Shown here one piece after another: positions 1-64,000 of a DNA stretch of 64,000 bases (positions within the stretch are counted from its first letter, which is position 1; each line of letters opens with the position of its first letter). A model generated the notes under the pieces. The model was given only the letters and a program-made list of their open reading frames with translations, ran no database searches and was not told the DNA's origin. Source of the DNA: Streptomyces antimycoticus (lineage in GTDB: Bacteria > Actinomycetota > Actinomycetes > Streptomycetales > Streptomycetaceae); NCBI RefSeq assembly GCF_005405925.1, contig NZ_BJHV01000001.1, positions 62,001 to 126,000 of the forward strand, in the 5' to 3' direction. The translations under genes were made by a program, and so were the position numbers.

Positions 1-161
1 TCAGAAACATGGGCACGCGCCTGCGGGCCGCCGAGAAGGTCGCACCCACCCATCCGCACCCCTCGGCGGCAGGGTCGCCGACAGCTCAGTGGACGGTGGG
101 ACCCTTCGCGTCCCTGGTGGACCGGACGCGCGACGCCATCAACGAGGCCACGCGCGGCTGA
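1..161 (+). CDS. C-terminal end of a hemerythrin (HHE)-domain-like protein (partial)
   Basis: The open frame enters from the left edge and stops at TGA 159-161, leaving about 52 residues. The tail has the sense of RAAEKVAPTHPHPSA followed by PFASLVDRTRDAI. This resembles the proline/histidine-rich end of Streptomyces hemerythrin-like HHE proteins, which often read 'APTRPHP' before a short final helix. No metal-binding residues fall inside the window, so the assignment rests on the tail alone. The 5' part and promoter lie outside. It is followed by a disrupted convergent LysR gene. Confidence 0.45.
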   Translation, partial: RNMGTRLRAAEKVAPTHPHPSAAGSPTAQWTVGPFASLVDRTRDAINEATRG

Positions 162-192
162 CCGCGAGCTTCCCTTCGCATGGCGGCGCCCC

Positions 193-1211
193 CTATACGG
201 CGCTGTCAGCGTCACCGCGGACATCACGTTGGTAATGGCCCGACCAACGACGCGTCCGGGCGTCGCGGGACGGGACCAGGGTTGCTGGGAGAACCGGGGC
301 GTGTGCGGGGCGCAGCGGCGGCATGGACCGCCACCTGCCTCCAGCCGAACGGGCGACGGCGTGGCGGGGCACGCCGGCAACCCGGACCGAACGCCGAGAA
401 AGCGGTCTCCGGCGACCGGGAGGATGCGGACGCCCGGTGGCGCGGCGGAGGCGAGGGCGGCGGGCACGGTGGTCAGCCCGCAGCCGGCGGCGACGAGATG
501 GAGCTTGGCGAGCCAGTCGCGGGCGGTGTGCGCGATCTCGGGGCGCTCGTCCAGGCCCGGCCACACGCCCATCAGCCGGTCCTCGCCGGAGGACGAACCC
601 GCGATCCAGCGCTGCCCGCGCAGGTCGGCGACGTCGATGAACTCGCCGCGGGCCAGCGGGTGGGTGGCGGGTACCGCCAGGTACAGGGCGCGTTCGGTGA
701 GTGTCTGCAGCGCGAGCGGGGGCGACTCGGCGTCCGGCGGGCGGAAGGGCGGCGCGGACGCCAGCAGGGCCACATCCAGGCTGCCGGCCCGCAGGGCGCG
801 CACCAGCGCCGGGGGGGGTCCCTCCCGGCTGACGACGTGCAAGGCGGGGTCCGTGCGGCGCGGCGCGGCCAGGGCCCGGGGCAACAGCACGGCTCCGGCG
901 CTGGGGAATCAGCCCAGCCGGACCGTGCCGGCCTCCCCCGGCAAGCCGGACAGCTCCCTGGCGGTCGCGTCGATCTCATCCAGCACGACCGCCGCGCGGC
1001 GCATGACGACGCGGCCGGCCGCGGTGAGCCGCACTCCGTCGCGCCGCCGCTCCAGCAGTTCCGCGCCCGCGACCCGCTCGATCGCGGCGGTCTGCCGGGA
1101 GACGGCCGACTGCGTGTAGCCCAGCGAAGCGGCGGCCGCGGTGGAGGTTCCCTGCTCGGCGACGGCGCGGAAGACACGCAGCGCGGTCAGTGACACATCC
1201 GTGAAGTCCAT
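193..1211 (-). pseudogene. LysR-family regulator, disrupted by an in-frame stop and a 3' frameshift
   Basis: ATG at 1211 opens a classic LysR winged helix (SLTALRVFRAVAEQGTSTAA, then SLGYTQSAVSRQTAAIER). After 'GTVRLG' a TGA at 906-908 stops the frame. Reading on in the same frame gives a convincing effector domain (PALVRALRAGSLDVALL, MGVWPGLDERPEIAHTARDW, GLTTVP). Near 390 the similarity moves to another frame, which ends at 193. The gene at 10420 is a close paralogue and has a normal Leu codon where the TGA lies. It is divergent from the SDR at 1283, the usual arrangement of a LysR activator and its target. It could still give a 100-residue DNA-binding fragment. The reading-frame disruption is seen directly; loss of function is inferred. 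Confidence 0.7.
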
Positions 1212-1222
1212 GACGTTTACGC
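1198..1222 (-). promoter_or_regulatory. Putative LysR autoregulatory site shared with the paralogue at 10404
   Basis: On the minus strand the start codon is preceded by GTATGCGTAAACGTCATGGA. The paralogous LysR gene at 10420 has GTATGCGTATGCCGCATGGA at exactly the same distance from its ATG. Conservation of this patch around both start codons suggests a shared LysR binding site or a leaderless promoter element. There is no classical Shine-Dalgarno at either gene. Confidence 0.4.
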
Positions 1223-1282
1223 ATACTAGCCGTGCTGAACTTTCGTTGGACTCATGCACACGGGGTTCCTAGCGTGGCAGGC

Positions 1283-2169
1283 ATGAACGCTTCACGCATC
1301 GCCCTCGTCACGGGCGCCAACCAGGGACTCGGCCGCGCCCTCGTCGAAGGACTCGCGGCCCGTATGAACGATCACGACCTGGTCCTGCTCACCGGCCGCA
1401 GCCACCGGCGGGTGACGGACGCCGTCCGCGAGGTCGCCTCGTTGCCCGGCACGCGCGCCCGCGTCGAGGCCCGGGTCCTGGACGTCACGGACACCGACGC
1501 CATCGCCCGCCTCGCCGAGGAACTGCGTGCCCGGTTCGGCGGGGTCGACATCGTCCTCTCCAACGCGGTCGCCCGGCTGCTGCCCGAGGAGTCGCAGGCC
1601 GAGCGGGCGGATGAGTTCATCGACGTCTCCAACACCGCCACCCACGCGATCCTGCGCTCCTTCGGCCCGGTGCTGCGCCCGGGCGGCCGGCTGCTCGTCG
1701 TGGCCAGCAGCCTGGGCACCCTCGGTCATCTCGACCCGCGGCTGCACCACCTCTTCGACGATGCAAGCCTCGACCAGGTCGAGTACGCGGTCGAGTCCTG
1801 GCGCAGCGCCATCCACCACCGGACCGCGCAGGAGGCGGGCTGGCCGATCTGGCTGAACGTGCCCTCGAAGGTGGCCCAGGTCGCCGCCGTCCGCGCGTTC
1901 GCCGCCGAACGCCGCGAACACGACCTCGCCACCGACACGCTGATCGCGGCCGTGTGCCCCGGCATGGTCGACACCGCCACCTCGCGCCCCTGGTTCAGCG
2001 ACTACAGCCAGGCCCAGTCACCGGCCCAGGCCGCCGAAGCCGTACTCGACCTGGTCTTCGCCGAGCACGTCGACTCCACGCTCTACGGCGAGTTGGTGCG
2101 CTTCGGTACGGCCCTGCCCTGGCACGGCGGCACGCCCCGGTGGAACAGGACCGCATGCTCACGCCCTGA
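1283..2169 (+). CDS. Short-chain dehydrogenase/reductase (first of two, reads into the next gene)
   Basis: A Rossmann-fold SDR beginning ATG 1283 (MNASRIALVTGANQGLG). It has the TGxxxGxG nucleotide motif near residue 10, an SNAVAR segment in place of NNAG, a VASSLG serine segment and WLNVPSKVAQ. The usual Tyr of YxxxK is Asn here, so dehydrogenase activity is not assured. The expected terminus (PRWEQDRMLTP, stop 2167-2169) lies one frame away. A GG where GGG is expected near 2141-2143 shifts the frame, and the literal reading continues without a stop into the SDR at 2222, giving a 625-residue double SDR. It is transcribed divergently from the broken LysR gene and 50 bases upstream of the second SDR, so a two-gene operon is most likely. 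Confidence 0.7.
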
Positions 2170-2209
2170 GCGCGGCTCTCCCCTACGCCACGCTTTCGCA
2201 CACCGCAAG

Positions 2210-2224
2210 GAGTTCATTGTCATG
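2210..2224 (+). promoter_or_regulatory. Ribosome binding site supporting an internal start at 2222
   Basis: AAGGAG at 2207-2212 sits about 9 bases before ATG 2222. It supports independent translation of the second SDR even though the frame upstream is open, and argues that the long fused frame is not a single polypeptide. Confidence 0.6.
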
Positions 2225-3157
2225 AGTGCCATCACCACCCCGTTCGGCTTCTCCAGCACGGCAGCCGAGGTCGCGCAGGGCATCGACCTCGGCGGCCGCC
2301 GTGCCGTTGTCACCGGCGCCTCCTCGGGCCTGGGGGCCGAGACGGCCCGGGCGCTGGCCGCGACCGGCGCGGCCGTGACGCTGGCCGTCCGGGACACGGC
2401 GGCGGGCGAGCGCGTCGCCAAGGACATCACCGCATCGACCGGCAACGCGGAGGTGCAGGCCGCGCACCTCGATCTGGCCGACCCCGCGTCCGTCACCGCG
2501 TTCACCGCCGGCTGGCAGGGCCCGCTGCACGTCCTGGTGAACAACGCGGGGGTCATGGCCTGCCCGGAGCAGTACACCGAGCAGGGCTGGGAGTGGCAGT
2601 TCGCCACCAACCACCTGGGCCACTTCGCCCTTGCCACCGGGCTGCACGACGCGCTGGCCGCCGACGGCAACGCCCGCATCGTCGTGGTGAGTTCCACCGG
2701 CCATCAACAGTCACCCGTCGTGTGGGACGACGTCAACTTCGCCTTCCGCCCCTACGACCCGTGGCTGGCCTACGGCCAGTCCAAGACCGCGAACGTTCTC
2801 TTCGCGGTGGAGGCGACGCGCCGCTGGGCCGACGACAACATCACCGCCAACGCCCTGATGCCCGGAGCCATTTACACCAATCTGCAGCGCCACACCGGGG
2901 GCCGGGGCAGTGGCAGGGTGCCCGCCGAGCTGATCAAGAGCGTCGAGCAGGGCGCCGCGACCTCGGTCCTCCTCGCGACCTCGCCGCTCCTCGAAGGCGT
3001 CGGCGGCCGGTATTTTGTCGACTGCAACGAGACCGAGGTCGTCGACCGGCGCTCCGGCACGCTGCACGGAGTCGCCCGGTACGCCGTCGACCCGCACAAC
3101 GCCCGGCGTCTGTGGGACCTGTCGCAGGACCTGATCACCCGGACAGGGTCCCTCTAG
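2222..3157 (+). CDS. Short-chain dehydrogenase/reductase, retinol-dehydrogenase-like
   Basis: 311 residues from ATG 2222. The order is canonical: a leader of about 20 residues, RAVVTGASSGLG (nucleotide binding), VNNAGVM, VVVSSTGHQ (catalytic Ser), and LAYGQSKTANVLFA carrying YxxxK. The C-terminus contains GRYFVDCNE, typical of the large WW-oxidoreductase/retinol-dehydrogenase-like NADP-dependent SDRs of actinobacteria. The substrate cannot be read from sequence. It is the second gene of the cassette driven away from the LysR gene. The upstream frame is continuous with it because of a probable one-base loss near 2142. Confidence 0.85.
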   Translation: MSAITTPFGFSSTAAEVAQGIDLGGRRAVVTGASSGLGAETARALAATGAAVTLAVRDTAAGERVAKDITASTGNAEVQAAHLDLADPASVTAFTAGWQGPLHVLVNNAGVMACPEQYTEQGWEWQFATNHLGHFALATGLHDALAADGNARIVVVSSTGHQQSPVVWDDVNFAFRPYDPWLAYGQSKTANVLFAVEATRRWADDNITANALMPGAIYTNLQRHTGGRGSGRVPAELIKSVEQGAATSVLLATSPLLEGVGGRYFVDCNETEVVDRRSGTLHGVARYAVDPHNARRLWDLSQDLITRTGSL

Positions 3158-3486
3158 ACCAGCTGCACCTGCCGTTCCAGCACGGCCGAGTGAATGCCGA
3201 CCGATGTGTCGCGCATGTACGCCTGCCGCAGGTCGTGCGCCTTTCGGTACGCCTCGGTCGCGAGCGCCTCGCGCATCGTCTCCTGCGAGTCGAAGCTGAT
3301 GCGGACGATGGCATCGATCGGTTCCTCGGCACCGTCCTGGCCGGTGTCCGACAGGTAGTACTGCACATACTCCCGCACCTGGGGCAGGGAGGCGTACGTC
3401 GGGCCGTACTCGTGCTCCATGAAGCGGCGGAAGTCCTCCGTGGAGACCTCGGGCCGCTTCCGGATCACCGTCATGAGCGTGAGCAT
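3154..3486 (-). CDS. EthD-domain protein
   Basis: 110 residues from ATG 3486, which follows AGGAAAGGGAAGG. It is a dimeric alpha/beta-barrel (EthD/ABM-like) protein: MLTLMTVIRKRPEVS, FRRFMEHEYGP, a central VQYYL strand, and a C-terminal IHSAVLERQVQLV. EthD-like proteins accompany oxidative and polyketide tailoring enzymes; catalysis is rarely proven. It overlaps the 3' end of the SDR by four bases (convergent) and is divergent from a TetR gene across a strong inverted repeat, so it is the likely target of that repressor. Confidence 0.8.
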   Translation of the reverse strand: MLTLMTVIRKRPEVSTEDFRRFMEHEYGPTYASLPQVREYVQYYLSDTGQDGAEEPIDAIVRISFDSQETMREALATEAYRKAHDLRQAYMRDTSVGIHSAVLERQVQLV

Positions 3487-3500
3487 TGCCTTCCCTTTCC

Positions 3501-3541
3501 TGAACACCCGTTCATTGCATCATACACTGAACGAGTGTTCA
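3501..3541. promoter_or_regulatory. Paired inverted-repeat operator between EthD and TetR genes
   Basis: TGAACACCCGTTCA at 3501-3514 and TGAACGAGTGTTCA at 3528-3541 are reverse complements apart from one base, separated by 13 bases. The arms lie between the divergent EthD and TetR starts, and one arm covers the TetR start. This is the geometry of a TetR operator controlling both genes. Confidence 0.75.
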
Positions 3542-4155
3542 ATGATGGTGTGAGGAGCGAAGACGAGACCAAGAGCGGCCGGGACCTGCGTGCCGAGCTG
3601 GTCGCCGCCGCGGTGGACATGCTCGCGCGGCCGCAGCCCATTGCCGTACCGTCACTGCGGTCGATCGCGCGGGCCTGCGGGGTCGCCCCGTCGGCGGTCT
3701 ACTGGCACTTCCCTTCAGAGGCCGACCTGCGGTCCGCCGTCCTCGACGCCGAGTACGCCTCCCTGATCGAGGCGGTCGAGGCGGCGCTGGACGCCGCCTC
3801 CGACGGCACCGACCGGCTGGCGGTCGCGGGCGACGCCTATATCGCGTGGGCGCTGGACCACCCCGGCGCCTACCAACTGCTGTTCGAGAGCGCCGACGAG
3901 CTCCCGGCCACCAGAGCCGAGCACGGCCCCCGGCTGCAGCGGCGGATCGTGGAACTGGCCCGCCGAGTCGACCCGGACGCCCCGTTCGCCGCCGCCCTCC
4001 TGTTGTGGTCGGCCTGGCACGGCGTGGTCTCCCTGCGCCTGCACAAGACGGAGTGGGACTGGGGCATGACGGCGCAGGAAGCGAACCGACGACTGGTGAC
4101 GGTGCTCTCGGTTCACCGCGGCGGACCGGCACCCGCTCCCGACAACGGAACCTAG
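3535..4155 (+). CDS. TetR-family repressor
   Basis: About 206 residues. The N-terminal helix-turn-helix is VPSLRSIARACGVAPSAVYWHF, preceded by RAELVAAAVDML. The C-terminal half is the TetR ligand domain (YIAWALDHPGAYQLLFE, AALLLWSAWHGVVSLRL). GTG 3535 is the first in-frame start but lies inside the operator; GTG 3550 is an alternative, and neither has a clear Shine-Dalgarno. It is divergent from the EthD gene and five bases upstream of an HxlR gene, with which it is probably co-transcribed. It likely represses itself and the EthD gene. Confidence 0.8.
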   Translation: MFNDGVRSEDETKSGRDLRAELVAAAVDMLARPQPIAVPSLRSIARACGVAPSAVYWHFPSEADLRSAVLDAEYASLIEAVEAALDAASDGTDRLAVAGDAYIAWALDHPGAYQLLFESADELPATRAEHGPRLQRRIVELARRVDPDAPFAAALLLWSAWHGVVSLRLHKTEWDWGMTAQEANRRLVTVLSVHRGGPAPAPDNGT

Positions 4156-4159
4156 CGAC

Positions 4160-4552
4160 ATGGAACACGTGGAAACCTCGAACGGCACACCGGACCCGGA
4201 CTGCTCCATCGGCCGGGTCGAACACGCTCTCGGCATCATCCGAGGCCGATGGAAACTGCTGATCATCCACCACCTTCTCGTCCGTGAGCCCCGCAGGTTC
4301 TCCGATCTCGAACGGGCGATCCCGCAAGTGACCCAGAAGATGCTGATCCAGCAACTGCGCGCCCTGGAGAAGGACCACGTGGTGCGCCGTATCGCCTATC
4401 CCGAGGTGCCGCCACATGTCGAGTACGAACTGACCGCGGACGGACGCGCGCTGGCCACCGCGCTCACGGCCCTGCACGACTGGACGGCCCAGTCCCGCAG
4501 GGCCGGAGTGCCGCGCGAGGCGGGCGCGCCGGCCCGTCGGCAGCCCGGCTGA
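4160..4552 (+). CDS. HxlR-family winged-helix regulator
   Basis: 130 residues. The HxlR signature is clear: an N-terminal Cys (DPDCSIGRVEHAL), IRGRWKLLIIHHLL, FSDLERAIPQVTQKMLIQQLRALE and the wing PEVPPHVEYELTADG. The conserved Cys is used by many members for redox or aldehyde sensing. It lies directly downstream of the TetR gene and converges with the NTF2-like gene one base after its stop. The TACTTAC repeats upstream of that gene are a plausible target. Confidence 0.85.
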   Translation: MEHVETSNGTPDPDCSIGRVEHALGIIRGRWKLLIIHHLLVREPRRFSDLERAIPQVTQKMLIQQLRALEKDHVVRRIAYPEVPPHVEYELTADGRALATALTALHDWTAQSRRAGVPREAGAPARRQPG

Positions 4553-4553
4553 G

Positions 4554-5063
4554 TCAGGCGGTCCCGAAGGTGTCCATCCAGATGATCTCCAGGGCGCGGT
4601 GGACGATGCGCCACCCCTCGGGACGCCGTTCGAGCCGGTCGACGAAGAACCCCGTCTGGATGAGATTCCAGCCCCGGCCGTCCGTGCTGCCCTGATGAGA
4701 GTGCAGGTGCTGGGTGCGGGCCAGGGCGGCGTCGCCGTCTATGTCGACCGTCGAATAGCCCTGGAAGTGCTGCCACTTGAGCAGTCCGCTCATGGATCCG
4801 TCGGCTCCGCGCATCACGTCCACGAGCGTGCGGTAGGGAATGTCCCTCAGCGCCGGGCCACCGGCTGCCGAGTAGTCGACCGTGGCCTCGGCCGCGAAGA
4901 CGGTGCCCCACTGCTCAAGGACATCATTGTCGCCGCTCTGGTGGAGATCCTGGCCGAGGGCGTAGCGCACCATCAGGTCCTGGATCTCGACACGGTCGGA
5001 CACATACTGCAGGCGCTGCTCGAGAGACTGGCCGGCGGAAAGTTTCGTGATGCTGTGCGTCAT
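4554..5063 (-). CDS. SnoaL/NTF2-like protein
   Basis: 169 residues from ATG 5063. It has the NTF2-like cone fold of the SnoaL_4 type: VSDRVEIQDLMVRYALGQDL, a Trp/acid-rich core (VLEQWGTVFAAEATVDYS), HFQGYSTVDIDGD and a final GWRIVHRALEIIWMDTFG. Relatives include ring-hydroxylating dioxygenase small subunits, dehydratases and cyclases; the His/Asp pair of dehydratases is not certain here. ATG 5063 was preferred over an upstream start at 5108 because the family normally begins about 15 residues before the first helix. It lies downstream of the TetR gene on the same strand. Confidence 0.7.
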   Translation of the reverse strand: MTHSITKLSAGQSLEQRLQYVSDRVEIQDLMVRYALGQDLHQSGDNDVLEQWGTVFAAEATVDYSAAGGPALRDIPYRTLVDVMRGADGSMSGLLKWQHFQGYSTVDIDGDAALARTQHLHSHQGSTDGRGWNLIQTGFFVDRLERRPEGWRIVHRALEIIWMDTFGTA

Positions 5064-5094
5064 GACGTCACCGTAGAGCGGCACCTCTTGCCCC

Positions 5095-5119
5095 GTAAGT
5101 ACCGACAAAAAAGTAAGTA
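5095..5119 (-). promoter_or_regulatory. Two TACTTAC direct repeats upstream of the NTF2-like gene
   Basis: On the minus strand TACTTAC occurs at 5113-5119 and again at 5095-5101, 18 bases apart, with a T-rich tract between. This spacing overlaps where a promoter would be and fits a regulator binding successive half-turns. The HxlR gene at 4160 is the nearest candidate. Confidence 0.4.
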
Positions 5120-5162
5120 TCAGCCGGGCCGCCCGGTCCTCGGATCCCAGAACGGGCGTGGA

Positions 5163-5777
5163 TCAAGCAGCGGAACGCAGGAGGGTGAGCGCCGTGTCCA
5201 GTGCCGCCTCCAGGTGCGTGGTGCTGCCGGTGGACATCAGGATGGTCACACCCCCCTGAACCGCGGCGACAAAAGCGGCCGCCGTGCGGTCGGCATCCAA
5301 TCCCCGGTCGACCGCGCCGTTGTCCTGCATGCGCTGGATACCGGTGCGCAGGGCCTTCTGCCACTGACTGATCAACTGGCGGGTGAGCGCCTGCGCGGCC
5401 GGGGTGGTGCGCCCGAGCTCGGTGATCAGCACGCCCAGGGGGCAGTTGACACCCTGCTGCTCGTACCGCCGCACGACCGCGTCGCGCCAGTCCTGCCATG
5501 CCGACCATGTACCCAGGTCGCTGAGGTGTGGTTCCTGGTCCTCAAGGACGCGTTCGGCCTCACGGGCCGCCACCGCCAGCAGCAACTCCTCCTTCCCGCC
5601 CGGAAAGTAGTGGAAGATCTGGCTCTTGCTGGTCGCGGTGCGGCCACGGATGTCATCGAGGGTCGCCCCGGAAGCGCCCCGCTCGCGGATCTCCTGTGCG
5701 GCGCCCTCCACGATGCGGCGCCGGGTCGCCATGCCCTTACGGGTCAGGCGCTGCGCGGCTGCTCCACTGCCGGCCAC
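5163..5777 (-). CDS. TetR-family repressor
   Basis: About 204 residues from GTG 5777, chosen because AAGGAGGT sits immediately before it; a TTG at 5798 lies further out. The HTH is ATLDDIRGRTATSKSQIFHYF and the ligand domain contains VNCPLGVLITELG with a Cys, as in YxaF/LmrA-type repressors, and AAFVAAVQGGVTILMSTG. It is divergent from the quinone-oxidoreductase-like gene at 5867, with a TGGAC/GTCCA palindrome between, so it probably represses that gene. The NTF2-like gene follows on the same strand and may be co-transcribed. Confidence 0.85.
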   Translation of the reverse strand: MAGSGAAAQRLTRKGMATRRRIVEGAAQEIRERGASGATLDDIRGRTATSKSQIFHYFPGGKEELLLAVAAREAERVLEDQEPHLSDLGTWSAWQDWRDAVVRRYEQQGVNCPLGVLITELGRTTPAAQALTRQLISQWQKALRTGIQRMQDNGAVDRGLDADRTAAAFVAAVQGGVTILMSTGSTTHLEAALDTALTLLRSAA

Positions 5778-5801
5778 GGTACCTCCTTGATCATTCAACT
5801 C

Positions 5802-5817
5802 TGGACTTGCTGGTCCA
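5802..5817. promoter_or_regulatory. Putative TetR operator TGGAC-N6-GTCCA
   Basis: The arms TGGAC (5802-5806) and GTCCA (5813-5817) are perfect inverted repeats in the divergent spacer. They are followed by an A/T-rich TTTTATAC that could be the -10 region of the rightward gene. Confidence 0.5.
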
Positions 5818-5866
5818 TTTTATACGAGGGAGGGTGACGAGACAGACCGAGAAGAAAGGTGGCGAC

Positions 5867-6831
5867 ATGCAAGCCATCGTCGTGGAAGAACTGGGCGGCC
5901 CGGACCAGCTGCGGATCACACAGCAGCCCACCCCGAGCCCGGACCGGGACAGATCCGCGTGGACATCGCCGTGGCCGGAGTGAACTTCATGGACACCGGA
6001 GCCCGCCGGCTCGGTGCGGCCACCGGCGAACTCCCCTTCGTGCCAGGCGTGGAGGGCGCGGGCCGGGTGAGCGCACTGGGCGAAGGCGTCACCGAGTTCG
6101 CCGTCGGGGACCGAGCCGCCTGGGTATACGCCTACGGCTCCTACGCCGACCAGATCGTGCTGCCCGCCGCCGACGCTGTGCCGGTACCCGACGACATCTC
6201 CGACGAGGTGGCCGTGAGCCTGATGATGCAAGGCATCACCGCCCACCACTTCGTCACCGAGGCCGCCGGCATCCAGCCCGGCCAGGTCACCGTCGTACAC
6301 GCCGCGGCCGGCGGCCTCGGCCAGAAGCTCACCCAGCTCATCAAGGCACGCGGCGGCACGGTCATCGCCGTCGTCTCCAGCGAACAGAAAGCGGAGACCG
6401 CACGGCGCGTGGGCGCCGACCACACCGTGGTGTCCACCGACGACGCGTTCGTCGACCCGGTACTCCGACTCACCGACGGCGTCGGCGTGGACGTCGTCTT
6501 CGACGGCGGGGGCGAGACCACGTTCCGCGCCTCGATGAACGTACTGCGCCGGCACGGACTGCTGCTGTACTACGGCGCGGTCATCGGCGCGGTCCCCGTC
6601 GTCAACCTGCGTGAACTGCCCCACAGCATCAAGATCTCCTACCCGGTCTTCCGTGACCACATCCCCACCCGCGAGGCACTGCTGCGCCATAGCCGTGACC
6701 TCTTCCACCTCGTACGGCACGACCTCCTCGATCCCGGCATCGGCCGCCGCTACCCGCTCAACGACGCCGCCCAAGCGCATCGGGACATCGAATCCCGGGC
6801 CACCAGCGGCAAGCTCCTGCTCTTCCCCTGA
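5867..6831 (+). pseudogene. NADPH:quinone-oxidoreductase-like MDR protein, frameshifted
   Basis: ATG 5867 follows GAAGAAAGGTGG and begins MQAIVVEELGGPDQLRI, the usual QOR start. The frame then needs a +1 shift at the CCC run near 5939-5941, after which GQIRVDIAVAGVNFMD and the rest are intact to TGA 6831. The downstream part has the GroES-like domain, VVHAAAGGLGQKLTQLIKA (AAxxGVGxxxxQ-type nucleotide motif) and the C-terminal GRRYPLNDAAQAHRDIESR, all standard for QorA. Apart from this one missing base the gene looks functional, so sequencing error is possible. It is the divergent partner of the TetR gene. Confidence 0.75.
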
Positions 6832-6964
6832 CCCCGGCGGCCGACGACCCACGCGCGAGACCGCCCCCGTCAAGTACGTCCAGCCCTGTCCATGACCTCG
6901 GCTCCGAGGGAGGGGTCTGACTGGCGAGCGGGTCTGTCACGTAGTCGGTGGTGACGGTGGGTGC

Positions 6965-7151
6965 CTGTGAGCGGAGCAGGAGGCGGTGGCGGAGGAGGTC
7001 GAATCCGGCGCGTCCGTGCATCTGCCTCATGATCCGTTTGGTGCGGGCCTTCGGTGCGGCCGTTGTGGAAAGGCATCCGGCATACGGCCTCGACGCCGGG
7101 ATGGTCACGCAGCCAGGACTCCAACATCGCAGTACCCAGGGATTCACTCAC
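6965..7151 (-). mobile_element. ISL3-family transposase C-terminal remnant
   Basis: Two overlapping minus-strand frames together give the end of an ISL3 transposase: LESWLRDHPGVEAVCR and PFHNGRTEG in one frame, then RTKRIMRQMHGRAGFDLLRHR in the next. The latter is the highly conserved C-terminal signature of ISL3 transposases. The frame changes in the middle, and the catalytic core is absent. About 90 bases of IS flank continue to roughly 6880. This is the stub of an IS that inserted into, or recombined at, the neighbouring methyltransferase gene. Confidence 0.7.
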
Positions 7152-7482
7152 TGCCGTCGATGAATCTCCCCGGATGCTGGAGCGGGTCCGCGGCGCCCGG
7201 ACCGTCTGCAGTCCGATGGAGGAGTTGGATCTCGACGAGCGCTTCGATGTGGTGTTGCTCGGATCATTGCTTGTTCACGCCGGTGATCCACACGTGCGCC
7301 AAGGGCTGCTGCGGACCTGCCGACGGCATGTCGCGGACGAGGGCTGCGTACTGATCCAGCGAGAGAGCGAGGGTCGGCACGAGAACCTGCCACAAGAGCG
7401 GAAGATCGCTGGCGGTCTCGTCCGGGTAGTATCCACCGATCCGGAGGGCCCAGGTGTGCGGTCCGTCTACGTCGAATACGTC
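7145..7482 (+). pseudogene. Class I SAM-methyltransferase fragment, truncated at both ends
   Basis: The open frame reads LTAVDESPRMLERVRGAR (strand beta2 acidic loop), ELDLDERFDVVLLGSLLVHA (motif IV) and HVADEGCVLIQRE, all typical of a Rossmann-fold methyltransferase. The N-terminal GxGxG segment is missing; its place is taken by the ISL3 remnant, with a junction near 7145-7155. At the 3' end the frame runs into the convergent SDR gene after VYVEYV. No start codon or promoter belongs to it. Confidence 0.65.
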
Positions 7483-8357
7483 TTGAGGGGCTCAATCCCG
7501 AGGAGGGCTGCCGTCTTCTCGTAGACGCGGCGGGCGAGCGCATCGTCCTGGGCCAGGCGCGAGGGCATGTCCGCCTTGGACTTGGTGAAGTAGCCGCCGC
7601 TGGGCTGCGGCGTCGGCAGGGCACTGGCGAGCCATACGGGGGTCTTCACGCCCTCCTCGATCGGGATGGCGAACGGTGTGAACAGCGGCGCGGTCAGCCA
7701 CATCAGGCCACCGGCATTGCTGTTGATCGCGGTGCCCTTCACCATCCCCGGGTTGGCGCTGTACATGGACATCCCGTCCGACAGGCGGCGGGCCAGCTCG
7801 CGGGCAGCCAGCAGGCTGACCAGCTTGCTGGTGGCGTAGACGTTCGGCTGGTTGTAGAAGCGGTTGCCCCACGAAGTCCCCGCCACGTCCGGGTCGTTGG
7901 CGTCGAGCTTGCCGCGCTTCTCCACGAACGAGGACATGTTGATGATCCGCGCTTCGTCGGTGAGCGCCCTTTCGGCCAGCAGGGCATGCGTGAGGAGGAA
8001 CGGGGCGTGGTGGTTGATGGCGTAGGTGCGCTCGACACCGTCCGCGGTCTGCTGGTACCTGGGGAAGGCCGCGCCCGCGTTGTTGATGAGGACATCCACA
8101 GGGACGCCGTCGGCCGTCAGCTTCGTGGCCAGGCAGCGGGCCTGCGACCACTGCTCCAGGTCGGCCGTGTAGGTCCTGGGCGGCGTGGCGTTGCTGCCGG
8201 CGGGGGCCAGGGCCGCCAGGCTGTCGGCCGCGGCACGGGTGCGTGCCTCGTCCCGGCCGACGAGCACGACGCTCTGGCCGAGTTTGAGAAGGTGGCGTGC
8301 CGTCTCCAGGCCCAGGCCCGAACTGCCGCCGGTGATGACCGTGGTCTTGCTGTCCAT
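7467..8357 (-). CDS. Short-chain dehydrogenase/reductase
   Basis: 296 residues from ATG 8357, preceded by GGAACGG. Motifs: TTVITGGSSGLGLETA, VLINNAGAAFP, IINMSSF (Ser) and VYATSKLVSLLAA (YxxxK); NPGMV follows. It belongs to the protochlorophyllide-reductase/retinol-dehydrogenase-like SDRs. It is 25 bases downstream of the MarR gene and in the same operon. The last residues (LKTYST) are encoded on DNA that is also the antisense of the methyltransferase fossil, so the original C-terminus was probably replaced at the IS-associated junction. Confidence 0.85.
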   Translation of the reverse strand: MDSKTTVITGGSSGLGLETARHLLKLGQSVVLVGRDEARTRAAADSLAALAPAGSNATPPRTYTADLEQWSQARCLATKLTADGVPVDVLINNAGAAFPRYQQTADGVERTYAINHHAPFLLTHALLAERALTDEARIINMSSFVEKRGKLDANDPDVAGTSWGNRFYNQPNVYATSKLVSLLAARELARRLSDGMSMYSANPGMVKGTAINSNAGGLMWLTAPLFTPFAIPIEEGVKTPVWLASALPTPQPSGGYFTKSKADMPSRLAQDDALARRVYEKTAALLGIEPLKTYST

Positions 8358-8382
8358 TGCCGTTCCTTGTCCGGGTGCTCCG

Positions 8383-8853
8383 TCACTGGGTTTCCTCGCC
8401 GGTCGATGTCGCGCCGTCGACGACTTCGCGCAGCAGTGCGTGCAGGCGCAGTCGGCTCTCACGGTCCAGGCGGGCGAAGGGTGAGTGCTCGGTGGTGTGC
8501 TCCATGACGCGGTCGCGCAGGTCACATCCCTGAGGGGTGAGCTGAATGATCTTTGCGCGCCGGTCACCGGGGTGAGGGACACGGCGGACCAGGCCGCGCT
8601 TCTCCAGCCGGTCGATCATCGACGTGGCGGTCGACGCGTCGCACTGCAGCCGGTCGGCCAGACGGCGGGCGGTCATCTCCTCCTCCCGGCTCAGCCGCCA
8701 CAGCACATCGGTCTGGGTGTCGGTCAGGCCCGCCTCGCGGGCCAGGTCCTTCAGCTCGCCGTGCACCTGGGTGCGGATCGCGAACAGGTAGTCGATCAGC
8801 TGTTCATTGAGTCGGGCGTCATCCACGACGACCACAGTACATGGAATTTCCAA
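8383..8853 (-). CDS. MarR-family regulator
   Basis: Up to 156 residues. Winged helix: GLTDTQTDVLWRLSR, MTARRLADRLQCDASTATSMIDRLEKRGLV and the wing PHPGDRRAKIIQLTPQG. Helices for dimerisation flank it. ATG 8853 lies inside a near-perfect palindrome, so GTG 8835 or GTG 8826 may be the real start. It is followed by the SDR gene after 25 bases. It probably represses its own operon through the palindrome, a standard MarR autoregulatory design. Confidence 0.85.
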   Translation of the reverse strand: MEIPCTVVVVDDARLNEQLIDYLFAIRTQVHGELKDLAREAGLTDTQTDVLWRLSREEEMTARRLADRLQCDASTATSMIDRLEKRGLVRRVPHPGDRRAKIIQLTPQGCDLRDRVMEHTTEHSPFARLDRESRLRLHALLREVVDGATSTGEETQ

Positions 8854-8869
8854 TGATTGGAAAATCCAT
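8841..8869. promoter_or_regulatory. MarR-type palindromic operator
   Basis: ATGGAATTTCCAAT (8841-8854), one base, then ATTGGAAAATCCAT (8856-8869): 14-base arms with one mismatch. It is AT-rich against a GC-rich background and overlaps the 5' end of the MarR gene, so binding there would block the MarR-SDR operon. Confidence 0.75.
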
Positions 8870-9210
8870 GCATATTCGACCGGCTCCGCCCGCAGGCCTG
8901 AAAGTCACTCGCCTCACGTTGACGCGGATCAGGATCGGAACAACCCGCCAGGTGTTGTCGTCGACGAACCGTGCGGCGAGCAAGTGGACCTCTGCCCTGT
9001 CGTATCGCCCGGCCGGTCGTTCAACGGTGTGATGGCGACGGCTCAGCAGCCGCGGTCGCTGACCCGGACGACCGCGCCGAGATCGTCCCGCTGAGCAGGA
9101 CGGCGCGTCGACGGGTGAAGACGCAGGGCAATCTCACCGTCAGCGCGTTCATGGACCCGACCGGACGCCGGGCCGGCGGGCTCGGTCCCGTGTGCTCACG
9201 GCGATCGGGA
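8870..9210. other. Intergenic stretch without a recognised gene
   Basis: About 340 bases between the MarR operator and the 3' end of the next leftward gene. Short open frames exist on both strands but none has a recognisable domain, ribosome binding site or convincing start. No IS end or RNA element was recognised. Confidence 0.4.
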
Positions 9211-10317
9211 TCACCTGCTCGGGGGCCTGACCGTTGCCCCTGGGACGAGGGTGGCGCGGTCGAACGGGCCGCCGTGGGAGGCGGCGTACGCGACGGCGTC
9301 GTTGACGGCATCGAGACCGAAGGTCCGGACGCGTTCGGGGGCGAGGTCCAGCGCGCCCGAGGCGAGGAGCCGGATGATGCCGACGTTCGCTGTGCGCGGG
9401 TACATCCACTGACCGCGCACGGTGACCGAGTTGCGCATGATCCACGGGTACGGGAGCGCGAGATCGTCGCCACCGAGCATGCCCACACCGCCCATGAGGA
9501 CGACACGACCGTACTCGCGCACCGTCATGGCCGCCACACGCACCGCGGAGCTGGGTGCGCTCGGCGGGAGCAGATCGATCACCATGTCGATCGGGCCGCC
9601 GCCCGCCGCGGACATCGCCGCCCGGTCCGTGTCCTCGTCCCCGGTCAGCGGCACCGGGCGCACACGCGGACCGAACCGGTCGGCGAGCAGGTCGAGCGCT
9701 GCCCGGTTGCGGCCCGGCGCGACCACGCGACCCGCCCCCATCGCGAGCGCGACCGCCACCGCGCTGCTGCCGAGGTTGCCGGTGGCCCCGCTGACGAGCA
9801 GCGTCTCACCAGCCGCGAGCCCGCCTGCCAACAGCCCGCCGTAAGCGATGGTGTGCACACTGAGCGCGGCCCAGCGGGCCGGGTCCTCCCCCGCGGCGGC
9901 CGGCAGCGGGAAGACGTTCTCCGTCGGGACCCGCATACGTTCGGCGAACGCCCCGTCGTGCAGGTACCGGGCCAGCCGCGCGCCGCCCTCCCCGCGGGAA
10001 CTCCAGCCCTGCAGCGTGATGTCGGGCGTCAGGGCGTCGTCCCGCGAACGCACCGTGCAGTCGCACCACACCAGGTCACCGGCGCGCAGCCGGGTGGCGT
10101 CCGGACCGACGTGGACGATCCGTCCCACGCCGCCGACCCCGGGCACGACGGGAGGGACCAGGGGGTAGTTCCGTTCGCCGCCGAAGACCTCGCCCGCGTA
10201 CGGGGGGACGCAGGTAGCCAGTACCTCGACCACCACCTCACCGCCACCGGCCTCAGGGTCGGGCAGCTCCCGCACCGTGAGCGGGGCGCCGAACCGCGTC
10301 AATACTGCTGCTCGCAT
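9211..10317 (-). CDS. Zinc-binding-dehydrogenase-family (MDR) oxidoreductase
   Basis: 368 residues from ATG 10317 (MRAAVLTRFGAPLTVRELPDP). It has the GroES-like fold with VPGVGGVGRI, then LLVSGATGNLGSSAVAVALAMG as the Rossmann nucleotide motif, and MVIDLLPPSAPS and VVLMGGVGML in the catalytic fold. The zinc ligands of classical alcohol dehydrogenases are mostly absent. It is divergent from the LysR gene at 10420, its likely regulator. A start 20 residues further upstream is possible, but the conserved family N-terminus begins at 10317. Confidence 0.8.
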   Translation of the reverse strand: MRAAVLTRFGAPLTVRELPDPEAGGGEVVVEVLATCVPPYAGEVFGGERNYPLVPPVVPGVGGVGRIVHVGPDATRLRAGDLVWCDCTVRSRDDALTPDITLQGWSSRGEGGARLARYLHDGAFAERMRVPTENVFPLPAAAGEDPARWAALSVHTIAYGGLLAGGLAAGETLLVSGATGNLGSSAVAVALAMGAGRVVAPGRNRAALDLLADRFGPRVRPVPLTGDEDTDRAAMSAAGGGPIDMVIDLLPPSAPSSAVRVAAMTVREYGRVVLMGGVGMLGGDDLALPYPWIMRNSVTVRGQWMYPRTANVGIIRLLASGALDLAPERVRTFGLDAVNDAVAYAASHGGPFDRATLVPGATVRPPSR

Positions 10318-10401
10318 GCGATGACCTCCATGTTCATCCGGGTCCGTCGGCATCGACACTAGGAGCCCGGCGGACATGCGGGAAGCGACGATCCAGCATC
10401 T

Positions 10402-10425
10402 GTGGTATGCGTATGCCGCATGGAT
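10402..10425 (+). promoter_or_regulatory. Putative LysR site ATGCG-N5-CGCAT at the regulator start
   Basis: ATGCGTATGCCGCAT is a perfect 5-base inverted repeat ending on the ATG of the LysR gene. The equivalent patch precedes the paralogous LysR gene at 1211, which supports a conserved function rather than chance. Confidence 0.4.
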
Positions 10426-11313
10426 ATCTCCAGTACGGGTCTGCGGGTCCTGCAGCAGATCGCCGAATCCGGCAGCTTCACCGCGGCAGCCGCCAGGCTC
10501 GGCTACACGCAGTCCGCGGTCTCACGACAGGCCGTCTCCCTCGAACGGAGCGCGGGCACCACCCTGTTCGACCGGCGCCCCGACGGGGTACGGCTCACCC
10601 CCGCGGGTCTGACCCTGCTGCGCCACGGCCGCACCATCCTGGACTGCCTCGCGGCGGCCGAGTCCGACCTCACCGGCACCGTCCCACGGACCGAACTGGT
10701 GCGGCTCGGACTGTTCCTGAGCGCGGGCGCCGTCCTCCTGCCCGCCGCGCTCACCCGCCTCGCGGCAACCGACCCGCAGATCACGGTCACGACGACCGAG
10801 GGCACCACGCCCGCCCTGATCCGGGCACTGCGGGCGGGCTCGATCGACCTCGCCGTACTGACGTCCCGCCCGCCCCACCGGCCCTTGGACAGCGAGTCGC
10901 CGCGCCTGTACGTCGAGACCGCCGTGGACACCGAACTGGTCCTGGCGACGCCTTCGACCGGGAAGTTCGCCGGCCGCACCACGGTGCATGTCGACGAACT
11001 GATCGACGCCCCGTGGATCGCCACCCCGTCCTCGAACTCCGAGCCACTGCTCGGCGTCTGGCCCGGCCTGCCCGGACGACCGCACATCGTCCACCGCGCA
11101 CGCGACTGGCTGACGAAACTCCAGCTGGTCGCAGGCGGCTTCGGGGTGACGACGGTGCCGTTGCGGCTCTCGCCAGTGCTACCACCCGGGGTGAGCCTGG
11201 TACACGTCGAAGGCGCGCCTCCCGAGATCCGCCGTGTTCTCGTGGCGCGCCTCCCCGGCCGCCCCATCCCCGCGATCACCGCCGTCACCCGAGCAATCAC
11301 CTCGGCCGCCTGA
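10420..11313 (+). CDS. LysR-family regulator
   Basis: 297 residues. HTH: GLRVLQQIAESGSFTAAA, then LGYTQSAVSRQAVSLERS. The effector domain is complete (VRLGLFLSAGAVLLPAALTRL, ALIRALRAGSIDLAVL, LLGVWPGLPGRPHIVHRARDW, GVTTVPLRLS, RRVLVARLPGRP). It is a close paralogue of the broken LysR gene at 193-1211 and gives the template for its lost C-terminus. Divergent orientation with the MDR gene at 9211 suggests that gene as its target. The start ATG 10420 aligns with the paralogue. Confidence 0.88.
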   Translation: MDISSTGLRVLQQIAESGSFTAAAARLGYTQSAVSRQAVSLERSAGTTLFDRRPDGVRLTPAGLTLLRHGRTILDCLAAAESDLTGTVPRTELVRLGLFLSAGAVLLPAALTRLAATDPQITVTTTEGTTPALIRALRAGSIDLAVLTSRPPHRPLDSESPRLYVETAVDTELVLATPSTGKFAGRTTVHVDELIDAPWIATPSSNSEPLLGVWPGLPGRPHIVHRARDWLTKLQLVAGGFGVTTVPLRLSPVLPPGVSLVHVEGAPPEIRRVLVARLPGRPIPAITAVTRAITSAA

Positions 11314-11724
11314 CACATGGCACCGGGCCAGTCGGCCGACCCCGACCACCGTCCACACGATCACCCCCACCTCCCCGGACGCACCCCGGGAAACGCCGAC
11401 GTGCGGCCGAGCACAGCCCGTACAGCCTGGAGCCCAACCCTGCTCCGCGGAACCCAAGCCCCGGGACCACACCGCCACAGACTAAAAGTCCTACCGCGCC
11501 ACACAGAGTGTCCGCCGGCGGCCAGACAGCTCCCCGCCAACTGGCCGCCCGTGGGGAATCCCGGGCTCGTTGGATGCCCACACGCCGGTCGATTCACGTG
11601 CCAGGTTTGGCGCCGCTCATAGCATTGAACTGAAAGGGTCGTGCAGGTAGTGAGGCAGGGCGATTGCGAAGTCTTGGTGATCTTGTAGGTGTGCACGTCA
11701 GGGACGTGCGGCGGTCGGGTCCGC
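11314..11724. other. Intergenic stretch without a recognised gene
   Basis: About 410 bases between two convergent genes. Frames exist on both strands but have no recognisable domain or translation signals. No strong terminator hairpin or IS signature was identified. Confidence 0.4.
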
Positions 11725-12780
11725 TCAGGTGAGGAGTTTCGCGAGCTGGGCCATCTCGGTGGGCGGGTCGATCACCGGCTGGATGAGGAGTTCGTCGATG
11801 CCGGCCTGTTCCAGGGCGGTGATGCGGACGAGGAGGTCGTCGCGGGTGCCGACCAGGGCCAGGGTGTTCATCAACGAGGGCAGGACCAGGTCGCGGTCCT
11901 GCGGTGCAATGCGTCCGAGGTAGTTGGGGTAGAGCTTGGTGTGCCGGTCCGGTGCGGTGGAGGTGGTGCCGCGCCGGTCAAGGAGCCGCCGCACCGCCTC
12001 GCCTTCCTCAGGGCCCAGTTGCTCGGCGAAGGCGGGTGTGTCGGCGGCGAAGGTCAGTAGCGACATGACGAGGTGGCCTGTGGCGTCCCGGGCCGGGTCG
12101 CCGTGGGGGTCCTCGTCCTCGTCCAGGACGTGGAGCGAGGTGACCACGTAGGAGTCCGTGTGGGAGTCGGGGTCATGGGGTGTGGTCTGGGCGGCGTGGC
12201 GGCGGGCGTCGTGAAGCGCGTGCCAGGCGGTGGGGTCCAGCAGGCCGACGGAGATGAGGCCGGTGCCGCGACGGCCGGCGACCGCGGCGGCCTTCGGTCC
12301 GAGCAGCGCGGCCACGACGAACTCGATCGGGTCGGCGGTGTTCACGTGCGCCCCGGTGTGCAGGAACCGGATGTCGCGGACCCGGTCACCTTCCCGATAC
12401 TCCGTCGAACGTCCGGCGCACAGGTCCTGCAGCGCGGCGGTGAAGTTCTCCAGCCTGGCCGCCGTGCTCGGCCGCATGCCCAGGCTACGCCGGGCGGTGT
12501 TTCCGGTGCCGACCCCGCAGATGATCCGGCCCGGTGCCAGGGCGTTGAGGCTGGCCAGCCCGCTCGCGGCGGCCGGGGCCGAGCGCAGCGCCGGTGAGGT
12601 CACGCCGATGCCGAGCCTGATGCGGCTGGTGGCCTTCGCACACAGGCTCAAGGCGACGAAGGGGTCACCGTGGACCATCGGGGTGTCGTAAACCCAGAAG
12701 CTGTGCAAGCCCATCTCCTCGGCCCGCACGGCGAGGTCCTCTGCACCGGGGTGCGCGGCGACAATGACGCCCGTACGCAT
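11725..12780 (-). CDS. LLM-class (F420/FMN-dependent) oxidoreductase
   Basis: 351 residues from ATG 12780. It is a luciferase-like TIM barrel: MRTGVIVAAHPGAEDLAVRA, GLHSFWVYDTPMVHGDPFVA, RIRLGIGVTSPALR, IICGVGTGNTARRSLG and a C-terminal IDELLIQPVIDPP. In actinobacteria most enzymes of this type use F420; the sequence does not settle F420 against FMN. It stands alone, converging with the LysR gene, and no neighbour suggests a substrate. Confidence 0.8.
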   Translation of the reverse strand: MRTGVIVAAHPGAEDLAVRAEEMGLHSFWVYDTPMVHGDPFVALSLCAKATSRIRLGIGVTSPALRSAPAAASGLASLNALAPGRIICGVGTGNTARRSLGMRPSTAARLENFTAALQDLCAGRSTEYREGDRVRDIRFLHTGAHVNTADPIEFVVAALLGPKAAAVAGRRGTGLISVGLLDPTAWHALHDARRHAAQTTPHDPDSHTDSYVVTSLHVLDEDEDPHGDPARDATGHLVMSLLTFAADTPAFAEQLGPEEGEAVRRLLDRRGTTSTAPDRHTKLYPNYLGRIAPQDRDLVLPSLMNTLALVGTRDDLLVRITALEQAGIDELLIQPVIDPPTEMAQLAKLLT

Positions 12781-13101
12781 CAAGACCTCCACAGTGTGCG
12801 GATGCGATCGAACGTGCTCAGCATGGCAGTTCCCGGCGCAGGGCCGTTGCGGAGTCGCCTGATCGCGTACCGTCGCAGGCCCGGCTGGCCGTGCCTGACG
12901 CAACGAAGCACCGTTTGCAGCCGGATCGGCCACCGGCCCTGTCCTGCATGATGGCCAGGCCGGCCCGGGACCCGTCCCGCTGACCTGTACGGCCACTGGA
13001 CCTGGCCCTCATGCGGGTCAGGCCGGCCGGGTCAGAAAAGCCTGGAACCGGAAGGAGTGACCCCGCAGCACCCGAGTGACATCAAAAGTCACTGACATTG
13101 A
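12781..13101. other. Intergenic stretch without a recognised gene
   Basis: Upstream of the LLM gene there are about 320 bases with only short frames and no recognisable product. The promoter of the LLM gene must lie here but no clear -35/-10 pair stands out. Confidence 0.35.
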
Positions 13102-13416
13102 GGACGTCGGCAACTGGCCGATCAGGCTGCAGCGGAGCATGGGCAGTGGCTGCGCGACCGGCGCCGGGAGGCGTATGTGGCGTTCCTCGGAGAGTTCGAT
13201 CGACTCGTGGCGGTGGGACGCGAGTTCTGGGAGGGCATTGACGAGTTCGTCCAGGACGAGCGCGCGGAGGAGTTGGACCAGGACCCGACACGGTTCGGCG
13301 CCATGGAGCAGGGGCGACCCGTCGGGCTGGTCCTGTGCGCGGCTGGTGTCACCATCGTGATCCTGCTGTCCCAGCGGCGGCCCGGTCACTGGTTCCGCCG
13401 TCCGGTCTGCTCCTGA
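13102..13416 (+). pseudogene. Remnant of a membrane-anchored coiled-coil hypothetical protein
   Basis: After a stop at 13099-13101 the frame reads RQLADQAAAEHGQWLRDRRR then EAYVAFLGEFDRLVAVG. This is the pattern of common Streptomyces proteins with an N-terminal membrane helix, a QWLRDRR motif and a helical domain. The membrane helix and start are missing and the C-terminus degrades after residue 60. A 79-residue protein from GTG 13177 is formally possible. Confidence 0.35.
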
Positions 13417-13626
13417 CGGGCCGGAACCCGCAGAAGAACAGATCCTCTTTGCCTCCGCGGGCCGGCGCGGTCCGGTCAAGTGGGAATCGCCGACCGACCG
13501 GCAGCGGACGGGATTGGCCTTATGGCCGTCCCCCCTCGGGAGGCGGCCGTCCTCGGTGACGGCTCCTGCCTTGACACTGCGGCAGCCGCCTGCGTCCTGG
13601 CCGGACGCACGCTTCTCCGGCACGCT

Positions 13627-14007
13627 TCAGGAGGCTTGGTCGTGGCGTCGGCGGGCGGCCCGGATCTCTTCGCGGTGGGTGTTGGCCCAGGTGTCCAGCG
13701 CCCTGAGGGGGCCCAGCAGGGTCCGGCCGAGATCGGTCAGCTCGTAGTCGACCCGGGGCGGGACGGTCGCGTGCGGGGTGCGGGTGATGAGGCCGTCGCG
13801 GGCCAGCGCGCGCAGGGTCAGGGTGAGCATGCGCTGGCTGATCCCTTCGATGGCGCGGTGCAGCTCGGAGAAGCGGTGTGTGCGCCGGCCGAGGAGGACG
13901 ACGATCAGCACGCTCCATTTGTCGCCGACCAGGTCGAGCACCTCACGAACGGCGCAGTCGTCGGTCGGCTTGATGGCCTCGGGCACATTCATGTTCGTGA
14001 CTGACAT
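13627..14007 (-). CDS. HxlR-family winged-helix regulator
   Basis: 126 residues from ATG 14007, seven bases after AAGGAGG. Signature: DDCAVREVLDLVGDKWSVLI, FSELHRAIEGISQRMLTLTL and the wing ATVPPRVDYELTDLG. The N-terminal Cys of the redox-sensing members is present (DDCAV). It is divergent from the DsbA-like operon, with a 7-base inverted repeat between, so it probably represses both. This fits a thiol or electrophile response. Confidence 0.88.
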   Translation of the reverse strand: MSVTNMNVPEAIKPTDDCAVREVLDLVGDKWSVLIVVLLGRRTHRFSELHRAIEGISQRMLTLTLRALARDGLITRTPHATVPPRVDYELTDLGRTLLGPLRALDTWANTHREEIRAARRRHDQAS

Positions 14008-14049
14008 CAAAGTGCCTCCTTCCAGTTCCTCCCATGCTGCCGCAGACTG

Positions 14050-14072
14050 GGGTTACGCACAATAAGTAACCC
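14050..14072. promoter_or_regulatory. HxlR operator GGGTTAC-N9-GTAACCC
   Basis: GGGTTAC (14050-14056) and GTAACCC (14066-14072) are perfect inverted repeats between the divergent HxlR and DsbA-like operons. The right arm ends just before the AAGGAGG of the rightward gene. Confidence 0.7.
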
Positions 14073-14084
14073 AAGGAGGATCCC

Positions 14085-14236
14085 GTGAGCACCTCACTGG
14101 ATGAAGCCCCGGGCCCGGGGCGCAGTCGGGTCCCGCGCCGTCCGGCGAGGAACCGGCCCCCGCCCCTGCCCCTGCCCTGGTCGTCGTCGGGGCCGACGGC
14201 GCTCCCCTCTGCTCGGACGGGGTGTGTCCGCTGTGA
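14085..14236 (+). pseudogene. Small CX4C peptide gene coupled to the DsbA-like gene, frameshifted
   Basis: AAGGAGG then GTG 14085 begins MSTSLDEAPGPG. A +1 shift in the GGGG run near 14117 restores GEEPAPAPAPALVVVGADG then APLCSDGVCPL, with a stop that overlaps the next start as GTGA (14233-14236). The restored product is about 50 residues: an acidic Pro/Ala linker and a CSDGVC pair at the very end. Its excellent ribosome binding site and coupling to the thioredoxin-fold gene suggest a partner or substrate. As sequenced, the frame runs on for 103 residues without sense. Confidence 0.45.
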
Positions 14237-14901
14237 GCGGGCAGCAGCGGTTGCGGATCGAGGTGTGGTCGGACGTCGTGTGCCCGTGGTGCTACATCGG
14301 AAAGCGCCGGCTGGACAAGGCACTCGACCAGTTCGGGCACGCAGACGAAGTCGAGGTGGTGTGGCGCAGCTTCCAGCTCGACCCCACTCACCGTGAAGGC
14401 GTGCGGGAGCCCGTGTACGGCGCCCTTGCCAGGAAGACGGGCGGCTCGCCGGCGCAGGTCCGCGCGATGACCGGGCAGCTTGCGGAGCTGGGGGCGGCAG
14501 AAGGGCTCGCCTACGACTTCGACCGGGCCGTCCTCGTCAACACCTTCGATGCCCACCGCCTGAACCAGCTGGGCCGTGCCCACGGCCTCGGCTCCCAGAT
14601 GCACGAGCGGCTGATGCGCGCCCACCTGATCGAGGGCGAGGTCGTCGATGACGTCGAGACGCTCGTCCGGCTGGGCGACGAGGTCGGGATCCCGGCCGAC
14701 GAGGCACGCAAGGTTCTCGCCGGTGACGCCTACGCGGCCGACGTCCTGGAGGACACCCGCGAGGCTCAGGCGCTCGGCGCGAGCGGGGTGCCGTTCTTCG
14801 TCCTGAACCGCGCATACGGCCTCTCCGGCGCGCAGCCGGTCGACACGTTCCTGTCCGCGCTGCGCAAGGCCGCTGCCGCGCCCGGCACGGCAACTCGCTG
14901 A
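14233..14901 (+). CDS. DsbA-family (FrnE-like) oxidoreductase
   Basis: 222 residues from GTG 14233. Thioredoxin fold with an inserted helical domain: IEVWSDVVCPWCYIGKRRLD carries the CPWC active site near residue 18, followed by RSFQLDP, AYDFDRAVLVNTFDAHRL, AHLIEGEVVDD and GASGVPFFVLN with the cis-Pro. This is the FrnE/2-hydroxychromene-2-carboxylate-isomerase-like branch found in the cytoplasm of actinobacteria. The start is set by the GTGA overlap with the small upstream gene; a longer open frame exists upstream but is compositionally non-coding. HxlR control is likely. Confidence 0.88.
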   Translation: MSGQQRLRIEVWSDVVCPWCYIGKRRLDKALDQFGHADEVEVVWRSFQLDPTHREGVREPVYGALARKTGGSPAQVRAMTGQLAELGAAEGLAYDFDRAVLVNTFDAHRLNQLGRAHGLGSQMHERLMRAHLIEGEVVDDVETLVRLGDEVGIPADEARKVLAGDAYAADVLEDTREAQALGASGVPFFVLNRAYGLSGAQPVDTFLSALRKAAAAPGTATR

Positions 14902-15037
14902 GCGTCCACCTGCCCCGGCGGACAGGAGACAACCGCCCCGCCTCCGCCGGAGCGCCCCCGGACGCCGCTCATCACCATCGCCACCCCGTGGCTCATCACC
15001 TCCGGCATCCCGTCACCGGCCGCTTCCCGGCCGGGAA

Positions 15038-15160
15038 GCCGGCACCACCCTCGATTTCCTGAGGCAGTCCCTCGCGGCCCGCACCGTCCGCGGGCCCGAG
15101 AGCCGCGCGGTCCGCATGCGCATCGCACCGGGTGCCGACGCGCCTGCCCGTCCGTCCTGA
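15038..15160 (+). other. Possible C-terminal gene relic
   Basis: A frame reading GTTLDFLRQSLAARTV and then ESRAVRMRIAPGADAP ends at 15160, just before the azoreductase. It has coding character but no start and no domain that can be named, so it may be the tail of a lost gene. Confidence 0.25.
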
Positions 15161-15195
15161 CACCACCCACCGAAACCGAAAGAGACCACACAGAT

Positions 15196-15836
15196 ATGTC
15201 GTATCTGCTCCACATCGATTCCTCGGCCACTCCCGGCGACGGATCCGTCTCCCGCAAGGTCGCCCGGTCCTTCCGTGCCTCCTTCACCGGCCCCGTCATC
15301 CATCGCGACCTCGGCCTGGCACCGGTCCCGCACCTCACCGCCGAGGGCATCACCGCCCGCAGCACCGACCCCGCCCAGCACAGCCCGGAGCAGGCCAAGG
15401 CGCAGGCCCTCCAGGACGAACTCATCGAGGAGTTCCTCGGCGCGAGCGCCTACCTGTTCACCATCCCGCTGTACAACCTGACGATGCCCTCGGTGTTCAA
15501 GGCATGGCTGGACCAGATCATGATCTTCGGCCGAACCCTGGCCATCGGAGCCACTCCGCCCACCGCCGGCCGCCCCGCCACCGTGATCACCGCCCGGGGC
15601 GGCAGCTTCCGACCCGGCACCCCCAACCACGGCATGGACCACCTCGTACCGTCCCTCGAAGCCATCCTCAACCGGATGCTCGGCCTCGACCTGCGCATCA
15701 TCCTGCCCGAGCTCACCCACGCCCCCACGTCCCCGCGATGGCCGACCTCATCCCCCTCCACGAGACGGCCCTGGCCACCGCACACGAACAGGCCGCCCAG
15801 GAAGGCGAACTCCTCGCCAAGCGCTTCGCCGCCTGA
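15196..15836 (+). pseudogene. FMN-dependent NADH-azoreductase (AcpD-like), frameshifted near its end
   Basis: ATG 15196 gives MSYLLHIDSSATPGDGSVSR, then FLGASAYLFTIPLYNLTMPS, FKAWLDQIMIFGRT and ITARGGSF, all diagnostic of the AzoR flavodoxin fold. A one-base loss in the C run near 15713-15717 moves the true C-terminus (HVPAMADLIPLHETA to AKRFAA, stop 15836) into another frame. In the literal frame the protein runs on into unrelated sequence. Expected length is about 213 residues, matching the family. The enzyme would reduce quinones or azo compounds with NADH. Confidence 0.8.
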
Positions 15837-15887
15837 GGTACGCCCGCCCAGCGTGAGGACGCGGGCAGTCCCTCACCCCGCCCAACG

Positions 15888-16097
15888 CAGTCCCACGCCG
15901 GCGCCTCCGTGCCGGCCACCGCGATCAGCTTCGGCACGCTCCACCGCAGCTCGGTGCCGTAGGCCGGGGCGTCGGGGACAACGTCCAAGCGGCCGGTGTC
16001 CACTTCGCTGCTCCCGAGCGGCGACCAGGGCCTGCCGTACGGGATCGACGCCGCTCAGTTCAGCCGTCCTGCTCGCCGGGCTCACCGCCGCCGTCAT
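15888..16097 (-). pseudogene. Possible DUF721 (DciA-like) fossil with an internal deletion
   Basis: On the minus strand an N-terminal block (ELSGVDPVRQALVAAREQ) is followed almost at once by TGRLDVVPDAPAYGTELRW and SVPKLIAVA in another frame. In DUF721/DciA-type proteins similar blocks begin and end the protein with roughly 100 residues between them. The middle is missing here. The family call is from memory of these motifs and is tentative. Confidence 0.35.
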
Positions 16098-16116
16098 GAG
16101 TCGTCTACCGCTCCTG

Positions 16117-16150
16117 CACCCCGGCCCCGTCGGCAGAGGGGGCCGGGGTG
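16117..16150 (-). terminator. Terminator hairpin after the alginate-lyase-like gene
   Basis: CACCCCGGCCCC (16117-16128) pairs perfectly over 12 bases with GGGGCCGGGGTG (16139-16150), loop 10 bases. It lies nine bases beyond the stop of the leftward gene at 16159. Confidence 0.75.
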
Positions 16151-16158
16151 CCGCTCGG

Positions 16159-17348
16159 TCAGGACGGGTTGTCCGCGTGGGTGAGGGTCGTCCAGGCGTT
16201 GAAGTAGTTGTCCGTGCCGGACGGGCGGTGGGCCTCGGTGTACTTCTGGGTGTTGGACATGCTGATGCCGATGCGGTTGTGAAGGGCGTTGAAGCCGACC
16301 TCAGTGACCTGGTCCAGGCCCTTCTTGACGGTGCCGCCGCACAGCCAGGAGGGCACGGTGGTGCCGTTCTCGTAGGCGGTGTGGAAGCCCAGTGCGTAGC
16401 GCAACCGGTCCTGGATCTTCGGGTAGAGGTCCTGGCCCTGGATGCGGCTGGTCTCCGCGATGTCCGCGATGGAGGCGATGCCCCAGCCGGTGTGCCCGAA
16501 GTCGCGGCAGGTCTCCTGGGCGAGGCCGTCGGCGAAGGTGCTCTGGCCCTGCCAGTACTTGATGATCTCGGCCTCGGTGTCGATGCTGCTGTCCGCGGGC
16601 GGCTTGGGCAGGTCGCCGTCGCCGGTCAGGTATACGTACGCCGGGACGCGGTCGAGGTAGGTGCTGACCGCCTTGTCGTAGGCGGAGCGGTCATCGAGAA
16701 AGACCGCGATGCCGATGGCCGCCTCGGTCATCACCAACTCCCAGTTGCCGTTCTTGGTGGCGGCGCCGTTGATCACCTCGGGAGGTACACGTTCCGCAGC
16801 ATGGTGGCGAAGCGTCCGGCGCCCGGCCAGCCGCCGTCGTAGGTGTACTTGATGATCTCAGCTGCGCGCGGCCAGGTGGCGCCGGACCAACCGGACTGCA
16901 GTGGGGCGTTGCTGTTGGTGTGGTCAGTGATCGTGGAGGACCAGGCGTCCATGATCTCGATCGACTTCTTGGCGTACTTGCTGTCCCGGGTGAAGTACCA
17001 GGCGAGCGCGTCGGTGTAGGCCGCGATGGCGTCCTGGCGCTCCTCGGTGCACCCGTGGTTGGGGTTGGACGACGAGCCGCACTCCACGACGGCGCGTGGT
17101 TGGGGGGTGCGCGACAGCGAGGCGTAGGAGCTGCCCATCATGTCGTCGTAGGCGGCCTTCCAGGGCTGCTGGTCGGCCTGCACCTTCGAACGGGCGTAGT
17201 CGAGTTGGGCTCGGCTCACCAGTACCCCGGGGTGGGTGAAGGCGGCTGGCGCGGCCGTGGCCCGCGGGGCCGGTCCGCTGAGCTGAAGGCTCAGCAGACC
17301 GGCCAGCAGGGCGAGAACACTGAGTAACGCGGTTCTGGTTCGTGCCAT
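16159..17348 (-). pseudogene. Secreted alginate-lyase-family protein, split by a frameshift
   Basis: ATG 17348 begins a signal peptide (MARTRTALLSVLALLAGLLS, then PRATAAPAAF). The mature part starts THPGVLVSRAQLDYARSKV, the hallmark N-terminus of Streptomyces alginate_lyase (PF05426) proteins, and has a helical toroid pattern (AYTDALAWYFTRD, GWSGATWPRAAEIIKYTYDG). At the CCC run near 16779-16781 one base is missing, so the frame stops at VYLPR and resumes as VINGAATKNGNWELVMTEA to the stop at 16159. The two halves make about 395 residues, the normal family length. Substrate may be alginate or another polyuronate. A promoter-like pair lies at 17411-17439. Confidence 0.75.
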
Positions 17349-17410
17349 CCGATGACCTCTTCCGTTCATGTATAAGAACATAGTTCCCACATACGGACAG
17401 GATGGCCTGG

Positions 17411-17439
17411 ACCATAAGGACCGCCCGTGAACATGTCAA
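17411..17439 (-). promoter_or_regulatory. Sigma-70-like promoter of the alginate-lyase-like gene
   Basis: On the minus strand TTGACA (17439-17434) and TATGGT (17416-17411) are separated by 17 bases. They lie about 60 bases upstream of ATG 17348. Confidence 0.5.
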
Positions 17440-17661
17440 TGCCTGCGGACGGCCGGGAAATCCTCTCCGAGCCCAGCCGAGCGCTCCTGGCCCTGCCCCG
17501 CGCAGGTGCCGACCTCCGTGGGGCGGGCCGGGGACGCTGTCGATCTCGCCGTAGGGCCAGAGGAGGTCGCCGTGCCAGTTGACGCCCAAGACCGCTACGC
17601 GACCCGGACACGGCAGGGCCGAGACGACGATGACGACGGCGGCACTGACACTTGAGACCGC
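17440..17661. other. Intergenic stretch, possible unidentified relic
   Basis: A minus-strand frame contains GVNWHGDLLWPYGEIDSVPG, which looks coding-like, but it has no start, domain or family I can name. Nothing else was recognised. Confidence 0.25.
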
Positions 17662-18621
17662 CTACTTGGATTCGACCCGTCCGAGCGGGTCGGGACCGGA
17701 GGCCAGCGCGTCACGCGCGGCCTGCCAGGTGGAGTCCTCGGGGTAGAGCTCGCTGCGCAGATAGGCCCAGGTGAGGCGCCCGACCGCGGCGACCCGCTCG
17801 GGGTTCTCGTCCGTGGTCTCGGCGACGTCGTATCCGGGGATCCCGCCGAGTGCGTGCCCCGCGCCGAACAGGGTGAGCAGGGACTTGGGGCTGGGCCCGA
17901 GGGTGTAGGGGTCGGCGTGCCAGTCCGGTCCCATGTCGGTGAAGTGCCGGGAGTCGTCCTCGTCGCCGGCGACGACCAGCGCGGGGGTGGTCATCGTGGA
18001 GAAGTCGATGGTCGCGAAGACCGGCAGCATGTCGCCCATGGGTCCGTTGAGGACGTCGCCCCTGCCGGGCGTGGCGAGCAGCACGCCCGCCTTGATCCGG
18101 GGTTCGAGGAGGTTCACTTCCTCGCCGGTGTCGGGGTCGGTGACCTTGGCTCCGAGCAGGGTGCTGGAGGTGAAGCCGCCGAAGGAGTGTCCGGCGACGG
18201 CGACCTTGGCGTGGTCGATCCGCCCGGCCAGCAGCGGCACGGCCTTCTCGATCTCGTCGAGCCGGTCAAGGATGTGGGTCATGTCCTCGGCGCGCGAGCG
18301 CCAGAAGAAGGGCGCTCCGGGGGCGTCGGCGAGCAGGTGGCTCAGGGTCCTGGAGGTGAGGTGGGTGGGCTGGATGACGACGAATCCATGGGCGGCCCAG
18401 AAGTTGACCAGCGGCGCGTAGCCGTTCAGCGAGGAGAGGTTGTTCGAGGGGCCGTGACCGTGGGAGAGCAGGATGACGGGCAGGCCGCTTCCGGTCTCGG
18501 GCGCGGAGACGCGCACCTGGAGGTCCACGGGACGTCCGGGTACGGACAGCACCACCGGACTGTAGGACAGGACCGGGGCGGGCGAGTCCGAGGTGTCGGC
18601 GGAGGTGGTGGATGTGCTCAT
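17662..18621 (-). CDS. Alpha/beta hydrolase, chlorophyllase/PAF-acetylhydrolase-like
   Basis: 319 residues from ATG 18621. LPVILLSHGHGPSNN supplies the oxyanion region, AVAGHSFGGFTSS is the GxSxG nucleophile elbow (Ser near 170), VVAGDEDDSRHF carries the acid and LFGAGHALGG the His. No signal peptide is seen, so it is probably cytoplasmic. It is an esterase/lipase-type enzyme of unknown substrate. Upstream lie a double palindrome and a broken TetR gene in divergent orientation, presumably its former repressor. Confidence 0.8.
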   Translation of the reverse strand: MSTSTTSADTSDSPAPVLSYSPVVLSVPGRPVDLQVRVSAPETGSGLPVILLSHGHGPSNNLSSLNGYAPLVNFWAAHGFVVIQPTHLTSRTLSHLLADAPGAPFFWRSRAEDMTHILDRLDEIEKAVPLLAGRIDHAKVAVAGHSFGGFTSSTLLGAKVTDPDTGEEVNLLEPRIKAGVLLATPGRGDVLNGPMGDMLPVFATIDFSTMTTPALVVAGDEDDSRHFTDMGPDWHADPYTLGPSPKSLLTLFGAGHALGGIPGYDVAETTDENPERVAAVGRLTWAYLRSELYPEDSTWQAARDALASGPDPLGRVESK

Positions 18622-18727
18622 GATGCGTTGGTTGCCCTTCTGTGGACCCTGCCGCCCTGCGGTCTGGTCTGGTTCGACCGGCACATGGCGAGGCGGTCAG
18701 GAGCGTTCCGCTTCGTTCAGCTTGAAA

Positions 18728-18766
18728 TGGAGCGTTGCTCCACTTAGCATTCGGAACGTCGCTCCG
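18728..18766. promoter_or_regulatory. Tandem palindromic operator between hydrolase and TetR remnant
   Basis: TGGAGCGTTGCTCCA (18728-18742) and CGGAACGTCGCTCCG (18752-18766) are two related palindromes whose starts are 24 bases apart. They lie between the divergent hydrolase and TetR genes and survive although the TetR gene is broken. Confidence 0.65.
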
Positions 18767-18803
18767 TTTTGTCAAGCTGTGCGGGAAGGAAGGGAAGGGC
18801 GTC

Positions 18804-19070
18804 GTGCCCACCGAGAGTCCCGCCGGGAAGGCACCGGCCCGAAGCCAGCAGGCCGACGCGCTGCGCAACCAGCAGGCAATGCTCACCGCGGCGGCCGACG
18901 TGTTCGTCACGGCGTCGACGCACCGACCCGCCGGATCGTGGCACCGGGCGGGCGTCGGGATGGCCACAATCCACAGGGTTCCCGCCGTACGACCTGGATC
19001 ACCGCCCCCGCTGTGTCGCCATCGAGGGGCCGGGCGGCGAGTTCGGGCGGCAGGGCCGTCCACGGCACGG
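18804..19070 (+). pseudogene. TetR-family repressor remnant (N-terminal part, frameshifted)
   Basis: GTG 18804 gives ADALRNQQAMLTAAADVFVT, the start of a TetR HTH. The next segment is in two alternating frames (GVDAPTRRIV in one, RAGVGMATIHR in the other), together spelling the canonical 'ARAGVGMGTIYRHFP' recognition helix. After about 19000 only weak similarity remains, and there is no ligand domain. It is divergent from the intact hydrolase, so that gene may now be constitutively expressed or controlled in trans. Confidence 0.65.
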
Positions 19071-19330
19071 GCGCAGCGGTTCCCGCACGGGCCACCCTCT
19101 GCTCGCGCAGCTGCTCCAGCCGCGTCGGCGGGAGGTGCCGGCGGTGCGCTCCCCGGGCGGCGTCGGTGACATGCGTCGCGGCGGCAACCGCGTCCGCGCC
19201 GTTCGCGTTCGTGCGGAAGGAGCGGCGGTACGGCTGCTCATCGGCATGACGGCGACAAGGCGGATGTTGGGCGGGCGGCGTCGGACTACCCCGGTAATGA
19301 TTTGGCAACGCAGGGGTCTGTGTATCCGCT

Positions 19331-19505
19331 ATGTCGCTCACGGAACTCGTCGTCGTGGCACGGGCCGAAGCCGCCGACGGAGTGGTTTTGCTGACGCTTC
19401 GTCACCCCGACGGCGAGCCGCTTCCGCAGTGGCAGCCCGGTGCCCACCTCGACCTGCTGCTCGCCGACGGCCTGGTGCGAAACTACCTATTGTGCGGCGC
19501 GCTCG
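19331..19505 (+). pseudogene. N-terminal fragment of a PDR/VanB-type ferredoxin reductase
   Basis: MSLTELVVVARAEAADGVV, then LTLRHPDGEPLPQWQPGAHL and VRNYLLCG match the FAD-binding N-terminus of PDR/VanB oxidoreductases (normally followed by YSLCG and a 300-residue enzyme). Similarity stops near 19500. No ribosome binding site is evident. The NAD and 2Fe-2S domains are absent. Confidence 0.55.
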
Positions 19506-19539
19506 CCGCGTCCACCCGGCCCGCAGGCGTTGAGCGTGA

Positions 19540-19930
19540 GAGTGGCCGACGGAACCGCTCCGTCACATCCGGGCTCGCGGACCATCCGGGGCACGGCCGC
19601 CACAGCTTGAAATCCGCGTGCTCGATGCCGGTGAGACGGACCTCTTCCAGCCGGCCGGCCCAGCGGCCGTCGCCCTGGAAGCAGCCCCCCGCGTGCGCTC
19701 CGGCGGCGATCTCCTTGGGCCGCCTGCCGTCGGCGCCCGCTTCCTCGGTCCCGAAGAGGCGGGCGGCGCGGCGGCGTTGGAGGGGCGATGTTCAGGTGCC
19801 GGAAGCGGTCCCGATCCCCCGTGCCGATCGGTGCGGTGCGACCGAGCTGGACGCGGGTGTGCTTCAGCGCCCGGCGTGACCACCGGAAGTCGTGGTCTCC
19901 TTCGTGCGCATCGGACCCCATGTCCTGTTG
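19540..19930 (-). pseudogene. Unidentified frameshifted coding relic
   Basis: The minus strand contains coding-like text in two frames: RALKHTRVQLGRTAPIGTG, then ARLFGTEEAGADGRRPKEIA, GGCFQGDGRWAGRLEEVRLT and IEHADFKLWRPCPGWS. It looks like one protein of roughly 120 residues broken by a shift near 19770. I do not recognise the family. Confidence 0.35.
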
Positions 19931-19986
19931 CCATCCGAGCTGTGTCCTGGTGCTGCCCGACCTCGTTGGCATGGCGGAGTTTCCGG

Positions 19987-20769
19987 TCATGTGGCCAGGT
20001 CCAGCCATTCCCCGACGGCCAGCACGTGGGCGCGCGGTCCGACGTGCGTGCGGAACTCGTTCTCCGGGTCGGAGACCTCGACGTAGCCCGCGATCTTGTC
20101 CGGCTGCTCCGCCTCGTAGTGCATCGGCACCGCGTACCGGGCGTCGAGGATCTCCGCGGCCGCTGCGGCCTGCCTCGGGTCCATCGCGGCGGGCAGCGGG
20201 CTCGGCGGCTGCAGGTGCGGCGCGTCGACCACCGCGCCGTTGGCGGGCAGAAACACCGCGTCGAGGGGGCTGAACCGGCGCGAGATGAGCCACCAGTAGC
20301 CGTGGAACATCGTGTCGCCGCCGTGGAAGACCCGCTGCCCGTCGGCCTGCACCACCCAGTTCAGCTGCGGGTCTCCCAGCCCGTCGACGGAGGGGACCGC
20401 GGTGACGCGGAACGGCCCGATGTCGCGGGTGGACCAGGCATCCACGGTCTCGGCGGCCAGCCGGTGCAGGGCCAGTTCGCGCTCGGCCGGCAGCGTCGTC
20501 ACGTTGTCCACGTCGTCGCCGTGACCGGGCGCCGGTCGCAGCACCGGCGCCCCCGGCGTCAGCGCGTCCGCGAGCGCGGACGCGTCGGTGTGGTCCCGGT
20601 GCAGATGGGTGACCAGTGCGGCGGTGACCTTCCCGCTCGGCACCGCCAGCCCCTCGCCGGGCTTCCACCCCGTGAACAGCGGTGAGAGGTCCCGCACATA
20701 GTCGATCACCAGTCGCTCGCCGCCTGCCTCGATCTCCACTCCGGCCCAGCCCAGTCGTCGCACCCGCAT
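19987..20769 (-). CDS. Metallo-beta-lactamase-fold (UlaG-like) hydrolase
   Basis: 260 residues from ATG 20769, six bases after GAAGGAG. VTHLHRDHTDASAL is the HxHxDH metal motif; further ligands are in PAPGHGDD and VFHGGDTMFHGYW, and a late His occurs in YAVPMHYEAEQPDK. The order matches UlaG-like/YtkL-type lactonases and phosphodiesterases. It is divergent from the TetR gene at 20865 with a 16-base inverted repeat between, so it is the likely repressed target. Confidence 0.85.
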   Translation of the reverse strand: MRVRRLGWAGVEIEAGGERLVIDYVRDLSPLFTGWKPGEGLAVPSGKVTAALVTHLHRDHTDASALADALTPGAPVLRPAPGHGDDVDNVTTLPAERELALHRLAAETVDAWSTRDIGPFRVTAVPSVDGLGDPQLNWVVQADGQRVFHGGDTMFHGYWWLISRRFSPLDAVFLPANGAVVDAPHLQPPSPLPAAMDPRQAAAAAEILDARYAVPMHYEAEQPDKIAGYVEVSDPENEFRTHVGPRAHVLAVGEWLDLAT

Positions 20770-20808
20770 CTCGCACTCCTTCGTCCCGGTGGTTGTGGCC
20801 ATGGAATT

Positions 20809-20854
20809 TAGCGTACGGTCGTTCACCGAATCAATAGCGAACGCCCGTACGCTA
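20809..20854. promoter_or_regulatory. 16-base inverted-repeat operator between MBL and TetR genes
   Basis: TAGCGTACGGTCGTTC (20809-20824) and GAACGCCCGTACGCTA (20839-20854) are reverse complements except one base, spaced by 14 bases. It is centred in the divergent spacer. Confidence 0.8.
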
Positions 20855-20864
20855 TCCTCGTCAC

Positions 20865-21467
20865 ATGTCACCACGACGCTCAGCGGCAGAAGCGCAGGCC
20901 ACCAGGGGCCGGATCCTCGGCCGTGCCGCCGAGATCGCCTCCGAGGAAGGGCTGGACGGCATCACCATCGGCCGGCTCGCCGAGGAGCTGGAGATGAGCA
21001 AGTCCGGGGTGCACAAGCACTTCGGCACCAAGGAGACGCTGCAGATCTCCACGCTGGACAAGGCGTTCGTGGACTTCTGGCACCGGGTGGTCGAGCCCGC
21101 ACTGGCCGAGCCGGCGGGTCTGCGGCGGCTGCGCGCGGTGTGCGCCAACTCCGTGGGCTACCTGGAAGCGCCGCTGCTGCCCGGCGGCTGCCTGATGACC
21201 GCGGCGCTCAGCGAGTACGACGGCCGCCCCGGCCGGGTCCGCGACGCGGTGGCCGAGGTGTGGTCGCGCTGGCGGGAACAGCTGCGGATGGACCTGACCG
21301 CGGCGGTGGAGAACGGCGAGCTACCCGCCGGGTTCGACATCGACCAGGCGCTTTTCGAGATCCTCGCCGCCGGACTGGCACTGAACGCCGCCATGCAGCT
21401 CCACCACGATCGGGCGGCCGCGGACCGGGCCCGCCGCGCGATCGAACGGGCCCTGGAACAGTCCTGA
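20865..21467 (+). CDS. TetR-family repressor
   Basis: 200 residues from ATG 20865. HTH: ITIGRLAEELEMSKSGVHKHF with EASEEG preceding it. The ligand domain has APLLPGGCLMTAALSEYDGR (the LPGGC segment common to this subgroup) and ALFEILAAGLALNAAMQL. It is divergent from the MBL gene and very probably binds the 20809-20854 palindrome to repress both. Confidence 0.88.
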   Translation: MSPRRSAAEAQATRGRILGRAAEIASEEGLDGITIGRLAEELEMSKSGVHKHFGTKETLQISTLDKAFVDFWHRVVEPALAEPAGLRRLRAVCANSVGYLEAPLLPGGCLMTAALSEYDGRPGRVRDAVAEVWSRWREQLRMDLTAAVENGELPAGFDIDQALFEILAAGLALNAAMQLHHDRAAADRARRAIERALEQS

Positions 21468-21699
21468 CCCCACGCCACACCGGGCACCGGCCGAGCACGC
21501 CAAGCGAGAGGCATACCCAGGAGCCATTGAGCAGGCCCCCGCCGACGTCGCCACCCCGGATACGACCACCTGACCGCGATCCTGCCCGCCGGCCAGCCCG
21601 TATCCACCTCAGAACTCCCGAGTACTACGGGGCTTGGCCCAGTCAGTGTGACGATCTTCAAACGTGCGCCCGATCGAGACCCTCGACAGCGAGGGCTTG

Positions 21700-22841
21700 T
21701 CAGCGAACCGGCGCCAGGGCCAGGATCGCCATGTCGTCATGCCGCCAGCCCCCGGTCCAGTCGGTGACATCGGCAACGAGTGTGTCCACCACCTCCGACG
21801 CGGTGCGGAAATCCCGGCCGGCCAGCCTCGTACGGGGTTCGTAGTATGCCCCGTGCCGGTCGCGCGCCTCGGTGACACCGTCGGTCACCAGCAGCAAGCA
21901 GTCCCCCTGGTGGAAGGGGAAGGTGTCACAGCCGGACACATCCACGCCCTCCGGCATTCCCAGCCCCAGGGGAAGCCCCGGAACCGAGGGCTCCAGCGGC
22001 GTCACCCGCCCCCGCGGATCAGATACGGCGGCGGATGACCGCGGTGGTGCAACCGCACCCGCCCCTCCTCCTCGCTGACCTCGACCAGTACGGCGGTGGC
22101 GAACCGCTCCAGTGCGTCCGGCTGATCACCGACGTCCGCCGCGAACCGGACCAGGGCCCGCTCCATGTACTCCGCGAGCTCCCACAACGTCGCCGCCTGC
22201 TCCGCCGCCTCACGGAAAGCACTGGTCGCCACGGCCATGGTGGACACGGCCGGCAGCCCCTTGCCCCGTACGTCCCCGATCAGCGCCCGCACCCCGAACG
22301 GCGAACTGCGCACCGCATAGAAATCCCCACCGACCAACGCCTCCGCATCCGCACACTCATACCGCGTGGCCACCGACACTGCCCCCACCCGCGCAGGCGG
22401 CGGTGGCAGGACCGCCCGCTGCGCCACCTCGGCCACGGCCCGCACCGCCGCGAAGCGCTGCCCCTGACGCTGGACCACCCACTTCAGCCACAGCGCGATC
22501 ACACTGATCACCGCCACGTCCAGCAGGTTCACCACCAGTGCCGTCAGCGGGCGGTTCACCAGCACGTCCACACACACCGCCAGCACACACGCGCCGGCCG
22601 CGGTGATCACCGCACCCCGGAACGCCAGCACCATGCAGGCCGCGAGCGGGCCCGCGGACAGCAGAGGCAACCCGGCATACGGCACCGGCCCGAAGACATC
22701 CAGCACCACACCCCCGACCAGCAGCAGCACCGGGACCATGGCGAGCAGCCCGGCCCAACCGCCCCGCACCTCCACCGACCCGCCCACCACATCCCGGCGC
22801 GCACCGGCCCCCCGGCCACCGGCCCTCACCTCATCCGCCAT
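21700..22841 (-). pseudogene. Membrane PP2C/SpoIIE-type serine phosphatase, frameshifted
   Basis: ATG 22841 begins a protein with three to four membrane helices (LLAMVPVLLLVGGVVLDVFG, LAACMVLAFRGAVITAAGAC, LVVNLLDVAVISVIALWLKW), a linker and a PP2C-SpoIIE domain (VGGDFYAV, IGDVRGKGLPA, HHRGHPPPYLI). One G is missing from the run at 22009-22013, so the literal frame stops after IRGGG. The remainder (LPLGLG, CDTFPFHQGDCLLLVTDGVT, HDDMAILALAPVR) continues in the next frame to 21700. The combined length of about 380 residues is normal. It would dephosphorylate an anti-sigma-factor antagonist or similar target. Confidence 0.78.
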
Positions 22842-22999
22842 CCGCCCTCTCCCGCTCCATGTCAGGCTTACGGCGGCGAGAGAATCCTCTACCGCCCATA
22901 CCGCCATACCCGACGGCACGGACGGAGCGCGGCCTCACGCCATATCACCCCCGATCGATGGCGAGCAGAGGCGTCCGACCCCCGAAAGATCGCGTAAGT

Positions 23000-23275
23000 C
23001 CGTGAGCGGGCCCTGGACGCGGAGATGACCGACCACCTCGGATACGACAACCACGATCCCGTGGGCCGTGGCTCGGCCAACAGCCGCAACGGCACATCGC
23101 GGCAGACGGCGCTGACCGATGCCGGAGCGGCCACACTGGCCGCTCCGAGGGACCGTGACGGTCGTTCGAACCGTAGCTGGTGCCCAAGCACGCCAGGCGG
23201 CTCGCGGGCTTCAACGAGCAGGTCCTGTCGCGGTACGCATGCGGCATGTCGGTGCGCGACATCCGCGCCTTTGGA
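23000..23275 (+). mobile_element. IS256-family transposase N-terminal remnant
   Basis: ALDAEMTDHLGYDNHDPVGR, then GSANSRNGTSRQT and APRDRDG are the IS256 transposase N-terminal motifs. The continuation (VPKHARRLAGFNEQVLSRYA, then CGMSVRDIRA) is in another frame. The DDE domain is missing, so it is inactive. No terminal repeats were identified. Confidence 0.75.
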
Positions 23276-23331
23276 CGGCAGCGAGCCCGGGTGCCGTTCC
23301 CCTCAGGTCGTTCAGGGGCCTGGTGCCGGGG

Positions 23332-23934
23332 TCATTCGGGGTTGGTGCGGCGGGCGTAGGCGCGGGCGGCACGGGCCCGGTCGCCGCAGCGGGTGGAGCA
23401 CCAGTGGCGGCGGCCATGGCGGAGGAGGTAGCGGTTACAGGGGGTGGAGCCGCAGGCGGTGAGGCGTTGCGTGTCGGAGGAGGTGAGCAGGTCGGCCGCG
23501 TCGGCGGCGAGGGTGGCCAGCGCGTGGTCGACGATGGCGGTGGTGGGGTGGGGAGTGGTGCGGTAGGGGCCGGTCGTCGCATCCCACTGCAGCAGCGGTG
23601 CGGTGGGGACGCGGGTCATCGCGTCGTTGATGGCCGTGACGGCGGCGGGGAGGGCAGGAAGCCCCGCGGTGCGGGAGGCGAACAGCGACCTGATCTGTTC
23701 GCGCAGCGAGCGCAGCTGCGTCGCGCACATCTCGCGCATGCCGGCGTCGGCCGGGGCGAGGCCGCGTTGTGTCAGCCATTGGTTGGCCTGCCCGGGAGTG
23801 CCCAGGAGATCGAGGGTGTGCCCGCCGGGCAGCGCGATCGCGCTGTTGGCGAGGGCGAGGGAGGGGTGCTCTTCCTCGCCTTGCGCGGGCGGCAGGCCGG
23901 GGGGTTCGATTACGGGCTCTTCCATGTTCCTCAT
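23332..23934 (-). CDS. CGNR zinc-finger (ABATE domain) protein
   Basis: About 200 residues. The N-terminal ABATE region has LDLLGTPGQANQWLTQRGL and REQIRSLFASR. The C-terminal zinc finger is CGSTPCNRYLLRHGRRHWCS then TRCGDRARAARAYARR. The canonical CGNR reads CGDR here; the four Cys ligands are kept. This family are predicted one-component regulators of stress or catabolic genes. ATG 23934 and ATG 23925 are both possible starts. It is divergent from the MBL gene at 24001 with repeated CCGTGAG boxes between. Confidence 0.8.
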   Translation of the reverse strand: MRNMEEPVIEPPGLPPAQGEEEHPSLALANSAIALPGGHTLDLLGTPGQANQWLTQRGLAPADAGMREMCATQLRSLREQIRSLFASRTAGLPALPAAVTAINDAMTRVPTAPLLQWDATTGPYRTTPHPTTAIVDHALATLAADAADLLTSSDTQRLTACGSTPCNRYLLRHGRRHWCSTRCGDRARAARAYARRTNPE

Positions 23935-23954
23935 GGTACGGCTTGCGCGTATCC

Positions 23955-24010
23955 GTGAGAAGCGTGCTACGTTCGCCTCACGGTTCGACTGCATCTATCC
24001 GTGAGGTATG
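23955..24010. promoter_or_regulatory. Three CCGTGAG boxes between CGNR and MBL genes
   Basis: CCGTGAG near 23955, its complement CTCACGG near 23978 and a third CCGTGAG near 23999 lie in the divergent spacer; the last overlaps the start of the rightward gene. Spacing is roughly two helical turns. Confidence 0.5.
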
Positions 24011-24816
24011 TGGTGTCTTCTCTCCCCGCAACGACCAGCCGGTTCCCTGTCCGCGTCTTCGGCGGCCCGACTGCGCTCCTCGAGTACGGCGGCTTGCGCT
24101 TCCTGACCGACCCGACCTTCGACGGCCCCGGCGACTACGGCCGCTCCGGGCGGCCGCTCCTGACCAAGACCGCCCCCTCCACCACCACCCCAGCCGACCT
24201 CGGCCGCCTCGACGTGGTGCTGCTCTCGCACGACGAGCACCCCGACAACCTCGACACCTCCGGCCGGAACCTGCTCGCCGACGTTCCCCTCACTCTGACC
24301 ACACCCGGCGGCGGCGAACGCCTGGGCGGGCAACTCCGGGAGAAGGTCAGGGGATTGACCGACTGGGAGTCCATCGAACTGGACCGCCCCGGCGGCGGCA
24401 CGATCACCGTGACCGGTGTCCCCGCCATCCACGGCCCCGGCTCCCGTGAGGAGGTCGAGCCGGTCGCCGGTCAGGTCGTCGGCTTCGTCCTGACCGGCGA
24501 GGGCCTGCCCACCGTCTACGTCAGCGGCGACAACGCCTCACTCGACGCGGTCCGCGAGATCGCCGGCCGCTTCCCCACCGTCGACACCGCTCTCCTCTTC
24601 GCCGGCGCTCCCCGCTTCCCCGTCCTCTTCGACAACCAGCTGATCGTCCTGGACAGCGCCCAGGCCGCCGAGGCCGCCACGATCCTCGGCGCCCGCCGCG
24701 TGGTCCCCGTCCACTACGACAGCTGGGCCCACTTCACCGAGGGCGGCGACGACCTGACGGCCGCCTTCACCGCCGCCGGGCTGGCCGACCGCCTGGACTG
24801 GGGCCGCCAGAACTGA
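24001..24816 (+). CDS. Metallo-beta-lactamase-fold (UlaG-like) protein
   Basis: Up to 271 residues. GGPTALLEYGGLRFLTDPTF is the UlaG-like entry, LLSHDEHPDNLD the variant metal motif (Glu in place of the second His of HxHxDH), VTGVPAIHGPG a later His, VYVSGDNASLD the Asp and VVPVHYDSWAHF the last His. The Asn-Leu-Asp form occurs in a branch of actinobacterial MBL proteins, so it is probably not degenerate. GTG 24001 overlaps an operator box; GTG 24010 or 24013 may be the true start. CGNR control is likely. Confidence 0.78.
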   Translation: MRYVVSSLPATTSRFPVRVFGGPTALLEYGGLRFLTDPTFDGPGDYGRSGRPLLTKTAPSTTTPADLGRLDVVLLSHDEHPDNLDTSGRNLLADVPLTLTTPGGGERLGGQLREKVRGLTDWESIELDRPGGGTITVTGVPAIHGPGSREEVEPVAGQVVGFVLTGEGLPTVYVSGDNASLDAVREIAGRFPTVDTALLFAGAPRFPVLFDNQLIVLDSAQAAEAATILGARRVVPVHYDSWAHFTEGGDDLTAAFTAAGLADRLDWGRQN

Positions 24817-24876
24817 CCCGGGGCACCTGGAACGGCAACGAAAGCGGCGAGCCCTCCCCCGCGCCGGTCGCCTCAC

Positions 24877-24902
24877 CGGGGCCCGGCGGGCGGCCGGGCC
24901 CC
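24877..24902 (+). terminator. Strong G/C hairpin between convergent genes
   Basis: CGGGGCCCGG (24877-24886) pairs with CCGGGCCCCG (24893-24902) around a 6-base loop, 60 bases after the MBL stop. It probably also serves the convergent gene ending at 25037. Confidence 0.6.
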
Positions 24903-25036
24903 GGCCCGGAGACCGCGCGGAGGTCGGTACGGGCCGGGGCCGGTGGCCACGGCGATTCCGTCGCGGACCGGCTGCCGACGTACTCCACCGTCGCGCGATT
25001 CAGCCTGCCGGGCCCCGCGACCGCGCGGGAGAGGGC

Positions 25037-25929
25037 TCAGATGACTACGACCCGGCGCCCGCGCGTGTGACCGGCCTGGCTGTCGATGTGCGCCACAGCG
25101 GCCTCGGCGAGCGTGTACGACTTCTCAACCGGGATGTGGAGCTTCCCCGCGAGATGAGACCGGCCGCCTCGGCCAGCGCCTCCGGCACACTCCCGGCCAC
25201 GCCGGAGAACCGGACACCCAACGCCGGTGCACCGAGATCCGCGATGGAGATCACCCTCTGCGGATCCCCGGTCAGCTCGACGAGCTCACGGATCACGCCC
25301 GAGCCGGCCAGATCGAGCGCCGCGTCGACATGGCCGAGCCGGCGCACCCGCTCGACCCAGCCCTCGCCGTACGTCGTGGCAACGGCACCCAGGCTCCGCA
25401 GATAGTCCTGGTTCGCCGCCCCGGCCGTACCGATCACCGCGATGCCGCGCTCGCGCGCGATCTGCAGCACCGCCGATCCGACTCCCCCGGAGGCACCGCT
25501 GACCAGCAGCGTCTGTCCGGGCTGCACACCGACCTCGCGGATGATGCGCAGCGCGGTCTCCACCACGGAGGGATACCCGGCCGCCTCCTCGAATGTCAGA
25601 CCCTCGGGCATCCGCGCCCAGGCCGACAGCACGGCGAACTCGGCATAGGTGCTCAACCCTTCACCGAACACGTGGTCACCGACTTCGACCCCTTCGACCC
25701 CCTCACCGACCTCGTCCACCACCCCGGAGGCATCCAGGCCGACCCCGGAGGGCAACTCGACCGGATGAGCCCCCAGGATCTGGCCTTCCCGGATCCTCCA
25801 GTCGACGGGATTCACACCCGCCGCCCGCACAGCGATACGTACCTGGCCGGGACCCGCATGGGGCTCCTCGGCATCCACGAGTTGCAGAACATCCGGACCG
25901 CCGAACTCGGCGAAGCTCACTTTCTTCAT
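25037..25929 (-). pseudogene. NADP-dependent MDR oxidoreductase, frameshifted near the 3' end
   Basis: ATG 25929 begins MKKVSFAEFGGPDVLQLVDA. GroES-like part: AAGVNPVDWRIREGQI. Nucleotide motif: TLLVSGASGGVGSAVLQIAR. After AAGLISRG one G is missing from the run at 25145-25148; the other frame restores KLHIPVEKSYTLAEAAVAHI and HTRGRRVVVI with a stop at 25037-25039. Restored length is about 297 residues, normal for this family. It is divergent from the TetR gene at 26000. Apart from the shift it appears intact. Confidence 0.78.
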
Positions 25930-25945
25930 GCCACCGACCGTAGCA

Positions 25946-25976
25946 CTAACGGTTAGCGTTTAAAAACGGTTACGGG
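25946..25976. promoter_or_regulatory. AACGGTTA repeats and palindrome in a TetR spacer
   Basis: CTAACGGTTAG (25946-25956) is a perfect palindrome around one base, followed by GCGTTTAAAAACGGTTAC, which repeats AACGGTTA. It lies between the divergent MDR and TetR genes. Confidence 0.55.
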
Positions 25977-25999
25977 TTCGTATCTGATAGTGTCAGGGC

Positions 26000-26608
26000 A
26001 TGACCGCGCCGACCGGACGTCGCGAGCGCAAGAAGGCCGCGACCCGACAGAAGATCGCCGACACCGCCCTGCGGCTCTTCCTGGAACACGGATACGACGC
26101 GGTGGGCATCCGCGACGTGGCCGCCGAAGCCGACGTCGCCGTCACCACGCTCTTCTCCCACTTCGCCTCGAAAGAGGCCCTGGTATTCGAGCAGGACGAA
26201 AACTTCGAGCAACGCCTCACACAGGCGGTCACCGGCCGGGCGCCGCATGAGCCCCTCATCCCCGCACTGCGCCGCGAGATCCAGGCCCTGGTACGACATT
26301 GCATGGCGGACAGCGCCGCCCCCACCTGGCACTTGATCGACGCATCACCCGCCCTGCGGGAATACGAGGAATCGATGAGGCTGCGCCACGCGGAGTCACT
26401 GGCAACGGCCATCGCCGCCGATCCCCACCTGTCACAGACCACAACGGCCTGCCGCGCGATCGCGAAGTTCGCGATCGACGCCTTCTCACTGGCCCGCGAA
26501 GCCGCCGACCCGCAGGCCGCCGTCGACGAAATCTTCCACATGATCGAAGCCGCCTGGAATGCCACCAGCCCTACCCCGGGTGGGCCAGGAACTGTTTCCT
26601 CCAAGTAG
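26000..26608 (+). CDS. TetR-family repressor
   Basis: 202 residues from ATG 26000. HTH: VGIRDVAAEADVAVTTLFSHF, preceded by RQKIADTALRLFLEHGYD. C-terminal ligand domain: LVRHCMADSAAPTWHLIDA and AIAKFAIDAFSLAREA, similar to the MftR-like/TetR_C_23-type repressors. It is divergent from the MDR gene and likely represses it from the AACGGTTA site. Confidence 0.87.
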   Translation: MTAPTGRRERKKAATRQKIADTALRLFLEHGYDAVGIRDVAAEADVAVTTLFSHFASKEALVFEQDENFEQRLTQAVTGRAPHEPLIPALRREIQALVRHCMADSAAPTWHLIDASPALREYEESMRLRHAESLATAIAADPHLSQTTTACRAIAKFAIDAFSLAREAADPQAAVDEIFHMIEAAWNATSPTPGGPGTVSSK

Positions 26609-26776
26609 GACAAAGGCCCGGCGACGACAAGGAGCTCCAGCTTGCCGTCGGGACGGCCTTGACGACGGCTCGACCACCAGCAGCAACCCATCACACTCAG
26701 CCAGCCTCACGGCGACCGCACTCCCACGACCCACCGGAGACTGGGCGACACGATGCGGGCGCCGCTGACTTCCGGC

Positions 26777-26873
26777 TCAGTGGGCGGTGTATCCGTCGTC
26801 GACGTGGAGAACGGTCCCCCTTGCCCGCGCAGCCTTTGACGCCAGCGGGGAAAGCGCCGCGTGCCCGATGGGG
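26777..26873 (-). pseudogene. C-terminal fragment of a short-chain dehydrogenase
   Basis: The minus strand ends ...GTVLHVDDGYTAH with a stop at 26777, preceded by PIGHAALSPLASKAARAR. This is the GxVLHVDGG terminus of SDR enoyl/ketoacyl reductases, with DGG changed to DDG. Nothing upstream of residue 30 is recognisable. Confidence 0.5.
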
Positions 26874-27248
26874 GCGAACCCAGCGGCTGGGCCCCGACCG
26901 GATCGGATGCGGGCCGGGGGGCTTCCGCTCATCGAAACCCCCGACCTCCCACAACCGTCATCTCACATCAACCCCCTCAGCGCCAACCCACACCTGACAC
27001 TCAACCAAGTTGAGCAACAGAGTCTTCAGGCGGGGTGGTCGGGTGCGGTCGCCTCGGCGGAGAAGCGCACGATCAGGCCCACGAGTTCGGCCGGCTGCGC
27101 GGACTACACCTCCTGGACCTCATCCAGGAAGGCAACACCGGGCCCATCAGGGCCGTGGAGAAGTTCGTCGACTGCATGCGGGCTACTCCTCGTCGTCGCG
27201 CGCCGAGCGAGGCACCGCGATCGCTGTGACTCTTCTGTTGGGCGGGGA
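26874..27248. other. Intergenic stretch with a small unexplained frame
   Basis: A plus-strand frame ending at 27229 contains HEFGRLRGLHLLDLIQEGNT then GPIRAVEKFVDC. It has coding character but no start signal and no recognised family. The remainder holds nothing I can identify. Confidence 0.25.
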
Positions 27249-28409
27249 TCAGGCATAGATCCGGTTGTAGAGGTCCTGGATTTCGTCGGTGGTGGGTACG
27301 ACGGGGTTGTTGGCAGGTGAACCGGAAGCCAGGGCCTGTTCGGCCATGAGGGGCGTCAGACGGCTCCACGCGTCGTGGTCGATGCCGTAGTCGTGGGGTG
27401 TGGGTACGGCCAGGTCGTGGCACAGGTCGCTGAGCGCGTCGACCAGCTTGGCGGCGGCCACGGTGTCGCTGTCCGCGGTGGTCGCGGCTCCCAGGGCGCG
27501 GGCGCAGTCGGCGTACCGGCTCGGCGCCGCGTGTGCGGAGAAGGCGGTCACCGCGGGGAAGAGCATGGCGTTCGACAAGCCGTGGGCGATGTGGAAGTGG
27601 GCGCCGATCGGGCGGCTCATGCCGTGCACGAGGGCCACGCTGGAGTTCGAGAACGCGATGCCGGCCTGGGTCGCGGCGAGCATCATGGCCTCGCGGGCCT
27701 CGGTGTCGCCGCCGTCGGTGTAGGCGCGGTGGAGATGGCGGCCTATCGTCTGGATCGCGGTGAGTGCGAGGGGGTCGGAAAAGGGATTGGCCTTGCGGCT
27801 CACGTACGCCTCAACGGCGTGGGTGAGTGCGTCGATGCCGGTGTCGGCGGTCAGCCGGGGCGGCATCGATATGGTCAGTTCGGCGTCGACGACGGCGGCG
27901 AGCGGCAGGAACGCCGGGCCCATGCAGAGCATCTTCTCGTCCGTGGCACTGTCGGTGATGACGGTGATCTGGGTCGCTTCCGAACCGCTGCCGGCGGTGG
28001 TGGGGACCGCGATCACCGGGAGTGCAGGGCCGAGGTTCATCCGCGGGGCCTTGTACTGGCGCATATGACCGCCCTGGAGGCCGAGTAGAGCGAGGGCCTT
28101 GGCCGTGTCCATCGGGCTGCCGCCGCCGAAACCGATCACCGAGTCCGCCTGGTGGTCGTGCAGCGCTTCCAGCCCCGAGGCCAGGGAGTCGGTCGTGGGG
28201 TCGGGCACGGTGCCGGAGAACAGCCGCGGGTGCGGGCCGGCCTTCCGTAGTGTCGCCGTCAGACGTTCCGCCGCACCCGTCCCGACCAGGAATGCGTCCG
28301 TCACGAGAAGGGGGCGGCTCAGTCCCAGGCCCGTGATGACGTCGCCCAACTCGTCGGCGGCGCCTCGGCCGACGCGCATGATCCGCGGCAGGGACAGATT
28401 GGCAACCAT
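27249..28409 (-). CDS. Iron-containing alcohol dehydrogenase
   Basis: 386 residues from ATG 28409, after GAGAGG. GFGGGSPMDTAKALAL is the NAD(P) motif, VPTTAGSGSEATQITVITD follows, and the iron ligands lie in GIDALTHAVEAYVS and VHGMSRPIGAHFHIAHGLSN, with the family HxxxxH pattern. This is a group III alcohol dehydrogenase (1,3-propanediol/butanol dehydrogenase-like; maleylacetate reductases are relatives). It is divergent from the LysR gene at 28567, presumably its regulator. Confidence 0.87.
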   Translation of the reverse strand: MVANLSLPRIMRVGRGAADELGDVITGLGLSRPLLVTDAFLVGTGAAERLTATLRKAGPHPRLFSGTVPDPTTDSLASGLEALHDHQADSVIGFGGGSPMDTAKALALLGLQGGHMRQYKAPRMNLGPALPVIAVPTTAGSGSEATQITVITDSATDEKMLCMGPAFLPLAAVVDAELTISMPPRLTADTGIDALTHAVEAYVSRKANPFSDPLALTAIQTIGRHLHRAYTDGGDTEAREAMMLAATQAGIAFSNSSVALVHGMSRPIGAHFHIAHGLSNAMLFPAVTAFSAHAAPSRYADCARALGAATTADSDTVAAAKLVDALSDLCHDLAVPTPHDYGIDHDAWSRLTPLMAEQALASGSPANNPVVPTTDEIQDLYNRIYA

Positions 28410-28566
28410 GGAGAACCTCTCGACGGTGGGAGGAAGGCTGGTGGGAGGAAGGCTGTGCAGGGCAGCGGGATGCTTTGAGGTTGTTCGACTGTGACGCCCG
28501 CCCTGGTGTGCGTTCAAGCGCCAATGACGCAGACCGGTTCTGCGGAAATGCAGATACGGTGTTCTG

Positions 28567-29535
28567 GTGCATCCCCCTTCCCGGCCGGCCGACGAGAGCC
28601 CGGCACCGCGTCCGGAGGCCGGCCGCGGCACGGTCGATCCGCGCAGACTCCGCGCGGACGATCTGCGCTACCTGCTCGCGGTAGCCCGTACCGGGCGTCT
28701 GGTGGCCGCCGCCGACGCGCTCGGGGTGGACCACACCACCGTGTCCCGCCGTATCGCCGCGCTGGAGAAGAGCCTCGGCCTCCGGCTGATGGAGCGGGGC
28801 GCGGAAGGATGGGCCCTGACGGACACCGGGAAGCAGGTATCGGAGAGCGCACGCGCGATCGAGGACGCGCTCGCCCGGGTCGCCGACGCGGTGTCCGGCC
28901 AAGGCGTACGGTCACTCCGCGGCACCGTGCGCGTCAGCGCGCCGGACGGCTTCGGCACCGTCTTCGCCGCGTCCGCCCTGGCCCGGGTACGACGGCATCA
29001 TCCCGGGCTCCAGGTTGAACTCATCACGGCTACACGGCAGTTGACCCTGCATCCGGCCGGCTTCGATCTCGCCTTGGCGATCGGCGGATCGCCGGGCGGC
29101 CGCCTGGTGACCGAGCACCTCACCGACTACGCGCTGGGGCTGTACGCCAGCGATGAGTACCTCGCCCGGTGCGGGTCCCCGGAGACACTCGCCGACCTTC
29201 GAGATCACGCGCTCATCTTCTACATCGAGTCGATGCTCCAGGTCGGCGATCTCGACATCGAACGCCATCTGCCGGGCGCCACCCCGGCGTTTTCCTCCAC
29301 GAACGTCTTCGCCCAGCTCGAAGCCACCCGCCTGGGAGCGGGCATCGGTGTGCTGCCGGCCTTCCTCGCCCGCAGGGAACCGCTGCGGCGGCTGCTGGCC
29401 GACGAGGTCGACATCCGGCTGCCGATCACCCTGGCCATGCGGCGGGAAGCGGTCACCCACCCGGCGGTGGGAGCCGTGCGCGACGCCCTGCGGCGGGAGG
29501 TCGCCGACCGCACCGCCGAACTGCTCCCGGAGTGA
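28567..29535 (+). CDS. LysR-family regulator
   Basis: 322 residues from GTG 28567. HTH after a 28-residue basic leader: DDLRYLLAVARTGRLVAAAD, ALGVDHTTVSRRIAALEKSL. The effector domain belongs to the CrgA/YafC-like group (VRVSAPDGFGTVFAASALARV, IESMLQVGDLDIERHLPG, LGAGIGVLPAFLARREP). It is divergent from the iron alcohol dehydrogenase at 28409. The start could be internal, because LysR proteins usually begin close to the HTH. Confidence 0.85.
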   Translation: MHPPSRPADESPAPRPEAGRGTVDPRRLRADDLRYLLAVARTGRLVAAADALGVDHTTVSRRIAALEKSLGLRLMERGAEGWALTDTGKQVSESARAIEDALARVADAVSGQGVRSLRGTVRVSAPDGFGTVFAASALARVRRHHPGLQVELITATRQLTLHPAGFDLALAIGGSPGGRLVTEHLTDYALGLYASDEYLARCGSPETLADLRDHALIFYIESMLQVGDLDIERHLPGATPAFSSTNVFAQLEATRLGAGIGVLPAFLARREPLRRLLADEVDIRLPITLAMRREAVTHPAVGAVRDALRREVADRTAELLPE

Positions 29536-29660
29536 ACCCGCCCGGATTCCGGCAGCCGGGGCCCGGCGATCACGCGGCCGGCGCGGCGCATTGATTCCCC
29601 GCACACCCGTTGACGTTGCCCCCAGGGCAAGGCCGAGCGTCCGGCCATCGCGCCGATCCA

Positions 29661-30305
29661 TTACCACCCGCGTCCCCCGCGGCACGACCGACGACGGCCT
29701 GCCCGTCGACGTCCAGCCGCGCCGGGGCGCAGGGGTGCACCCTTGCGTCGGCTGGGACGCGGCGGCCGAGTCCGGTCAGCGTCCCCGGCCCTGGGGAACT
29801 GCCCGAGGTGAACCGCACGATGGACGACCGCCGCCAGGTCCCGGAGGTCCTCGGTGAAGGCATCGACGCGGATCCGGCGTCCACTGTGCAGCCGGATCTC
29901 GCACGTGGAGCCCATGCCCCGGGCGTCGGCCAGCGGACGGCCGTCACCACCGCTGGTACTCGCCTGCGCGACGTCCTCCCAGGGGATCACGGTGGCGGTG
30001 CCCGCCACCCGGTGGGTGAATCCCCGCTCATGAATGTCGAAGCACTGCTCCCGGGTACGGAACGCCTGCACCAGGCGCCAGATCCCCAGACCCCACCCCA
30101 CCAGGCCGACCCCGAGCAGCAACCCCGCCAGCCCCGGGGCCCCGTCGGTGGTGCCCACCGACGCGATCGCCACCGGCATGCCGAAGGCGGTGCCCACAGC
30201 TCCGACCATCAGCCAGATACCAGCCTGCCGCAGGCGCCGCGCGCCGTCGGTGCGATGCTCCCGCACGAATCTCCCCAACTGCTTGGCCGCTTCCGTACGC
30301 CTCAT
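29661..30305 (-). CDS. Two-helix membrane protein with a PH-like domain
   Basis: 214 residues. Two hydrophobic segments (AGIWLMVGAVGTAFGMPVAI and GLAGLLLGVGLVGWGLGIW) are followed by a beta-rich part, FDIHERGFTHRVAGTATVI and PWEDVAQASTSG, that resembles the PH-like domain of YdbS/YcxB-type membrane proteins. The last 40 residues are Arg/Pro-rich and may reflect a late frameshift. Function is unknown; no neighbour is obviously linked. Confidence 0.6.
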   Translation of the reverse strand: MRRTEAAKQLGRFVREHRTDGARRLRQAGIWLMVGAVGTAFGMPVAIASVGTTDGAPGLAGLLLGVGLVGWGLGIWRLVQAFRTREQCFDIHERGFTHRVAGTATVIPWEDVAQASTSGGDGRPLADARGMGSTCEIRLHSGRRIRVDAFTEDLRDLAAVVHRAVHLGQFPRAGDADRTRPPRPSRRKGAPLRPGAAGRRRAGRRRSCRGGRGW

Positions 30306-30528
30306 CGGGCCCCCTCCCGGTTCGTGGACACCTCAAACTATGCCCCCACCGCCGAGCGATGCACTCTTACTGCGGGTCTTGGGGCAGCCCACAGGACGTC
30401 ACGCGGACGCGAGGAGTGCTCTCCATGCCCATCAACTCGCCGAACCGCCGCATCCCCGAGTCGGCATAGTCCCGGACCCGCCCCGCAGGGACGACTCCGC
30501 CGCCGTGATCACACCAGCCACACCGTGA

Positions 30529-31003
30529 TCATTCCACTGCGGCTGATCCCTTCAAGCGGGCGAAGGCGAGTATGTCGGGGACTCCTTCGCGCAGGCTCCC
30601 GAAGTGACGGTGCACGCCGCTCACCGCGACCGCGGCGTTGACCCCCCACACCGTCATGCCGGCCCTCAGCCCTGCCTTGACTCCGGAGGGGGCGTCCTCG
30701 ATGACCAGGCAGTCCTCGGGTTCGGCACCGAGCTGCTCGGCGGCCAACAGGTAGGGCACGGGCGACAGTTTGCCCTCCTCCACTGCGGCGGCGTCGACAA
30801 TGACGCGCCGCGGCTACCTGCGCGAAGGTCTCCATCGGTCGCGTCCGCAGCGCCACCCGATAGACCTCATCCGCGTCCAGGCGATATCGCTCCGCCCACA
30901 TGTCCCAGACCCGGCGTTGGTTGTCCACGGCGTCGATCAACGTACCGTCGACATCGAACAGGACGTACTTCGTGGGTCTGGGCTGCACAGGCTCACGGGT
31001 CAC
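30529..31003 (-). pseudogene. HAD-family hydrolase (beta-phosphoglucomutase/GPP-like) with an internal deletion
   Basis: GTG 31003 opens PTKYVLFDVDGTLIDAVDNQ, the DxDGT motif, and continues to METFAQVA. The text then jumps, in another frame, to RVIVDAAAVEEGKLSPVPYL and CLVIEDAPSGVKAGLRAG, where the late Lys and Asp motifs of the HAD fold sit, to the stop at 30529. Roughly 60 residues containing the Ser/Thr motif are lost at the junction near 30800. A deletion of this kind cannot be a simple base-calling error. A 7-base tandem repeat covers the start. Confidence 0.7.
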
Positions 31004-31025
31004 GGGTCACGGGTCACGGGTCACG
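30993..31025. repeat. 7-base tandem repeat (TCACGGG) x 4.7
   Basis: Four full copies of TCACGGG and a partial fifth run from 30993 to 31025. They cover the 5' end of the broken HAD gene, so on the minus strand each copy supplies a possible GTG start in a different frame. Confidence 0.85.
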
Positions 31026-31039
31026 TCGCGATCATGCCA

Positions 31040-31069
31040 GGCTTTCCGCGGCCGAAGCCGCGGGAAGCC
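31040..31069 (-). terminator. Terminator hairpin after the MDR gene at 31088
   Basis: GGCTTTCCGCGGC (31040-31052) pairs with GCCGCGGGAAGCC (31057-31069) with one mismatch around CGAA. It lies 18 bases past the leftward stop at 31088. Confidence 0.65.
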
Positions 31070-31087
31070 CCGAACGGGGGGACAGGC

Positions 31088-31993
31088 TCAGATGCAGACC
31101 ACGATCTTCCCTCGCGTGTGTCCGCGCTCGACGTATGCGTGCGCTTCCGCGATCCGTTCGAGCGGGTAGGTCCGCTCGATGCTCGGTGTGTAGCGGCCTT
31201 GCCGACCGAGTTCGCCTGCTTCGGCGAGGAGCCTGGAGTCGTTCTCCGCGTTGCCCAGATGCACACCCAGTCGATGCGCGTTGGTGTAGTCGGCGATCGT
31301 CGACACACGAGCAGGGTCGCCCACGATCGCGATGAGGTCGGCCAGGGACCCGGAGGCCGCAGTGTCGAGCGCGATGTCGACACCGTCCGGAGCCAGCGTG
31401 GCGAGGCGCTCCGCGAGGCCGGTGCCGTAAGTGGTCGGAACGGCTCCGAGAGAGGTGAGGAACTCGTGGTTGCGCTCGCTGGCCGTCCCGATCACGGTGG
31501 CGCCCTGAGCCACCGCGATCTCGACCGCGGCACTGCCCACGCCTCCCGCGGCCCCCTCGACGAGAAGGGTGCGCCCCCGCAGCGGACCGAGCGCCTTCAG
31601 CCCGCCCATCGCGGTCACGGATGCCAGACCGGCGCCGGCCGCCTCCTCGTCGGTCCATGTGGCGGGCGCGGGAGCCCAGGCCGAGAGCACGGCCAGCTCC
31701 GCTGTCGCGCCGGTGACGCCGCCCAGCCCGAAGACACGGTCGCCGATGCTCACCCCCTGCACGCCCTCACCGATCTCGTCGACCACGCCGACGGCATCAC
31801 GCCCAGGGATCGCGGGCAGGTCCACGGGGAGCACCTCGCGCACCGCACCGGAACGCACCTTCCAGTCGACGGGATTGACGCTCGCCGCCGCGACACGGAC
31901 GCGGATCTCGCCGGGCCCTGGATGCGGGTCCGGCACCTGCTCGACCACAAGGGTCTCCACACCGCCGTACTCGTGATAACGGACTGCGCGCAT
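31088..31993 (-). CDS. NADP-dependent MDR (quinone-oxidoreductase-like) protein
   Basis: 301 residues from ATG 31993 (MRAVRYHEYGGVETLVVEQV). AAASVNPVDWKVRSG and GRDAVGVVDEIGEGV make the GroES-like domain, TLLVEGAAGGVGSAAVEIAV the nucleotide motif, and YPLERIAEAHAYVERGHTRG the usual terminus. It is a relative of the gene at 25037 and is intact. A MerR-like remnant lies divergently upstream and may have been its regulator. Confidence 0.85.
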   Translation of the reverse strand: MRAVRYHEYGGVETLVVEQVPDPHPGPGEIRVRVAAASVNPVDWKVRSGAVREVLPVDLPAIPGRDAVGVVDEIGEGVQGVSIGDRVFGLGGVTGATAELAVLSAWAPAPATWTDEEAAGAGLASVTAMGGLKALGPLRGRTLLVEGAAGGVGSAAVEIAVAQGATVIGTASERNHEFLTSLGAVPTTYGTGLAERLATLAPDGVDIALDTAASGSLADLIAIVGDPARVSTIADYTNAHRLGVHLGNAENDSRLLAEAGELGRQGRYTPSIERTYPLERIAEAHAYVERGHTRGKIVVCI

Positions 31994-32130
31994 GACGTTC
32001 TGCCTTCCCACGCGGCCTGAACCGGCCGTTCGTGAAATCAATGGGTGAATGTTCGGCCAGCGCCGACGCCCACTACGCTAAAACCTCACGCTGGCGTCAG
32101 GTGCAAGTCGGACGGCCGCCGAACAGAGTG

Positions 32131-32313
32131 GTCCGCCAGGTGCTGCCGTGCGTGGACTCGGGTGAAGCGCCCCCGGCACTCCTGGACCGGCTGGTGGCCG
32201 AGCGTGTCCGCATCGGCCAGCGGATCACCGACCTGCTCGCTGTGCGCGACCGGCTCGACGAGGTGATCGCCATCACGCGGGACCCTGATTCCGACTGCTC
32301 TCACGTGGGGTGA
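32131..32313 (+). pseudogene. MerR-family regulator C-terminal remnant
   Basis: RQVLPCVDSGEAPPALLDRL, then RVRIGQRITDLLAVRDRLDE with a stop at 32313 is the Cys-containing hinge and antiparallel coiled coil of a MerR-type regulator. The winged-helix part is missing; the frame upstream to 32032 is open but without similarity. It lies divergent from the MDR gene at 31993. Confidence 0.5.
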
Positions 32314-32337
32314 AGACTACGACGACCCAGCGGGGGT

Positions 32338-32736
32338 GTGACCGGTTGGCCCGGGCTCTCGGCTTCCAGCCGGCAGGGAGCCACGGGTGCGTGGCGGCCT
32401 TCGCGCGGCACGCCGCGGCGCTGCGGCGGGCGGCGGGCGGAGTTGCGCGCGGCCGGGGTCCCGGTCCAGCAGCAGGCCCTCGACTCCCGAGCCGCGCTGA
32501 CCGCGCAACTCGGCCCGCGGGCGTCGGCCGAGAGTGAGCGTCCACCTGGTGCAGGCAACGGCGCGACAGCAGCCACGGCAGCCGCCGTCTACTGCCACCG
32601 CAACACCACGCAGCATCGCTTCAACCGCTTCCTCGGGCTCACCGGCACCGACGTACGTCACCCCGAGACCGCAGCCCTGGTCGCACTGCTCCTGCGGGCC
32701 CGCAGCCGCAGGGCCGGGGCTCAGGCCCCGCCCTGA
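32338..32736 (+). pseudogene. PucR/CdaR-type regulator C-terminal remnant
   Basis: The frame ends with AVYCHRNTTQHRFNRFLGLT and GTDVRHPETAALVALLL, the C-terminal HTH_30 domain of PucR/CdaR regulators (YxHRNTVxxRLxR...LTGxDL). About 80 residues upstream are only weakly similar and there is no N-terminal sensor. PucR proteins often regulate purine and other nitrogen-heterocycle catabolism, which is notable beside the nic operon. Confidence 0.6.
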
Positions 32737-32850
32737 CAGCCGTTGCCTCCCGTGGCGGCGTGCGTGGCAGTCGGGGCCGGGCGCGGGCCGGGCACGCCCG
32801 GCCTCCCTGCCCAGACCCACGCTTGGACGGTAGGACCGGCTCAGGCGAAG

Positions 32851-33630
32851 CTATTCCGGAGCACTACGGGCGGGGACGGGAAGGCGGCCGCCGAGGAGAC
32901 TGCCGGTGCCCGGCACATGCGGGGGCAGGCCGAGTTCGACGAGGATGCGGTACGCCGTGGCGGTGGCCGCGGACAGAACGGGCAGGCCGACCGCGTCCTC
33001 GACTGGTTGGATCGACGGCAGGGACGGCATCTGGACGCACGCCGACAGTACGAGGGCGTCGGCACGTGACAGGTCCAGGCGCCGCCAGTGGTCGAGTAGA
33101 TCCGCCGGGTCCAGCCGGGCGACGGCGAGATTGTCCGGTACCTCCAGGCTCAGCGCGTCCACGACCTCGATGTCCGCGTCCTCGATGTAGTTCGCGACCA
33201 GCCCCGTGAGCGGCTTCATATAGGGCGTGATGATCGCGACCCGTTTGGCCCCGAGTGCCTTGATACCGTCGAGAAGGGCACCCGCGCTGGACACCACGGG
33301 TGCCTGGGCGCCTTGCGCTCGCAGCACAGCGGTGATCTCGTCCTCCGCCGTGCAGTGGTACCCCGCGCCCTGCGCCATGATCGCGACGAGACAGGCTGTG
33401 GCCACGACGTCCGGCCGCGCGTCGGCGAGTTCCAGCGCGGCACGCTCGGTCTGCGCGTTCATGGCGCGCAGCTGCTCGGGAGTCACCTGCTGCATGCGCA
33501 TCCGGCTGCTGTGGAACACGAACCGGTCCTCGGGGACTGCCGACTCGCGCAGCCGCAGGATTCGGGGCAACTCCTTTTCCATGGTGAGGTTCGAGCTGGG
33601 CACGATCAGGCCGACGTGATGATCGGTCAC
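32851..33630 (-). CDS. nicE: Maleate cis-trans isomerase (NicE-like)
   Basis: 259 residues from GTG 33630, with GGAGGA just upstream. Asp/Glu racemase superfamily fold: VGLIVPSSNLTMEKELPRIL at the N-terminus, Cys80 in ATACLVAIM and Cys198 in VLSACVQMPS. These two Cys, 118 residues apart, match the catalytic pair of maleate isomerases (Cys76/Cys194 in the Nocardia enzyme). The reaction converts maleate to fumarate, the last step of the maleamate pathway. It is the last gene of the leftward nic operon, 80 bases after the MarR gene. Arylmalonate decarboxylase and hydantoin racemase are relatives, but the neighbourhood favours NicE. Confidence 0.88.
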   Translation of the reverse strand: MTDHHVGLIVPSSNLTMEKELPRILRLRESAVPEDRFVFHSSRMRMQQVTPEQLRAMNAQTERAALELADARPDVVATACLVAIMAQGAGYHCTAEDEITAVLRAQGAQAPVVSSAGALLDGIKALGAKRVAIITPYMKPLTGLVANYIEDADIEVVDALSLEVPDNLAVARLDPADLLDHWRRLDLSRADALVLSACVQMPSLPSIQPVEDAVGLPVLSAATATAYRILVELGLPPHVPGTGSLLGGRLPVPARSAPE

Positions 33631-33710
33631 GGAATCCTCCGGTTGTCCGGTGTACGGGCCTCGCCGACGACCCGCGGGCCCGTTCCCGTGGCCTGCCGTG
33701 CCACGGCGGT

Positions 33711-34193
33711 TCACCCGTCCTGAGTCAGTTGCTCCCAGTGGTCGGCGAGGGATGCGAGCAGATGCGTGATGTCGTCGCGCTGCTGTGGTCCGTACGGCTC
33801 CAGGAGCTGTTCGTCGAGCAGGCGGGCGCGGCGGTTCGCGTCGTCGAGGGTGTGTTTGCCTTCCTCGGTCAGATAGAGCAGTTTGCGCCGGCCGTCGTCG
33901 GCGGCCGTTCTGCGGACGATCAGGCCGCGCTTCTCCAGGCGGCGGGCGACGTCCGTCATGGTCGACGTGTCGAGGGCGACCGCTGACGCCAGCGATCGCT
34001 GGTCGTGCCCCGGGCTCGCGTCCACGACCTGGAGCACCGCGAACTGCGGCCCGGTCAGGAGCGGGTCGACCGCCCTGATCCAGACGGCGAGGTATGCCTG
34101 GTACAGGCGCCGGACCTGGTACCCGGGCGCGGTCGTCAGCGCGGCGGGTGGCCGGGGCCGCGGGGACGTCGAAGGTGCGGTTTCGTCAGCCAT
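33711..34193 (-). CDS. nicR: MarR-family regulator of the nic operon (NicR-like)
   Basis: 160 residues. Winged helix: LTGPQFAVLQVVDASPGHDQ, SLASAVALDTSTMTDVARRL then EKRGLIVRRTAADDGRRKLL. NicR of Pseudomonas putida is a MarR-type repressor that responds to 6-hydroxynicotinate. This protein sits in the same kind of cluster between nicD and nicE. That it controls this operon is inferred from position. The inverted repeat at 44406-44433 upstream of nicX is a candidate site. Confidence 0.8.
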   Translation of the reverse strand: MADETAPSTSPRPRPPAALTTAPGYQVRRLYQAYLAVWIRAVDPLLTGPQFAVLQVVDASPGHDQRSLASAVALDTSTMTDVARRLEKRGLIVRRTAADDGRRKLLYLTEEGKHTLDDANRRARLLDEQLLEPYGPQQRDDITHLLASLADHWEQLTQDG

Positions 34194-34266
34194 GGCGCCT
34201 ACTTAAGCACGCCGCGTCATCGCCCCCGCGCGGGGATGGAGGGGCTGGGAATCGAGGAGCCACCGG

Positions 34267-35127
34267 TCAGGCGAGCATCGGGCGCAGTGCTTCCCGCAGG
34301 CTCGCGAGGGCGGCGGGAGGATTGTCCCAGAACAGCATGTGGCCGGCGGCCGGTATCCGGCTCAGTGAGGCCGTGGGGTTCTTCCGGGCCGCCTCTGCCG
34401 CGCCCAACTCGGTGACCACGGGGCTGTCCGCGCCGTACAGCAGCACCGTGGGGCCGGGGACGGAGGACCACCAGTCGAAGAAGTCCTCGCTCTCGAAACC
34501 GCGGTGGGTGGCCTTGATGGCCTCCTCGCCGCAACTGGCCAGCCACCGGGCCCTCAACTCCAGCTCCCGGTGCGGCCACCGAGGCCACGCCCTGGCCACT
34601 TCCGCGGCGGTGGTGCCGCGTACGGCCTGCGCCAGCTGGTCCAGGAAGGCGTCCACGGGTGTCGGGTAGGGTCCGCGCCCCGGGCCGCTCATGGGCGGGT
34701 CGCCCAGAACCGTGCCCCGGAGCGGGACCTTGTTCCGCGCCGCGGTGACCGCGGCGATGCGCGCGCCCATGGAATGCCCGAACAGCACCGGCCGGTCGAG
34801 CCCGAGCCGCATGACGACGGCCTCCGTGTCCTCGGCGTACTCCTCCAGCCCGTAGCCGTCGCCATCGTCGGACAGCCCGCGCCCACGGACGTCGACGACC
34901 ACCGGACGTACGAGGTCGGTCAGCTCACGCACGACGAAGTCCATCGTGATCGCGGGACTGGTGATGCCGGGCATGACGAGGAGCGGGACACCAGGGCCGC
35001 CGTAGTCGAGGACGTGCAGGCGGGTGGCGCCCGAATACACCCAGCGGCTCGTGGCGGGCACATCGGCGAGATCGGCGAGCGCGCTCTGCGGCAGGCTACG
35101 GGCAGCCGGGGACGGGTGCGGGGTCAT
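34267..35127 (-). CDS. nicD: N-formylmaleamate deformylase (NicD-like alpha/beta hydrolase)
   Basis: 286 residues. Alpha/beta hydrolase with the nucleophile elbow LFGHSMGARIA (Ser119), LGDPPM (Asp143) and AAGHMLFW (His263). The offsets of +24 and +144 from the Ser equal those of the Pseudomonas NicD triad (Ser101, Asp125, His245), including the unusual early position of the Asp. It would hydrolyse N-formylmaleamate to maleamate and formate. It lies 37 bases after nicF and 73 before the MarR gene. Confidence 0.88.
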   Translation of the reverse strand: MTPHPSPAARSLPQSALADLADVPATSRWVYSGATRLHVLDYGGPGVPLLVMPGITSPAITMDFVVRELTDLVRPVVVDVRGRGLSDDGDGYGLEEYAEDTEAVVMRLGLDRPVLFGHSMGARIAAVTAARNKVPLRGTVLGDPPMSGPGRGPYPTPVDAFLDQLAQAVRGTTAAEVARAWPRWPHRELELRARWLASCGEEAIKATHRGFESEDFFDWWSSVPGPTVLLYGADSPVVTELGAAEAARKNPTASLSRIPAAGHMLFWDNPPAALASLREALRPMLA

Positions 35128-35164
35128 GCGGCCTCCAACGGCGGGTGGTGCGGGTAGGGCAAGG

Positions 35165-35826
35165 TCATGGCGCTACGACCGGGAGCGCCGAGAGGTAGGC
35201 GATGGCGTCCTCGAGGTCGATCACGTCGCCGTACTTGGCCTGGATGTCGTACAGGTTGGCCTCATGAGGACCCGCCGCGCGGTCGCCGACGCATTCACGC
35301 GGCACCAGCACCGAGAGCCCGGACTGCACGGCGTCGACCGCGGTGGCCCGCACGCAGCCGCTGGTCGTCGCCCCGCAGACGAGCACGGTGTCGCGGCCGA
35401 GCCCGGTCAGCAAGGAGGCCAGCGCCGTGCCGAAGAACGCGGAAGCGCCCTTCTTGGCGATCACGTGGTCCCGTGCCCCACGCGGCAGCCGTGGATCGAT
35501 CGTGACTTCCTCACTGTCCTCGACCAGGGCTCGCATGCCTCGCGCCTTGTGCAGCCAGGTCACCGCGTCTCCGGTCGCCTCGGCCGAGGTGTAGGCAATG
35601 GTCGTGAACACGACCGGCACTCCGGCGGGACGGCCTGCCTCGATCAGCGCGGACGTCGCACCGACCACCTCGGTCAGATCGGCCCCGAGGGGAACCGGTC
35701 CTCGGTGAACCCGCGCGTCAGATCGACCACGACGATCGCCGGCCGGTCGCCGCGCCGGACCGGCGCGCCGAAGCCCGCCCGGTCGTAGGTGCGTTCCGTG
35801 TCCAGTCCGTACGGCGCCTCGCTCAC
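35165..35826 (-). pseudogene. nicF: Maleamate amidohydrolase (NicF-like isochorismatase fold), frameshifted as sequenced
   Basis: GTG 35826 overlaps the coxG-like stop as GTGA. MSEAPYGLDTERTYDRAGFG leads to AIVVVDLTRGFTEDRFP. One C is missing from the run at 35689-35692; restoring it gives LGADLTEVVGATSALIEAGR and the rest to 35165. The cysteine-hydrolase triad is visible: Asp35 in VVVDL, a Lys in VIAKKGASAFFGT (125/126) and Cys158 in TTSGCVRAT. Restored length is 220 residues. The enzyme would convert maleamate to maleate and ammonia. All neighbours of the pathway are intact, so a sequencing error is more likely than loss of the gene; N-carbamoylsarcosine amidase is the nearest alternative. 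Confidence 0.82.
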
Positions 35827-36530
35827 AACGACCTCCGCAGGGTGCGCAGTTCGCGTGACTGGGCGCGCATCCGGCCGACGAGCCAGCCCTGGACGAGACC
35901 GAGCGCGAACGCCCCGGCGAGCATCCCGTACTTGGCGGCGGCGGGGCCGAACACCATGGACACGCCGTCGAGTTCGGGCTGCCGAGCGGGAGCGGCCGGC
36001 GTGCGGGCCGGGTGCGCGGCGGCGGGAGCGGTGGCTGAAGGGGCGGCGGGCACCGCGGACAGCGGTCCGGGTTGCCCGGCGGCATGGTCCTGATCGAGCA
36101 GACCGGCCAGGTTCTGCGCGAACTGCCGCAGGATTCGCTCCGATACGGCGCCGATCGCCCCCTTGCCGAACTGAGCGATCTTGCCCCGGATCACCAGATC
36201 GGTGGCGAGCTGGAGCAGCGCGCCCTCGGGTGCGCCCAGCACATCGAGGACGACTTCGGCCTCCGCGTCGCCGCTTCCGTGTGTGTCGGCGCCGCGGGCG
36301 TGGACGCGCAGCCGCCGGTGCTCGGGGTCGACTTCCAGGAAGCGGACCGTGCCGGCGTACGAGGCCGTGATCGGCCCCACTTTGACCTTTACGCTGCCCT
36401 TCCAGGTGTCCCCGTCCTGCCCTTCGAGCGCGGCGCCCGGCATGCACGAGGCGACCCGTTCGACGTCGTTCATCAAGGTGAAGACGTCATCGGGTGAGGC
36501 TTTGACCGGAATGGAGTTGGTCAGTTGCAC
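35823..36530 (-). CDS. CoxG-like SRPBCC protein with a C-terminal membrane helix
   Basis: 235 residues. The N-terminal 145 residues are a CoxG/SRPBCC domain (VKASPDDVFTLMNDVERVAS, CMPGAALEG, GSVKVKVGPITASYAGTVRF, GKGAIGAVSERILRQFAQNL). An Ala/Pro linker of about 40 residues leads to one membrane helix (YGMLAGAFALGLVQGWLVG). CoxG recruits the Mo-containing CO dehydrogenase to the membrane in Oligotropha. Here it lies three bases after the 2Fe-2S subunit gene, so it probably anchors this hydroxylase to the membrane and its electron acceptor. The stop overlaps the nicF start. Confidence 0.83.
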   Translation of the reverse strand: MQLTNSIPVKASPDDVFTLMNDVERVASCMPGAALEGQDGDTWKGSVKVKVGPITASYAGTVRFLEVDPEHRRLRVHARGADTHGSGDAEAEVVLDVLGAPEGALLQLATDLVIRGKIAQFGKGAIGAVSERILRQFAQNLAGLLDQDHAAGQPGPLSAVPAAPSATAPAAAHPARTPAAPARQPELDGVSMVFGPAAAKYGMLAGAFALGLVQGWLVGRMRAQSRELRTLRRSL

Positions 36531-36533
36531 AGG

Positions 36534-37067
36534 TCAGTCCTCCTTGCTGGGGCACGTCTGTGCACAGGCCCGGCGGCGGGCCGTCGCACAGGCGTCGATC
36601 GCCTCGACGATGGTCTGGTAGCCGGTGCACCGGCACATGTTGGCGGCGACGACCTCCCGGATCTCCTCCTTGGTCGCCTCGGGCCGCTCCGCGAGGAAGC
36701 CCTCGGCGAGCATGAGGAACCCCGGTGTGCAGAAACCGCACTGCAAGGCGTGGTGTTCGCTGAACGCCCGCTGGAGGTCGCTCAGCCGGTTGCCGTCGGC
36801 GAGGGATTCCACCGTACGGATGCGGGCGCCTTCGGCCTGTGCCGCGAACATCAGGCAGGCACGTACGGGCCGGTCGTCGACGAGTACGGTGCAGGCGCCG
36901 CAGATGCCGTGCTCGCACCCGACGTGGGTTCCGGTCAGGCGCAGCTCGTGGCGGAGCACATCGACGAGGGTGCGGCGGGCTTCGGTGATCACCTCGTGCC
37001 GCTCGCCGTTGACATTCAACGCGATGAGCTGTGGCTCCCGCGGCGTCATGAGGGTGTCATCGGTCAT
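36534..37067 (-). CDS. Molybdenum hydroxylase small subunit, two [2Fe-2S] clusters (nicotinate hydroxylase)
   Basis: 177 residues from ATG 37067, overlapping the large-subunit stop as ATGA. Plant-type ferredoxin Cys at 51, 56, 59 and 71 (CEHGICGACTVLV ... ACLMF), then the helical-domain cluster Cys110, 113, 145 and 147 (QCGFCTPGF ... MCRCTGYQ). This is the CoxS/XdhC/NdhS-type subunit that relays electrons from the Mo site to FAD. NicA of Pseudomonas is the equivalent. Substrate is inferred from the nic context. Confidence 0.9.
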   Translation of the reverse strand: MTDDTLMTPREPQLIALNVNGERHEVITEARRTLVDVLRHELRLTGTHVGCEHGICGACTVLVDDRPVRACLMFAAQAEGARIRTVESLADGNRLSDLQRAFSEHHALQCGFCTPGFLMLAEGFLAERPEATKEEIREVVAANMCRCTGYQTIVEAIDACATARRRACAQTCPSKED

Positions 37068-39436
37068 GGGACGGGCTCCGGGTTCAGGGCGCGGTGCACG
37101 GTCTGTGGCGTGATGGGCGTGTGGTCGAGTTCGGTGCCGGTGGGGCGCAGGGCGTCGTTGACGGCGTTGAGGACGGCGGCGGGCGCCCCGATGGTGCCGC
37201 CCTCTCCGGCGCCCTTCGCTCCCGTGGCGGTGAACGCGCAAGGGGTTTCCAGGTGGTGGATCGACACCTCGGGGATCTCTTGGGCCGTGGGCACCTTGTA
37301 GTCCATGAAGCTCGTCGCCGACGGCTCGCCGACCGCGTCGTAGGTCACCTCCTCGTACAGGGCACCGGCGATGCCCTGCGCGATCCCGCCCCGGCACTGT
37401 CCCTCCACGACCTGCGGGTGGATCGCGACGCCGCAGTCCTCGACGCACACGTATCGCAGGATCTCCACCTTCCCGGTGCCCTGGTGGAGCTCGACGACCA
37501 CACCGTGGGTGGCGTTGGAGAACGTGCCGTCGTTGAAGACGTCGAAGGTGGCGGTCGCGGTCAGCCCCGGTTCGATGTCCTTGGGCAGCAGATCCGCCCG
37601 GAGGTAGGCGACCTCGGCGATCTCCTGGTGGGTGAGCACGTCATGGGCACCGTCGCCGCCTCGGCGGCGCACATGGCCGCCCGCCAGCTCCACCTGCTCC
37701 GGCTCGGTGTCCCACAGGGCGGCGGCGATGGCGCGCAGCTTGTCGCCGAGTCGCTCGGCGGCCAGGCGCACCGCACTGCCGCCGACGGTGATGGACCGGC
37801 TCGCGAAGGTGCCCCAGCCGTAGGTGACACGGTCGGTGTCGCCCTGGTGGAGCCTGACCCGGGCGATGTCGAGGCCGAGTGCGTCGGCGACGATCTGCGC
37901 CATTGTCGTCTCGTGGCTTTGCCCATGGCTCATCGTGCCGGTGGTGACCGTCACCGCGCCGCTGGTGTCCATCCGTACTTCGGAGATGTCGAAGCCCGGC
38001 ACCACCTGCATCTTGCGCTGTGCGAAGGCCGAGGAACCGTATCCGGTGCGCTCGCTGAAGCAGGCGTAGCCGATGCCGATGTGCCGTCCTTCGGCCGCCG
38101 CCGCGGTCCGCGTGTCGTACCAGCCCTCGTCCCTGACGACCCGCTCGCACAGGTTCAGGGACTCCAGGTACGAGCCGGGGTCGTAGGTGATGTCGTTGAC
38201 GCCCGTGTAGGGGAAGTCGGTGATGACATTGCGGCGGCGGATCTCCACCGGGTCCAGGCCGAGTTCGCGGGCGGCGCGCTCGAAGAGCCGCTCGACGACC
38301 ATCACGTACTGCGGGCGGCTCACACCCCGGTACGGTGCGGTCGGCGCCTTGTTGGTGGTGATGGCCCGGCCGCGGACCCGGTAGGCGGGCACCTTGTACA
38401 CCCCGGGCATCTCGGCGGACGCCATCAGCGGCTCGATGCCCGCGGTGAACGGATAGCAGGAGTAGGCGCCCATGTCGCACACCACGTCCGCGTCGAGAGC
38501 GAGGATCCGGCCGTCGGTGTCGAAGGCGGCGCGCGCCCGGTAGTGCTGCTCGCGGGCGAGAAAGGACGCGGACAGGGCGTCCTTGCGGTCCTCGATCCAT
38601 TTCACCGGCCGCCCCAGTCGCAGCGCGGCCGCGGCGGCCGCGATCTCCTCGCGTCCGACCACGCACTTCTGGCCGAAGCCGCCGCCCATGTCGGGGACCA
38701 CGACCCGCACGGCTCGCTCGTCGAGGCGCAGGCAGCGTGAGGCGACCGTTCGCACCTGGTGCGGGACCTGGGTGCAGGTCTGGAGGAGAAGTTGCTCCTC
38801 GCGGTCGTCCCAGTGCGCCACGGCGCCGCGGGTCTCCAGCGGCAGCGCGTTCTGACGGCCGGTCGTGACGTCCACCTCGACGACGCGGTGCGCCGCGTCG
38901 AAGATGTCGTCGATCCCGTCGGTCGCGAAGAGCGAGACGTCCACGAGGGTGTTGCGGGCGGCCTCGTCGTGGACGAGCACCGCGTCGTCGGCGAGCGCCG
39001 TCTCCTCCCCGAGGACGGGTGGCAGCGGGGCGTACTCCACATGCGCCGCCTCCAGGCCGTCCTCCGCGGCGTAGGCGTCGAGACCCACGACGATCGCGAG
39101 GGGCTCCCCGACGTAGCGGACCTTGTCGCGGGCGAGGACCGGCATGGCGGTCGGCACGAACTGCGACCGGGGACGTCCCAACTGAGCGGTGATGTCGGCG
39201 ATGGCCAGGTCGTCCGCGGTGAACGCCGCCACGACGCCCGGGACGCGGCGTACCGCCGACAGGTCCATGGACATGATCTCGCCGTGCGCGACCGTGCTGC
39301 GCACGAACTGCGCGTGCAGCATGCCGGGCAGGGCGATGTCGTCCACGAACCGGCCGCGCCCGGACACCAGCCGCCGGTCCTCCCGGCGCGGGACCGACCG
39401 GCCCACCAGCGGCCGCCCTCTTTCCTGACGTGTCAT
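37064..39436 (-). CDS. Molybdenum hydroxylase large subunit (MoCo-binding; nicotinate hydroxylase)
   Basis: 790 residues. Xanthine-oxidase-family order: RREDRRLVSGRGRFVDDIAL, VGEPLAIVVGLDAYAAEDG, VVVPDMGGGFGQKCVVGREE, TNKAPTAPYRGVSRPQ, TGTMSHGQSHETTMAQI and GAKGAGEGG, in which Glu745 corresponds to the catalytic base near the Mo. It lacks the C-terminal cytochrome c domains found in Pseudomonas NicB. With its small and FAD subunits it makes an L-S-M heterotrimer like CO dehydrogenase or Gram-positive nicotinate dehydrogenases. Overlaps both neighbours by ATGA. The CoxL signature AYRCSFR is not present, so it is not a CO dehydrogenase. Confidence 0.88.
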   Translation of the reverse strand: MTRQERGRPLVGRSVPRREDRRLVSGRGRFVDDIALPGMLHAQFVRSTVAHGEIMSMDLSAVRRVPGVVAAFTADDLAIADITAQLGRPRSQFVPTAMPVLARDKVRYVGEPLAIVVGLDAYAAEDGLEAAHVEYAPLPPVLGEETALADDAVLVHDEAARNTLVDVSLFATDGIDDIFDAAHRVVEVDVTTGRQNALPLETRGAVAHWDDREEQLLLQTCTQVPHQVRTVASRCLRLDERAVRVVVPDMGGGFGQKCVVGREEIAAAAAALRLGRPVKWIEDRKDALSASFLAREQHYRARAAFDTDGRILALDADVVCDMGAYSCYPFTAGIEPLMASAEMPGVYKVPAYRVRGRAITTNKAPTAPYRGVSRPQYVMVVERLFERAARELGLDPVEIRRRNVITDFPYTGVNDITYDPGSYLESLNLCERVVRDEGWYDTRTAAAAEGRHIGIGYACFSERTGYGSSAFAQRKMQVVPGFDISEVRMDTSGAVTVTTGTMSHGQSHETTMAQIVADALGLDIARVRLHQGDTDRVTYGWGTFASRSITVGGSAVRLAAERLGDKLRAIAAALWDTEPEQVELAGGHVRRRGGDGAHDVLTHQEIAEVAYLRADLLPKDIEPGLTATATFDVFNDGTFSNATHGVVVELHQGTGKVEILRYVCVEDCGVAIHPQVVEGQCRGGIAQGIAGALYEEVTYDAVGEPSATSFMDYKVPTAQEIPEVSIHHLETPCAFTATGAKGAGEGGTIGAPAAVLNAVNDALRPTGTELDHTPITPQTVHRALNPEPVP

Positions 39437-40281
39437 CGGGCCATCGCCTCCTCACAGGCGCGCCGGACCAGGGTCCGGACCAGTTCCTTGCGGTAGTGCG
39501 AACCGCAGGACGCCTCGCCCGCGGGGTCGGCGGCCGCCGCCGCGGCGGACGCGCAGGCCTCGAAGGAGCCGCCGCCGGTCAGCACCGCCTCCGCCTCCGG
39601 AACGCGGATGGCCGCCGCCGCCACACCACCGAGCGCCACCCGGCCGCCGCGTACGGCGCCGTCCACGACATCGAGGTCCACGGCCGCCGCCACGATCGCG
39701 AAGTCGCCACGTCGCTCGGCGAACTCGGTGAGCGCCGCGTGCGGCGCCGTCCGTGGGAAGACGATCTCCACCAGGAGTTCGTCCGGGGCGAGGGCGGTCG
39801 TGTAGTAGCCGAGGAAGAAGTCCCCGGCCGCGATCGAGCGTTCGCCCAGGGGGCCGCGTACGACGAACTCGGCGTCCAGGAGCACCGCGAGCAGACACCA
39901 TTCGGCGGTGGCGTCCGCGTGTGCCATGCTGCCCCCGACCGTGCCGCGGGTACGGATCGGCAGATGCCCGATCCAGGCCATGGCCCGGCGCATCACCTCG
40001 AAGCCCTGCGCGAGTGTGCCCGCCGGGTCTCTCTCCACGGTGTGGTGGGTGGTGAGCGCCCCGATCCGCAGCGCCCCGGCGGCATCGCGGTGCATGCGGT
40101 CGAGCTCCCGGAGGCCGCCGATGTCGACGAGGTGGTGCGGACGGGCCAACCGGAAGTTCATCATTCCGACCAGGCTCTGTCCGCCCGCGATGGCCTTGGC
40201 GTCGTCACCCAGCTCGGCCAGCAGCCGGACGGCGCCGGCTACGTCACGGGCCCGGTGATACTGAAAGGGCGCGGGCTTCAT
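39433..40281 (-). CDS. Molybdenum hydroxylase medium subunit, FAD-binding
   Basis: 282 residues from ATG 40281. The PCMH-type FAD domain has KAIAGGQSLVGMMNFRLARP (the AGGQSL motif) and RTRGTVGGSMAHADATAEW (TxGGN/S-AHADP motif). The C-terminal CO_deh_flav domain follows (ALTEFAERRGDFAIVAAAVD). It shuttles electrons from the 2Fe-2S subunit to an acceptor. No [4Fe-4S] insert of the 4-hydroxybenzoyl-CoA reductase type is seen. First of the three hydroxylase genes in the transcript, 60 bases after the transporter. Confidence 0.9.
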   Translation of the reverse strand: MKPAPFQYHRARDVAGAVRLLAELGDDAKAIAGGQSLVGMMNFRLARPHHLVDIGGLRELDRMHRDAAGALRIGALTTHHTVERDPAGTLAQGFEVMRRAMAWIGHLPIRTRGTVGGSMAHADATAEWCLLAVLLDAEFVVRGPLGERSIAAGDFFLGYYTTALAPDELLVEIVFPRTAPHAALTEFAERRGDFAIVAAAVDLDVVDGAVRGGRVALGGVAAAAIRVPEAEAVLTGGGSFEACASAAAAAADPAGEASCGSHYRKELVRTLVRRACEEAMAR

Positions 40282-40341
40282 GGGTTTCCTGTCCTCCCTT
40301 GCGTGGGGTCGCCTCATGTGCGGTTCCGTGCGTGTCCCGGG

Positions 40342-41739
40342 CTAGACCACCGTCTGTTCGCGGACCGCGCGAGGTTCCTGGGCCCGGACGTCCGCGGTGT
40401 CCCCGTCCAGGGCCCGGCCCTTCGTCTCCGGCGCCGCGATGGCCATCCACACAACGGCGACCAGCACCGCGAGTCCGAGCACGGCGAACGTCACGGCGAG
40501 CCCGAGCGCCGGCCACATCACCGACCCGAACAGCAGCGGCGCGAACCCGGTGAGTGCCCGGCTGACCGAGGAGGCCCAGCCGAAGCCGCTGGCCCGCAGA
40601 GGCGTGGGGTACAGCTCGGAGACGTAGGCGTACATGGCGGGGATGGCGAGCTGCATCAAGAAGCCGAAGGCGGCGATCGCCACGACGGACCCGGTCGGCG
40701 CCCTCATCACCAGCGCGAACACCACCAGCGCGAGGGCAGCGACCGGAGCCGAGACCCCGATGAGCCACTTGCGGCCGACCACGTCCACCAGGGCGGTGGA
40801 GACGAGGACGCCGAGGATGCCGACGCCGCTCATCACGGTGGTGTTCATGAAGCTGGCGGTGTCCCCCAGGCCCTCCTCCTTGAGGATGGAGGGCATCCAG
40901 CTGAGAGCCGCGTAGTACACGAGCATCACGGTGGCGAACAGCGACCAGGCCACGGAGGTGACACGCGGGCTGTGCGCCCATATGTCGCGCAGCTGCTCCA
41001 CGGCGGCGGCCACACCGCGTCGGCCGGTCCCGGCGACGGGCTCCGGGATGACGTACGGCTCGGCTGGAGCGCCGGTACGGGCGACGAGGTCGTCGATGAC
41101 GGCCCTGGCCTCGGCCTCGCGTCCCTTCTTCGTCAGGTAGACCGGTGACTCGGGGATGCCCCGGCGCACCCAGAACAACAGGAGCGCGGGCAGCACCATG
41201 GTCGCCAGCATCCAGCGCCAGTTGCCGTCGAGGGGGACCATCACCGTCGAGACGAGACCGCACAGCGTCACACCCACCGGCCACCACAGGTCGAGCGCGG
41301 TGAGCACCCGGCCGCGGTACGCCCGCGGCGAGAACTCACCGACCAGGGCGTAGTCGACGGGGATGCAGCCGCCGAGCCCCACACCCGCGAGGAAACGCAG
41401 GGCCAGGAAGAGTGGGTACGTGGGCGACAGGGCGCCCAGCACCGAGAACAGGGCGAAGATCAGCAGTGTGACGCTGAACGCCTTCGTGCGTCCGATGCGG
41501 TCCGCGACCGCGCCCCAGGCGATGGCACCCACGGCCATGCCGACGAGGTTGGCGGTCGCCACGAGCCCGCGCCCGCCGAGCGAGAGGTCGAAGTGCGAAC
41601 CCAGGAGCGGCATGAGGAAACCGTTCAGGGCGATGTCGTAGGCGTCGAAGAGGTAGCCGAGACCTCCGATGATGAAAATGCGTCCCTGGACGCCCCATCT
41701 CCAGGGAAGTTCCTGAACGATCTGATCACCGGTTTTCAT
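40342..41739 (-). CDS. nicT: MFS transporter, aromatic-acid:H+ symporter type (NicT-like)
   Basis: 465 residues from ATG 41739. Twelve hydrophobic segments with the family motifs GYLFDAYDIALNGFLMPLLG (TM1; AAHS-type D-x-D), WGAVADRIGRTKAF (loop 2-3) and RFLAGVGLGGCIPVDYALVGEF (TM4-5), and PETKGRALDGD at the end. Sugar- and aromatic-acid porters share these. Its place between nicC and the hydroxylase argues for uptake of nicotinate or 6-hydroxynicotinate, the role of NicT in Pseudomonas. Confidence 0.83.
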   Translation of the reverse strand: MKTGDQIVQELPWRWGVQGRIFIIGGLGYLFDAYDIALNGFLMPLLGSHFDLSLGGRGLVATANLVGMAVGAIAWGAVADRIGRTKAFSVTLLIFALFSVLGALSPTYPLFLALRFLAGVGLGGCIPVDYALVGEFSPRAYRGRVLTALDLWWPVGVTLCGLVSTVMVPLDGNWRWMLATMVLPALLLFWVRRGIPESPVYLTKKGREAEARAVIDDLVARTGAPAEPYVIPEPVAGTGRRGVAAAVEQLRDIWAHSPRVTSVAWSLFATVMLVYYAALSWMPSILKEEGLGDTASFMNTTVMSGVGILGVLVSTALVDVVGRKWLIGVSAPVAALALVVFALVMRAPTGSVVAIAAFGFLMQLAIPAMYAYVSELYPTPLRASGFGWASSVSRALTGFAPLLFGSVMWPALGLAVTFAVLGLAVLVAVVWMAIAAPETKGRALDGDTADVRAQEPRAVREQTVV

Positions 41740-41854
41740 GTTCGCTCCACGGTGGTCGTGTATCGGGTGCATGCCGCGCCATTGCCGGTGTGGTACGCAC
41801 GGCTCGGGCGTGCGGGTCGTCAGTGCGCGGAGGCTTCCGCCACTGACGGTGGGC

Positions 41855-43123
41855 TCAGCGGGCGAACTGGTAGGAGAACGCCCCCAGATCCGGGTCGTTG
41901 AGCGGGGTTCCGCTCCACAGCCAGTCGTACGACACGTCCGACTCGCCGTCGAAGTTCGTGAGCTTCTCGTCCCTGGCCCGCTGCTCCGGGCCGTCGGCCA
42001 GGTGGTAGAAGGTCTTGTTCGCGAGCGACGCGTCCTGGACCATCCCGGCGTGCTTGGCACGCCGGTCGACGTAGCGGCGCAGCGCCCCTTCTATGCCGGA
42101 GGCGGTGACAGCGCCCAGTTCCTCGGCGAGTACGGCCGCGTCCTCCATGGCCTGCGAGGCGCCCTGCGCCTGATACGGGAGCATCGCGTGGCAGGCGTCG
42201 CCCAGGAGGGCGACGCGGCCGTCCAGCCATACGGGGTCGCGGCGCCGGTAGTAGAGGGCGAAGGCCAGGACGTCCTCCTTCGCCTTGGACAGCATCGCCG
42301 GGACACGGTCGTCCCAGCCGGGGAACGCCTCGACGAGGTCCTGCGCGGTGGCGGGAAGCGTCCAGTTCTCGCGGACCGCGTCCGTGCAGGGGACGCACGC
42401 CACGACGTTCAGATAGTCGCCGCCCCGGATCATGTAGTGGACGAGGTGCCGGTCGGGCCCGTACCAGATGGTGCTCTGATAGCGGTCCACGAGCCAGCGG
42501 GTGGCCGGGTCGGCCGCGATGAGGTCACCGGGGATCAGGGCCCGGTAGGCCATCTCGCCGGAGAACAGCAGCGTGTCGGGGGCGCCCATGAGGTCGCGCA
42601 CCCGGGATCGGACGCCGTCGGCGCCGATGATCACATCGGCGCCGTGGCGCCGTCCGTCCTCGGTGATCGCCACCGGCCGCACGGGATCGGTGCGGTCCAT
42701 TTCGACGACCTTGCTGGAGGTGTGGACCACCACGACGGGCCCGGGGCCCGCGGGGTCCGCACAGGCGTCCAGCAGCATGCGGTGCAGATCCGCCCGGTGG
42801 TAGTGCCAGTACGGGGCGTTGAACTCGTCCTTGCAGCGCTGCCCGAGCGAGGTCAGGCCGACGATCCGGCCGTCCGTCCACCGGCGCCGCACCTGGTCGA
42901 GCGGTTCCGTGCGGATGGCCTCCATCTGCCGGCGCAGCCCGAGACCCATCAGGACGCGGCTGGCGTTGGGCGCGGTCTGGATGCCCGCGCCGACCTCGCC
43001 GAGTTCGGCGGCCTGTTCCAGGACGGTGACCCGCAGGCCGCGGTGGCGCAGCGCCAGAGCGGCGGTCAGACCGCCGAGTCCTCCCCCGACGACGGTGACT
43101 TCGAACGACTGACTGGACGCCAC
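41855..43123 (-). CDS. nicC: 6-hydroxynicotinate 3-monooxygenase (NicC-like FAD monooxygenase)
   Basis: 422 residues from GTG 43123 (GGAGGA just upstream); ATG 43150 is an alternative. Class A flavoprotein monooxygenase: VTVVGGGLGGLTAALALRHR (GxGxxG), GADGVRSRVRD (DG motif), VALLGDACHAMLPYQAQGAS (GD motif). It is longer than Pseudomonas NicC by a C-terminal part ending PDLGAFSYQF. It would decarboxylatively hydroxylate 6-hydroxynicotinate to 2,5-dihydroxypyridine with NADH and O2. Salicylate-hydroxylase-type enzymes are relatives; the cluster context decides. Confidence 0.85.
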   Translation of the reverse strand: MASSQSFEVTVVGGGLGGLTAALALRHRGLRVTVLEQAAELGEVGAGIQTAPNASRVLMGLGLRRQMEAIRTEPLDQVRRRWTDGRIVGLTSLGQRCKDEFNAPYWHYHRADLHRMLLDACADPAGPGPVVVVHTSSKVVEMDRTDPVRPVAITEDGRRHGADVIIGADGVRSRVRDLMGAPDTLLFSGEMAYRALIPGDLIAADPATRWLVDRYQSTIWYGPDRHLVHYMIRGGDYLNVVACVPCTDAVRENWTLPATAQDLVEAFPGWDDRVPAMLSKAKEDVLAFALYYRRRDPVWLDGRVALLGDACHAMLPYQAQGASQAMEDAAVLAEELGAVTASGIEGALRRYVDRRAKHAGMVQDASLANKTFYHLADGPEQRARDEKLTNFDGESDVSYDWLWSGTPLNDPDLGAFSYQFAR

Positions 43124-43197
43124 TCTTCCTCCAATGTGCGGGCGCGTCATGGTCTTGTGTGCGGCGCGGCTGGTACGGCGGCTCGCCCCGAAGGCGC

Positions 43198-44229
43198 TCA
43201 GCGGTCGGTGAGCGTCCCGGCGGTGACGACCTCGGTGCCGTCCACGGAGACGGTGCAGCCCCGCATGGCGATGTCGAGGTGGGCGTACGACTCGCGGCCC
43301 AGGACCGGGTGGGGACCGGTCGACCACAGGAAGTTCCCCGCGAACGCGCGGGCGTCCATGCCCATCAGCTCGTCCTTGCCGTACATCGCCGTGGCGAACC
43401 AGTCGGCCGTACGCATCAGGCCCCAGCCCATGTGGGACAGGCTGCGGGCCCAACGGTCCTGTGCGTCGTCGAAGAACGTCGACAGCATCCGGGCCTGGGC
43501 TCCGCCGGAGACCTTCTCGATGTGGCCGTCGGATACCTGAAGCGTGACGGGGCTGCTGACGTACTCCTTGAAGGGCAGCAGGATGTCGCCCTCATCCAGC
43601 ACGATCTGCCCGCCTGAGATCTCCGGCCAGCACAGCACCATGGTGCTCGGCCAGTGGTCCCAGCGGCCCGGATCGTCGGCGAAGCCGCACTGGAACTCCG
43701 GCTTGGCGCCCGCGAGCTGCACGGTCAGGTCGGTGCCCGCGGCCGAGGTGACCCGCATGACGGACGACCTCTCCAGCAGGTCGACGCCCTCCTGCACCTC
43801 CGCCTTGTCGCTTTCCTTGGGCAGATTGCGAATGAGCACGTCGGGCGCGTCGCAGATGAAGATGATGCGGGTGCCGGCCCGCCGGATCTCCTGCTGGACC
43901 GGCGCGTGGATGAAGCCCTCGCGGGTCAGGTCGACGACCAGGTCCGCGGATTTCAGCAGGTCCTGGGCGGCGCTGTCGTTGAGGACGGACAGCAGCCCGG
44001 GGCCCGCGCCGGTGTGTGTGCTCGGCATCGGCGCGGGGCTGCCCCCGGGAACGGTTGCCGCGATGACGTGTGCACCACATGCTTTGGCCGCGCCGAAGGC
44101 CGCCGCCACGTAGTCGCCCCGGCTGCCGGGCTCCGACAGTACGACCACGTGCTCGCCCTCGCGGACCTTGCACAGTCGCAACTCGCGGGTGAAGGCGTCG
44201 AGCAGATCGGCGGAAGAGAGATCGAACAC
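43198..44229 (-). CDS. nicX: 2,5-dihydroxypyridine 5,6-dioxygenase (NicX-like)
   Basis: 343 residues from GTG 44229, five bases after GGAGG. It belongs to the M29-aminopeptidase-like fold used by NicX, not the classical extradiol folds. Fe(II) ligands can be placed at His266 (SLSHMGWG), His317 and Asp319 (SYAHLDIAM); Pseudomonas NicX uses His265, His318 and Asp320. It opens 2,5-dihydroxypyridine to N-formylmaleamate. First gene of the operon, with an inverted repeat 177 bases upstream. An aminopeptidase annotation is the likely automated misreading. Confidence 0.87.
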   Translation of the reverse strand: MFDLSSADLLDAFTRELRLCKVREGEHVVVLSEPGSRGDYVAAAFGAAKACGAHVIAATVPGGSPAPMPSTHTGAGPGLLSVLNDSAAQDLLKSADLVVDLTREGFIHAPVQQEIRRAGTRIIFICDAPDVLIRNLPKESDKAEVQEGVDLLERSSVMRVTSAAGTDLTVQLAGAKPEFQCGFADDPGRWDHWPSTMVLCWPEISGGQIVLDEGDILLPFKEYVSSPVTLQVSDGHIEKVSGGAQARMLSTFFDDAQDRWARSLSHMGWGLMRTADWFATAMYGKDELMGMDARAFAGNFLWSTGPHPVLGRESYAHLDIAMRGCTVSVDGTEVVTAGTLTDR

Positions 44230-44405
44230 GTTTTCCTCCCAGGTCGCTTGCGGTACCGACCGCGGCCTTGTGGTGGGGGCGGGCATGCCGCGGCCAGGCT
44301 CTGAGGGCGGCGGTCGAGGGGAATGGCGAAGAGCGGACAGGGCACGGGGCCCCTCGCCGCCCATGGCGAACAGCGGACTCGGACCGGTTGCGTTGTCCGG
44401 CCGAT

Positions 44406-44433
44406 GGAGATAATCCGAACACGTACTATCTCC
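44406..44433. promoter_or_regulatory. Inverted repeat GGAGATA-N14-TATCTCC upstream of nicX
   Basis: GGAGATA (44406-44412) and TATCTCC (44427-44433) are perfect inverted repeats in the only long upstream spacer of the nic operon. A MarR-family regulator such as the one at 33711 would bind a site of this size. Confidence 0.55.
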
Positions 44434-44699
44434 GCTTGGCAAGGGGTGGTCCCGGAGTTAACACGGATCTTCTCCGGCGACGCCGGGGAGGGCCGTCACC
44501 GTCACGGCCCTGACCTGCGGTGGAAACGTTCGCATCCGATACCATGCCGCCTCGGCCCGCGTGGTACGTGGATTTTCCGTCAGCCGGGCAGGCGAATGGG
44601 CCTTCTCGTATATCGGCGCGTGGCCCTGGTCAGGCTCTTCCTCAACGGCGGAGTGGACGCGCCACGTTGATCGCCGGGCCGGCGACCCCGGGTTCGCGG
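44434..44699. other. Intergenic stretch between nic operon and LacI gene
   Basis: About 265 bases upstream of the nic operator and downstream of the LacI gene. Only short frames without recognisable domains are present; no clear terminator was seen. Confidence 0.35.
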
Positions 44700-45671
44700 T
44701 CAGCCGCTGGAACCGCGGACCACGAGTTCGGGTTTCAGGACGACATCACCGCTGCCGCCATCGAGGAGGGCGAGGGACGCCTCGACCATGCGCTCGGCGG
44801 TCGAGCCCAGGGTGGTGAGCCCCGGCGCGGCGGTGTCGGAGATGTAGGTACCGTCGAAACTCGTGATCGCGTACTCGGCGGGCACCCGCTTACCGGCGTG
44901 TTGAAGCGCTGTCAGCAGGCCGAGCGCGACAGTGTCGGCGGTGCAGATGATCGCGTCTGTGGCGCCGGGATTCGCGAGCAGGAGCCTGGCCGCCTCGATG
45001 CCGCTCGCCACGGTGAAGTTCGGCATTTCCAGAACCCGGTCGTCCGGCCCGGCGAGCGCGCGGAACGCGGTTGTGCGCTCGATGCTCGACGAGGAGTCTT
45101 CCTGGGCGTCGACCATCAGGATGCCGCGCCGGCCCCGCGCCCGCAGATGATCCGCGAGCAGGCGGACCCCCGCCGCGTTGTCGAGCCGTACCGACGGCGC
45201 TTCAACGCCTCGCGCACGGCGGTCGACCTGCACGACCCGGTTGGACCGCGCGAGCTCCGTGATCGCCGCGCCGCTCCGCTCGAACGCCGCGGGCACCACG
45301 AGTACCGCGTCCACCAGCACACGATCCATGGCGCCGAGCTGGCGCCGCTCGGTCTCCGGGCTCTCTCCCGTGTCGATCGTCACCAGCCGCTTGCCCTGAA
45401 GATCCAGGCGGCGCGAATACGCCGACACCAGCTCCGCGAAGTACGCGTTCGCGATCGCGGGAACGACAAGCGCCAACGAATCCGTCGACTGAAGCCGCAG
45501 CGCCCGCGCCGCCGCGTTCACCCTGTAGCCCAGTTCCTCGCATGCGTTCCGTACCCGCAGCGCCAGCTCCGGATCGACATTGCGCTCAACACCGGACAGC
45601 ACACGACTCGCCGTCGGCACCGACACCCCCGCGCGCGACGCCACGTCCTTCAAGCCGATGCGCGCGCCCAT
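44700..45671 (-). CDS. LacI-family repressor
   Basis: 323 residues from ATG 45671. HTH: IGLKDVASRAGVSVPTASRV with hinge LRLQSTDSLALVVP. Periplasmic-binding-like domain: IANAYFAELVSAYSRRLD, DAVLVVPAAFERSG, IICTADTVALGLLTAL and TSFDGTYISDTAAPGLTTLG. It is divergent from the ribokinase-like relic and the NCS1-GH operon. A GGAAA/TTTCC palindrome overlaps the rightward promoter, so it probably represses that operon in the absence of a sugar ligand. Confidence 0.87.
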   Translation of the reverse strand: MGARIGLKDVASRAGVSVPTASRVLSGVERNVDPELALRVRNACEELGYRVNAAARALRLQSTDSLALVVPAIANAYFAELVSAYSRRLDLQGKRLVTIDTGESPETERRQLGAMDRVLVDAVLVVPAAFERSGAAITELARSNRVVQVDRRARGVEAPSVRLDNAAGVRLLADHLRARGRRGILMVDAQEDSSSSIERTTAFRALAGPDDRVLEMPNFTVASGIEAARLLLANPGATDAIICTADTVALGLLTALQHAGKRVPAEYAITSFDGTYISDTAAPGLTTLGSTAERMVEASLALLDGGSGDVVLKPELVVRGSSG

Positions 45672-45727
45672 CCTGATCTCCCCTGGCTCGTGCCCGTCGA
45701 TGCTATCAGGGCGGTTTCGGCGACCCG

Positions 45728-45776
45728 TTGACGTGGCAGGGGCCAGCGTGCTTAGGTTCGGAAATGGTTTTCCCGA
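45728..45776 (+). promoter_or_regulatory. Promoter and LacI-type operator of the NCS1-glycosidase operon
   Basis: TTGACG (45728-45733) and TAGGTT (45753-45758) form a promoter-like pair with a 19-base spacer. Overlapping its downstream edge, TCGGAAATGGTTTTCCCGA (45758-45776) is a near-palindrome with perfect GGAAA/TTTCC arms, as in many LacI operators. Confidence 0.5.
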
Positions 45777-45828
45777 CGGGGAGAGTACGGCATGACGGCC
45801 CGCCGCAGGCTCTGGGGGCAGCGGGCGA

Positions 45829-46200
45829 GTGCTTGTCGCCGGTTCGGTGAACCTCTGCCTCGGCCGCACACCGCCGCGCCTGCCGCACGGTGCTGAGCGG
45901 ATTCGCACCACCGGGCGCTCGGAGGCGGGCGGAGGCAGGGGCGCGCACCAGTCCCTCGCCGGTCTTCTGCTCGCCCTCACCCCGGCCGCCCCCGGCGCCG
46001 ACGACGCGTTCACCGACGCGCCCGCCGCCCCTCTCACCCGCGGATTAGCGGTCCACCCCACCGCTTAGCGGTCCGCCTCACCGTCGTTTACGGGTCCGCC
46101 GCGGCCGCGGTGGCCGTCACCGCGGCCGCCGCACGCGGAGCCGCGTCGGCCCCGGACGCGGTCGAGGCGCTCCTCGAACGCGAACCCACGACTTCCCCGA
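45829..46200 (+). pseudogene. Ribokinase/PfkB-family sugar kinase remnant (internal deletion, frameshift)
   Basis: GTG 45829 reads VLVAGSVNLCLGRTPPRLPH then GGGRGAHQSLAG, a worn copy of the ribokinase start (VVGSxNxDLV ... GGKGANQAVA). It jumps directly to PAAPGADDAFTDAPAAPLTR, the GAGDAF anion-hole/catalytic segment with the first Gly lost, stops at 46068, and continues in another frame as AVRLTVVYGSAAAAVAVTAA then APDAVEALLE. Only the two ends of a 300-residue kinase survive. Confidence 0.6.
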
Positions 46201-46251
46201 ACTCAACCACCCGCCCCTCCCCCATCGCCATACGTCGAAAGGCGCCCTTCC

Positions 46252-47823
46252 ATGAGCAATGAGGCTCAGCAAGGTCGTAGAGGCACGACCGTCGAATCGA
46301 ACGGCGTCAATCCCGTTCCGGATGCCGAACGGCGCGGAAAGCCGCGCGGCCTGTTCGCCGTGTGGTTCGCCTGGAACATCTCGATCCTCGGCATCAGTTA
46401 CGGCATCTTCGTCTTCGGCCTCGGCCTGAACGTCTGGCAGACGATCGTCGCCGGGACCGCCGGCTACCTCACCTCGGCCACCCTCGTCGGCATCCTCGCG
46501 GTCGGCGGGCCCCGCACGGGGCTGCCGACCCTCGCCCAGACGCGCTTCGCGTTCGGCATGAAGGGGAACAGAATCCCCGCGTTCTTCGCCTACCTGTCCA
46601 ATATGGGATGGAAGGTGACGATCATCACGCTTGCCTCGACAACCGGGGCGAACCTGTTCGCGAAACTGTGGCCCTCGGTGTTCGCCGACACCGGCGGGTC
46701 GAGCACCACGTCCACGATCGTGCTGTGGTTCGTGCTCGTGCTCGCCGTGACGATGGCGGTCTCCGTCCTCGGCCACGAGCTCATCATGAAGGTCGAGGTC
46801 TGGATCTCGTGGGTGACCGGCATCATGACGGTCGCGTTCCTCGGATTCATGGTGCCCGAGATCGAGTGGGCACACCTCGGTGACACCCCTGCGGGCGGAC
46901 CGCTGGTGTTCACCGGCGGCATCATCATGGCGATGACCCTCGTCGGCCTCGGCTTCCTCAACTACGGCGGCGACTTCGCCCGTTACCTCCCGCGTGATAC
47001 CCCGGCGCGCGGCGTGATCAGCTGGACGGTCGCCGGGCTCAGCCTGCCGGTCGTCATCCTCCTCGCCGTCGGCGCGCTTCTCGTCGGCGGGGATTCGAAG
47101 CTCGGTGCCGCCGCGGCGTCCGACCCGATCGGGGCGCTCACCACGCTCCTGCCGATGTGGTTCTTCGTCCCGTTCTCCATCGTGATCGTCATCTCGCTCG
47201 TTTCGGCCGCCATCACCGGCATGTACAGCTCCGGCCTCGCGCTCATGGCGGTCGGCGTACCGCTGCGCCGTTCCGTGACGACCGCGATCAACGCGATCAT
47301 CATCGCGGCGGGCGCCTTCTATCTGCTGTTCATCTCCACCTCGTTCCTCGCCACGTTCCAGTCGTTCCTGTCGCTCATCGCCGTGATGATGGGCACCATG
47401 GGCGGCATCCAGCTCGTCGACTTCATCCGGCAGCGCCGCATGGGCTGGAACACCGATATGGCGAACCCGCGTGGCTACGGCGGCCGCGACGGGCGCTGGA
47501 CGGCGATCGTGAGTCTGATCACCGGAACCGTCGTCGGTCTCGGCCTCGTGACGAGCTCCGACCCGAACTTCGGGAAGATCACGGGATTCCTCCTCACCGA
47601 GAAGGGCCGCACCGGCGTGTTCGGGTCGAGCGGGCTCGGCATCGTCATCGCCTTGGCGCTCGGCGCCACGCTCTACGCGATCCTCACGTTCGGACTCCGG
47701 CTGGATCCGAAGCCCGACTACTCGCTCGTGACCGCGGGAGACACCGCTCGCGGGGAGGGCGGGCTCCAGGTACCGACTCCCGACACGGACGGCAGGCACG
47801 CTGCCGACCGCACGGAACGCTGA
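46252..47823 (+). CDS. NCS1-family nucleobase/cation symporter-like permease
   Basis: 523 residues from ATG 46252 with twelve hydrophobic segments. NCS1 features: LFAVWFAWNISILGISYGIF near TM1, GPRTGLPTLAQTRFAFGMKG in the TM2-3 loop, NYGGDFARYLPRDTPARGVI (TM6 region, NxxDxxRY-like) and LVDFIRQRRMGWNTDM after TM9. Family substrates include cytosine, purines, allantoin, hydantoins, and vitamins in fungi. It is in one operon with the glycosidase 56 bases downstream, so a base or a glycoside of it is a reasonable cargo. Confidence 0.85.
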   Translation: MSNEAQQGRRGTTVESNGVNPVPDAERRGKPRGLFAVWFAWNISILGISYGIFVFGLGLNVWQTIVAGTAGYLTSATLVGILAVGGPRTGLPTLAQTRFAFGMKGNRIPAFFAYLSNMGWKVTIITLASTTGANLFAKLWPSVFADTGGSSTTSTIVLWFVLVLAVTMAVSVLGHELIMKVEVWISWVTGIMTVAFLGFMVPEIEWAHLGDTPAGGPLVFTGGIIMAMTLVGLGFLNYGGDFARYLPRDTPARGVISWTVAGLSLPVVILLAVGALLVGGDSKLGAAAASDPIGALTTLLPMWFFVPFSIVIVISLVSAAITGMYSSGLALMAVGVPLRRSVTTAINAIIIAAGAFYLLFISTSFLATFQSFLSLIAVMMGTMGGIQLVDFIRQRRMGWNTDMANPRGYGGRDGRWTAIVSLITGTVVGLGLVTSSDPNFGKITGFLLTEKGRTGVFGSSGLGIVIALALGATLYAILTFGLRLDPKPDYSLVTAGDTARGEGGLQVPTPDTDGRHAADRTER

Positions 47824-47879
47824 CCGACCCGTGGCGGCGAGACCCGCGGGACTCGCCGCCGATCGAGGAGCTGACACCC

Positions 47880-50672
47880 TTGTCCGCACATGAGACCGCG
47901 CTGCGGCGATTCCGGAACCCGGACCCGTGGCATGCGCCCGCCGCCTACTGGTTCTGGCATCGACTCCCCGACAAGGACACGATCCGCGCCCAGGTGCGGC
48001 AGATGTACGACGCCGGGATCCGGAGCTTCCAGGTGCAGGCACGGTTGTCGTACCCCATCGAGGATTACCTGGACGACGGCTACCTCGCCGCGTGCCGTGC
48101 GGCGGTCGGGACGGCCGCCGAGCTCGGCATGGTCGTCGGCATCTATGACGACTACAACTGGCAGACCGGTCACGCCGCGGGCCGGGCCGTGACCGGGCAC
48201 GACGAACTGCGCGAACGGCACCTGTTCTGGGTACGGATCCCCGCGGGCGCGGGCGACGGCTCGCTCAGCGGGATCCGCTCGGCGACGGAGAACCTCGGCC
48301 CGGCCGCGATGGACTGGCACTACGAGGGCGGCGTCGTCGCCTGGGCCGACTGGCGGCTCGAGTACGCGCTCGTCGTGGATGGGGAGCAGGGCGCGGCCGC
48401 CGAGCGGCCCGAACTCGTCGACCGGGTGGACGGCGCCGCCGACAGGTGCCGTGTCCGCCTCGTCGAGCCCGTGCCCGACGGCGCGGAGGCGATCGTGTTC
48501 GTCTCCGCCCGCTGCGCGACCTCCCGGCTGGTGAACCCCGTCGACCCGGTCGCGGTCGATCGCTTCATCGAGGCCGGCTACCAGCCCTTCGCCGACGCCC
48601 TGGGCGACTTCTTCGGCTCCACCGTCGCCTACATGTTCTTCGACCAGCCGCACGCCGTGTACTACGACTGGGCGGAGCGCACAGGAGACCTGCGTTCGGC
48701 GATGCCGTTCCACGAGAGCCTGGCCGTCTCGATCCGGGAGCGCTGGGGCGGGCGGACCCCTCAGGTGCTCGCCGCCGTGCTCGACGGGGCCGACCCGGAG
48801 CGGCTGAGCCTCCGCGCCCAGTTCTACGAGCACTTCAGCGGCTACGCGATGGAAACCTTCCTCGGCAAGCTGCGCGCCTGGAGCCACGCCCACGGCCTGC
48901 GTCAGTCCGGCCATGAAGTCCTCGGGCACGTCGGCGGCTGGGCTCTGGACACCGCGTTCGCGAACTGGGACCTGCGCGTGAACTTCGGACTCGACCACTT
49001 CGGCGTGGACGGCTACCGCGACCTCACCGCGGTGGACGCGCAGGACGCCCTGGTGCAGCTCAGCCCCGTCTTCGGCGACTCGGTCGCCCGCCACCACGGC
49101 CGCGGCGGGACGATGGTCGAGCAGTACTTCGTCACCCCGCCCGAAGGCGGGACCCCGTGGTCCGGCCACTGGGGGCTGACCCTGCAGGAGTTGCGCACCA
49201 CGGCGATCAACCACCATCTGCAGGGCATGCGACAGATGATCTTCCATGGCTTCTACCAGACACACGGCCATGGAGACGATCACGAGTCGCTGCGGAATCC
49301 GCGCTTCGACTTCCCCCCGGGCATCAATTTCGAACCGTGGTTCACCGATCACCACCCGCGGTTCGCGCTCGAGAGCGCACGGCTGAGCGAATTCCTCGAA
49401 CCGGTGTCACCACAGAACGACGTGGCGGTCCTGTACCCGTTGCGCACGGTGTGGACCGCGGGTCAGCTCGGCGAGCAGGCGTCGGCGATGGGTGAGTGGG
49501 CCCGCGCGCTCACCGAAGCCCGGGTGGGCTTCCACCTCGTGGACGAACGCGATCTCGACACGGCCGCTGTGGAGGAGGGCGCGGTGTGCTTCGGGGACCG
49601 CCGGTACCGGGCGCTGGTGCTTCCCGCCGTGACAACGCTGCGCTCGGCCGCGTCGCTGCGCCGACTTCGCCGCCTGGCCGAATCGGGGGTACGGGTGCTG
49701 GCCGGCGGTGCGACGCCCACCGTCTACCAGGAGGGCCCACAGACCGCCGCCGAGGACTGGGCGGACCTCGCTCCCGCCGCGGAGGTGTTCGCTGCCGTCC
49801 CCGAGGAAGAGGTCCTGCGCGGGCTCGTCGCGCAGCGTGGGCGGGCAGAACCGACACTGCGCGTCCCCGCCGGCTCGGCGGTGCGCTGGCGCGGCGGCCC
49901 GGACGCGGCCGACGGCTTCCGTTTCGCGTGCTTCACCGAGACCGAGGGCACAGTGGAGCTCCTGCTGCCCGACGGGCCCTGGCATATCGAGGAGTGGGAG
50001 GCCGCCGACGGTACCGTGCGCATCCTCGAAGCAGCCGAGAACCCCGTCGCGTTGCGGCTGGAGCAGAACGCGTTGCGCCTGTTGCGTGTGTACCGGGGCG
50101 CAGAGCCCGCTTCGGGCCGGGCGGATGTCACGGAGGACTCCGAGGCGGCGGCCGGTCACGGCACACCGGAATGGTCGGCGCCGGAGGCGCTAGAGTCCGG
50201 CTGGCTGCTCGAGGTCGCCGAGGACGCGTACGAGGAGGCGGGCACCCGCCGTGACATCGCGGTGACGTGCGGCTGGGAGCGCCAGGGCCTTCCGGCGTTC
50301 GCGGGCACCGCCGACTATGTGCGGCAGATCGAGCTCGACGCGCCGGTCCCCCTGGAGCTGACGCTCCCGGCTGTCGCCGGAGCTGTGATCGTGTCCGTGA
50401 ACGGCGTACGTGCGGGGGCGCGCGCCTGGGCGCCGTACCGCGTCACGATCCCCGCCGACGCCCTGCGGCCCGGAGTGAACGAACTCCGCGTCCGGGTCGC
50501 GCCATCGGCGGCCAACCGCTACTACGCCGGGACCGGGCTCCGCGCAGGGCCCGAGCCGTGCGGGCTGCTCGCGCCGCCGCTGCTGCGCCACGCGCTCGCG
50601 GCCGCGAACCTCGGTGCGCTCCCGGGCGGTTTCGACTCCGGCCCGCGCTCAACCTCGATCCCGGAAGGCTGA
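47880..50672 (+). CDS. Large glycoside hydrolase, GH106/GH2-like
   Basis: 930 residues from TTG 47880, nine bases after GAGGAG; an upstream extension of the frame is antisense-like and was rejected. AAYWFWHRLPDKDTIRAQVR, YDAGIRSFQVQARLS and VVGIYDDYNWQTGHAAGRAV are the opening strands of the (beta/alpha)8 barrel of GH106-like enzymes. HEVLGHVGGWALDTAFANWD and GVDGYRDLTAVDAQDAL follow. The C-terminus is a beta-sandwich (VRQIELDAPVPLELTLPAVA, VSVNGVRAGARAWAPYRVTI). No signal peptide is visible, so it probably acts inside the cell on an imported glycoside. GH106 is known for alpha-L-rhamnosidase activity, but the neighbours point elsewhere. Confidence 0.75.
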   Translation: MSAHETALRRFRNPDPWHAPAAYWFWHRLPDKDTIRAQVRQMYDAGIRSFQVQARLSYPIEDYLDDGYLAACRAAVGTAAELGMVVGIYDDYNWQTGHAAGRAVTGHDELRERHLFWVRIPAGAGDGSLSGIRSATENLGPAAMDWHYEGGVVAWADWRLEYALVVDGEQGAAAERPELVDRVDGAADRCRVRLVEPVPDGAEAIVFVSARCATSRLVNPVDPVAVDRFIEAGYQPFADALGDFFGSTVAYMFFDQPHAVYYDWAERTGDLRSAMPFHESLAVSIRERWGGRTPQVLAAVLDGADPERLSLRAQFYEHFSGYAMETFLGKLRAWSHAHGLRQSGHEVLGHVGGWALDTAFANWDLRVNFGLDHFGVDGYRDLTAVDAQDALVQLSPVFGDSVARHHGRGGTMVEQYFVTPPEGGTPWSGHWGLTLQELRTTAINHHLQGMRQMIFHGFYQTHGHGDDHESLRNPRFDFPPGINFEPWFTDHHPRFALESARLSEFLEPVSPQNDVAVLYPLRTVWTAGQLGEQASAMGEWARALTEARVGFHLVDERDLDTAAVEEGAVCFGDRRYRALVLPAVTTLRSAASLRRLRRLAESGVRVLAGGATPTVYQEGPQTAAEDWADLAPAAEVFAAVPEEEVLRGLVAQRGRAEPTLRVPAGSAVRWRGGPDAADGFRFACFTETEGTVELLLPDGPWHIEEWEAADGTVRILEAAENPVALRLEQNALRLLRVYRGAEPASGRADVTEDSEAAAGHGTPEWSAPEALESGWLLEVAEDAYEEAGTRRDIAVTCGWERQGLPAFAGTADYVRQIELDAPVPLELTLPAVAGAVIVSVNGVRAGARAWAPYRVTIPADALRPGVNELRVRVAPSAANRYYAGTGLRAGPEPCGLLAPPLLRHALAAANLGALPGGFDSGPRSTSIPEG

Positions 50673-50678
50673 TCCACC

Positions 50679-50750
50679 TTGCTCAAGGGCTCGACCCGCT
50701 CCTGACCCCGGACCTGCTGTACGCGCTCGCGCGGATGGGACACGGAGACC
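50679..50750 (+). pseudogene. RbsD/FucU mutarotase N-terminal fragment
   Basis: TTG CTC AAG GGC at 50679 starts L-L-K-G; one frame away follows LDPLLTPDLLYALARMGHGD, the N-terminus of RbsD/FucU sugar mutarotases (MLKGIxPLLxPELLxxLAxMGHGD). Similarity ends at 50750. It begins six bases after the glycosidase stop, so it was the next gene of the operon. Confidence 0.6.
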
Positions 50751-51060
50751 CGCAGGCGACGCGCCACTCCGCCCCCACCCGAACCGATCGCCGCGCCGAC
50801 CAGCCCTCCCCTCTCCATGTCCATCGGCGCGATCGCCTCGGCGGTCTCCTGCACGCGTACCGACATGCTGCGTGACCAGCAGGGACGTAGTAATTACAGC
50901 CGCCCGGGGCGCCGTGATGGTGGCCCCACACGGTCTCCGGCGCCGGTGCCCCCATCGCCGTCGTCCGCGTCACCGCGGGCAGTCTGCCGGCGGTGACGCG
51001 GACACACACCAGAATCGACAGTTATGTGAGGTACGCCCCGATTGCGGGTAAAACAAGCTC

Positions 51061-51470
51061 GTGACCACCAAACCGTGGCGCCCGGTCACACTCGCGTCGG
51101 CCGTGCTCGTCCCTCTGGCGGCGGCACTCCGCACGGCCGGGAGTATTGCTCACGCTGAAACCAGCGAACAAGATCGCCCACGCGCTGCGGAGCAGCCTCG
51201 TCTACGTAGATCGCGCGTCCGGCGCACTGAGCGCCAGGCAGGCGCGCGAGCTGGCAGGCAGCATCCGCGGCAGGGGCGTGCCGCCCGGACGCCCGCCCCG
51301 TCTCCGTCGGCGAACGGCGCCCGTATTCGGACGCCGGTCCGGCCTACGGCCTTTGGGCGGGTGGGTACTTCGGCGGGTACGGGTCGATGCTGCTGCCCGG
51401 GTGGCGAACCGCGGGCGACGGCGAGACGGGTGTGGACCGCGACTGTTCGTTTGACACATGGGTTCTCAAA
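51061..51470 (+). pseudogene. Remnant of a small secreted protein
   Basis: GTG 51061 gives a signal-peptide-like start (VTLASAVLVPLAAALRTAGS then IAHAETSEQD). Later, in another frame, RPYSDAGPAYGLWAGGYFGG then CSFDTW looks coding. At least two shifts separate the parts. Family not recognised. Confidence 0.35.
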
Positions 51471-51484
51471 GCAAGGAGAGCGAC

Positions 51485-51868
51485 ATGCTGCTCATAGGGC
51501 TCATCATCCTGGCCGCGGCGGCTGTCATCGGCGTGGTAGGCGTGCTGAGCAACCTCGGCGGTGGGCACGCGCTCACCGATGGCTTCTCTGTGTTCGGCTT
51601 CAACGGCGCCGGCTACACCGGAACGGTGTTTCTCTCCGGGATCGTGATCGGGGCCGCCGCCCTGCTCGGGCTGAGCCTGATGATGGCCGCCGTGCGCCGC
51701 AGGCATGCGCGCCGAAGGCTCACACGGCACCGCCGGGAGGCCGCGCCGGTCGACCGGGATCGCGATGCGGTGGCTGACAGACACGAGCCCGCGGACGACG
51801 AGTCCGCCCGCGGCACTCGGCGCCATGGCCGACCGCATCTCTTCGGGCACCGCACCGCCCATCGATAG
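51485..51868 (+). CDS. Small two-helix membrane protein
   Basis: 127 residues from ATG 51485 after AAGGAGAGCG. Two membrane helices (MLLIGLIILAAAAVIGVVGV and GTVFLSGIVIGAAALLGLSL) with a Gly-rich loop, then a basic and acidic tail rich in Arg and His that should be cytoplasmic. Similar small proteins are common in Streptomyces next to CsbD-like genes, as here. No function is known. Confidence 0.7.
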   Translation: MLLIGLIILAAAAVIGVVGVLSNLGGGHALTDGFSVFGFNGAGYTGTVFLSGIVIGAAALLGLSLMMAAVRRRHARRRLTRHRREAAPVDRDRDAVADRHEPADDESARGTRRHGRPHLFGHRTAHR

Positions 51869-51885
51869 GAAGGCAGTGACTACTC

Positions 51886-52059
51886 ATGAATGTCGGGAAG
51901 AAGATGGCCCACACGGCCGAAGCGGTCCGAGGCAGCGCCAAAAAGGCGCTCGGCCGGGTCACCGGTAACCGCCGCATGCAGGCGGAAGGGCACGGCGACA
52001 AGGTGAAGGGCAACACCAAGCAGTCCGGTTCAAAGATCAAGGACGCATTCCGGCACTGA
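51886..52059 (+). CDS. CsbD-family stress protein
   Basis: 57 residues from ATG 51886, with AGGAAGG 11 bases upstream. MAHTAEAVRGSAKKALGRVT, GNRRMQAEGHGDKVKGNTKQ is a CsbD repeat: amphipathic, Lys/Gly/Ala-rich, with the K-x-x-x-GR-x-T-G-N and E-G motif. CsbD is a general stress (sigma-B regulated) protein in Bacillus. It follows the membrane protein gene by 17 bases and is probably co-transcribed. Confidence 0.85.
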   Translation: MNVGKKMAHTAEAVRGSAKKALGRVTGNRRMQAEGHGDKVKGNTKQSGSKIKDAFRH

Positions 52060-52700
52060 TGCGCGGTAGCCGATCCCATCGCCCGCGCTTACGCCGCACC
52101 GCCCGCCACGCTGCCCGGTCCCTGCTGCTGAGGAACGCCCAGGGGCTGGACCGGGCGCGCCGGATCGAGCTGTTCACCGTCGTGGTTGCCTCTTTCGTGG
52201 CAGTGGTGGGTCACTGGTACTCAAGCGTTCAGTCGCGGGGTGATGGGGCGCTGACCAAGGAGGGACACTCGGCCTGTTCAAGGGCCCCAACGGCCTGCGG
52301 CAGCTCTTCGGCCGGACCATCGGCATGAACCTGACGGACTCCTCACTCGACGTCGTCGAGCAGACGTACCTGAAGAAGTACTGCTCGCTCATCCACGGAC
52401 AACCGGTGATCGAGACAGTGCTGCAGCTGGCACCAGCGAAGACGGCTCAACCACGTGCTGCACTCTCGCCGCGCGAGAGTGTGGGGAGAGAGCCGGCGGG
52501 TCCAGAACTCGACCGTAGCGTGACCGTACCGAACCATGGGCGGTCTACGCGTGATCCCGGGGATGCCAGGTGACGGGTGACTCACCGTGACGGGTGCTGG
52601 AGCAGGGCGGGGGCCTTCTGGTTTCGGTGGGGATCACGACAATCCAGCACCCTGCTGGACAAGTGGCTGACTGAGCCAGTACCGGTCGCTCCCGGACCGG
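52060..52700. other. Intergenic stretch with unexplained open frames
   Basis: A plus-strand segment reads RARRIELFTVVVASFVAVVG near 52180, and another, near 52270-52430, reads KGPNGLRQLFGRTIGMNLTD then VVEQTYLKKYCSLIHGQPVI. Both look protein-like but lack starts and I cannot assign a family. They may be parts of decayed genes. Confidence 0.25.
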
Positions 52701-53321
52701 TCAGGAGCGGACGGCCGCCATGCCCGTCGGGCGTGCGGAAAGCAGCGCCAGGCAGTTCTCCCACAGGGCTTCGAGGTGCTGGGTGTTGTTGTAGAGCTTG
52801 GCGAACAGCACCTGGCCCTCGAGCTGGGCGACGACCGACCGGGCGGCGTCACGGGTGTCGCCGGCGGTGACCTCCCCGCGCTCCCGGGCTTCGGCGATGA
52901 CCGTATCGACCATCTCCACCTGCGCGTCGAAGATCTGCTGAAGGCGTGCGCGGATGGGCTCGGTCTGATTGCTCAGTTCCAGGGTGAGGTTGCCGAACAT
53001 GCACCCGGAGACCGTTCCACAGCTCTGCTGGCCCGCGCGCAGACCGGCCTGGGTCTGCTCGAACAGCCGGCGCAGCCGCGCGAGCGGCTCCGCGTCGCCC
53101 TCCAGGGCCCGGGCCCACTCGCCGCGCTGCGCGTGCCAGTGCTCGTCGAGGACGGCCAGGGCAAGCGCCTCCTTCGACTCGAAGAAGTAGTAGAAGCTGC
53201 CCTTGGGAACGTCGGCCGCCTTGCAGATCTCGGCGACGCCCAGCGCCGAATAGCCCCGCAATTCGATGAGCGAATGCGCGGCGTTGAGGATCTTCTCCTT
53301 CGCATCACTGGTGCGTCCCAT
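52701..53321 (-). CDS. TetR-family repressor (AcuR/LmrA-like)
   Basis: 206 residues from ATG 53321. HTH: LGVAEICKAADVPKGSFYYF, FESKEALALAVLDEHW. The ligand domain has QQSCGTVSGCMFGNLTLELS with two Cys, and LEGQVLFAKLYNNTQHLEAL, typical of repressors of flavin/quinone reductases and aldehyde genes. Just upstream is an imperfect palindrome and then the surviving end of a WrbA-like gene in divergent orientation. Confidence 0.87.
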   Translation of the reverse strand: MGRTSDAKEKILNAAHSLIELRGYSALGVAEICKAADVPKGSFYYFFESKEALALAVLDEHWHAQRGEWARALEGDAEPLARLRRLFEQTQAGLRAGQQSCGTVSGCMFGNLTLELSNQTEPIRARLQQIFDAQVEMVDTVIAEARERGEVTAGDTRDAARSVVAQLEGQVLFAKLYNNTQHLEALWENCLALLSARPTGMAAVRS

Positions 53322-53330
53322 GGCGGCAAG

Positions 53331-53350
53331 TATACGACCGATCGTCTATA
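53331..53350. promoter_or_regulatory. TetR operator around CGATCG
   Basis: TATACGACCGATCGTCTATA is an imperfect palindrome with TATA ends and a CGATCG core, nine bases upstream of the TetR start. TetR regulators with this HTH type usually bind GACCGATCGGTC-like sites. Confidence 0.6.
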
Positions 53351-53476
53351 CCGAGGGCCTGCAGCCCCGGGCCCCCGGGACGGGCTCCAGCCGTCTACAC
53401 AGCGGCTCGCCCGCGTCCGCTCGGCGGGGGCCGGCTTCGCGGCCGGCTTCGGGACCGGCCTGTTCTCCTTGGATCC

Positions 53477-53605
53477 AACCCCTACGGCACCTGCCACGTC
53501 GATGCCCAGGGCACCAACCCCGTCGACGACACCACCCGCACCGCCGCCCGCATCCAGGCCGAGCGCGCGGTCAAGATGGCCACCGCGCTCAAGGCCGCCA
53601 CCTGA
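53477..53605 (+). pseudogene. WrbA/flavodoxin-type quinone reductase C-terminal remnant
   Basis: NPYGTCHVDAQGTNPVDDTT, then RTAARIQAERAVKMATALKA with a stop at 53605 matches the C-terminus of NAD(P)H:quinone oxidoreductase type IV or FMN reductases (SPYGxS ... A-x-x-x-G-x-R). The N-terminal two-thirds are gone. It is divergent from the TetR gene, its presumed repressor. Confidence 0.55.
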
Positions 53606-53804
53606 CCAGACCGCCGGACCCAAACCCGTCGGCGCCGCCCCGCCTCGTCACCCGGTGGTGACCGGCCTGCCATACCCCCCATCCGGAAGCGATGCGGGCC
53701 GCCCGACGCCGTAGGCACACCCCAGTGCCCTCACAGACGGTTCCGACCAACCACCCCGAAACCCCCACCTCAGGCCGCCGCCGTCGCCCTGGCCGAGGGC
53801 TCGG

Positions 53805-53930
53805 CGAAGATGGAGCGGTCCGCACGGAAGAACGATCAGGACGCACGGGCCGGTCTCATCGACGGCTATCTCGCGAAGCGACACCGCGACGGACCGGCCA
53901 CCGGCTGTGCACTCGTCTCCCTCGAAGGTC
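53805..53930 (+). pseudogene. TetR ligand-domain fragment
   Basis: KMERSARKNDQDARAGLIDG, then YLAKRHRDGPATGCALVSL resembles the 'YLSxxHRDDPxxGCPxAAL' segment of AcrR-like TetR ligand domains. There is no HTH and no continuing frame. Confidence 0.4.
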
Positions 53931-53990
53931 CGCACGTACCTGGAGCTGATCGCCGGCCTGGACGACGACGCCGCGGACTGCCCGCAACAC

Positions 53991-54725
53991 CTAGGCGTTC
54001 GACGTCTCGCCATGCGAGGGCGGGAGCAGGCCGTGGAGGACGAGACCCGAGAGCGCGTCGGCCATGCTGTTTCTGTCCTGCTCCGTCGTCGGCGCGGCGG
54101 CGGGATTCAGCCGGTCGGCGATCGGGTCCTGTGCCAGGGCCAGCGCGGGGCCGGTGACGGCGAAGTACAGGATGTGCGTCGGCACGCGCGGAATGCGTCC
54201 GGTCGCCATGAGGCTGTCGATGGTCGGCTCGATGCTGTCCCAGAAGGGCTTGATGAACCGTTGGTGCAGGTAGTCCAGTCGGCTGGAGTCGCGAGTTGAC
54301 TCATCCTGGATCAAGCGGTTCATTCCCGAGGCGTTCGCGGCCAGTCGGTAGAGCTGGACGATGACGCTTCTCAGACGTTCGTCATCGTCGCGGCACTCGG
54401 CGAGCAGCCGGTCGAGCGCGGGGCGGGCATCCAGCAGCGCGAAGTCCACGACAGCGCGCCAGAAATTTCCCTTCGACCCGTAACGGTCGTTGATGAAGTT
54501 GTGGCTGACGTCGAGCCGCCGGGCCAGCTCCCTCATGGTGGTCGCGGCATAACCGAGCTCGGCGAAGGTGTCGAGACCCCGTCGGAGGATCTCCCTCTCG
54601 TCCAGCAGGACAGGAGCGTACTTCCCGCGCGCCGGCGCCTCCGGTGCCTGTGGTGCCTGTGGTGCCTCTGCCTGCCTTCCGTCGGTCACTCCGCCATCGC
54701 TCCGTCCGGCACCCATCGGCCTCAT
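53991..54725 (-). CDS. TetR-family regulator
   Basis: About 244 residues from ATG 54725 (ATG 54716 is equally possible; the frame is open further upstream). An N-terminal tail with a short QAPQAPEAP repeat precedes the HTH TTMRELARRLDVSHNFINDR, which is preceded by LDTFAELGYA. The ligand domain has FALLDARPALDRLLAECRDD, NASGMNRLIQDESTRDSSR and VTGPALALAQDP, as in the TetR_C_36-type group. It is divergent from the exported SnoaL-like gene and SDR, with an inverted repeat between. Confidence 0.8.
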   Translation of the reverse strand: MRPMGAGRSDGGVTDGRQAEAPQAPQAPEAPARGKYAPVLLDEREILRRGLDTFAELGYAATTMRELARRLDVSHNFINDRYGSKGNFWRAVVDFALLDARPALDRLLAECRDDDERLRSVIVQLYRLAANASGMNRLIQDESTRDSSRLDYLHQRFIKPFWDSIEPTIDSLMATGRIPRVPTHILYFAVTGPALALAQDPIADRLNPAAAPTTEQDRNSMADALSGLVLHGLLPPSHGETSNA

Positions 54726-54913
54726 CTTGATCGTTCGCACGCTCCGCCGACCGTCGAGCTCGTCGTCTCCTGCGGCGCCTGGACATGGCACCGCGGGCCG
54801 ATCACCGGCGGCCGGGCCTCCGAGGTTTCCCCTCGGCGCGCGGTCCAAGTCTTTCATGCGGGCCACGGCGCGAAGGCGGCCGTGCGCTCCCGATCAGCAA
54901 CCGCTTGACGCTT

Positions 54914-54937
54914 GTCAGGCATCGATGCATGCTTGAC
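54914..54937. promoter_or_regulatory. Inverted repeat GTCAGGCAT-N6-ATGCTTGAC
   Basis: Nine-base arms with one mismatch lie between the divergent TetR and SnoaL-like genes. GCTTGACGC is also directly repeated at 54903 and 54931. It is the likely TetR operator and overlaps a TTGACG promoter-like element. Confidence 0.55.
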
Positions 54938-54992
54938 GCAACAAGTAAATCGGTGCCTCCAGGCACTGACGACGCCCCTCAGGAGTTGCACC

Positions 54993-55613
54993 GTGATCTT
55001 CAGGAAGGCCCATGAGGCCCTTTCCGCCCCTGCCACCACCTCCGCGCCCACACGACGCAGGAAGGTGATCGGCGCCATGACCGGCTTCGCCGTCGCCGCC
55101 ACCCTCACCGCCGTGGCCGTGCCGGCCTCGGCGGAGAACCAGGGATCGCACGGCGCCGCCTCGTCCGGCCAGGCGACCCGCCACTACCTGTCGCCGTTGC
55201 AGGTCACCTCGGCGTTCTACGCCAGCTACAACGGGGACCTGGCCGCCGGCTTCGATCGCTACATCTCGAAGAACCTGGTGCTCCACGGATTCAACGGCCC
55301 CGAAAACCGCGAGGACTGGCTCAAGGGCGACCTCAACATCAAGGCGGGACTCACCGGCTTCACGATGACCGTCCTGGACCAGATCGTGGAAGGCGACAAG
55401 GTCGTCACACGCTGGAGCCTGGGAGGCGTCCACACCGGGACGATCTTCGGCATCCCCGCCTCCGGCCGCGAGGTCCGGCTCAGCGGCATCTCCATCGACC
55501 GCGTGATACACGGCCAGTCCGTCGAACACTGGTCGGAAGGGAACTTCGGCAGGTTCCTGGACGAGCTCCGCGGTGAGACACCTCCCGAGACCGCCGCCCC
55601 CGGCGCCAAGTAG
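54993..55613 (+). CDS. Exported SnoaL-like ester-cyclase-family protein
   Basis: 206 residues from GTG 54993, seven bases after AGGAG. A basic N-terminus and one hydrophobic segment (VIGAMTGFAVAATLTAVAVP, then ASAEN) form a signal peptide. The mature domain is SnoaL/NTF2-like: LQVTSAFYASYNGDLAAGFD, YISKNLVLHGFNGPENREDW, VVTRWSLGGVHTGTIFGIPA and GISIDRVIHGQSVEHWSEGN. SnoaL-like 'ester cyclase' proteins are usually cytoplasmic, so export is unusual. A strong terminator follows at 55628. Confidence 0.8.
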   Translation: MIFRKAHEALSAPATTSAPTRRRKVIGAMTGFAVAATLTAVAVPASAENQGSHGAASSGQATRHYLSPLQVTSAFYASYNGDLAAGFDRYISKNLVLHGFNGPENREDWLKGDLNIKAGLTGFTMTVLDQIVEGDKVVTRWSLGGVHTGTIFGIPASGREVRLSGISIDRVIHGQSVEHWSEGNFGRFLDELRGETPPETAAPGAK

Positions 55614-55627
55614 CCCTGGGCCGACGA

Positions 55628-55662
55628 CCCGGCCTTGGCGGAGGGCTCTGGTCAAGGCCGGG
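55628..55662 (+). terminator. Terminator hairpin after the SnoaL-like gene
   Basis: CCCGGCCTTG (55628-55637) pairs perfectly with CAAGGCCGGG (55653-55662), loop 15 bases. Confidence 0.7.
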
Positions 55663-55767
55663 TGACAGACCCGCCCCGCGCGCACCGCACCCAAGTCGCG
55701 CCCGGGGACCGGCCGCGAATGCGACACACAGAGCCACCCGCACAATCCACTGACCAGGAGAAATACC

Positions 55768-56532
55768 ATGGCAACTCTTGACGAGAAGGTCGTACTGATC
55801 ACCGGCACCGGCGCAGGCATGGGTCGCGTCGCGGCGCTGACGTTCGCGAGAGAAGGCGCAAAGGTCCTCGGATGCGATATCCGGGCTGATGCCAACGAGG
55901 AGACAGTCGCACTCGTACGCCGCGCCGGCGGCGAGATGACCGGCGTCGCGCCGATCGACCTCACCGACCCGGAACAGGCACAGCGGGTCGTCGAGGACGC
56001 CGTGACCGCCTATGGCGGGCTCGACGTCGTCTACAACAACGCGGCCTCGCTTCGCTTCGGACCGATGCCCGACTTCCCTGTCGAACACTGGCAGGCCACC
56101 ATTGCCGGTGAACTCGACATCCCCTTCTTCGTATCGAAGTTCGCATGGCCCCACCTGGTCCGGCGCGGTGGCGGCGTCATCATCAACGTCGCGTCCATGG
56201 CCGGCATGATCGCTGGCGAGAACCCCCCGATGGTCGGACACACCGCGGCGAACGCCGGCGTCATCGGCATGACCCGACAACTCGCTCTCGAAGGCGCGCC
56301 GCACGGAATCCGTGCCGTGGCGATCAGCCCCGGCCCCGTCCTGACCCCAGCCAGTGACCGCGACCTCGGCGACAACCAGGCCGCCCGGGACGCGATCACC
56401 AGCAAAACACTCCTCAAGCGCTTCGCCCAGCCCGAGGAAATCGTCGAGCTCGCCGCCTTCCTCGCGTCCGACCGGGCGTCGTATATCACGGGCGCCAACT
56501 ACGCAGTCGACGGCGGCGCGAGCGCCTGGTAG
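55768..56532 (+). CDS. Short-chain dehydrogenase with altered catalytic residues
   Basis: 254 residues from ATG 55768, after CAGGAG. VLITGTGAGMGRVAALTFAR is the nucleotide motif, YNNAA replaces NNAG, and IINVASMAG carries the catalytic Ser. The YxxxK position reads HTAAN (GHTAANAGVIGMTRQLALEG): His instead of Tyr, which a subgroup tolerates, and Asn instead of the essential Lys. SPGPV and YITGANYAVDGGASAW complete the fold. It may bind NAD(P) without normal activity. A perfect terminator follows. Confidence 0.85.
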   Translation: MATLDEKVVLITGTGAGMGRVAALTFAREGAKVLGCDIRADANEETVALVRRAGGEMTGVAPIDLTDPEQAQRVVEDAVTAYGGLDVVYNNAASLRFGPMPDFPVEHWQATIAGELDIPFFVSKFAWPHLVRRGGGVIINVASMAGMIAGENPPMVGHTAANAGVIGMTRQLALEGAPHGIRAVAISPGPVLTPASDRDLGDNQAARDAITSKTLLKRFAQPEEIVELAAFLASDRASYITGANYAVDGGASAW

Positions 56533-56561
56533 CCCACCGAATCTCACGCGCGTAGCGGAAG

Positions 56562-56590
56562 GGGCCTCCGGCGGAATTTGCCGGAGGCCC
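56562..56590 (+). terminator. Perfect terminator hairpin after the SDR gene
   Basis: GGGCCTCCGGC (56562-56572) and GCCGGAGGCCC (56580-56590) pair over 11 bases around GGAATTT, 30 bases after the stop. Confidence 0.85.
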
Positions 56591-56865
56591 TGAAGCTTGG
56601 CCGCCACGGTAGTCACCGTCGTCGTACAGCCTGCGGCCGGCGGGGCTTCGAAGGTGAGCGGTGCGTTGAGGACCCGGGCGTGCCCGACCTGCGGGTGTCC
56701 GCGCCCGAGCAAGCTCGGCGGTGACCCGGCCCCGCGACCCGGCTGCCACGCCCTCCAGCTCACCTCCTGGTCCGCAGCGCGCCGTGCCACACCGCGACCG
56801 CGGGCGGCTACGTTGACCCGGCCGACCTCGACACCGTCCACCTACTTCTCCTGCCGCTCCACCCC

Positions 56866-57008
56866 CGAGGCTTCGGCGATCTCGCCACGTTGACGGAATC
56901 CTGGCCGATCCACCTCGCCAGCGTGCGCCGACACGCCCTCGACCATGTCCAGGGCGAAGACCTGAATCAGCTCACCAAAGTGCCGCAACGCATCGCCACT
57001 GACCCCTG
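56866..57008 (+). pseudogene. MarR-family C-terminal remnant
   Basis: GFGDLATLTESWPIHLASVR then RHALDHVQGEDLNQLTKVPQ with a stop at 57006-57008 matches the last two helices of MarR regulators (VRxHaLDhLxxEeLxxLTxLL). The winged helix is not found upstream. The surrounding 56591-57260 has no other recognisable gene; a possible hairpin lies near 57155-57190. Confidence 0.45.
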
Positions 57009-57260
57009 AATCGTCTGGCATGCATGCTTTACGCCCCGCCGGGCGAGCGTCAGCGCAGCCTGAGGGGGAACGGCTTACAGCGGGGCCGAGCCCGGGTCGG
57101 CGAAAATGAGCGCGCCGAGCGTGTCGTTCCACACCCGTGGGAGCTGGAGAACGAGGGGCGGGGTGACAGCGGTATCGCCACCGCCCCGCCGTCCCGCCAC
57201 GTTCATGTCATGCCGTCCCAGGGCAGCCGCACATCTCGTTCATGTGCCCAGAGCGGACAG

Positions 57261-57656
57261 TCACTCAGGGGAAACCGGAGGGTAAGTGGGGACGACCCGG
57301 TAACTCACGGCCGGGTAAGGCAAGTTCCCCCAATGCAGCCCGGTGACGTTCGAGTACAAGTCGCCGGGCTGACTGGGGGAACCGGTCTCGCAGTTCTCGC
57401 GGAAATACACCTTGACCTCGGCGAAGGCGAAGTTGGCCACGGAAAGCGCAGGCTCCGGGAGGGTCTGGCATTCGGTGTCGGTGGCCGCGATGGGGTACAC
57501 CGTGCCGGTGAGGTCTTTCCCGGTATAGAAGCCGGCCTTGCCCCAAGGGATATCAGTCGCGGCGGCAGGCTGGGCGAGGGCCGCGCCCACCAGCAATGCA
57601 GCCCCGGAGAGGGCAAGGACGGCACCGCCGAGGCGTCTGTTGCTGCGAATGGTCAT
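57261..57656 (-). CDS. Small secreted protein
   Basis: 131 residues from ATG 57656. Signal peptide: RRLGGAVLALSGAALLVGAA then LAQPAAATD. The mature domain of about 100 residues is beta-rich with two Cys (TECQTLP and RENCETGS) that could form a disulfide, and has GKAGFYTGKDLTGTVYPIAA near its start. This pattern resembles peptidase-inhibitor I36/beta-gamma-crystallin-like secreted proteins of Streptomyces. Function is not known. Confidence 0.65.
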   Translation of the reverse strand: MTIRSNRRLGGAVLALSGAALLVGAALAQPAAATDIPWGKAGFYTGKDLTGTVYPIAATDTECQTLPEPALSVANFAFAEVKVYFRENCETGSPSQPGDLYSNVTGLHWGNLPYPAVSYRVVPTYPPVSPE

Positions 57657-57845
57657 GCGTGCGCTCCTTTGCGAACGTCTCCGGCGCCGACGCTACGGAA
57701 CGATGAAGCACTCCACAGCGACCGACCACCGGATTCCCTTGACGCGTCAATCATCTAACAGGAAACGCAATGCCTGCTACCCGGAGTGAAGTTGACCTCC
57801 GTCACACCTCGCGTACGGTGCGTCAGGCTCCGCCACGACGTCGTC

Positions 57846-58835
57846 TCACAGGTCAGGCGGCTCGGCGACGACCGGCAGCGGCAGGCGGGTGAGGGCGGCC
57901 CGGTACTCGGCGACGATGCGCTCCACGACAGCGGCCGCGGGGAGCACCGTGTCGATGAGTCCCGCGGACTGGCCCGCCTCCACCTTGCCTTCCAGGACCC
58001 GGCCGTACAGGGCGGCGTCCCTGAGGGTGGCGGCCTGGAACTCCTTGCGCCGCACGTCGATTCCGGCACCGGATTCCTCAAGGCGGCGCATGCGCGCGGT
58101 GAATTCATTCTCCAGGGCGCGGATGACACCGAGGCCGTGTCCGACGGTGCGGGTGCCGTCGACACCGGCGGCGAGAACGGCGGCCTGGTAGTCGGGATGC
58201 ACGGTGGCTTCCCGGGTGGCCAGGAAACGGGTGCCGAACTGGGCGGCCCCCGCGCCCAGGGCGAGCATCGCGGCCAGTCCGGAGCCGTCCGCGATCCCGC
58301 CGGAGGCGATCACCGGGGTTTCGGGGACGGCCGAGACCACGGCCCGGATGAGGACCTGCGTGGTGACCATCGAGGGCGGCGGGTGCCCGCCGGCCTCCGC
58401 GCCGACGACGACGAGCCCGTCGACGCCCGCGTCGGCGGCCTTGCGGGCGTGCTCGACACCGGCGACGACATGCAGGCAGACGGTGCCGATGGCACGGAAA
58501 CGCTCCAGGTAGCGGCGCGGTCCGCCCTGCGAGGCGATCAGTACGGGCGGTCGACGGGCGAGGAGCAGATCGATGACCTCGTCGGCTCCCGCCCGGTGGA
58601 TCGGAAGGTTGACTGCCCACGGGCGGTCGGTGCCCGCGGCCATCTCGTCGAGGGTACGGGCCAGGTCGTCCAGGCGCATGGGCCCCGCGGCGACGACCCC
58701 GAGGCCACCTGCCTCGCTGACCGTCAGCGGCAGGGCCGAGCACGAGGAGGCCCAGGACATGCCGGCCTGGATGACCGGAAGGTCGATGCCGAGCAGGCGG
58801 GTGACGGGGGTGGGGATACGGATCACGCCGGTCAT
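57846..58835 (-). CDS. Nitronate-monooxygenase-type (NPD) flavin oxidoreductase
   Basis: 329 residues from ATG 58835, overlapping the ligase stop as ATGA. TIM barrel with FMN motifs: LPVIQAGMSWASSCSALPLT, VSEAGGLGVVAAG, VVVGAEAGGHPPPSMVTTQV, IASGGIADGSGLAAML and GAGAAQFGTRFLATREA. The His in GGH fits the class I/II catalytic position. NPD-family proteins near acyl-CoA genes often act as enoyl reductase-like or detoxifying FMN enzymes, so a strict nitronate role is unproven. Last gene of the operon. Confidence 0.82.
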   Translation of the reverse strand: MTGVIRIPTPVTRLLGIDLPVIQAGMSWASSCSALPLTVSEAGGLGVVAAGPMRLDDLARTLDEMAAGTDRPWAVNLPIHRAGADEVIDLLLARRPPVLIASQGGPRRYLERFRAIGTVCLHVVAGVEHARKAADAGVDGLVVVGAEAGGHPPPSMVTTQVLIRAVVSAVPETPVIASGGIADGSGLAAMLALGAGAAQFGTRFLATREATVHPDYQAAVLAAGVDGTRTVGHGLGVIRALENEFTARMRRLEESGAGIDVRRKEFQAATLRDAALYGRVLEGKVEAGQSAGLIDTVLPAAAVVERIVAEYRAALTRLPLPVVAEPPDL

Positions 58836-60451
58836 GCCGGCACCTCGTCGTCCCGCCGCGCGAGCAGCCCGCGCGCGTGGGCGGCGAGCCGGTTCTTCTG
58901 CACCTTGGAGCTGGCGGTCATGCCGATGTCCTCGAACCCTTCGACGATGCGCAGATGGCGGGGGACCTTGAACCCGGCCATGCGGGTGCGCGCCCAGGCG
59001 ATCAGTTCGTCCTCGGTGGTGCCCGGTTCGGTGAGGACGACGAACGCGAAGACCACCTCGACCAGCCGCTCGTCGGGGACACCGACCACGACGGCATGCC
59101 GCACCCGCGGATGCCGGTGCAAGGTGTTCTCCACGTCGGCCGGTGCGACGTTCTCGCCGCCGACCCGGATGATGTCCTTGGTGCGACCCACGAAGTGCAG
59201 CCGGCCCGTGGCGTCGAGCGCGCCGACGTCACCGGTGGCCAGCCAGCCGTCGGGGTCGATGGCGGCGGCGGTCTCCTCCGGCGCGTCCAGATAGCCCCGC
59301 ATGACATTCCAGCCGCGCACCAGGATCGAGCCCGGCTCGCCGGGACCGCAGTCGCGGGTGTCGTCCGCGGCGCGGATGCGCACCTCGACGCCAGGCTCCA
59401 CCAGCATCGCACCGGACGCCCTGACCTGGTCGTCCTCCCACCAGCAGGACTGGGCGACATTGGGCGAGGCTTCGGACAGGCCGTATCCGGCGACGCACTC
59501 GGTGGCACCCAGCTCGTCGATCACCCGGCGGATGACGGTGGGAGAGGCCGCGACCCACGCGCCCCGCAGGTGCAGCGTGCGGTGTGCGCGGTCGGGGTGG
59601 TTGAGCAGCATCAGCGCGATGGTGTCGTTGCCGGAGAAGTGTGTGCAGCGTTCGCTCTCCAACAGCCGCAGCGCTTCGGCCGGTTCGAAGCGCGCCATGG
59701 TCACCAGGGTCGCGGCGTGCTGGATGGACGCCAGTACGGACAGGGTGCTGCCGGCGACGTGGAAGAAGGGCCGGGCGCTGTGGAAGCGGTCGCCGGGGCG
59801 CAGGCCAAGGCGCGCACCGGAGAAGAACGCGTCGGCGCACATGCTGCGCTGGGTGAGCAGCACGCCCTTGGGGTGGGATGTCGTGCCGGAGGTGTACTGG
59901 ACCAGCAGGATGTCGTCGGGGGTGCCGGTCGCGGGGACTTCGCCGGTGGCCCCGGCCAGGAACTGCGGCCACGCCGTCGCCCACTCGGGCACCTCCTTCC
60001 CGCACACGACGACTCTCTCCAGGTCGGGCAGGCCGCGGCAGGTGGCCGTGGAGTCCTCGCCGATGCCGAGCTCGCGCAGGATGGCGCAGAAGTCGACGCG
60101 CAGGACGCGGTCGGCGACGAACAGCACGGAGACCCTGGCGTGGGCGAGGGTGTGGTGTATCTCGTCGGCGGTGTACCGGGTGTTGACGGGGATGGTCACC
60201 GCGCCGACCGAGCCCAGGGCGACGAACAGGGCGACCCAGCGCGGCCCGTTGCCGAGGCAGAGGCCGATCCGGTCGCCGCGGCCGATGCCGGCGTTGGTCA
60301 GGGCGGCCCGGATCCGGGCGACCTCGGCGGCCAGTTCACCATAGGTGATCCGCTCCTCGGCGGTGACCACGGCCTCCACGTCGGGGGCGAGCAACGCGGC
60401 CCGTTCCAGCGCCTCGTGGGCGGTCAGGGGGCATGCCGTCCTGAGGTTCAT
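58832..60451 (-). CDS. Acyl-CoA synthetase/AMP-dependent ligase
   Basis: 539 residues from ATG 60451, overlapping the upstream stop as ATGA. ANL motifs in order: LLVQYTSGTTSHPKGVLLTQ (A3), GYGLSEASPNVAQ (A5), GWLATGDVGALDATGRLHFV (A7), RTKDIIRVGGENVAPADVEN (A8) and SSKVQKNRLAA (A10 Lys). It would activate a carboxylic acid to its CoA thioester; the substrate is unknown. It starts the CoA pathway together with, or as an alternative to, the CoA-transferase in this operon. Confidence 0.88.
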   Translation of the reverse strand: MNLRTACPLTAHEALERAALLAPDVEAVVTAEERITYGELAAEVARIRAALTNAGIGRGDRIGLCLGNGPRWVALFVALGSVGAVTIPVNTRYTADEIHHTLAHARVSVLFVADRVLRVDFCAILRELGIGEDSTATCRGLPDLERVVVCGKEVPEWATAWPQFLAGATGEVPATGTPDDILLVQYTSGTTSHPKGVLLTQRSMCADAFFSGARLGLRPGDRFHSARPFFHVAGSTLSVLASIQHAATLVTMARFEPAEALRLLESERCTHFSGNDTIALMLLNHPDRAHRTLHLRGAWVAASPTVIRRVIDELGATECVAGYGLSEASPNVAQSCWWEDDQVRASGAMLVEPGVEVRIRAADDTRDCGPGEPGSILVRGWNVMRGYLDAPEETAAAIDPDGWLATGDVGALDATGRLHFVGRTKDIIRVGGENVAPADVENTLHRHPRVRHAVVVGVPDERLVEVVFAFVVLTEPGTTEDELIAWARTRMAGFKVPRHLRIVEGFEDIGMTASSKVQKNRLAAHARGLLARRDDEVPA

Positions 60452-61257
60452 CGCTTCTCCTCGTCGGTGGTGGTCGCGTCGTCGGCGCCACGGCGGGTGA
60501 ACCGGTCGACGCCGTCACGCCAGCCGTCGTCGGTGAGGCACTGCTCGATCGCCGCCATCTCGATCCTGATGCCGCGATCGAGGTCCGTCTCGCCACCCAG
60601 GTCGACGGCCCGTTTCGTCAACTCGATCGCCAGGGGCGGAGCCTTCGCGACGGTGCCGGCGATCTCCGCGCCGGTCCGTGCCAGCCGCTCCTCGGGCACC
60701 ACCTGACAGACGACACCCAGGTCGAGGGCCTCGGTGGCGGGCATGGGGCGGCCGGTGAACAGGAGTTCCTTCGCGCGGCGCCTGCCGATGACGCGCTGCA
60801 GCCGCTGAGTGGCGCCCACCGTGCCCCAGTGCGGCTCCGGGAAGCGGAAAGTGGTGCCCTCGGCGGCGATGGCGAAGTCCGCGGCCAGGGTGATCTCTCC
60901 GCCGGATCCCACGACCGCGCCGTGCACGAGTGCGACGACGGGGCGGCGGCACCGTTCGATCGCGTCGTAGGCGGCGAACGAGGCGATACGCCTGCGGCGC
61001 ACCCAGGCGGCGTCCCGGCCGGCCCGCTCCTTGAGGTCCGCCCCGGCGCAGAACGCGGGACCCTGCGCGGACAGCAGCACCACGCGGACGGAGTCGTCGG
61101 CGTCGAGCTCCTCGAAGACCGACCGCAGCTGCCTGCACATCGGCAGATCGACGGCGTTACGGGCCCGGGGCCGGGCCAGCTCGACACGGGCGATCCCGTC
61201 AGCCACCGCACAGCGCACTCGCGGGTCCGCGGGAGTCGGCTCGTCGGTCCCGGACAT
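60448..61257 (-). CDS. Enoyl-CoA hydratase/isomerase family protein
   Basis: 269 residues from ATG 61257, one base after the CoA-transferase stop. Crotonase fold: ARVELARPRARNAVDLPMCR, GPAFCAGADLKERAG (first oxyanion segment), HGAVVGSGGEITLAADFAIA (second) and FRFPEPHWGTVG. Both glutamates equivalent to Glu144 and Glu164 of rat hydratase seem present (GGEITL and FPEP), so hydration is plausible. Confidence 0.87.
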   Translation of the reverse strand: MSGTDEPTPADPRVRCAVADGIARVELARPRARNAVDLPMCRQLRSVFEELDADDSVRVVLLSAQGPAFCAGADLKERAGRDAAWVRRRRIASFAAYDAIERCRRPVVALVHGAVVGSGGEITLAADFAIAAEGTTFRFPEPHWGTVGATQRLQRVIGRRRAKELLFTGRPMPATEALDLGVVCQVVPEERLARTGAEIAGTVAKAPPLAIELTKRAVDLGGETDLDRGIRIEMAAIEQCLTDDGWRDGVDRFTRRGADDATTTDEEKR

Positions 61258-61258
61258 T

Positions 61259-62460
61259 TCAGATCACCCCCGAGGCCCGCAGGTCCTCGATCTCGCCGCG
61301 GTCGAGCCCGGCGAGTTCCGTGAGCACCGCGTCGGTGTCGGCGCCCAGCAGCGGCGGGGCGTCGGTGTGCGGCGGCGCGCCGGTGGTCTCCCGCAGCGGG
61401 GTGCGCAGGGCACGGAAGGTGCCCTCGGTGGGATGCTCGAACTCCGCGACGACGTCCCGCGCCCGCGCGTGCGGGTCGGCCAGGGCCTCGCGGACGCCGC
61501 GCACCTCGCCGGCCGGGATGTCGGCGGCGCGCAACTCCTTGAGCAGCGGATCGCGGTCCCGTCCGGCGATCGCCGTCCGCAGGGCGGTCATCACGCGGTC
61601 GCGCCCGGCGACGCGCCCCGCGTTGTGCCGCAGACCGGGATCGGCGGCGAGGTCGTCAAGACCGAGGGCGGCGCACAGCGATGCCCAGTGCTGGTCGCTG
61701 CCGCTGATGTGCAGCCAGCCGCCGTCGGCCGTCTGGAACGCGGCGGACGGGACCCGGCCGGGGTGCTGGGTGCCGGTGCGCACCGGGTCCTCGTCCAGGG
61801 CGAACAGCCGGGCCGCGTTGAGGGCCTGCAGACTGAGCTGGACGTCCATCATGGAGACGTCGTAGTGGCGGCCGTGGCCGGAAGCGGCACGCCCGGCCAG
61901 ACCGGTGAGCGCGGCGATGACGACCCACAGCCCAGAGGTCATGTCCGCCACCGGGATCCCGGCCTTGCTGGGCGGGCCGTCCGGTTCCCCGGTCACCGCC
62001 ATGACGCCGGACAGCGCCTGGAAGACGGTGTCGTAGCCCTTGCGGGTGCGGTCGGGGCCGCTCTGCCCGAAACCGGTGGCGGACACGTACACCAGGGCCG
62101 GGTTGTCCGCGGCGAGCCGGTCGTATCCCAGTCCCAGCCGTTCCATGGCGCCGGGCAGGAAGTTCTCGACGACGACGTCGGCGCCGGTGGCGAGGCGGCG
62201 GGCGAGGTCCTGGCCGCGGGGGTCCTTGAGGTCGAGGGTGATCGAGCGTTTGCCGCGGTTGAACGCGAAGAAGTAGGCGCTCTCGCCGTGCGGCAGACGG
62301 GGCTCGAAGCCACGGGTCTCGTCGCCGCGGCCGGGGCGTTCGACCTTGATGACGGTGGCTCCCAGCTCGGCGAGAACCTGGGTGGCCATCGGGGCGGCCA
62401 GGACCCGCGAGAAGTCGAGGACGGTGATGCCGCCGAGCGGGCCGGGCGTGAGGTGCGCGC

Positions 62461-62464
<4 letters not shown>
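61259..62464 (-). CDS. CaiB/BaiF family III CoA-transferase
   Basis: 401 residues from GTG 62464, overlapping the upstream hydratase stop as GTGA; the longer open frame upstream is the antiparallel shadow of other genes. VLDFSRVLAAPMATQVLAEL, GATVIKVERPGRGDETRGFE, SAYFFAFNRGKRSITLDLKD, GQSGPDRTRKGYDTVFQALS and GIPVADMTSGLW (catalytic Asp region) define the family. It moves CoA between two carboxylic acids. Confidence 0.9.
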
Positions 62465-63231
<767 letters not shown>

Positions 63232-63282
63232 GGAAGGTTCTCCTCGGGGGGGGTGGAGTGGGGAAGCGTGCGGTGGGGCGGG

Positions 63283-64000
63283 TCAGGCGGCGGCCGCGGA
63301 GCGGGCGAAGCCTGCGCGGGCCACCATGCTGTGCAGGGGCCGGCCCAGGGCCTCCTCGCAAGCCCGGGACGCGGCGGCGAGCGCGTCGAGGTCGATGCCG
63401 GTGTCGGCTCCCATCGCGTCGAACAGGCTCACCAGGTCCTCGGTGCAGACGTTTCCGGTGAGGCCGGCTCCGTAGCCGATCCGCGACGGATGGCCGCCGA
63501 CGCCGCCCAGGGCGCTGTCGAAGTGGCGGCAGCCCGCGTCCAGGGCGGCGACCGCGTTGGCGATGGCCGTTCCGCGGGTGTTGTGGAAGTGGGCGACGAT
63601 CGGCAGCCCGGGGTGGGCCCGGTCCAGCCGGGCGAAGAGGCCGGTGACGGCCGCGGGGGTGGCGACGCCCGTGGTGTCGCCCAGGGTGACGGCATCCGCG
63701 CCGAGGTCGACGAAGCGGGCGACGTCCTCGGCGACCCGACCCGGGTCGACGGGGCCTTCGAAGGGGCAGCCGAACGCGACGGACACCACCCCGATCAGCC
63801 GGAACCGGTCGCCGGCGAGCGCGACCATCTCGGTGACCCGTTCCCACTGGTGCTCCCGCGTGGTGCGCAGGTTCTTCCGTGTGTGGCTCTCACTGGCCGA
63901 CACCAGCAGGCTCAACTCCTGCGCGCCCGCACCGCGTTCGAGGTCGGCCAGGGCGCGCTCGACGGCCCGCGGGTTGGGACACGTCGCCTTGAACGCCACA
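63283..64000 (-). CDS. Hydroxymethylglutaryl-CoA-lyase-family protein (5' end outside window)
   Basis: At least 239 residues; the start lies beyond the right edge. DRE-TIM barrel: ELSLLVSASESHTRKNLRTT, VSVAFGCPFEGPVDPGRVAE, ADAVTLGDTTGVATPAAVTG, AHFHNTRGTAIANAVAALDA (HxH metal ligands) and FDSALGGVGGHPSRIGYGAG; the Cys of the HMG-CoA lyase signature is His/Pro-rich here (GGHPS). NVCTEDLVSLFDAMG follows. It would split a 3-hydroxy-3-methylacyl-CoA or citramalyl-CoA-like ester. First visible gene of the acyl-CoA operon. Confidence 0.85.
   Translation of the reverse strand, partial: VAFKATCPNPRAVERALADLERGAGAQELSLLVSASESHTRKNLRTTREHQWERVTEMVALAGDRFRLIGVVSVAFGCPFEGPVDPGRVAEDVARFVDLGADAVTLGDTTGVATPAAVTGLFARLDRAHPGLPIVAHFHNTRGTAIANAVAALDAGCRHFDSALGGVGGHPSRIGYGAGLTGNVCTEDLVSLFDAMGADTGIDLDALAAASRACEEALGRPLHSMVARAGFARSAAAA

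Follow-up and report, generated by a model that had tools for sequence, protein, structure and literature searches.

The 64,000-nt window of Streptomyces antimycoticus analyzed here (GCF_005405925.1, NZ_BJHV01000001.1, positions 62,001–126,000 of the forward strand) carries eleven leftward genes at 32,851–44,229 (window coordinates), which probably constitute an operon for the aerobic use of nicotinate as a carbon and nitrogen source. The presence of this set, noted in a preliminary description, is borne out by GC-rich third codon positions across the eleven genes, ribosome-binding-like sites before several of their starts, and intergenic gaps of at most 115 bp (by subtraction of coordinates). 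The genes may be transcribed as a single unit. All eleven recur at 20 of the 26 places fetched elsewhere, in the same order at 17 and with nicE and marR exchanged at three; this excludes chance for the set and counts in favor of a nicotinate operon. The lower half corresponds to the Pseudomonas route, and the upper part (the first two enzymes) comes from other lineages. The open-access literature searched yielded no account of a maleamate-type nicotinate operon in actinobacteria.

Table 1. Features of the gene set, in window coordinates.
Feature	Coordinates	Strand	Evidence
nicX, 2,5-dihydroxypyridine 5,6-dioxygenase, 343 aa	43198..44229	-	sole PDB match 7cn3, E 4.5e-67; H266/H317/D319
nicC-like FAD monooxygenase, 422 aa, proposed 6-hydroxynicotinate 3-monooxygenase, not a NicC orthologue	41855..43123	-	PF01494, PDB ranking, tree
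MFS transporter, 465 aa, proposed nicotinate uptake	40342..41739	-	PF07690
molybdenum hydroxylase M subunit (FAD), 282 aa	39433..40281	-	PF00941, PF03450
molybdenum hydroxylase L subunit (molybdopterin), 790 aa	37064..39436	-	best PDB match 1t3q quinoline 2-oxidoreductase, E 1.4e-162
molybdenum hydroxylase S subunit (two [2Fe-2S]), 177 aa	36534..37067	-	PF01799, PF00111
CoxG-like protein, 235 aa, proposed membrane anchor	35823..36530	-	PF06240
nicF, maleamate amidohydrolase, frame-shifted near 35,683–35,686	35165..35826	-	C-part matches 4l07, E 3.8e-47
nicD, N-formylmaleamate deformylase, 286 aa	34267..35127	-	best PDB match 4l0c deformylase, E 8.5e-48; S119/D143/H263
MarR-family regulator, 160 aa	33711..34193	-	PF01047
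nicE, maleate cis-trans isomerase, 259 aa	32851..33630	-	best PDB match 4fq7, E 4.7e-75; C80/C198
28-bp inverted-repeat-like site, 7-bp arms, 14 between; candidate MarR operator	44406..44433	-	

Solved relatives and catalytic residues lend good support to the identities of NicX, NicD, and NicE, and the prediction that 2,5-dihydroxypyridine is converted to fumarate by a maleamate-type route is likewise well supported. The best PDB matches are a 2,5-dihydroxypyridine dioxygenase for NicX, which hits no Pfam family at E 0.001, a deformylase for NicD, an isochorismatase-family hydrolase for the C-part of NicF, and a maleate isomerase for NicE. Both 4l0c and 4l07 are enzymes of the maleamate nicotinate pathway itself. 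Residues were checked by alignment to the classical-type cluster of Pseudomonas sp. BYT-5 (L071). All those named earlier for the three enzymes have counterparts there: His266, His317, and Asp319 of NicX align with H265, H318, and D320, Ser119, Asp143, and His263 of NicD with S101, D126, and H246, and Cys80 and Cys198 of NicE with C80 and C198. The His/His/Asp metal-site residues of NicX are invariant across six aligned rows. In the phylogeny against Pseudomonas homologues that the preliminary description had proposed, NicX is placed beside the NicX of classical clusters, and one branch separates the Actinomycetota rows from the Pseudomonadota rows. A recent transfer of nicX from proteobacteria was rejected on the grounds of identities of ~40% and the opposite sides of the tree.

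The NicF step is without an intact gene in the present assembly. The two halves of nicF lie in different frames, with the Asp in frame 35,674–35,826 and the Lys and Cys in the other frame, 35,165–35,689. In the two parts, D35, K79, and C112 correspond to BYT-5 residues D30, K120, and C153; the Asp/Lys/Cys set ascribed to NicF is thus recognizable, but it is split over two frames instead of belonging to an intact protein, and the epithet “complete” was too generous for the operon in this assembly. In comparison with five relatives, a short G/C run near 35,683–35,686 has one base fewer in the window. Among the genome's other isochorismatase matches, the seven compared resemble NicF at no more than 29% over long stretches, which, together with the broken gene, counts against a nicotinate-use operon in this strain. 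If the break is real, the operon is decaying and the route would stop at maleamate, yielding neither ammonia nor fumarate. This is a serious possibility, although somewhat short of an even one. Besides the disagreement of the frames, a comparison with G055 over 17.9 kb points in this direction, since the nicF indel is the only clearly intragenic one of nine not divisible by three, so the assembly is not riddled with such errors; a decayed relative (G311) is also known. However, a single base in a short G/C run is a common type of assembly error, the ten remaining genes are open, and nicF is in frame in all 23 relatives having both halves; Streptomyces niphimycinicus (L074) is one relative with nicF in frame. 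The indels at 47,848 and 50,684 lie close to the two ends of one unassigned gene.

The three-subunit (L/M/S) molybdenum hydroxylase belongs to the xanthine oxidase family, with molybdopterin, FAD, and two-[2Fe-2S] subunits, and its nearest solved relative is quinoline 2-oxidoreductase. The L subunit aligns end to end with chain B of 1t3q, and its E745 aligns with E743 of that structure, the catalytic Glu. Quinoline 2-oxidoreductase acts beside a ring nitrogen, and this closest solved relative of L argues for hydroxylation at the same position here. The operon partners differ, and the substrate probably does too. The hydroxylase is not orthologous to NicAB; the similarity of L to NicB of BYT-5 is confined to segments of 24–31%. 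A reading of L as aerobic CO dehydrogenase was rejected, because the CoxL loop is absent: APYRGVSRP stands where CoxL (8uem) has AYACSFR, AYxCSFR being the CoxL signature motif. The CoxG-like protein may act as a membrane anchor for the hydroxylase. Its C-terminal stretch 201–219 is moderately hydrophobic (mean hydropathy 1.37), and precedents for CoxG in such a role exist, according to PMC11962113.

The label “NicC” overstated the relationship of the flavin monooxygenase. Solved 6-hydroxynicotinate monooxygenases (168–170 bits) rank behind 4-hydroxybenzoate, vanillate, and tropone enzymes (214–250 bits) and one unnamed structure (252 bits). The protein is 32% identical to NicC of BYT-5, from which long separate branches divide it in a quick tree, and it shares two of five NicC active-site positions and differs at three. 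Among NCBIfam rows, 3-hydroxybenzoate 6-monooxygenase scores best for it, at 240 bits versus a cut-off of 459. This score below the cut-off and the three differing positions count against the nicotinate assignment. Conversely, the top solved relatives include decarboxylating enzymes for 4-hydroxybenzoate (8gsm) and vanillate (8x38), which chemically parallel the conversion of 6-hydroxynicotinate to 2,5-dihydroxypyridine and thus count in its favor; carboxylate removal is the reaction of 8gsm and is taken from the structure’s name for 8x38. The expectation that automated annotation would miss the pathway holds in part: many proteobacterial NicX are publicly named 2,5-dihydroxypyridine 5,6-dioxygenase, whereas in the NicC family the named rows among the best 120 of 1084 are mostly called FAD-dependent monooxygenase/oxidoreductase or salicylate hydroxylase. 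Names such as NicC are not transferable across phyla by gene order alone. For the MFS transporter, aromatic acid/H+ symport is the top-scoring NCBIfam row (233 bits versus a cut-off of 419). It is only 21–23% identical to the classical-cluster transporter over part of its length, which counts against the nicotinate assignment; at another locus (L083), the core is adjoined by a transporter sharing 51% identity with its counterpart in the Pantoea nic cluster, which counts for nicotinate.

BYT-5 and Pantoea dispersa (L073) served as references for the classical nic cluster of the P. putida type, a class to which they are assigned from annotation and the P. putida gene order. NicX, NicD, NicE, NicF, and a MarR gene are common to both systems, and the same intermediates are proposed; identities to BYT-5 are 41% for NicX, 36% for NicD, 54% for NicE, and 50% for the C-part of NicF. 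In contrast, the classical cluster has the two-subunit NicAB (NicB, 1195 aa) where L/M/S and CoxG are found here, the monooxygenase here is of another lineage, and the transporter and gene order differ. The distinct gene order and hydroxylase type claimed for this operon are therefore both confirmed.

In addition, nicX is preceded by a newly found 28-bp inverted-repeat-like site. Of 392 genomes, 21 contain its 16-base core, and 20 of these have nicX; in the 21st, marR remains next to the remnant of a hydroxylase. This co-occurrence makes the site a candidate operator that MarR may bind, in which case a testable pair of regulator and operator would be at hand. The MarR protein, possibly a regulator of the NicR kind, is 26% identical to that of BYT-5. 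A search for short-spacer palindromes in 33 upstream regions gave none common to all; shared 8-mers in the upstream regions pointed to the longer site.

In the proposed pathway, the MFS protein would import nicotinate, and the hydroxylase, held at the membrane via the CoxG-like protein, would act on nicotinate at the carbon adjacent to the ring nitrogen, and the hydroxylation would yield 6-hydroxynicotinate. In the next step, the carboxylate would be exchanged for a hydroxyl by the flavin monooxygenase, giving 2,5-dihydroxypyridine; NicX would open the ring to N-formylmaleamate, NicD would release formate and NicF ammonia, and NicE would convert maleate to fumarate. MarR would repress at the inverted-repeat-like site until released by a pyridine intermediate. 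The gene families, the catalytic residues of NicX, NicD, and NicE, the recurrence of the set, and the conserved site are established at the level of sequence, while the first two reactions (hydroxylation and monooxygenation) are predicted and nicotinate is the best-supported substrate rather than a result. Neither of the two enzymes that define the substrate is an orthologue of its counterpart, NicAB or NicC, which counts against nicotinate; the earlier treatment of nicotinate as the settled substrate was an overstatement. The related claim that every step from nicotinate to fumarate is encoded is well supported from 2,5-dihydroxypyridine onward, apart from the broken nicF, and goes too far for the non-orthologous first two enzymes.

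The same lower pathway might instead serve another 3-substituted pyridine, such as 3-succinoylpyridine, as with SpmABC and HspB in the Pseudomonas putida S16 pathway for nicotine degradation, a reading that the lineage of the upper enzymes would also fit but that we consider unlikely. According to PMC3812094, the S16 nic2 cluster (spmABC, hspB, hpo, nfo, ami, iso) likewise combines a flavin monooxygenase and a three-subunit molybdenum hydroxylase with the lower enzymes seen here; the subunits of its hydroxylase resemble quinoline 2-oxidoreductase. Yet no nicotine oxidoreductase or amine oxidase gene is present among the flanking genes read here. Moreover, several of the solved structures ranking highest for the monooxygenase are of enzymes that take off a carboxylate and not a longer side chain. 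Still less probable is a substrate without a carboxylate, e.g., 3-hydroxypyridine, from which the hydroxylase would directly give 2,5-dihydroxypyridine, leaving the monooxygenase another role. The 3-hydroxypyridine dehydrogenase proposed in Ensifer adhaerens HP1 feeds 2,5-dihydroxypyridine in this way and is not known to need a decarboxylating monooxygenase. That enzyme, a molybdenum hydroxylase proposed to be linked to a CoxG homologue (cited in PMC11962113), favors such a substrate, as do three Cupriavidus loci (L116, L125, L142) that combine L/M/S and CoxG with nicE, nicD, nicX, and nicF and at which no monooxygenase was found. However, the monooxygenase gene adjoins nicX at 21 of the 22 places with a nicX of at least 59% identity (L036–L058; the exception is L058).

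NicX is found in 26 of the 392 sampled Streptomyces genomes (~7%), and the operon is not rare in the genus. If the nicotinate assignment is true, these genomes would gain a niacin-degrading route with upper enzymes unlike those described, and new candidates for regioselective pyridine hydroxylation would be available. At variant loci, including L077 and L083, a Rieske oxygenase module takes the place of the hydroxylase; among the matches listed, the literature on trigonelline and homarine held nothing on such a module. Tentatively, and as a possibility rather than an expectation, actinomycetes may have assembled nicotinate breakdown independently, around a shared core from 2,5-dihydroxypyridine to fumarate and one MarR-operator circuit. 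Interchangeable front ends (an L/M/S hydroxylase plus CoxG, a hydroxylase with fused S and L together with XdhC, or a Rieske demethylase-like module) would converge on 6-hydroxynicotinate via a separately recruited decarboxylating monooxygenase, the Rieske front end demethylating N-methylated nicotinate or pyridone. A search at the DNA level was dominated by short matches due to chance (180 of 200 genomes), and matches with E <1e-90 occurred in only five other genomes (G931, G899, G779, G777, and G803).

Compared with the classical-type nic cluster of Pseudomonas sp. BYT-5, the proteins leading from 2,5-dihydroxypyridine to fumarate show identities of 41% (NicX), 36% (NicD), 54% (NicE), and 50% (C-part of NicF); the NicC-like monooxygenase reaches 32%, MarR 26%, and the MFS transporter 21% over part of its length. 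In the three-subunit molybdenum hydroxylase, S is 37% identical to NicA, and L matches NicB only in segments of 24–31%. In a quick NicX tree without bootstrap (110 rows, 31 of them without a phylum label), the Actinomycetota (38) and Pseudomonadota (41) each fall on one side of a branch with a support of 99; long branches were flagged, foremost that of locus L061. In an NicC-type tree of the same kind (94 rows, long branches also flagged), the branches parting the BYT-5 type from the actinobacterial type measure 2.53 and 2.17 changes per column, and 11 rows that form a second proteobacterial group sit between the two types. Collectively, these sequence comparisons indicate that the lower pathway is common to both cluster types and that NicC and the monooxygenase of this operon are not orthologous. 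The active site of Pseudomonas putida NicC has five positions, His47, Cys202, His211, Tyr215, and His302. H226 and Y230 of the monooxygenase align with His211 and Tyr215, and Gln, Thr, and Tyr occupy the positions of His47, Cys202, and His302; one alignment pairs T218 with the Val adjoining the NicC Cys, not with the Cys itself.

The eleven leftward genes overlap by 4 bp at three junctions and are separated by 3 bp at one and by 37–115 bp at the rest. NicX has no Pfam family at E 0.001, and its single PDB match is 2,5-dihydroxypyridine 5,6-dioxygenase; the nearest named NicX is that of Streptomyces niphimycinicus (98%), in favour of the assignment to this genus. None of the NCBIfam matches listed for the ten operon proteins other than MarR reached the cut-off. 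The operon contains no xdhC, and XdhC-domain matches occur at two other loci of the genome. Electrons would pass from Mo through two [2Fe-2S] clusters and FAD to the membrane, the order known for the family. CoxG-like proteins are described as anchors of other enzymes, one archaeal anchor being dispensable for electron transfer (PMC11962113). Transcription as a single operon, MarR binding, and the substrate are putative.

Two further loci, L077 and L083, carry nicX, nicC, nicF, nicD, and marR (L083 also nicE) without the molybdenum hydroxylase. Each has a Rieske oxygenase, with 7qwt and dicamba O-demethylase as best PDB relatives, accompanied by ferredoxin, ferredoxin reductase, and an isochorismatase; the transporter of L083 is 51% identical to that of the Pantoea dispersa nic cluster. 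This module may be a front end that yields 6-hydroxynicotinate by N- or O-demethylation. Relatives of the Rieske protein (53–54%) lie on Sulfitobacter and Pseudosulfitobacter plasmids. In the two plasmid loci examined (L186, Pseudosulfitobacter; L187, Sulfitobacter), a gene annotated as 6-hydroxynicotinate reductase, a molybdenum hydroxylase, and an ABC transporter are found near it, and a reductive N-methylpyridine pathway is possible there. At L061, a monooxygenase 73% identical to that of the operon occurs with an S-L fused molybdenum hydroxylase and XdhC. These contexts fit 6-hydroxynicotinate as a common intermediate without proving it. Separately, three Cupriavidus loci (L116, L125, and L142) carry nicE-nicD-nicX-nicF with L/M/S and CoxG; no monooxygenase was found in the stretch examined, and these loci may perhaps serve 3-hydroxypyridine use.

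The 28-bp site has a chance expectation of 0.00 (100 shuffles). Its exact arms are confined to the close group of the window (11 of 170 loci, several from the same genome); more distant Streptomyces keep the core with varying arms. Both arms change together at loci including L076, L080, and L085, and pair incompletely at others, L040 and L049 among them. No copy within nine mismatches was present in L093, L100–L102, L104–L109, L111, or L112. Among 392 genomes, 21 contain the 16-base core and none its reversed control; 20 of the 21 have nicX, with the core 110–362 bp upstream. The exact core is missing from six of the 26 genomes with nicX (G096, G372, G357, G092, G215, and G237); a near-copy scan, which left out the G357 locus, found one in G096 and G372, and the other three have divergent loci. 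The co-occurrence of core and nicX (Fisher p 2.6e-27) is not independent proof, since it is drawn from related genomes and from a site and a gene that are linked. Three contexts are more telling. G311, the only core-bearing genome without nicX, retains a marR of 64% identity at about 0.6 kb from the site, and an S fragment lies between the two; L077 and L083 have a second copy facing the divergent Rieske module; and G233 and G389 have a second copy between marR and nicE.

Coordinates of features in the window and in related loci
Feature	Sequence	Coordinates	Remarks
28-bp candidate operator	window	44,406-44,433	~180 bp before nicX; perfect 7-bp arms
nicF N-part	window	35,674-35,826	
nicF C-part	window	35,165-35,689	
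Frame with HAD-phosphatase-like opening	window	30509-31003	
Region adjoining the operon	window	44646-50752	
Operon remnant	L171 (G311)	8804-9891	operator core, decayed S piece, open marR
Rieske module	L077	99-5679	divergent from nic core, facing operator-core copy
Rieske module	L083	2979-9998	divergent from nic core, facing operator-core copy

At E 1e-20, 26 of the 392 genomes from the genus have NicX, as do 8 of 396 from the phylum, the source genome counted in each; the other seven of the phylum show 33–40% identity. All 26 places outside the source genome, from 25 genomes, were examined. Seventeen have all eleven genes in identical order, and three have all eleven with nicE and marR exchanged. 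L045, cut by the contig, lacks the transporter, hydroxylase, CoxG, and nicE; L048 lacks the transporter and nicE; the remaining four are other contexts. The full set also occurs, within the stretch examined, in 13 of the 39 loci L074–L112, whose species partly repeat those of the 26 places. Operons lacking some genes in that stretch were seen in Embleya (L070), Yinghuangia (L099), Sphaerisporangium (L093), and Gordonia (L100). NicX-like proteins of about 40% identity stand in another context in L059, L060, and the Rhodococcus pyridinivorans plasmid locus L072, the last beside genes of Rieske dioxygenase, ferredoxin, and NADH dehydrogenase-like type and beside a racemase-family protein that shares 62% identity with NicE.

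The two parts of nicF lie in different frames in the window. Through-alignment was obtained in five relatives, each one base longer in a short G/C run, and the parts are in frame in all 23 relatives having both. The 17.9 kb aligned to G055 contain nine indels of a length not divisible by three, of which that in nicF alone is clearly intragenic. The genome has nine isochorismatase-domain matches, nicF included; in a comparison of seven of the other eight with a relative's NicF, the best long match reached 29%. The break may be either real or an assembly error.

The window occupies bases 62,001–126,000 of a 10.92-Mb contig in an 11.17-Mb genome and has a GC content of 70.4%. The strongest dnaA match is mid-contig, at 5.41 Mb, placing the operon about 105 kb or less from one end of the contig. 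The distance to an end is about 286 kb in G165 and 133 kb in G384, both with dnaA near the middle; the G055 contig begins at dnaA, and the operon is opposite, at 5.31 of 10.66 Mb. The left border looks sharp, because the long DNA match begins at 32,809–32,894 in all six relatives compared. The right border often looks so, since the match ends at 44,466–44,583, near the operon and its upstream region, in four of the six (G165, G150, G122, and G280; the G150 contig stops soon after), and it continues to 49.6 kb or further in G055 and G384. To the left, a frame that opens HAD-phosphatase-like soon loses sense and has no Pfam match at E 1e-5; it is perhaps a second broken gene. The region adjoining the operon on the right has a different theme, comprising a LacI regulator, a cytosine/purine-type permease, and an unassigned gene, and is 97% identical in G055.
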